22,483 nucleotides of DNA, from contig SDNN01000024.1 of assembly GCA_004524425.1 (NCBI GenBank), positions 1-22,483 on the forward strand, read 5' to 3'. The position numbers were made by a program, and so were the translations under genes. Of the stretch, positions 1-22,483 are shown in pieces (the stretch's first letter is position 1; the number at the start of each line of letters is the position of its first letter). The DNA is from Promethearchaeota archaeon. GTDB taxonomy: Archaea; Asgardarchaeota; Lokiarchaeia; Sigynarchaeales; SOKP01. The notes beneath the pieces were generated by a model that worked only from the letters and a program-made list of their open reading frames with translations, was not told where the DNA came from and made no database searches.

Positions 1-823
1 CTATCTGTTTTAAGACAGTCACGGCTATCATATCCCAGGCGATAACATGCATTATTCCTGATTCATCTTTAATTAAAAACTTGAGCAAGAATGTTTTAGT
101 CCCCTTATCTAACATTTTTTCATCAAAGCTAATGATCTCTGCCACTACTCCTTCAACATGAGGAATAAAACCAGTTCTTTCGTGTAAATCCCGAATTTGA
201 ATTTTTTGTGGTATAGTTGTTTCAGATAAATTAAGATTCTTTAATAAGGGAAATCTAACATAATCAACATCATCAGGAGCTAAAATAATTTGTCCTTTTT
301 TTCCTAGGTTTATTTCAAGCCTTTTATTCCGATCTAACTTGGGATAAGCATTAATTATTCGAACCAATACATTTTCTTTAAAAAATTCATTTTTTATGAT
401 TTCAGTTTGATCATTCCATAAATTAACCTTGATCCGAGCGGAGCCATCGTTTAGAATAAAAGATCCAATCATTCCAGGAGTTCCATTTTTATGAGCGAAA
501 GTCCGCGTCTCATATACTTTCTCTATTTTCCCCAGAAGGACTAAGGAAGACATGTTCTCTTGAATATCAGAAATTTTAATGGTTAATTCATCATAATCCA
601 CTTCAAACTCATTCTCATGGACCTGATAAATTTCGTGATCTGAGAGGGAGGATTCCATTATGATCCCATTTTCTTTTGCGATTAAATATAAGATTGCCTC
701 CATTGACATGAATCCTTGAAATTCTCTAGCTTTTTTTTTGATTTCAGCTTCTATCTGATCCTCAGTTAATATTCCACTATTTACTAACTCCGCATGTAAT
801 TCTTCAATATCAAAATTAGTCAT
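1..823 (-). CDS. RPA-like single-stranded DNA-binding protein (3' end beyond left edge)
   Basis: The minus-strand frame starting with ATG at 821-823 stays open to the left edge (274 codons, no stop), so the C-terminus is missing. Residues 1-55 look like the helical N-terminal region of archaeal replication protein A homologues (LVNSGILTEDQIEAEI, then MSMEAILYLIAKENGI). An OB-fold follows, with the signature GTPGMIGSFILNDGSARIKV and then LWND. A second OB-fold begins near residue 190 (IRDLHERTGFIPHVEGVV) and is cut off. Such proteins coat single-stranded DNA in replication and repair in the cytoplasm. The gene is transcribed away from the chemosensory cluster. Upstream are a TATA box and an inverted repeat that may control it. 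The family assignment is from motif recognition and is fairly secure; the number of OB-folds cannot be told. Confidence 0.82.
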   Translation of the reverse strand, partial: MTNFDIEELHAELVNSGILTEDQIEAEIKKKAREFQGFMSMEAILYLIAKENGIIMESSLSDHEIYQVHENEFEVDYDELTIKISDIQENMSSLVLLGKIEKVYETRTFAHKNGTPGMIGSFILNDGSARIKVNLWNDQTEIIKNEFFKENVLVRIINAYPKLDRNKRLEINLGKKGQIILAPDDVDYVRFPLLKNLNLSETTIPQKIQIRDLHERTGFIPHVEGVVAEIISFDEKMLDKGTKTFLLKFLIKDESGIMHVIAWDMIAVTVLKQI

Positions 824-855
824 TGAAAGTCGTTTTTATAAAAGTTGCGAATATT

Positions 856-874
856 AAGTATTCAATCAATACTT
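856..874. promoter_or_regulatory. Inverted repeat, possible operator
   Basis: A perfect 7-base inverted repeat, AAGTATT (856-862) and AATACTT (868-874), is separated by CAATC. It lies between the TATA box and the predicted start of the RPA-like gene, and its right arm overlaps the box edge. A dimeric repressor bound here could block transcription. No regulator is identified, and short AT-rich palindromes can arise by chance. Confidence 0.3.
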
Positions 875-879
875 TATAT
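872..879 (-). promoter_or_regulatory. TATA box for the RPA-like gene
   Basis: On the minus strand these bases read ATATAAAG, about 50 bases before the ATG at 823. An archaeal TATA box centred near 875 would place the transcription start near 849, giving a leader of about 26 bases. A second TATA-like run (TTTATAAAT on the minus strand, around 894-902) lies further upstream. The region is AT-rich, so the choice is tentative. Confidence 0.4.
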
Positions 880-1130
880 GCACCTTAAGTGCTTATTTAT
901 AAACAAAAAATTTGAATTGAAAATACTTTTTTAAATTTAGAATGCGACTTCTCTTTCTTTGTTTTTAAAAATATGTATGGAACAGCGAAATTTTCTGTTA
1001 TGATAGAACGTACGATAATTCCTAAAAAATAAGATTATATTGATTTTCTTTTGTTATGTTTGTAAGTTTAAAATACAGAATTTATGTGTTATTTTATTGC
1101 AATTAGTACGGTAAAATGGAAAATTATCTT

Positions 1131-1150
1131 CGAAAACAAATCTTTATATA
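1131..1150 (+). promoter_or_regulatory. Archaeal promoter (BRE plus TATA box)
   Basis: TTTATATA at 1143-1150 is the clearest TATA box in the window. It is preceded by the purine-rich CGAAAACAAA, which fits a TFB recognition element. Transcription would start near 1172, ahead of the small ORF at 1221 and of the whole chemosensory cluster from 1508. It is the best candidate for the main cluster promoter. Confidence 0.5.
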
Positions 1151-1220
1151 CAAAATCCTCGGTTATGAATGTTAATTTAATAAGAATCTAAAAGAAAACA
1201 TAAAAAAAACAAATAAAAAA

Positions 1221-1403
1221 ATGGACATGAAAATTACCAAGAAAGATACCAATACAGGCTCGAAAGAAAAGATAAACAATTTCATGGAAAAGCAAACTGT
1301 ATCAAGGAAGGATATAATAGCTATAGCCAGTAAGCTTGGCAGTTTAGCCGAGGATCTCAAGGAGAGATTGATGAAATACGGAGGTAATTGTAGAGTTACA
1401 TGA
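1221..1403 (+). CDS. Possible small protein (60 aa), unrecognised
   Basis: This ORF starts at ATG 1221 and encodes 60 residues. The first half is polar and lysine-rich. Residues 27-54 (VSRKDIIAIASKLGSLAEDL and onward) could form an amphipathic helix. No Shine-Dalgarno is visible, but a good TATA box ends about 70 bases upstream. A frame of similar length lies on the opposite strand, so length alone is not evidence. It may be a real small protein or simply part of the leader of the downstream operon. No function can be proposed. Confidence 0.3.
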   Translation: MDMKITKKDTNTGSKEKINNFMEKQTVSRKDIIAIASKLGSLAEDLKERLMKYGGNCRVT

Positions 1404-1507
1404 GTGAATAGTTATTTTGATGTGGATTGAAGTTCATGTCATGTTTTTTAAAATAATATCAAAAAATCACGATCAATAAACCCTCAAAGAATATAGAGAA
1501 TGACCTC

Positions 1508-2323
1508 ATGATTGTCATGGAAAAAAAATGTAGGCCATCGGAAATGAATAACATGAATCAACTGAAAATGTTAGGAATTGGTTTGGCTAAAATCTCAGGA
1601 ATCAATACCAATGGGAAGTATGAGATTTTATATAGTAAAGGAATTGGAAATTCACTTATTCAGGATATTTTTGAATTATATAAGAATGAAATCCTCAATA
1701 AGGAAAGAGGGAATTCAATTATTCCTTTAGATGAGTTTACACTCTATATTAATTATTTTCAACATAAAGAGGATATACTCGTATTAATATACATGGATGA
1801 GAAAAATCAGACCATTAATTATCCGCAGCTATACATGTTTACTAAAAAAGTTTCAAATCATTTTCGTTTGAATCGATCCTTACACGAAATAGTAGAAATT
1901 TTTGAAAATGATGTTAAAATTCCTCAAACTGAGGGGATCGATGCGGTATTAATTCTAAGTTCATCAGGATGTTTATATTATTCTAAAATTAATGAAAAAA
2001 ATAGCACGATTGCAAATAGCGAGCTGCATATAAGTGGATTCATATCTGCGCTATATTCATTTTCACGAGAAATTATTAACCAGGATTCCGGAGGGAATCT
2101 TAAAGAAATAAACTTTGGAAATCAGCTTTTTTACATAATCACACAAGATAACATCATTTTTGTATATCTTGTAAAGAAGTTGGATCCATTAATTCAACGG
2201 TACATGTATGTGTTAGCCGATGAATTTATAAATGAGTATCAAGCCTATTTAATGAATTTCAACGGGGATGTGACCCCCTTTAATGAATTTGAAAAGATTA
2301 TAAACAAATATCTTAAAATATAA
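1508..2323 (+). CDS. Longin/roadblock-like two-domain protein heading the chemosensory cluster
   Basis: The product has 271 residues and no signal peptide or membrane segment. It appears to hold two related alpha/beta modules. The second (about 143-265) has strands AVLILSSSGCLYYSK, a central helix with SGFISALYSFSREI, strands around INFGNQLFYII and IIFVYLVKK, and a long C-terminal helix (YMYVLADEFINEYQAYL). This order and the sGFisAl motif resemble longin/roadblock-fold proteins common in Asgard archaea. The first module (about 20-135) shows a similar strand pattern with less sequence support. Such folds often bind small GTPases or build trafficking and polarity complexes. It ends 17 bases before cheW, which argues for co-transcription. 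ATG 1508 and ATG 1517 are both possible starts; neither has a clear ribosome site. The fold is inferred from pattern, not proven. Confidence 0.55.
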   Translation: MIVMEKKCRPSEMNNMNQLKMLGIGLAKISGINTNGKYEILYSKGIGNSLIQDIFELYKNEILNKERGNSIIPLDEFTLYINYFQHKEDILVLIYMDEKNQTINYPQLYMFTKKVSNHFRLNRSLHEIVEIFENDVKIPQTEGIDAVLILSSSGCLYYSKINEKNSTIANSELHISGFISALYSFSREIINQDSGGNLKEINFGNQLFYIITQDNIIFVYLVKKLDPLIQRYMYVLADEFINEYQAYLMNFNGDVTPFNEFEKIINKYLKI

Positions 2324-2340
2324 AAGAAGGGTTGTAAATT

Positions 2341-2859
2341 ATGGTACAAGAAATAATTAGAGAAGGTGAAGAGTTTTCCATCATTATTTTTGAAGTAGGT
2401 TGGGAACAATTTGCCATAGAATCTGATAGCGTAAAAGAGATAATTCAAGCAGGACGAATTAGAAGATTGCCAAAGCAATTGGAATATATAGAAGGGATAT
2501 ATAATTATAGAGGAGACTTGATTCACGTGGTCAATCTGGAGAAGAAATTGAAACTTCATGAACATGTATTATTTAAGTCTAAGATTGATGAGTTAGAGAA
2601 TAGAAATGATAAGAATAAAAAGTTTTTAATCATCATGAATCTCGGAGATATTGACATTGGGTTCTTAGTAGATAGAATAATAAACGTTGCTCACATTACC
2701 GAAAAGGACATAGAACCGTTAAGCGCGATATTTCAGACCAGTATAAGCATGGATTATATCAAAGGAATTCTAAAATTTGAAGACAGACCAAGAATTTTAA
2801 TTGATTTAAATATGATGCTTGCTGAGGTTGAGCATCTAAGTGTTAAGGAAGAAAATTAA
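2341..2859 (+). CDS. cheW: CheW chemotaxis coupling protein
   Basis: This 172-residue protein is a single CheW domain. It couples chemoreceptors to the CheA kinase in the signalling array. Visible motifs are FEVGWEQFAIESDSVKEII, an RRLPKQLEYIEGIYNYRGDL stretch (the usual P..p.yi.GiinlRG.iipVvdL pattern), and IDIGFLVDRIINVAHI followed by YIKGILKFEDRPRILIDL. A linker of about 20 charged residues (roughly 78-95) enlarges the loop between the two subdomains. A weak GAAGGG precedes the ATG. The upstream gene ends 17 bases away and cheY starts 46 bases downstream. It is one of two CheW domains encoded here, the other lying in the CheW-CheC-CheC fusion. Confidence 0.93.
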   Translation: MVQEIIREGEEFSIIIFEVGWEQFAIESDSVKEIIQAGRIRRLPKQLEYIEGIYNYRGDLIHVVNLEKKLKLHEHVLFKSKIDELENRNDKNKKFLIIMNLGDIDIGFLVDRIINVAHITEKDIEPLSAIFQTSISMDYIKGILKFEDRPRILIDLNMMLAEVEHLSVKEEN

Positions 2860-2905
2860 ATAACAAAAATAAAAATCAAAAATAAATATAGTAGGAGTTG
2901 ATAAA

Positions 2906-3301
2906 ATGCCAAATAATAAGAAAAAGGTATTGATTGTTGATGATGCTCTGTTTACGAGAAACATGCTAAAAAATATCTTGAATAAGACTGGATATTGTGA
3001 AGTTGTCGGTGAAGCTGAAAATGGAATTCAAGCAGTTGAATTATATAAAAAATTAAAACCAGATTTAGTCACCATGGATTTAGTAATGCCAGAACAAGGA
3101 GGTATAGAAGCAACTGAAGAGCTCATAAAGACCGATCCAAAAGCACTAATAGTAGTGGTATCCGCATTAGGGCAAGAGGCATTAGTTCTCGAAGCGGCCA
3201 AAAAAGGAGCAAAGGATTTTATTCAAAAACCTTTTAAAAAAGAACAGATCTTAGAAGTCATGGAACGTATCCTATTGAAAAAGAAAACAGGTAATAACTA
3301 A
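2906..3301 (+). CDS. cheY: CheY-type response regulator
   Basis: This is a stand-alone receiver domain of 131 residues, the usual CheY length. The acidic pair D12/D13 (VLIVDD), phospho-acceptor D58 (TMDLVMP), S86 (VVVSALG) and K108 (FIQKPF) are all present, so phosphorylation by the adjacent CheA is expected. The ribosome site GGAG-TTGAT sits just before the ATG. In archaea with an archaellum, CheY talks to the motor through CheF. Neither CheF nor archaellum genes appear in this window, so the downstream target is unknown. Confidence 0.93.
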   Translation: MPNNKKKVLIVDDALFTRNMLKNILNKTGYCEVVGEAENGIQAVELYKKLKPDLVTMDLVMPEQGGIEATEELIKTDPKALIVVVSALGQEALVLEAAKKGAKDFIQKPFKKEQILEVMERILLKKKTGNN

Positions 3302-3332
3302 ATAATGACATTAAATACTTTAAGGTGATAAA

Positions 3333-5429
3333 ATGGCATCTAAAGAAGATATGAAGCTTTTCATAAGTGAAACAGAAGATCTGATACAAAAAACTGAAGA
3401 TGAGATCCTCAAATTAGAATCTAATCCAAATAATCCTAAACCAGTTCAAGAACTCTATTTCACATTTCACACCTTAAAGGGACTTACTGCCATGGCGGGT
3501 TTTGAAAATGTGTCTAAATTTTGTCATCATTTTGAGACCTTTTTAGATAAAGCAAAGAAAGATAAATCTTTGCTAAATAAGCAAGAAGAGTTTATAACCT
3601 TTTTGTTTGAAAGCCTGGATTTACTTAAATCTATCTTGAATAGAGTCAAAAAAGGAGATTTCACTGATATAGATGATAAATTTTTAAATGATATTGAGGA
3701 AAGTATAGAAGGACTTCAATCCGATTTTGACATAACCTTCATCACACCGATAGATAAACAGGAGCTTGATAAATTAGTTTCAAATAAAGATAATCGCTTT
3801 TATAAAATTTATTTTGTGATTCAAAAAACATGTGTGTTTAAAAAGGTTAGGTTATTCATCATTTTTAGAGCTTTAAATGAAATTGGTCAAATCACTTGGA
3901 GCAATCCAGAGCCAAAAATCCTGGAGAGAGGAGAATTCGAAGATGATTTTGAAATCTATTTCATGAGTTCAAAAAAAAGTAATGAAATTAATAAAGTATT
4001 AGATGAAATTCTTGAAATTGAAAATAGATTTATTAATGAACTAAATGCCGAAGAATTCAAGACTATCATTTCGGATTTAATTTCAAAATCCCAAAGAAGC
4101 AAGCAAAAGCTTGACGGTAAGCTTTTTGGTGGAGAAGGAACTTATGATGAGGAAATCTTTGATGGTAAATTAGAAAAGGTCAGTCAAATTCTCGAAGATT
4201 TCTCAGAGGATACCAGTAAAATAAAGAAGGTTAAAGTGGACATTCAGATCTTAGAAGATTTAATGAATTATTTTGGAGAATTGGTGATTATACGTAATAA
4301 AATTAATCAAGTTCTAAATGAAAATCAAAATAGAATGTTAAGTAATCTTGTCAATAACATGGAAAAACCGTTCTTGGACATCCAAGAAATCTTATTTAGA
4401 CTGAAATTAGTGAGGGTAGAGTCAACGTTTCTGAGATATAAACGACTTGTGCGAGATGTGGCAAAAGAAACTGGAAAAAAAGTAAAATTTATATTAGAAG
4501 GAATGAATGTTGAGATAGACAGAAAAATCTTAGAGGAACTAAATTCTCCATTGATCCATCTTCTCAGAAATGCAATTTATCATGGTATAGAAAGTCCTAA
4601 TGAAAGAAAGCAAAAGAAAAAAGATGAAATAGGTATACTTAAATTAAAATCATATAGAAGTGGGGGATCCATCTATATTGAAGTTTCTGATGATGGTGGT
4701 GGATTAAATTATGATAAAATAAGAGATTTAGTAGTGGAAAAAGGATTTTATTCAAAACAAGAAGCTAAAGATTTAAGCGAAGAAATTCTAAACCAATTTA
4801 TTCTCATGCCAAGCTTTTCTACTATTTCAAATGCAGATATAATTTCGGGTAGAGGAATGGGGATGGCAATTGTTGCTGAAAAACTTAAAGAACTAGGAGG
4901 AAAATTGGAAATTTACACGGAAAAAGACAAAGGAAGCAAATTTGTAGTGATAGTCCCTTTTACTAAGGCCATCATGAAAGCACAATTGATGAAAATCGCT
5001 GATGATTTATTTGCGATTCCAACTGAAAATATTGAGCAAATATATTTCTTTGATCATAGTGCAAAAGAATATATCAACAATGAGTTATTCTATCGAATAA
5101 ATTCCCATTTAGTTCCTGTTGTTGAATTAGATAAGAGATTAAATCTTATTAAAGAGAATGATAATAAGTTAGGTGGAAATTCCACTCGTAAAATTGCTAT
5201 TTTATGTAAAAATGAAGATAAGAATGCATCATTATTCATAGTTGATGAAGTTCTCCAACAAATGGATATTATCGTAAAACCATTTAGTTCAAGTTATTCG
5301 GAATCTCAGGACCTGATGGGATCTACTGTTCTTGGTGATGGTTCCATATGCTTGGTAATAGATGCAATAAAGATTATTTCTTCTAATCAAAATGAAAATC
5401 AAATATCAGTTGTAAATAAAATTAATTAA
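3333..5429 (+). CDS. cheA: CheA chemotaxis histidine kinase
   Basis: The 698-residue protein has the full CheA order: Hpt domain (1-110, phospho-acceptor H46 in FTFHTLKG), a P2-like response-regulator-binding region (about 155-235), dimerisation helices P3 (about 300-365), an HATPase domain (about 370-540) and a CheW-like P5 domain (about 545-690). The ATPase shows the N-box with N413 and H417, the G1 motif SDDGGG (452-457) and the G2 motif GRGMGM (506-511). The widely conserved Asp in NAxDHGIE is Tyr416, and the usual GMD after the G2 glycines is GMA. These are deviations, but the rest of the active site looks intact. AAGGTGAT precedes the ATG. CheA would phosphorylate CheY, the CheB receiver and possibly the RHH-HisKA-receiver protein at 16076. 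Confidence 0.94.
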   Translation: MASKEDMKLFISETEDLIQKTEDEILKLESNPNNPKPVQELYFTFHTLKGLTAMAGFENVSKFCHHFETFLDKAKKDKSLLNKQEEFITFLFESLDLLKSILNRVKKGDFTDIDDKFLNDIEESIEGLQSDFDITFITPIDKQELDKLVSNKDNRFYKIYFVIQKTCVFKKVRLFIIFRALNEIGQITWSNPEPKILERGEFEDDFEIYFMSSKKSNEINKVLDEILEIENRFINELNAEEFKTIISDLISKSQRSKQKLDGKLFGGEGTYDEEIFDGKLEKVSQILEDFSEDTSKIKKVKVDIQILEDLMNYFGELVIIRNKINQVLNENQNRMLSNLVNNMEKPFLDIQEILFRLKLVRVESTFLRYKRLVRDVAKETGKKVKFILEGMNVEIDRKILEELNSPLIHLLRNAIYHGIESPNERKQKKKDEIGILKLKSYRSGGSIYIEVSDDGGGLNYDKIRDLVVEKGFYSKQEAKDLSEEILNQFILMPSFSTISNADIISGRGMGMAIVAEKLKELGGKLEIYTEKDKGSKFVVIVPFTKAIMKAQLMKIADDLFAIPTENIEQIYFFDHSAKEYINNELFYRINSHLVPVVELDKRLNLIKENDNKLGGNSTRKIAILCKNEDKNASLFIVDEVLQQMDIIVKPFSSSYSESQDLMGSTVLGDGSICLVIDAIKIISSNQNENQISVVNKIN

Positions 5430-5480
5430 AATTTTTTAGAAAAATAAAAATTTAAAAATGTAAATTGGAGGAACGACACG

Positions 5481-7526
5481 ATGGGATTTAAAAAAATTAA
5501 CAAAGAAGAATTAGAAACTAAAAGTGGTCCTTGCTTTATTGGAATGCCTTTAAGAAGAGCATTGGGAAAGGATCTACAAATAGATGTTGAATCTTTAGAA
5601 GCAAAACAAGGACATTCAATGGGAACTTCTTCTAATATTTTTATTAAAAATGAAGAAGTTTTAGAATTTCAATACGATTATGCTGGAAAACGCAAATCAT
5701 TAACAGGTGCTGGAAACATTTTAATTTCCAACATGTCTGATAAAGATAGAATATGGGATGCTAAATTAAAATTTTCTGGTTCAGAATTCATTAATATTGA
5801 AGCTGGAGACGATGTTCATTTAGGAATATTCGAGCCAAATTCAACTAAAACCATAAATTACGAGATAATCAATACCAATGAAATTGATGACATGCTTGAA
5901 ATTACTGAGGAAATCGAAGTAATGAATGAGGAAATTGAATTATATCAAGATAGACCACAAGATTCAGAAGATTTAGTAAATAAAATTATAAGTAGTGAAG
6001 AGGATAAAAAATTTCTACTTTTACAAGGAAAAGAAAATAGAATAAAATTCACAATTATTTTAGAAAATATTTCTCCTCATGCTTTGGAGAATATAAAATT
6101 CAAAAAACAATTTTCAAAAAGCTTTTTTGGACTTCAATGGGAGTCTCAAATTCATACAAATATAGACGTTAAAGGAGATAGTCTAAATTGGACTGTTAGT
6201 GAACTGAGACCTGGAGCCGGAGTAAGACTCATCATTTACGCAAAAATTATACCTAAAAATAAAGAAGCGATTAGAACTGGAAAAATTGAAATCTCATATA
6301 ACTTAAAAGAAAGGAATTTTTCAGGTACTGAAATCGAGGAATTTTCAGCATATTCTCACGCCATGCATGCTATACATAAAATTGAAGAAGAAGATAATCC
6401 AAATCATTGGCAGTGCTTATTTAAATTTGAAAATCATTGTGATTTTCCTATAAAATTGAAATCTATCCTTGTTTCAGATAAGTCAAAATCAAATACATAC
6501 TTGGATTTGAATTTTGATCCATCCAACAAGGAGAGGATAATACTTCCAGGAGGTAAATTTCTATCAGATAAATGGAAGATTATAGATAAGGATGAACCTA
6601 AATTTTCGAGAAAAATTGAGTATTCAATCGATTATGACGTGCAACAAAAATCTACTATATCAACTCAAATTGATGATTATAAATTCGAATTAGTAGACGT
6701 TGAGATTAAAAAAGATATATCTAAAGAGGAAATCAAATCCTTTGAAGAATCAGAATTGAATAGTAAAGTCATCATAAAAAACATGGGAACTATACCTATA
6801 GATTCAATTTTGATAAAAGAAATGATTCCAAAAAATTTCTTACCACCTGAAGATTTGGTTAATTTAAAAATAAAAAGCTCGAAAAAGACATTCAAACCAG
6901 ATGATTATCATGTCTTAATCGAACCTAAAGATAATGATCCTGCAAAAGAACATATATTAGAAGTGAGGATCAATCCAAGTAACAATCATCTTAAACATGC
7001 AATAAGTGTGAATGATTTCATTGAATTGGAGTATACTATTAAAGCTGTAAATCCTGATAACACTTTAAAGTACGATTTTCCCTTAGAAATAGAATCTTAT
7101 TACATGAAGAGTACCAATGGCATTCAAAGCGATTTAAAAGAATATTATCGCATAAATACTCAATTGGATCAATCTGAAAAACCAAATATAAAAATATCTC
7201 ATAGACGTCGTAAGATCACGATTGAAAAAGAAATATTTCCGGGTAAGAACATGGATGAATTTTCCATTAGTATAACGGTTAAGAACCTTTCAAATATAGA
7301 AATTAAAAATGTAGACCTTTCGGATAATTTCCCAGATACTTTCAAATTAATATCATCAAATGTCGAAAAGAAGCTTGAAAAACCTAATAAAGATGGTTTC
7401 TATACTATTTCTTTTGTAATAGATAAAATTTTGCCATATCAGGAAAAAGAAATAACATATTATTTAAAGAATGAAAGTGGAAAACAAATTCAATATTCAG
7501 AATTAGAATCGTATCTATATGGATAA
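5481..7526 (+). CDS. Large beta-sandwich repeat protein within the che cluster, unrecognised
   Basis: The product has 681 residues, a strong ribosome site (GGAGG) and no signal peptide or membrane segment, so it should be cytoplasmic. I see about five related units of the type hydrophobic strand, xxNxS/G, I-x-N/S-I, then D/E-x-x-P, as in DUF11/CARDB-like immunoglobulin-type repeats. They lie near residues 78-130 (AGNILISNMSD), 187-275 (FTIILENISPHALENIKF), 310-390 (CLFKFENHCDFPIKL), 428-540 (KVIIKNMGTIPIDSILIKEMIP) and 594-665 (SISITVKNLSNIEIKNVDLS). These folds are usually found outside the cell, often in surface proteins; here one lies between cheA and cheC genes. A scaffold or adaptor role is possible, but no function is recognisable. 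The N-terminal 70 residues (GPCFIGMPLRRALGK) fit no family I know. Confidence 0.6.
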   Translation: MGFKKINKEELETKSGPCFIGMPLRRALGKDLQIDVESLEAKQGHSMGTSSNIFIKNEEVLEFQYDYAGKRKSLTGAGNILISNMSDKDRIWDAKLKFSGSEFINIEAGDDVHLGIFEPNSTKTINYEIINTNEIDDMLEITEEIEVMNEEIELYQDRPQDSEDLVNKIISSEEDKKFLLLQGKENRIKFTIILENISPHALENIKFKKQFSKSFFGLQWESQIHTNIDVKGDSLNWTVSELRPGAGVRLIIYAKIIPKNKEAIRTGKIEISYNLKERNFSGTEIEEFSAYSHAMHAIHKIEEEDNPNHWQCLFKFENHCDFPIKLKSILVSDKSKSNTYLDLNFDPSNKERIILPGGKFLSDKWKIIDKDEPKFSRKIEYSIDYDVQQKSTISTQIDDYKFELVDVEIKKDISKEEIKSFEESELNSKVIIKNMGTIPIDSILIKEMIPKNFLPPEDLVNLKIKSSKKTFKPDDYHVLIEPKDNDPAKEHILEVRINPSNNHLKHAISVNDFIELEYTIKAVNPDNTLKYDFPLEIESYYMKSTNGIQSDLKEYYRINTQLDQSEKPNIKISHRRRKITIEKEIFPGKNMDEFSISITVKNLSNIEIKNVDLSDNFPDTFKLISSNVEKKLEKPNKDGFYTISFVIDKILPYQEKEITYYLKNESGKQIQYSELESYLYG

Positions 7527-7584
7527 AATCAAAAAAAGCAATAAAAATAAAATCAAAATATTTTAAAAGGATGTGGATAAAAAA

Positions 7585-8448
7585 ATGAATTTTCAATATT
7601 ATGAAACTTTATCGGACAAATCTAAAAAATATCTCTCATATTTAGTGGAGCACATTGAACCTAAATTCACGGTTGATGAATTGCCCATTTTTTTTGATGA
7701 TATGAACAAAAAGCCTTTGAAACAAAATGAATCTAAGAAATTAAGGGATCTTCAAGGCTTTTTGAATATTGGAGACGACTATGAAACTACCGCAGATATA
7801 TCAAAATTATCTATTGATCAATTAAAAATGCTTTATCAAATTTTTATTAGCAGAGAATTCAACAATAAATTAGCTGTTAAATGGAGGGTCTATCAATATT
7901 TTAAATACGTGCGTGGTATATTAATCGAAAGCATGTTAGTGAACAGAACTAATTCTTCAGATATTTCAATTGACTTCATAATCGAAACAACAGAAGGTAA
8001 GATAATTCTTATTTTATGTTTTGATGTGCTTGGAGTTAACATCTATAATAAAGTAATTGAAAATATAAGGAACTTCATAGATATTCAGAAAATAATCCCT
8101 CATCGTATAATTTTAGCCACGAATAAGATTTATCGCAATATTTCAATAGAAAATCCCGTTAAATTTAACGGGACTGAAATCCTACCAGAGTTTTGGGTAG
8201 AGTGGATTGAAACTAATAAACCATTTGAAGGAGAGGACCTTCTAATAGTGAATAATACCGAATTAAAAGTAGCAGGTTTTAATTTTTCAAGCACTGATGA
8301 TCTATTGGATTTCGTGTTTGAAAACTCTGATGGGGGACAAGTCTCGATCTTTAGACAAAGGGATTTCTTTTCAGCATCATCTGATACTGATATCCCAGAA
8401 ATTTATTTGATATGGAAAGGAATTATGTTGAGAGAGGGAAATTTGTAA
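7585..8448 (+). CDS. Unrecognised cytoplasmic protein in the che cluster
   Basis: I prefer the ATG at 7585 because GGATGTGG (7569-7576) then lies at the right distance and the context resembles the cheY and cheA starts. A GTG at 7573 would overlap that site. The product has 287 residues. Residues 1-100 are polar and mostly helical. Residues 105-215 alternate strand and helix (SSDISIDFIIETTEGKIILI, then HRIILATNKIYRNISI, then EILPEFWVEWIE) in a way that faintly recalls the restriction-endonuclease-like fold. The lysine of a D/ExK site is not evident, so nuclease activity is doubtful. The C-terminal part (FVFENSDGGQVSIF) is unassigned. It starts 58 bases after the beta-sandwich gene and ends 19 bases before the CheW-CheC fusion, so it is surely in the same transcript. 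No function is proposed. Confidence 0.55.
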   Translation: MNFQYYETLSDKSKKYLSYLVEHIEPKFTVDELPIFFDDMNKKPLKQNESKKLRDLQGFLNIGDDYETTADISKLSIDQLKMLYQIFISREFNNKLAVKWRVYQYFKYVRGILIESMLVNRTNSSDISIDFIIETTEGKIILILCFDVLGVNIYNKVIENIRNFIDIQKIIPHRIILATNKIYRNISIENPVKFNGTEILPEFWVEWIETNKPFEGEDLLIVNNTELKVAGFNFSSTDDLLDFVFENSDGGQVSIFRQRDFFSASSDTDIPEIYLIWKGIMLREGNL

Positions 8449-8467
8449 ACGATAGGTGAGTAAAAAA

Positions 8468-10405
8468 ATGATTCAAACACAATTTTCAGACAATGTTAAT
8501 GCAGTCATTATAAAGATAAAAAATGAAAACTATTTATTTGAAGTAGATCATGTAAAGGAAATTTATGTTCCTGAGGAAAATATCATTCCTGTGCCGTTAG
8601 CTAATAAGTGCATTGTAGGCATTATCGATATTAGAAAAGATATATACACGATTCTTTCACTTAGAAAAATTATCTATGAAGGTGAATTTGATCACAATCT
8701 AAATGGCACATCTCGTCTTCTTCTAATTGAAGTTAATGGAATGAATATAGCTTTTTTAGTTGATTCTGTAGTAGGGGTAAGGGAAATTCCTAAATCAGTC
8801 TTTAACACTAATGGATCTATAGTGAAAACGAATATTGACTTAAAATATGTTAAATCAATTGCCAATTTTAACAACCAGTCATTTATATTGCTAAATATTT
8901 ATTCTTTGATTGAGCCTTTCATTAAATCAATCGAAGGTAAACCTAATGTCATGCCAGAAGTTCCAAAAGTTTTGAATAAACCAAGAATTCGACCAGAAAT
9001 TAGTACGGACTCTAAAGTAAAATCTAATGTGATAATTACCCCCAAAACAAAAAAGATTAAAAAACAGGTAAGAGTTCCCGGAGATAAATTAGTTCTTAGT
9101 CCAGAACAGCATGACCTCCTCAGAGAAGTAGGAAATGTGGGAGCGGGAAACGCGGTCACTGCACTCTCCAGATTAATAAAGAAAAAAATTGAAGTCAATC
9201 TTACGGATGTCGGAATAATATCATTTGATCAATTGAATACACAATTTGGTGGTCCTAAGCAAAAGGTTTGTGGTATTTTTTCCAATATTAGTGAACCATC
9301 TCAATCAACAATTTTACAAGTATTTGACATGAAACCTTTATTAAAGCTCATAGCGACCTTTATTGGAGATAAATCAAAAATTGATCCTGAGAAAGTAAAG
9401 GTGAAAGGTGATCTTGATGAATATGCAATTTCCACGATAACTGAAATGGGTAACATCATGGCAGGTCATTATGCATCCGCATTATCTGACCTACTTGGAA
9501 TGAAAATGATGATAAACATTCCTGAATTTGCCATGGTTGAGGCAGAAATGCTTGGAAGTTTTCTTAAAAGAGAATTGGCTGAAATGACGGATTATGTCAT
9601 GCTGATTAAAACAGCCATCAATATATCTGAATTTGAACTCTCGGGATTTTTCTTCTTAATTCCAGATGTTGATACTTTGGAGACCTTTTTTAACAAATTG
9701 GGTATAAAATATGAAGAAGGTACCATTATAGCTAAAGAAAAATCAGAGATCATTACAGTAAGTGATATAAAACTTACTGAAGTCCAGAGAGATGCTTTGC
9801 AAGAAGTTGGTAATATTGGCGCTGGGAATGCTGCCAATGCTCTCGCTCAAATGATTAATAAGAGAGTGGATATCAATATTCCATCAGTTGAGATGGTAGA
9901 ACTGGATAAATATGCTAATAAAATAAGCAAAAAGAACGAAAAACTCTTGGTTGCGTGGAGTAATATTACTGGAAAAACAAGAGCCACAATTCTTTCGATA
10001 TTTAATATCAGTGATATTATCGATTTAACTGCCATCATATTAGATGATAAAAAGAAAAAGCAAATTGACCTACGGAGAAAGATTGAAACTATTAAAGATT
10101 TCCCTCTGATATATAGAAGTGCCATGAGTGAATTGGGACATATACTCGGCAGTCATTATACTACAGCAATAGGGGATTTATTGGGAATAAGATTAATGAC
10201 TGATCCGCCTGATATGAGCATAGATACTGGAAAGCAATTGTTCAATATTTTAAAGGAAGAAATTGGTTTGTTAAAGAAACTTTCCTTGGTAATAACCACG
10301 AATATTATCATCACAGACTTCAAAATCACTGGTACATTTCTATTTATCCCAAATCTAGACACTTTACAGATTTTATTGGATGCGTTGTCAAAATTCTATG
10401 CATGA
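8468..10405 (+). CDS. CheW-CheC-CheC fusion protein
   Basis: With the ATG at 8468 (AGGTGAG at 8454-8460 is its ribosome site; a GTG at 8456 lies inside that site) the product has 645 residues. Residues 8-155 form a CheW domain (VGIIDIRKDIYTILSL; IAFLVDSVVGVREI). A basic, proline-containing linker (155-210) follows, then two CheC units (about 210-415 and 435-645). CheC phosphatase sites follow D/S-xxx-E-xx-N with a proline 23 residues later. The four half-sites are D216/E220/N223 with Thr246 instead of Pro; S322/E326/N329/P352 intact; D442/E446/N449/P472 intact; and S551/E555/His558/P581 with Asn replaced. So each CheC unit keeps one perfect half-site. The predicted role is removing phosphate from CheY-P at the receptor-kinase array, to which the CheW part would tether it. 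Proteins with a similar coupling-plus-phosphatase logic exist in bacteria (CheV, FliY), but I do not recognise this exact architecture. Confidence 0.9.
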   Translation: MIQTQFSDNVNAVIIKIKNENYLFEVDHVKEIYVPEENIIPVPLANKCIVGIIDIRKDIYTILSLRKIIYEGEFDHNLNGTSRLLLIEVNGMNIAFLVDSVVGVREIPKSVFNTNGSIVKTNIDLKYVKSIANFNNQSFILLNIYSLIEPFIKSIEGKPNVMPEVPKVLNKPRIRPEISTDSKVKSNVIITPKTKKIKKQVRVPGDKLVLSPEQHDLLREVGNVGAGNAVTALSRLIKKKIEVNLTDVGIISFDQLNTQFGGPKQKVCGIFSNISEPSQSTILQVFDMKPLLKLIATFIGDKSKIDPEKVKVKGDLDEYAISTITEMGNIMAGHYASALSDLLGMKMMINIPEFAMVEAEMLGSFLKRELAEMTDYVMLIKTAINISEFELSGFFFLIPDVDTLETFFNKLGIKYEEGTIIAKEKSEIITVSDIKLTEVQRDALQEVGNIGAGNAANALAQMINKRVDINIPSVEMVELDKYANKISKKNEKLLVAWSNITGKTRATILSIFNISDIIDLTAIILDDKKKKQIDLRRKIETIKDFPLIYRSAMSELGHILGSHYTTAIGDLLGIRLMTDPPDMSIDTGKQLFNILKEEIGLLKKLSLVITTNIIITDFKITGTFLFIPNLDTLQILLDALSKFYA

Positions 10406-10418
10406 TACCTTTTAGAGC

Positions 10419-10425
10419 TTATAAA
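10419..10425 (+). promoter_or_regulatory. Possible internal TATA box before the gelsolin-like gene
   Basis: TTATAAA lies in the 80-base gap between the CheW-CheC-CheC gene and the gelsolin-like gene, the widest gap in the first half of the cluster. It predicts a start near 10448 and could give the second half of the cluster its own transcript. The sequence is AT-rich, so support is weak. Confidence 0.25.
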
Positions 10426-10442
10426 GATAAATCAATTAAATA

Positions 10443-10450
10443 ATTTTTTT
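10443..10450 (+). terminator. Possible poly-U terminator inside the cluster
   Basis: A run of eight T (10443-10450), followed shortly by another T-rich run (10456-10463), lies just after the CheW-CheC-CheC gene. T-tracts on the coding strand act as terminators in archaea. It may reduce read-through into the gelsolin-like gene. Confidence 0.25.
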
Positions 10451-10485
10451 CAAATTTTTATTTCATTAGATTCCATGTAGAGTCT

Positions 10486-11067
10486 TTGGAAGATAATAGA
10501 ATAATAAAAAATCACATCAAAAAAATGTCAAATAATAGTTATAATGAATATATATACCAGATCGTAGGAGAATCCATCAAGTTAAATCCCAAGAAGATTT
10601 TTGAACCTGAAGAGGTTTATTTAATAGTAGATAAAGATTTAAAACTTATCTGGATTTGGTCAGGAAAACATTCACGCTTATTTCATAGGTACATGGCTGC
10701 CAATTGGGCAGGTAAGCTAAAATCAAAAAAAAAGTTTTATAATTTTAAATATGAGCTTGTCAAAGAAGGAAGAGAACCCGAGGATTTTTTAGTTATTTAT
10801 GATGAAATAAAAAATCAAAGAGCTGATTTGCAATATCCTGGACAGTCTAGGAACCATAGAAAAATTCATAAAACACATGTTAAACCTGGATTGACGAAAA
10901 ATTCCTCCAGAATTCAATTTACGCAACCTGTTGATCAACTATCAAAATTAGATCAGTCCCGAATAAAAAGCCTATTAGCTGAAATCAAAGAAATCCAAAT
11001 GCACATGAAATATTCCTTTGAACATCTAGAGCGAAGGATTGCGGAAATTGAAAAAATTTTAGACTAA
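10486..11067 (+). CDS. Gelsolin-like domain protein with C-terminal coiled coil
   Basis: Residues 38-108 match the gelsolin repeat pattern: a first strand VYLIVDKD, the central IWIWSGKHS (family form: iyvWvGk.ss), a long helix LFHRYMAANWAGKL, and the closing KEGREPEDFLVIY (family form: v.EG.EP.eF). A basic linker (about 115-150) and a predicted coiled coil (155-193, IKSLLAEIKEI and LERRIAEIEKIL) follow. Gelsolin-family proteins bind, cap or sever actin, and Asgard gelsolin-like proteins are known to act on actin. Here a single domain is fused to a probable oligomerisation helix. The start is uncertain: TTG 10486 lacks a clear ribosome site, and the next candidate is ATG 10525, which still keeps the domain whole. 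CheR begins 14 bases downstream, so co-expression with chemotaxis genes is very likely. Calcium and actin contacts cannot be judged from sequence. Confidence 0.72.
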   Translation: MEDNRIIKNHIKKMSNNSYNEYIYQIVGESIKLNPKKIFEPEEVYLIVDKDLKLIWIWSGKHSRLFHRYMAANWAGKLKSKKKFYNFKYELVKEGREPEDFLVIYDEIKNQRADLQYPGQSRNHRKIHKTHVKPGLTKNSSRIQFTQPVDQLSKLDQSRIKSLLAEIKEIQMHMKYSFEHLERRIAEIEKILD

Positions 11068-11081
11068 GAGGGGATTCTTAA

Positions 11082-12173
11082 ATGATTAGTTTTGATAATA
11101 TTAAAATTCATGAGCGTCCTTATGATAAACTAATCAATTTATTGGGACAAGAAACAAAATTAAATTTCTTTTATTATAGAAGGAATTTTATAGAGAGAAG
11201 AATAAAATCGCGAATGATTCGTACCAATTGTTATACTCTCAAATCCTATTATAATTACATTTTGGCGAACAAGGATGATGAGATTAAGAAATTCTTAGAC
11301 AATTTTAATATTAACTATTCTTATTTCTTTAGAAATTGGGAAGTTTTTGATCTTTTTCAGACTTTATTTTTAAGAAGCTTGAATGTTGATGAAGATTCAA
11401 TTATTACTGATTTAAGACCTAATCCATTAAAAATTCGAAAAAAAAAGGCTAAATCCAAAAAGAAAAAAGGACAAAAGAGAAAAGTAGTTCCTCATAATAA
11501 CTTAAAACAGCTAAAAATAAGAAATACCTTAAATAAGCCTGTAATGATCAAGGATCCTAAACCTATAAAGAGGTTTTATAGTGAAAATTCAATTTCTTAT
11601 CTAAAACTCACTTCTTTACATGAAAAAGTGAAATCCTGGAAAAAAAAACAGAACCCTATTAACATTTGGTCTTGTCCTTGTGCCTCGGGGGAGGAGCCTT
11701 ATTCCATTGCCATGATCTTAGACAATCTAAGGCATCAAATCCCAGATTTTCCAGATTACGATATTAAAGCATCGGACATAGACCAAGAAGCACTTATTAA
11801 AGCCAAAAATGGAATTTATAGTAAGGAATCAACAAAAGATATTTCAAGTTATTTTGAAAATAGGTATTTTTCGAAAACTCCTGATTATTTCGGATATAAA
11901 TACTTATTAAAGAAAGAAATCATAAATCAAGTTCACTTTATCAAAGAAGATATTACTAAATGGCAAGATTGTAAGGTAAAATTTGATGTAATTTTCTTTA
12001 GATACTTGCTCATTTATTTTGACCGTGAAAATAGAAACAATGTAATAAAAATTATTGAAAATCAATTACGTAAAGGTGGATTATTGTTTTTAGGTAAAAC
12101 AGAAACATTGTTCAATTCGGAGTCGGCTTTAAAATTGGTTGATTCAAGAGATCATATATACATGAAACAATAA
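11082..12173 (+). CDS. cheR: CheR chemoreceptor glutamate methyltransferase with basic insertion
   Basis: CheR transfers methyl groups from S-adenosylmethionine to receptor glutamates. The N-terminal helical domain (about 12-100) includes RRNFIERRIKSRM and NINYSYFFRNWEVF. The catalytic domain begins at 194 with IWSCPCASGEEPYSIAM (SAM-binding motif I), then SDIDQEAL (231-238) and FDVIFFRYLLIYFD (301-314). The family usually has FCRNVLIYF here, so Asn is Tyr308. The protein has 363 residues against roughly 270-290 for typical CheR. The excess is an insertion of about 80 residues between the domains (about 105-180) that includes a very basic stretch at 118-134. Ribosome site GAGGGGA precedes the ATG. 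No receptor gene lies in the window, so its substrates are elsewhere. Confidence 0.9.
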   Translation: MISFDNIKIHERPYDKLINLLGQETKLNFFYYRRNFIERRIKSRMIRTNCYTLKSYYNYILANKDDEIKKFLDNFNINYSYFFRNWEVFDLFQTLFLRSLNVDEDSIITDLRPNPLKIRKKKAKSKKKKGQKRKVVPHNNLKQLKIRNTLNKPVMIKDPKPIKRFYSENSISYLKLTSLHEKVKSWKKKQNPINIWSCPCASGEEPYSIAMILDNLRHQIPDFPDYDIKASDIDQEALIKAKNGIYSKESTKDISSYFENRYFSKTPDYFGYKYLLKKEIINQVHFIKEDITKWQDCKVKFDVIFFRYLLIYFDRENRNNVIKIIENQLRKGGLLFLGKTETLFNSESALKLVDSRDHIYMKQ

Positions 12174-12186
12174 TCCTCTTCTAGAA

Positions 12187-12288
12187 ATGCATGAAAGAAC
12201 AGAATTGCTTATTAAAGATTTAACACCTTATAAGAAAGCAATATGGACAAAAGGGTTGATGAAAGCAAAAAAAATTAAAAATAAATAA
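12187..12288 (+). CDS. Possible 33-residue small protein between cheR and cheD
   Basis: A short frame from ATG 12187 to TAA 12288 fits almost exactly in the 117-base gap between cheR and cheD. It reads MHERTELLIKDLTPYKKAIW and then a lysine-rich tail. Its composition (aromatic, leucine and lysine mix) is protein-like, and its stop lies two bases before the cheD ATG, which would suit translational coupling because cheD has no ribosome site of its own. No ribosome site is visible for this frame either. It may be spurious. Confidence 0.3.
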   Translation: MHERTELLIKDLTPYKKAIWTKGLMKAKKIKNK

Positions 12289-12290
12289 AA

Positions 12291-12857
12291 ATGTTAGTTT
12301 GGTCTACAAAAATGGATAAATTCTACAAGAATAATCAATCGATACAACAAAACAAGGACATCGGAAAGGTCTTACAAATAGGACATTATTTAATAATTAA
12401 TTCTAAAAAAGCTAGTGAGCAAAATAGAATTGCCATATATGGACTAGGGTCGTGTGTTGCACCAATAATAATTGATAAACAAAATAAATATGCAGGAATT
12501 TCTCATATTTTACTTCCTAGTGCCAATGGGAGGAATTCAATGGAGTTTCCTCACAAGTATGCTAATCTTTCAATTAAATTTTTAATAAAGGAATTAATGA
12601 AACACGGATCAAATACAAGAGATCTCATTGCCATCATTATCGGGGGTGCAAATATTTTCCAGAATGAGGATTGGATTGTAGGAAACGAAAATGTACAAAT
12701 GGTTGAGCGTGAGTTGAAAAAATTTCAAATTAATATTGTAAAAAGAGAAATTGGAGGATCTAAAGGAAGGATTATCATATTCGACCCTAAATCATTCACA
12801 ATTTATAGTAAATTAACGGGGGAGAAAGAATATAGGATTTTATGGAATTTATCATGA
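12291..12857 (+). CDS. cheD: CheD chemoreceptor glutamine deamidase
   Basis: CheD deamidates receptor glutamines and, with CheC, forms a complex tuned by CheY-P. The 188-residue product shows the catalytic cysteine C55 in GLGSCVAP, histidine H72 in GISHILLP, and the closing signature GGSKGRIIIFDPKS (155-168). From memory of the Thermotoga enzyme, a catalytic-triad threonine sits six residues before the cysteine; here that position is Ile49, so activity may be altered or another residue may serve. The start is unclear: ATG 12291 or ATG 12312 (residue 8), neither with a Shine-Dalgarno. It lies between cheR and cheC, the usual archaeal neighbourhood. Confidence 0.9.
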   Translation: MLVWSTKMDKFYKNNQSIQQNKDIGKVLQIGHYLIINSKKASEQNRIAIYGLGSCVAPIIIDKQNKYAGISHILLPSANGRNSMEFPHKYANLSIKFLIKELMKHGSNTRDLIAIIIGGANIFQNEDWIVGNENVQMVERELKKFQINIVKREIGGSKGRIIIFDPKSFTIYSKLTGEKEYRILWNLS

Positions 12858-12889
12858 ATGAATCTAATTAAAATATGACGTGATCATAA

Positions 12890-13570
12890 ATGTTTAAAAT
12901 TGAAAAAAACCAATCAAACAACCATAAAAAAATCAAATTTACACCAGAACAGTTAGATGTTTTAAAAGAAATAGGAAATATAGGCTCTGGAAATGCCATC
13001 ACCGCACTTTCGAAGTTAATAGGAAAAAAAGTTGAGATGTCGTTAACATCGTTAGAGCTTACTCCTTTTTGGAAAATTCCGATATTTTTTGATGATAATG
13101 ATACTCAAGTTTTTGGAATTTTATCCCAAATACGAGAAAAAGATGAATTTAGATTAATGCAAATTTATTCTAAAGAAAGCGTCATAAGCATGATTAATTA
13201 CATCTATGAGAAAAACAAGATAAATCATGAAACTATCAACTTATTAAAAGATCTTGATAATTTCTCATTAAGTATTATTCAAGAAATAGGAAATATCTTA
13301 GCTGGACATTACACGAGTTCAATTGCTAATCTTTTATCAATTTCAATAATCCCTGATGTTCCAAACATTGCCTTAGATAATATCCAAGCATTAACAAATT
13401 CAACAATAGCTAAATATTCGCAAAAATCAGATTTAATTATTTTTATAGAAACTAAATTGAAGATTGAAGAATTAGAATTAGAGGGATTTATTTTTTTATT
13501 TGCTCCAATAAAAACGGTTAAAAATCTCCTAAAAATATTAGATCAAAAATTCAATTTTGAATCCGGTTGA
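12890..13570 (+). CDS. cheC: CheC CheY-P phosphatase
   Basis: This 226-residue stand-alone CheC is preceded by GTGATC, a good match to the archaeal anti-Shine-Dalgarno. The two half-sites are D23/E27/N30 (LDVLKEIGNIGSGNA) with Thr53 where proline is usual, and S128/E132/N135 with P158, which is complete. CheC dephosphorylates CheY-P and binds CheD, and it lies directly after cheD. With the fusion at 8468, three CheC units are encoded in one cluster. The first half-site of this protein and of the fusion share the same Pro-to-Thr change, suggesting duplication within the lineage. No FliY- or FliM-like motor segment is attached. Confidence 0.93.
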   Translation: MFKIEKNQSNNHKKIKFTPEQLDVLKEIGNIGSGNAITALSKLIGKKVEMSLTSLELTPFWKIPIFFDDNDTQVFGILSQIREKDEFRLMQIYSKESVISMINYIYEKNKINHETINLLKDLDNFSLSIIQEIGNILAGHYTSSIANLLSISIIPDVPNIALDNIQALTNSTIAKYSQKSDLIIFIETKLKIEELELEGFIFLFAPIKTVKNLLKILDQKFNFESG

Positions 13571-13619
13571 AAAATAGCAAAAAAAATAGAAGAAATGATT
13601 ATAACAAAAAGGTAGAATA

Positions 13620-14576
13620 TTGATAGGGTCTAAAACAACAATTTTAAATGAATTATTAACCAATCTTTTGGAAAGGATACCCGAGTTGTTGGCCTGTCTG
13701 GTAGTTGATTTTAATGGATTAATTATAGTCCAGCAGTCTGTTAAGGAAGTTGATGAAGAATTGGTGGGTGCAATCATGAGTGTAGTTGAACAGAACATGA
13801 ATAAGATTAAAAAGTACACTGAAACTTCTATTGGAAGTGGGAGTTTTGCGACAGATGAATTTCAGCTTTTTTATACAGAACTTGGAAAAGAACCCCCGAT
13901 GCTTTTTGTATTGGTTTCCGACCCCTCTTCTAATATTGAAAAATACATGCCATATTCTTATATAATCGCTGAGAAAATATCTCAGATTTTGACTGAAAGA
14001 GAAACTGAAACTAGCATTCCTAAAGTAAATGAAGATGGTGAATTGATCATTAATTCTCACGCAGAAAATAATGGAATCAATAAAATCTTATTAATCGGGC
14101 CATCAGAAGTAGGAAAAAGCACGCTACTGGGAATATACATGAATGGAATTTTTGAACCAAAATATAAACCAACCATAGGTATTTCATTAATTCAAAATGA
14201 ATTTCCCATTTCAAGAGACGTAAAGCTCAGAAATGTGATATTTGATTTATCAGGTTTAAAAAGTTTTGGAAAAATACGTAGATTTTATTATAAAGGAGCA
14301 AATGCCGTACTTGTTTTATTTGATTACACGAGAATAGAAACCTTAGAAAATATTAACGAATGGATTGAAGAGGCTAAACATTTTGTAAAAGATGTATCGA
14401 TCCCATATATTCTAATAGGAAATAAGATTGATTTGAGTGAAGATAGATTCTTAATGAAAACAATGGCTAAACAATTAGCTAACCAATATAAATGTCAATT
14501 TTTTGAAACCTCGGCCTTTACAGGTGAGGGTATTGATGAAGTGTTTACATTTCTCATTTCATATTTTTGTTCTTAA
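13620..14576 (+). CDS. Roadblock/LC7-small GTPase fusion protein
   Basis: The start is TTG 13620, with AAAGGT about seven bases upstream. Residues 1-128 form a Roadblock/LC7 domain (LLACLVVDFNGLIIVQQSV; EELVGAIMSVVEQNM; FQLFYTEL; MLFVLVSD). Residues 154-318 form a Ras/Arf-like GTPase: P-loop GPSEVGKST (160-168), switch I threonine T185 (KPTIG), switch II DLSGLKSF (209-216), NKID (268-271) and TSA (297-299). At the position of Ras Gln61 there is Leu213, the change that blocks GTP hydrolysis in Ras. Roadblock proteins serve as regulators or platforms for MglA and Rag-type GTPases; here both parts are in one chain. No lipid-anchor motif is seen at the C-terminus, although it ends in CS. It lies 49 bases after cheC and about 30 bases before cheB, so it belongs to the che transcript. 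Polarity or cytoskeletal signalling is a reasonable inference. Confidence 0.88.
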   Translation: MIGSKTTILNELLTNLLERIPELLACLVVDFNGLIIVQQSVKEVDEELVGAIMSVVEQNMNKIKKYTETSIGSGSFATDEFQLFYTELGKEPPMLFVLVSDPSSNIEKYMPYSYIIAEKISQILTERETETSIPKVNEDGELIINSHAENNGINKILLIGPSEVGKSTLLGIYMNGIFEPKYKPTIGISLIQNEFPISRDVKLRNVIFDLSGLKSFGKIRRFYYKGANAVLVLFDYTRIETLENINEWIEEAKHFVKDVSIPYILIGNKIDLSEDRFLMKTMAKQLANQYKCQFFETSAFTGEGIDEVFTFLISYFCS

Positions 14577-14605
14577 TAATAAATTTTAAGAAAGAGGTGG
14601 TTAAA

Positions 14606-15970
14606 GTGTCAGTAAACGTTTTAATAGCGGATGATTCGGCATTTGTAAGAAAAGTGATTTCCGATATTATTTCTAAAGATAAAAGGATTAACATAGTGGA
14701 TCACGCAGCAAATGGAAAAGAAGCCATTGAATTGGTCAAAAAACATGAACCAGATGTTTTATTATTAGACTTGTTAATGCCTAAGATGAACGGTCTTGAA
14801 GCTTTTGAACAAATCATGAACAATACACCCACAACAACAATCATTCTTTCCGCAATTAGTCCTCAGAACATGGATGCTTCAATACAAGCTTTATTAATGG
14901 GAGCATTTGATTACATTATTAAACCAGGAGGTTTAGGGGCAAAGGATTTGCCCAAATTCCGTAAGGAACTTCTCAAGAAAGTATTACTTGCATCTAAATC
15001 ACAAATTAGAAGAATTCTAAAAGAAAGCAATCTTCTTAATAGAAAAACATACATGAGACAAGAAATTGTCTCAAACGTATTTGAATTTGGGAAATATTTA
15101 AAAAATATAAAACCAATTCAAGAAGATAAAAAGGAAGTAATCCATGAAATAGAGCCTTCTTTAAAGAGTAAAAAAAAGATAAATAACAATCAAAATGTCG
15201 TAGAACATGTAAACATAAAAACAAAGAAAGAAAAAAAAAATAAAGCATGCAAGAAATCTGTTAATGATGGAACTAAAAATGAAATTAAAAAAACAAAAAG
15301 CTTCGTAATAAAAAAGAGTGGCGAAAAGAAAGCACGTTACCTTACAGAGATCGAACCTTTAAAAAAAGTAGCCTTACCTTCTAAAGTTGTTGTTATTGGA
15401 GCCAGTGTAGGAGGTCCAAGAACAATAAGAAATATCTTGAAAATGATACCAAAAAACTTGAATTGCCCACTATTAGTCGTTCAGCACCTTAATGCAAATT
15501 TTATAGAGACTTTTGTCGATACATTAAATAATTATTGCGAGATTAAGATTAAAATTGCTGAGAACAATGAGCCCATCCTTCCTGGCCATGTATACGTCGC
15601 TCCAGGAGACAGGCACATGGAAATATCTTTAAAAGGAAATAAACCATGCATTAACACTTATGAAGGTCCACCGGTCCATCACTGCATACCCAGCATCGAT
15701 ATACTATTTAATTCTGCTGCTAAGGTCTATAATAAATCAACCATGGGCATTTTATTAACCGGAATGGGAGAAGATGGAGTACTAGGACTTGGAAATATTA
15801 AAAAATCAGGGGGTATCACGATTGCAGAATCTCAACAAACTAGTGTCGTGTATGGAATGCCAAAACTAGCAGCAGAGAGAGGATATGCTGGCATCATTTT
15901 ACCAAACTATAATATTAGTGATTATATCATCAAATTTACTAAAAAGACAAAAGCAAAAGAAAAAAGTTAA
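14606..15970 (+). CDS. cheB: CheB receptor methylesterase response regulator
   Basis: I choose GTG 14606 because GAGGTGG (14594-14600) lies five bases upstream and the residues before it (from TTG 14567) are not family-like. The product has 454 residues. Residues 1-125 form a receiver domain with D9/D10, phospho-acceptor D55 (LLLDLLMP) and K106. The methylesterase domain (about 258-450) has S267 (IGASVGGP), H294 (VVQHLNA) and D390 (LLTGMGEDGV) as the catalytic triad. Between them is a long, lysine-rich linker (about 130-255), longer than usual for CheB. The enzyme removes methyl groups from receptor glutamates after CheA phosphorylates it, opposing CheR. It is the last core che gene in the cluster. 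Confidence 0.95.
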   Translation: MSVNVLIADDSAFVRKVISDIISKDKRINIVDHAANGKEAIELVKKHEPDVLLLDLLMPKMNGLEAFEQIMNNTPTTTIILSAISPQNMDASIQALLMGAFDYIIKPGGLGAKDLPKFRKELLKKVLLASKSQIRRILKESNLLNRKTYMRQEIVSNVFEFGKYLKNIKPIQEDKKEVIHEIEPSLKSKKKINNNQNVVEHVNIKTKKEKKNKACKKSVNDGTKNEIKKTKSFVIKKSGEKKARYLTEIEPLKKVALPSKVVVIGASVGGPRTIRNILKMIPKNLNCPLLVVQHLNANFIETFVDTLNNYCEIKIKIAENNEPILPGHVYVAPGDRHMEISLKGNKPCINTYEGPPVHHCIPSIDILFNSAAKVYNKSTMGILLTGMGEDGVLGLGNIKKSGGITIAESQQTSVVYGMPKLAAERGYAGIILPNYNISDYIIKFTKKTKAKEKS

Positions 15971-16027
15971 TATGATTATTGATACTAATAGTACTTTAGA
16001 GAAATTCATAAATCATTTGTAGAAAAA

Positions 16028-16046
16028 ACGTGACCTAATTTCACGT
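16028..16046. promoter_or_regulatory. Short inverted repeat upstream of the RHH-receiver gene
   Basis: ACGTGA (16028-16033) and TCACGT (16041-16046) form a perfect 6-base inverted repeat with a 7-base spacer, about 30 bases before the next gene. The next gene encodes a ribbon-helix-helix segment, a domain type that binds such palindromes, so self-regulation is conceivable. The repeat is short and could also mark the end of the cheB transcript. Confidence 0.25.
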
Positions 16047-16075
16047 GCTTAATGCAATTTTATTAGAACAAAGAG

Positions 16076-16825
16076 GTGGAGATAATCGTTACAGAGGAGG
16101 ACAAAAAATACGAGGATACAAAAAGGATTGGAATCTTAATATCTGAATCCACGAAGAAAAAATGGGAAAAATTTGTAGAAGATAAAGAATTGGCTACAGT
16201 TTCAAGGTTAATAAGAAAAGCAGTTAATTTTTATATTAATTCACAAGAAAAAATTGCATATCTAAATAACCTTTCTCTACTCTCTCATGACTTGAAAGAA
16301 CCTTTAACTTCAATTAAGGGATTTTCCCAATTAATCATTGAAAATCATGCTGATAAGTTGGATTCTGAGATTTTATTAAGATTAAAAGAAATTTATGCTC
16401 AAAGCATGTTTCTTGAACAAAAAATAAATCAGTTCTTAGATGGAATAAGTTCAGAAGGATCCCAATATGATATTTTGATAGTTGAGGATGATAACCCTAC
16501 TATATTTCTCCTGAGTGACTTTTTCAAGATAAGAGGTTTCTCAACTTTGGGTGTGAGAACAGGAGCCAGAGCAATGGAGGAAATAAATAGATCTCATCCA
16601 AAATTAGTATTATTAGATATTATTTTACCAGATATCGATGGGTATGAGATTTGTAAGAAAATTAAATCCAAAGATAACAAGAAAGAAATACCCGTCTTTT
16701 TTATAACTGCCATACCAGAATCGGAAGTGGTTAAGAAAATAGAAGATACCGGGGTTGATGGTGTATTATATAAGCCTTTTGATTTTAATGAATTTGAGCC
16801 ATTGATTAACCATCTAAAGGCATAA
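16076..16825 (+). CDS. RHH-HisKA-receiver regulatory protein
   Basis: Three modules are visible. Residues 17-55 resemble a ribbon-helix-helix DNA-binding segment (RIGILISESTKKKWEKFVED, then SRLIRKAVNFYI). Residues 64-124 are a HisKA-like dimerisation helix pair with an intact H-box histidine H71 (LSHDLKEPLTSIKGF). Residues 131-245 form a receiver with D138/D139, phospho-acceptor D181, T211 and K233. There is no HATPase domain, so it cannot phosphorylate itself; an external kinase such as CheA might act on it. It is 105 bases after cheB on the same strand, so membership of the cluster is possible but not certain. The start is odd: the only canonical start, GTG 16076, lies inside the GAGGTGG motif. 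By analogy with cheB, translation would begin near 16085 at an ATC codon. Confidence 0.75.
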   Translation: MEIIVTEEDKKYEDTKRIGILISESTKKKWEKFVEDKELATVSRLIRKAVNFYINSQEKIAYLNNLSLLSHDLKEPLTSIKGFSQLIIENHADKLDSEILLRLKEIYAQSMFLEQKINQFLDGISSEGSQYDILIVEDDNPTIFLLSDFFKIRGFSTLGVRTGARAMEEINRSHPKLVLLDIILPDIDGYEICKKIKSKDNKKEIPVFFITAIPESEVVKKIEDTGVDGVLYKPFDFNEFEPLINHLKA

Positions 16826-16884
16826 ATCAATCAAATTGAGAATAAGACAAAATCGTTTATTAAGATTGTTCAATTAAAATACAT

Positions 16885-17409
16885 CTATTTTAGTTCTTTC
16901 TCAAATACATCGAAATCTGATGAGCTATAAAGGCAAAAGATTACCTCTTTTATCTGTGTATCACTTTTTAAGTAGTCTTTCGTTGTAGATATCATGATTT
17001 CAGCGCACTTCTCAATTGGATACCCAAATATTCCGGTAGATATTGCCGGAAAAGCTATTGATTTTAGATTATTATCGTCCATGAGTCTTAAACTATTCAA
17101 AGTAGCGTTTTTTAATTTTTCTTTTTCCTGACCCTCACCCATTCGAGGTCCAACGGCATGGATCACATGTCTTGCCTTGAGATTGCCTCCAGTGGTAATG
17201 ACAGCTCCTCCTACATGTGTTCCACCAGGATATCTAGAATTGCATTCTTCTTGTATTCTCGGACCTCCCTTCCTACGAATTGCCCCAGCTACACCACCCC
17301 CTAAAATTAATTGAGCATTTGCCGCATTAACTATTGCGTCACAATCTAATTCCGTAATATCTCCTTGCACTAATCTAATTCTTGAATTATTTATTGATAG
17401 TTCTTTCAT
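16885..17409 (-). CDS. Macro-domain protein (ADP-ribose binding or O-acetyl-ADP-ribose deacetylase type)
   Basis: The product has 174 residues and is a single macro domain. Motifs are QGDITELDCDAIVNAANAQL (15-34), GGGVAGAI (37-44), the HVIHAVGP strand (81-88) and PAISTGIFGYP (121-131), which together line the ADP-ribose pocket. The NAAN asparagine and GGGVAGAI loop are those of catalytically competent MacroD/YmdB-like enzymes, which remove ADP-ribose from proteins or hydrolyse O-acetyl-ADP-ribose. It converges with the RHH-receiver gene, whose stop is about 60 bases away. A minus-strand TATA box sits upstream. There is no evident functional link with chemotaxis. Confidence 0.92.
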   Translation of the reverse strand: MKELSINNSRIRLVQGDITELDCDAIVNAANAQLILGGGVAGAIRRKGGPRIQEECNSRYPGGTHVGGAVITTGGNLKARHVIHAVGPRMGEGQEKEKLKNATLNSLRLMDDNNLKSIAFPAISTGIFGYPIEKCAEIMISTTKDYLKSDTQIKEVIFCLYSSSDFDVFEKELK

Positions 17410-17452
17410 GGTTTAAAACTAAAGATATTGTTTTTCAAATTATGTTCTTTTT

Positions 17453-17460
17453 ATTTATAA
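17453..17460 (-). promoter_or_regulatory. TATA box for the macro-domain gene
   Basis: The minus strand reads TTATAAAT here, inside a longer run ACTATAAATTATAAATA. Its centre predicts a transcription start near 17430, about 20 bases before the ATG, so the transcript would be nearly leaderless. No Shine-Dalgarno precedes the ATG, which agrees with that. Confidence 0.4.
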
Positions 17461-17562
17461 TTTATAGTTTTTTAACAAAGATCAACCTCTGAAACAATTT
17501 TGTCCAATAATTAGAAAAATGAATATGGTTTAAAATAAAAAGAAGATTTGGTATTTTCAGGA

Positions 17563-18294
17563 CTATTCATTAGTTTCTTGACCTTTTTTAAGTATCTCAT
17601 CTAATTTCTCTTTATCTTCTTCAGAGAGAGAGCTCATTACTTCCATTTGTTGCTGCATTAATGTCCTCATGAAATTACCCGTTATTATTTGGTTTAACAC
17701 GGGTAAAGCAATTCTTATCCTCGTTAATTCATAATACATCCGCTTGGCCGTATCTCTCATTTCCTTCAACTCTTCTTTGGTCATCCCTTCTTCTCCTACA
17801 CCAGGACAGTCAACATCAACCACGCTAAAATTTTTTCCATCAAATTCTAAAGGATAAGTTCGACAACTTAAGGGTCGATTTTCATAAACTAAACATTTTT
17901 TTTGCTCTTTATTATAAAGTGGACACTTTTCTTGCAGTAACTCTTTTATGGGGACCTCTTTTAATGAACCCGGTTGAGCTTCCTCCCCTTCCTTAGCTGG
18001 GGCAAGTGGTTTTAAGATGAGATCCATCCCTCCATCAGGCTTGTTATATATATCTAAGTACGGTAAAAAGTTTGCTATCACACCATTTCTTGCCCACAGC
18101 TCGAGATCGGAGATGGTTATTGGAATAGGGCCTCTTTCCAAGCAACATTTATCACATCTAGTACACTTGAAAGTGAATTTCGCCTTAGACTCTTCTCTCT
18201 TTGCTTCCTCTTCTGTGGTTTCATTTTCAGAATTATTGATTTTCTGTTCTTCATCTTTTTCAGTATCTTGATCTTTTTGCTTGTCTTCGGTCAT
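17563..18294 (-). CDS. YkgJ-family cysteine-cluster protein
   Basis: The 243-residue product contains the CxxCxxCC signature (C44, C47, C50, C51 in FKCTRCDKCCLERGP) and downstream C124, C134, C144 (RPLSCRTYPL) and C163. This is the layout of the YkgJ family, thought to bind zinc or an iron-sulfur cluster; the precise activity is not established. The first 40 residues are highly charged and probably disordered (TEDKQKDQDTEKDEEQ). The C-terminal 70 residues are helical. GAGTGAT lies just before the ATG as a ribosome site. It is divergent from the M42 peptidase gene, sharing a roughly 150-base AT-rich region. No clear functional partner is visible. Confidence 0.85.
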   Translation of the reverse strand: MTEDKQKDQDTEKDEEQKINNSENETTEEEAKREESKAKFTFKCTRCDKCCLERGPIPITISDLELWARNGVIANFLPYLDIYNKPDGGMDLILKPLAPAKEGEEAQPGSLKEVPIKELLQEKCPLYNKEQKKCLVYENRPLSCRTYPLEFDGKNFSVVDVDCPGVGEEGMTKEELKEMRDTAKRMYYELTRIRIALPVLNQIITGNFMRTLMQQQMEVMSSLSEEDKEKLDEILKKGQETNE

Positions 18295-18444
18295 TTTAAA
18301 TCACTCTTATTTGGTTTCTAATTGAAAACTAAATTGGTTTGAGAAATAAGAATTTTTCATTGAAAAAAAATTTTATTTTTATTTAACATAAAGAATTATC
18401 TAAATATAACTTAAATTAAAATATATTCAAAAAAATTAAGAAAA

Positions 18445-19566
18445 ATGTCATTTGAAGCAGATTTTCAAATAATTAAAAATCTAACTGAAATTCAAGCATG
18501 TAGCGGAAATGAGAACAAGATTCGTCAATATATTACAAATATAGTGAAAGATTATTGCGATAATGTTGAAACTGATATTTTAGGGAATTTGTTTTGTCAT
18601 ATTCGCGGAAAATCGGGATCAGATAAGCAAAAATTGAGAATATTATTTGATGCTCACATGGATGAAAAATCATGATTTAAGATCATGGTTCATCAAATTG
18701 GCTTTATGGTCCGATATATTGATGAAAATGGATTTATCCGCTTTTCACAAGTAGGTGGTCAGAATCCACGTATTCTGCCTGGACAAAAAGTAACAATTCA
18801 TTCAAGTCTGGGAGAAGATGTAATCGGCATTATTGGTGAAAAACCAATTCATTTACTCAGCAATGAAGAAAAAAAAAAGGTATCTAAATTTGAAGACTTA
18901 TTTATCGACTGTGGAATGACTAATAAAGAGGAAGCATTGCAGCATGTTTCCATTGGGGATTATATCACGTTGAAGCAAGAATGCATGGCATTTAGGGGAA
19001 AAAAAAGAATATGCTCTAAAGCTTTTGATGATAGAGCTGGTTGTTTTGTGTTAATAAAATTAATAATGGAACTCTCACGAAAAAAAGAAGATTTAGACAA
19101 GGATTTAATTTTTATCTTTGCTGCCCAAGAAGAGATTGGTGTGAGAGGCGCAACTGTTGGTTCTTATAAAATATCTCCTGATTTAGCAATAGCAGTGGAG
19201 GTGACTCATTCTATTGACTTTCCAGGTGTTAAAAAGGATAAATATTATGAATGTAAATTGGGATCTGGCACCTCAATATCAGTTGGACCGAATTTATTCT
19301 CTAAACTTACCAAAATCCTGATCGATACGGCTAAGGAAGAGAATATTCCATATGTCTTAGAAGCTGAGGCTCGACCAACCCCTACAGATGCTAGAGCGAT
19401 ACAAATGACCAAATCTGGTATACCATGTGCTTTAGTCTCTATTCCGCTTAGGTACATGCATACTAATATAGAAGTTATAGAATATCAAGACATCTTGCAT
19501 ACGATAAATTTACTAAAATCCTTCATAAAAAAAGATTTGAGACCATCAATTCATATGGCACCCTAA
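18445..19566 (+). CDS. M42-family aminopeptidase, interrupted by a 30-nt insertion with in-frame TGA
   Basis: Both halves are in the same frame and together form a complete M42 metallo-aminopeptidase. Residues 1-74 end in LFDAHMDE (metal ligand H71, catalytic D73). The second half begins IGFMVRYIDENGFIRFSQVG. The family reads AHMDE(V/I)GFMV without a break, so ten codons (18667-18696 in one placement) are extra, and one is TGA (18673-18675). Without them the product has 363 residues, with DD in AFDDRAG (185-186), EE in AAQEEIG (219-220) and H329 in RYMHT, so every expected active-site element is kept. Such enzymes form large cytoplasmic complexes that trim peptides. The extra bases, with flanks, fold as a bulge-helix-bulge and may be spliced from the mRNA. 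Alternatives are a recent pseudogene, an assembly artefact, read-through, or reinitiation at ATG 18685 (no ribosome site). An AT-rich TATA-like stretch upstream suggests a leaderless start at ATG 18445. Confidence 0.8.
18661..18697 (+). other. Candidate bulge-helix-bulge intron (30 nt) in the M42 peptidase mRNA
   Basis: Seen directly: GATG (18661-18664) pairs with CATC (18691-18694), giving a 4-bp helix. A 3-nt bulge AAA (18665-18667) follows on the 5' strand. Then AATCATGAT (18668-18676) pairs with ATCATGGTT (18682-18690) over 9 bp with one G-U, closing on the 5-nt loop TTAAG. On the 3' strand, CATC is followed by AAA (18695-18697). Two 3-nt bulges on opposite strands separated by 4 bp is the archaeal splicing-endonuclease motif, with the polarity found in tRNA introns. 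Cutting after the second A of each bulge removes 18667-18696 and joins GATGAA to ATTGGC, restoring DEIG. The outer helix is almost absent (one G-U), so it is a relaxed motif. Confidence 0.5.
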
Positions 19567-19574
19567 AAGATGGT

Positions 19575-20198
19575 TTAAATGTTAAGTTGATTGACGAATA
19601 AGGCTTTTTTTTTTAATAATTTGCCAAATTTGATGAGAGTGGGTTCTATATCGTCTTTATCTTTTATCCCTGTAAGGATCACTTTGCCGTTATTGAAAAC
19701 TAAAAAAACACATTTAACAGGCTTAATTGATTTGTATATTAAGGCAGGAAATATTTCAGGCTCATATATAACGTTTTCTATTAACAATGCTGTTAGGTTT
19801 AAATCAATTTTATCATCGTAACTAGCACTAACAACTATATTTACGACTTCGGGTTCTACTTCACTCATTTTAAAATGGGAGTTAAGAGAGATATTTATTT
19901 CCGTAATCAATTTCAATAATACCAATTCAATATGATTAAACAATTTCAATCCAGTTAAAATTAGATTTCCACTGCTAAAAAGAATGATGACACATTTAGG
20001 ATCTGTAAACCTAATAAATAAACCTGGAAAACGGTTTTTAAATTCTGTATTGTCCCACTTTTTAGAAATCTCTTCAATATTTAAAGTCAGCTTTTCTTGC
20101 TTCAAATCATCAGTGATAAACAGGTTCGCTTTAACCACTATATTTTGAATGGTATAGGTCAGACTTCTTGTTTCATCCGACTTTTTCTTTGATTCCAT
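19575..20198 (-). CDS. tbp: TATA-binding protein, divergent paralogue
   Basis: The product has 207 residues from ATG 20198; a TTG at 20219 would add seven. The saddle-like pair of TBP repeats is clear: repeat 1 about 14-105 (IQNIVVKANLF; RFPGLFIRF; IILFSSGNLILTG) and repeat 2 about 114-205 (VVNIVVSASYD; YEPEIFPALIYK; VFLVFNNGKVILTG). The four phenylalanines that kink TATA DNA appear to be kept (F57, F74, F150, F168). The sequence is far from typical archaeal TBP: repeat 1 has about nine extra residues (DDLKQEKLT), and common motifs such as PKtA and GAK are changed. It would recruit TFB and RNA polymerase at a subset of promoters if it is an additional TBP. Its 3' end meets the M42 gene head-on. 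Confidence 0.88.
   Translation of the reverse strand: MESKKKSDETRSLTYTIQNIVVKANLFITDDLKQEKLTLNIEEISKKWDNTEFKNRFPGLFIRFTDPKCVIILFSSGNLILTGLKLFNHIELVLLKLITEINISLNSHFKMSEVEPEVVNIVVSASYDDKIDLNLTALLIENVIYEPEIFPALIYKSIKPVKCVFLVFNNGKVILTGIKDKDDIEPTLIKFGKLLKKKALFVNQLNI
19605..19614 (+). terminator. Poly-U terminator for the M42 peptidase gene
   Basis: Ten T in a row lie about 40 bases after the peptidase stop. The tract is inside the antisense of the 3' end of the tbp coding region, where it encodes a lysine run. The two convergent genes are separated by only eight bases, so overlap of the transcripts' 3' ends is expected. Confidence 0.45.
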
Positions 20199-20416
20199 TG
20201 AATTTCTATAATATGCCAATTGAATATAATAAAATTTCCAAAGAATAATTAAATTAAGTTAATATTTAATTCTAATATGTTTTCGATGGTCTTGAAGAAA
20301 CATAACGAATGAAAAGAAAAAACGTCATGGTTCATATTTCTTTAATTCGAAAACTTAATTATGTTAAGAAATACAATTAAATAAAAGTAATATTTATTTT
20401 TTCTAATTACTTTAGC

Positions 20417-20424
20417 TTATAAAA
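20417..20424 (+). promoter_or_regulatory. TATA box for the archaeosortase-like gene
   Basis: TTATAAAA is centred near 20420, which predicts transcription starting near 20447. An ATG (residue 4 of the longest frame) lies exactly there, so this mRNA may be leaderless. No Shine-Dalgarno is present, in agreement. Confidence 0.4.
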
Positions 20425-20437
20425 TCTACTTATTTTT

Positions 20438-21553
20438 ATGAAAATCATGAAGATGGAATTCTTAGACTTACTCGTTAAAAAAAAACTGGGTTCTTGGTCA
20501 TTGCTGTCAATAATCTTAATTTTAAGTTTTCTTATAGGATTGTATGTTCCGTCCTTCGAATTTACTATGGGAATTTTAATTGCGTCGCTTTCTATCTCCC
20601 TTATACTCATTATTAATTATCTTCTTTTGAAAATCTCATCAAAAAGATATCCTATTTCCATGAAAAAAACAACCTTTTCAATATGGATGATGATATCAGT
20701 TAATTCATTATTTGCTTTTATGATTGGAATTACCATTCCTTACATGGAATCTGATGTGAGGTATAATATGGCCCTTGTAATGATCCCTTTATCGATATTA
20801 CTGCATCTAGTATTAGTTGATAGATTTTATTTTTTAATGAATTCAAGCGTGGATAATAACAGCGATTCCAAGGAAAAATTTTCTAAAATAAAGGATAGTT
20901 CAATGCCGGTAATTGAATTTGAAGGAAAGAATTACATCTTTACCCTTAGATCTATAATTATACTAGCAATTGGAACACCCTTATTATCTTATTTAATTTA
21001 CTTGTTTTTTGATAATCAGATGAATTATTGGTTACATGAAATCGTAGTTAAACAAACGGTCTACTTCTTGAATGTTCTTTTTGATATGAATGCGAGAGCA
21101 GAATACGTACCAAGTGGTAAATATCATTGGAGATTTGTCATACCTAACAGAGGTCAGATTTATTTTGAGACTTTTTGTACAGGAGTACAAGCTATTTGCG
21201 TATTCGCGGGAATTATCATTTTAATTCCTCACTCTCTTGATAAAAAAACTAACGAAGATATAGTATGGAGAAAAACTAAATCATTGATCATCTCATCTTT
21301 AATCTTTTATGTGGTGAATATCATTAGAATGATAATCCAGATTTATTTATTTTATATAGGATACGCCTGGGAGGATATTCATTATTCGATTAGTGCTGCA
21401 AGTTCATTTATAGCTGCTATTATAATATTATTACTGCATAAATGGATACCTGAATTTATTATCTCAATTATTTATACTGGTAATTTAATTGGTAAAAAAT
21501 TAAAAGAGTCAAGGGGAATACAAAATGATGATAATATTAAGGATTCTGTTTAA
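20438..21553 (+). CDS. Archaeosortase/exosortase-family membrane protein
   Basis: The 371-residue product has about eight hydrophobic segments (roughly 19-38, 42-65, 80-102, 109-128, 170-192, 250-265, 283-306, 312-336). The exosortase catalytic residues are visible: Cys247 in FETFCTGVQAICVFAG, Arg297 in VVNIIRMIIQIYL and His315 in WEDIHYSISAAS. These enzymes cleave surface proteins with a C-terminal sorting signal and probably attach them to a lipid. The N-terminal half (to about 160) carries extra membrane segments and a charged loop (135-155). Possible starts are ATG 20438, 20447 and 20453; the TATA spacing favours 20447. No substrate with a PGF-CTERM-like tail is encoded in this window. 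The family call rests on the C/R/H triad and topology. Confidence 0.72.
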   Translation: MKIMKMEFLDLLVKKKLGSWSLLSIILILSFLIGLYVPSFEFTMGILIASLSISLILIINYLLLKISSKRYPISMKKTTFSIWMMISVNSLFAFMIGITIPYMESDVRYNMALVMIPLSILLHLVLVDRFYFLMNSSVDNNSDSKEKFSKIKDSSMPVIEFEGKNYIFTLRSIIILAIGTPLLSYLIYLFFDNQMNYWLHEIVVKQTVYFLNVLFDMNARAEYVPSGKYHWRFVIPNRGQIYFETFCTGVQAICVFAGIIILIPHSLDKKTNEDIVWRKTKSLIISSLIFYVVNIIRMIIQIYLFYIGYAWEDIHYSISAASSFIAAIIILLLHKWIPEFIISIIYTGNLIGKKLKESRGIQNDDNIKDSV

Positions 21554-21574
21554 CACTTTGGATAATCTACGGCA

Positions 21575-21591
21575 TTTTTTAACATTTTTTT
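21575..21591 (+). terminator. Poly-U terminator after the archaeosortase-like gene
   Basis: Two T-runs (six at 21575-21580 and seven at 21585-21591) follow the stop codon by about 20-40 bases. Paired U-tracts without a hairpin are typical of archaeal intrinsic termination. They separate this gene from mtrH. Confidence 0.5.
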
Positions 21592-21620
21592 AGAAACATT
21601 TAAGTTTTACTTTTCAAATG

Positions 21621-21628
21621 TTTAAATA
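21621..21628 (+). promoter_or_regulatory. TATA-like box upstream of mtrH
   Basis: TTTAAATA is about 45 bases before the mtrH ATG and predicts a start near 21650, leaving a leader of about 20 bases. It lies just downstream of the poly-U terminator, which suits a separate transcription unit. Confidence 0.35.
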
Positions 21629-21668
21629 AGTTTAATCGTTTCAATAAGAAAAAGAGTTTTGATGAATC

Positions 21669-22483
21669 ATGTTTAATTTTGATTTAAAACAGGAAGTAAT
21701 TAAGATTGGAAACGTAAAAATTGGAGGTCAACCAGGTGAAAATCCTATTGTATTAGTAGGTACCGTTTTTTATGCAAAACATTCTGCTTTATTAAATGAA
21801 AAAACGGGTGAATTTGATAAAAAAATCTTGGAACAGGAAATTAATGAATTCATCGAGATTGTTGAGGATGCTAATATGCAAGCTATCATTGATATAGTTG
21901 GAAGCTATCCAGATGCCTTGATAAAACAATGTGAGTTTATTGCTGACTTAGTAGATACTCCTTTCTTGGTAGATGGATTGAATGACAGCATAAGAATTCC
22001 TGCCATGGAAAGCCTTAAAGATAAGGGTTTGTTGAATAGGGCGATTTTAAACAGTATAGACAATGATACAAAAGAAGAAACTCTAGTCAAGTTAAAGGAA
22101 ATCGGTGTTAAAAATTCGGTACTCCTCACTTTTGGAAATAGATATATATATCCAAAACAAAAGCTAAAATTTCTTAAAGATAAGCTCTTACCAAAGGCTC
22201 AAAAAGCTAATATTAATAATATATTAGTTGATACCGCAGTTCTGGATCTTCCATCGATATCAATTAACATGGAAACTACAAGAATGATTAAAAATGAATT
22301 AGGATTGACGACGGGATTTGCGCCTTCAAATGCCATATATGGATGGAATTATATCAAAAAATATGGAGAAATTCCGAGATGTGGAAGTATTGCATCTTTA
22401 ATGGCATATAGTGCAGCATCTGGAACTGATTTTATACTATTTGGTCCTGTTAAATTTGCAAAGTGTATTGTACCATCCATCGC
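21669..22483 (+). CDS. mtrH: MtrH-like tetrahydromethanopterin methyltransferase (3' end beyond right edge)
   Basis: The frame from ATG 21669 is open to the right edge (271 codons). The start is typical of MtrH: FDLKQEVIKIGNVKIGGQPG, then NPIVLVGTVFYAKHS. Further family features are AIIDIVGSYPDAL, PFLVDGLND, ILVDTAVLD and GFAPSNAIYGW. MtrH moves a methyl group between a corrinoid and tetrahydromethanopterin. In methanogens it is part of the Mtr membrane complex. In other archaea, solitary MtrH-like proteins pair with corrinoid proteins in methylated-compound use. None of the other Mtr subunits is in view, and the upstream gene is unrelated. An A/G-rich stretch (AAAAAGAG) is the only possible ribosome site. 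The C-terminal third is missing. Confidence 0.9.
   Translation, partial: MFNFDLKQEVIKIGNVKIGGQPGENPIVLVGTVFYAKHSALLNEKTGEFDKKILEQEINEFIEIVEDANMQAIIDIVGSYPDALIKQCEFIADLVDTPFLVDGLNDSIRIPAMESLKDKGLLNRAILNSIDNDTKEETLVKLKEIGVKNSVLLTFGNRYIYPKQKLKFLKDKLLPKAQKANINNILVDTAVLDLPSISINMETTRMIKNELGLTTGFAPSNAIYGWNYIKKYGEIPRCGSIASLMAYSAASGTDFILFGPVKFAKCIVPSI

Follow-up and report, generated by a model that had tools for sequence, protein, structure and literature searches.

The closest described counterpart of the locus considered here is the intron in the pre-mRNA of cbf5, an RNA pseudouridine synthase gene, in Desulfurococcales and Sulfolobales; it is described, in the sections consulted of PMC2738675, as bulge–helix–bulge (BHB)-like but mostly unconventional, dependent on EndA and lost from some lineages. 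The insert reported below resembles it in its BHB-like structure and in the predicted cut between the second and third bulge residues (PMC2738675, same sections), whereas the cbf5 hosts are crenarchaeal and ours are Asgard archaea, with metabolic genes carrying inserts of 30–32 nt. In Haloferax, EndA also acts on an mRNA, cleaving a BHB in the 5′-UTR of HVO_1309, although this is 5′-UTR processing rather than the joining of exons inside a coding region proposed here (PMC7714728, sections consulted); the same sections of that 2020 paper state that, apart from the 5′-UTR site described there, cbf5 has the sole BHB intron so far reported in an mRNA. With archaeal tRNA and rRNA BHB introns the insert has in common the motif and the presumed enzymes, but its host RNA is a messenger and its excision restores a reading frame. 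Cytoplasmic splicing of HAC1/XBP1 mRNA uses IRE1, not EndA. It too is the tRNA-style splicing of a messenger, but it is eukaryotic and stress-regulated (PMC4090602, sections consulted). No report of an Asgard pre-mRNA BHB intron was recognized in the journal literature searched, largely open-access papers seen mostly as titles and abstract openings. The mechanism itself is already known from crenarchaeal cbf5; the Asgard hosts and the metabolic genes appear to be new.

Here, we describe a 30-nt insert in an Asgard M42 aminopeptidase gene that, as judged from its sequence, is very probably a BHB pre-mRNA intron spliced by EndA and RtcB.

The M42 gene and its insert

The window, that is, the whole stretch of DNA analyzed, is a contig of 22,483 bp (G+C 30%) whose M42 protein has Asgard archaea (Promethearchaeota, Lokiarchaeota) as its best named relatives in a protein database search. 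The gene runs from the ATG at 18445 to the stop at 19564–19566. Unspliced, it comprises 76 codons to ...DAHMDEKS followed by TGA, after which the frame is open to the gene end; read straight through, the product is ...HMDE-KS-stop-FKIMVHQ-IGFMV. The insert (18667–18696, AAATCATGATTTAAGATCATGGTTCATCAA, 30 nt) separates D73-E74 from I75-G76 in a gene that is intact elsewhere, and subtracting it leaves 363 codons that exactly restore the conserved DAHMDEIGFMV. The joined 363-aa protein matches Pfam Peptidase_M42 (PF05343) at 2.2e-89, and its residues 1–360 align to the gene of genome G107 in 1080 nt with a net gap of zero. The features of the locus are as follows.

18445..18666, + strand: M42 5′ exon (74 codons, ending ...DAHMDE), from translation, alignment to intronless orthologues and conserved neighbors
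18661..18664, + strand: 5′ strand of the central helix, GATG (4 bp), from computed pairing
18665..18667, + strand: 5′ bulge AAA, predicted cut between 18666 and 18667; a cut after the second bulge base restores the frame
18667..18696, + strand: putative 30-nt intron with an in-frame TGA at 18673–18675; the same site is interrupted in six other database sequences
18668..18690, + strand: inner hairpin AATCATGAT-TTAAG-ATCATGGTT, from folding and computed pairing
18691..18694, + strand: 3′ strand of the central helix, CATC, from computed pairing
18695..18697, + strand: 3′ bulge AAA, predicted cut between 18696 and 18697, from translation of the joined product
18697..19566, + strand: M42 3′ exon (IGFMV... 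to stop), from translation and the match of the joined protein to PF05343

In register 0, the canonical BHB cut that gives GAT GAA ATT GGC, the insert and its flanks adopt a 3-4-3 BHB in which GATG and CATC pair at all four positions, both bulges are AAA and a 9-bp inner helix closes a 5-nt loop (one T.G pair would extend the helix to 10). Cutting in any of the four registers from −2 to +1 leaves the same joined product. The outer helix consists of one pair, where the strict canonical hBHBh′ form has several, and the structure is thus a relaxed BHB. In the minimum-energy fold, T18690 pairs with A18665 instead of A18668, which lengthens the central helix to 5 bp (3-5-3); shifting this single pair gives the canonical 3-4-3 form. 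When only register 0 was considered, the insert was shuffled 400,000 times without once matching the observed central and inner pairing; under a looser rule (central helix of 4 bp, inner helix of at least 9 bp, any equivalent register) two of 400,000 qualified. Folding z-scores for the site were −3.27 (41 nt), −2.21 (49 nt) and −1.83 (62 nt). Across the whole window, motifs with an inner helix of at least 9 bp and a length of 15–80 number nine on the + strand, two of which are accounted for by the M42 site, and four on the − strand. Thirty nucleotides are too few to house a group I or II catalytic core; at gathering thresholds Rfam gave no match in the window, and no self-splicing group I or II core was found.

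An earlier note on this DNA had placed 30 extra bases, including TGA, between DE and IG and had claimed that cuts at the standard positions restore the DEIGFMV frame. Both points are confirmed: removal yields 363 residues colinear with the intronless orthologues, reading D-E-I-G-F-M-V exactly as the intronless homologues do. Its count of a 4-bp helix, two AAA bulges, a 9-bp inner helix and a 5-nt loop is right for register 0, and its two cautions, that the AAA repeats allow several cut positions (registers −2 to +1, one product) and that the outer helix is nearly absent (one pair), both stand.

The same site in other M42 sequences

Searched against 5.8 billion proteins, the 76-aa 5′ half retrieved three matches. 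One is the window itself; of the other two, P0123 is uninterrupted and P0122 terminates in ...DAHMDENS and a stop. A profile built from seven N-termini retrieved 14 from the protein database. Seven of them (P0121, which is the window, P0122, P0124, P0126, P0128, P0129 and P0130) stop 0–2 codons past DE, ending in KS, NS, KP or KL and a stop, or in a bare stop; three (P0123, P0125 and P0127) continue uninterrupted into IG, and the rest either end before the site (P0131) or diverge before it (P0132–P0134). The other interrupted 5′ halves are 64–72% identical to P0122 and come from several sources. Matching 5′ and 3′ halves occur on equal-sized contigs as P0124/P0095 (2664), P0126/P0098 (9810) and P0128/P0099 (110099), and from contig size and source we infer that each such pair sits on one shared contig. 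The 3′ half P0099 starts MVRQIGFMVRY, and its counterpart in the window MVHQIGFMVRY. Uninterrupted DxHxDEIG is present in 88 of the 102 closest M42 proteins; ten of the other 14 begin at or after the site and four (360–379 aa) are without the exact motif. A scan of viral contigs with P0099 found no relative.

In a quick M42 tree (103 rows, SH-aLRT support only, 33 open forks) the seven split rows, with four rows holding a 3′ half only left out, need seven changes and so do not cluster, and three of the split rows fill just 20% of the columns. P0092 (which starts MDEIG) and P0093, P0094 and P0097 (which start at an internal M) were left out of the split-gene count because their 5′ halves were not seen; the 5′ part of P0092 was looked for and not found. 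Between the split P0095 and the unsplit P0010 there is 92% identity over 283 residues, so that gain or loss was recent there. Two further observations concern individual database entries: the 3′ halves P0092 and P0095 are 97% identical and start at different Met codons (MDEIG versus MVR), and P0129 and the unsplit P0020 are on contigs of equal size (2521).

Covariation in the M42 insert was assessed from the translated halves of one relative, P0128/P0099, whose residues K and P (5′) and V and R (3′) permit all four central and the first six inner pairs, as do 64 of 5000 random residue quadruples. Because the introns may share ancestry and this relative departs from the window at just two of the four residues, we regard the pairing as supportive rather than decisive. 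An Asn at the start of the intron, as in P0122 and P0126, would be incompatible with the 3′ strand considered here.

Codon comparison of the window gene with six intronless orthologues shows the same order of differences in both exons, third position > first > second (against L087, 0.26/0.15/0.42 at positions 1/2/3 in exon 1 and 0.22/0.09/0.51 in exon 2). Exon 2 differs from L087 by 96 synonymous and 75 nonsynonymous codons. In exon 1, nonsynonymous differences exceed synonymous ones against each of the six orthologues (22 to 18 against L087), and constraint therefore looks weaker there.

Two further genes with BHB inserts

In 1.95 Mb of G002, a Lokiarchaeota genome, we searched for 3-4-3 BHBs able to reconnect interrupted frames. 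Measured against control bulge sizes, the search gave no overall excess (341 candidates versus 293–332 for the control geometries). The counts by subset were 5 versus 0–2 in one strict subset, 10 versus 4–14 with an inner helix of at least 6 and an outer helix of at least 4, 57 versus 36–53 with at least 5 and at least 3, and 25 versus 20–24 in a further subset; in the first 1.2 Mb, with an inner helix of at least 7 and an outer helix of at least 2, there were 12 versus 5, 4 and 6. A paralogue-spanning test did not discriminate (19 versus 14–24). Most of the other listed candidates were judged by eye to be adjacent genes or chance, and only the inserts in cooS and in an FMN oxidoreductase gene were accepted after homologue checks. 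A scan of contig C41 of G116 and 160 kb of contig C9 of G002, run without control geometries, gave nothing convincing beyond cooS. ARAGORN also gives intron calls in G002. The accepted inserts are listed below.

G002:C6:396802-396833, − strand: cooS 32-nt BHB insert, from the BHB scan and a homologue check
L214, about 1756-1787: cooS 32-nt BHB insert of G116, from a homologue search
L283, G002:C6:164800-166700, − strand: 30-nt BHB insert with TGA in the FMN oxidoreductase (Old-Yellow-Enzyme-type) gene, from the BHB scan and homologues

The cooS insert, the hit that stood out in the G002 search, is 32 nt long and occupies the same site in two Lokiarchaeota species, G002 and G116; the joined product matches TIGR01702 (CO dehydrogenase catalytic subunit) at 1.2e-217. 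In G002 the outer, central and inner helices have 8, 4 and 8 bp, and in G116 the outer helix has 6. Between the two species the inner helix remains paired at eight of eight positions through three double and two single changes with no breaks. In the central helix a single change preserves pairing at one position and G116 has an A.C at another; the G116 outer helix carries one end break. Shuffles as good as observed numbered two of 400,000 for G002 and 62 of 400,000 for G116. Among the 46 Asgard genomes with a cooS match at E <= 1e-60, 43 are free of stops across the site (G151 among them being a 36% paralogue), and the G065 sequence stops short of the site at a contig end.

The FMN oxidoreductase insert was chosen by eye among the 57 listed candidates (controls 36–53). 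Its joined product matches PF00724 at 6.5e-68, and the spliced stretch CQLYHGGAYAFPQIIG is identical in four of the six other genomes shown (G003, G137, G139 and G157), G108 and G109 differing from it in residues and not in length. The junction splits a conserved Tyr codon between T and AC and leaves a single workable register; with the junction inside a codon, it is the RNA that must be joined. The outer helix has 3 bp, and 60 of 400,000 shuffles were as good as this insert. The gene is matched at E <= 1e-90 in 106 genomes, with the insert in G002 only among the matches listed. Two interrupted FMN oxidoreductase genes were considered and rejected as intron candidates: that of G191 (L282) has a single TGA replacing a W codon and that of G097 (L281) one TAA at a contig end, both judged to be point stops, which are probably point changes or errors rather than introns.

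EndA and RtcB in relatives

EndA (PF01974) is present in 226 of 227 Asgard genomes, mostly in two copies, and RtcB in four of six genomes tested, with none found in G108 and G109; for the host of the contig itself, both enzymes are presumed from these relatives. The EndA sequences examined were the better-scoring copies of G107, G108, G109 and G116 and the second copies of G002, G107 and G116. The first copy (G108) has as its best matches 3p1z and 3ajv, which we take to be crenarchaeal enzymes, and it keeps the presumably catalytic His of GxxHxPFIVH. For the second copy, taken from G002, the best match is 1a79, and Ser occupies the aligned His place. G107 and G116 each carry one His-keeping and one His-lacking copy. 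The presence of two unlike subunits suggests, at the level of sequence, that the Asgard enzyme is hetero-oligomeric. Enzymes of the hetero-oligomeric kind cleave the unconventional cbf5 BHBs (PMC2738675, sections consulted). Only the first copy was found in G109 and only the second in G002, where a search for the catalytic type found none; that copy may be absent from the G002 assembly. G002 is a 4.6-Mb genome with two candidate mRNA introns, yet with the second type of EndA alone.

Proposed mechanism and alternatives

In the mechanism that we favor, the M42 precursor RNA would fold into the relaxed BHB and EndA, probably of the two-subunit kind, would cut between the second and third base of each 3-nt bulge. 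RtcB ligase would then join the exons to give GAT-GAA-ATT-GGC (DEIG), and the intron would probably be released as a 30-nt circle.

The in-frame stop could also mean that a random insertion broke the M42 gene, or that the insert is unreal and stems from assembly. In favor of this, an M42-type match occurs in 203 of the 227 Asgard genomes and none carries an internal stop among the matches listed; exon 1 has its nonsynonymous excess, and in the tree, where the median end branch is 0.14, four split rows comprise both halves and three of these have values of 0.31–0.35. Yet seven 5′ halves, from several sources, break off at the identical codon, comparable exact, structured inserts occur in cooS and the FMN oxidoreductase gene, and both M42 exons are open with a third-position bias that a freely decaying gene would not be expected to show. 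The shared site and the coding bias disfavor pseudogenization, and we consider decay or assembly error highly improbable. The comparison with relatives that the earlier note had asked for points the same way, with intronless orthologues and six further sequences broken at the identical codon; its preference for an mRNA intron over a pseudogene is supported by this shared site, the conserved neighbors, the third-position bias, the enzymes of relatives and the two further genes.

Programmed ribosome bypassing, of which phage T4 gene 60 is an example, would have the ribosome take off at GAA and land beyond the hairpin. A hairpin is indeed present, and all seven 5′ halves run into a stop 0–2 codons past their final exon codon, but bypassing calls for matched take-off and landing codons: in M42 the pair would be GAA and CAA, in cooS the last exon codon TAT would face CCA (G002) or TTA (G116), and in the FMN oxidoreductase gene the Tyr codon is itself split in its single register. 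These mismatches, together with a junction inside a codon, place bypassing on the same very low footing as decay. A touch more doubtful again is a genuinely split enzyme, in which polypeptides of 76 and about 284–293 aa with separate starts would assemble. Databases do annotate two ORFs, and both the window and P0099 have an in-frame ATG four codons ahead of the junction; the break, however, falls within the HxDE-IG motif, annotation of the other 3′ halves begins only at the Met inside GFM, the BHB structure and its cut sites would be left unexplained, and P0095, a 3′ half, shares 92% identity with the unsplit P0010, the break site and the unsplit sister genes being what tell against this reading. 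Scarcely credible at all, in our view, is removal at the DNA level by programmed excision, or RNA processing by an enzyme other than EndA: a sequence by itself does not name its enzyme, but BHB geometry with standard cut positions recurs in three genes and EndA is nearly universal in the phylum.

Beyond splicing of the M42 messenger by EndA and RtcB, we think it likely, with less assurance than for the M42 insert itself, that ordinary protein-coding genes of Asgard archaea (M42, cooS, FMN oxidoreductase and probably more) harbor a scattered set of short introns that EndA splices and that are under active gain and loss. If so, a pre-mRNA splicing system based on protein enzymes would exist in the lineage nearest to eukaryotes and archaeal mRNA splicing would be broader than believed. 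Gain and loss of introns in protein genes could then be studied directly in the closest archaeal relatives of eukaryotes, and gene callers would be breaking real Asgard genes into false ORFs.

Gene neighborhood

The M42 gene is flanked by a gene for a CxxCxxCC protein and a TBP-family gene. In L002 the order is macro domain, CxxCxxCC, M42, TBP-like and sortase-like (macro and sortase named by eye), L001 and L003 hold the same set minus the TBP-like gene, and M42 is uninterrupted in all three. The adjoining TBP-family protein of the window (19575–20219, − strand) matches PF00352 at 8.5e-33, and relatives of it that are 42–56% identical sit beside M42 in G002, G109, G154 and G104. A multi-pass membrane protein at 20438–21553 (+ strand), exo/archaeosortase-like by eye, is conserved near M42 in relatives. 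Elsewhere, a long chemotaxis-type cluster (CheW/CheY/CheA/CheR/CheD/CheB/CheC-like by eye) extends over 2341–16825 and includes, at 13620–14576, a small-GTPase-like protein.
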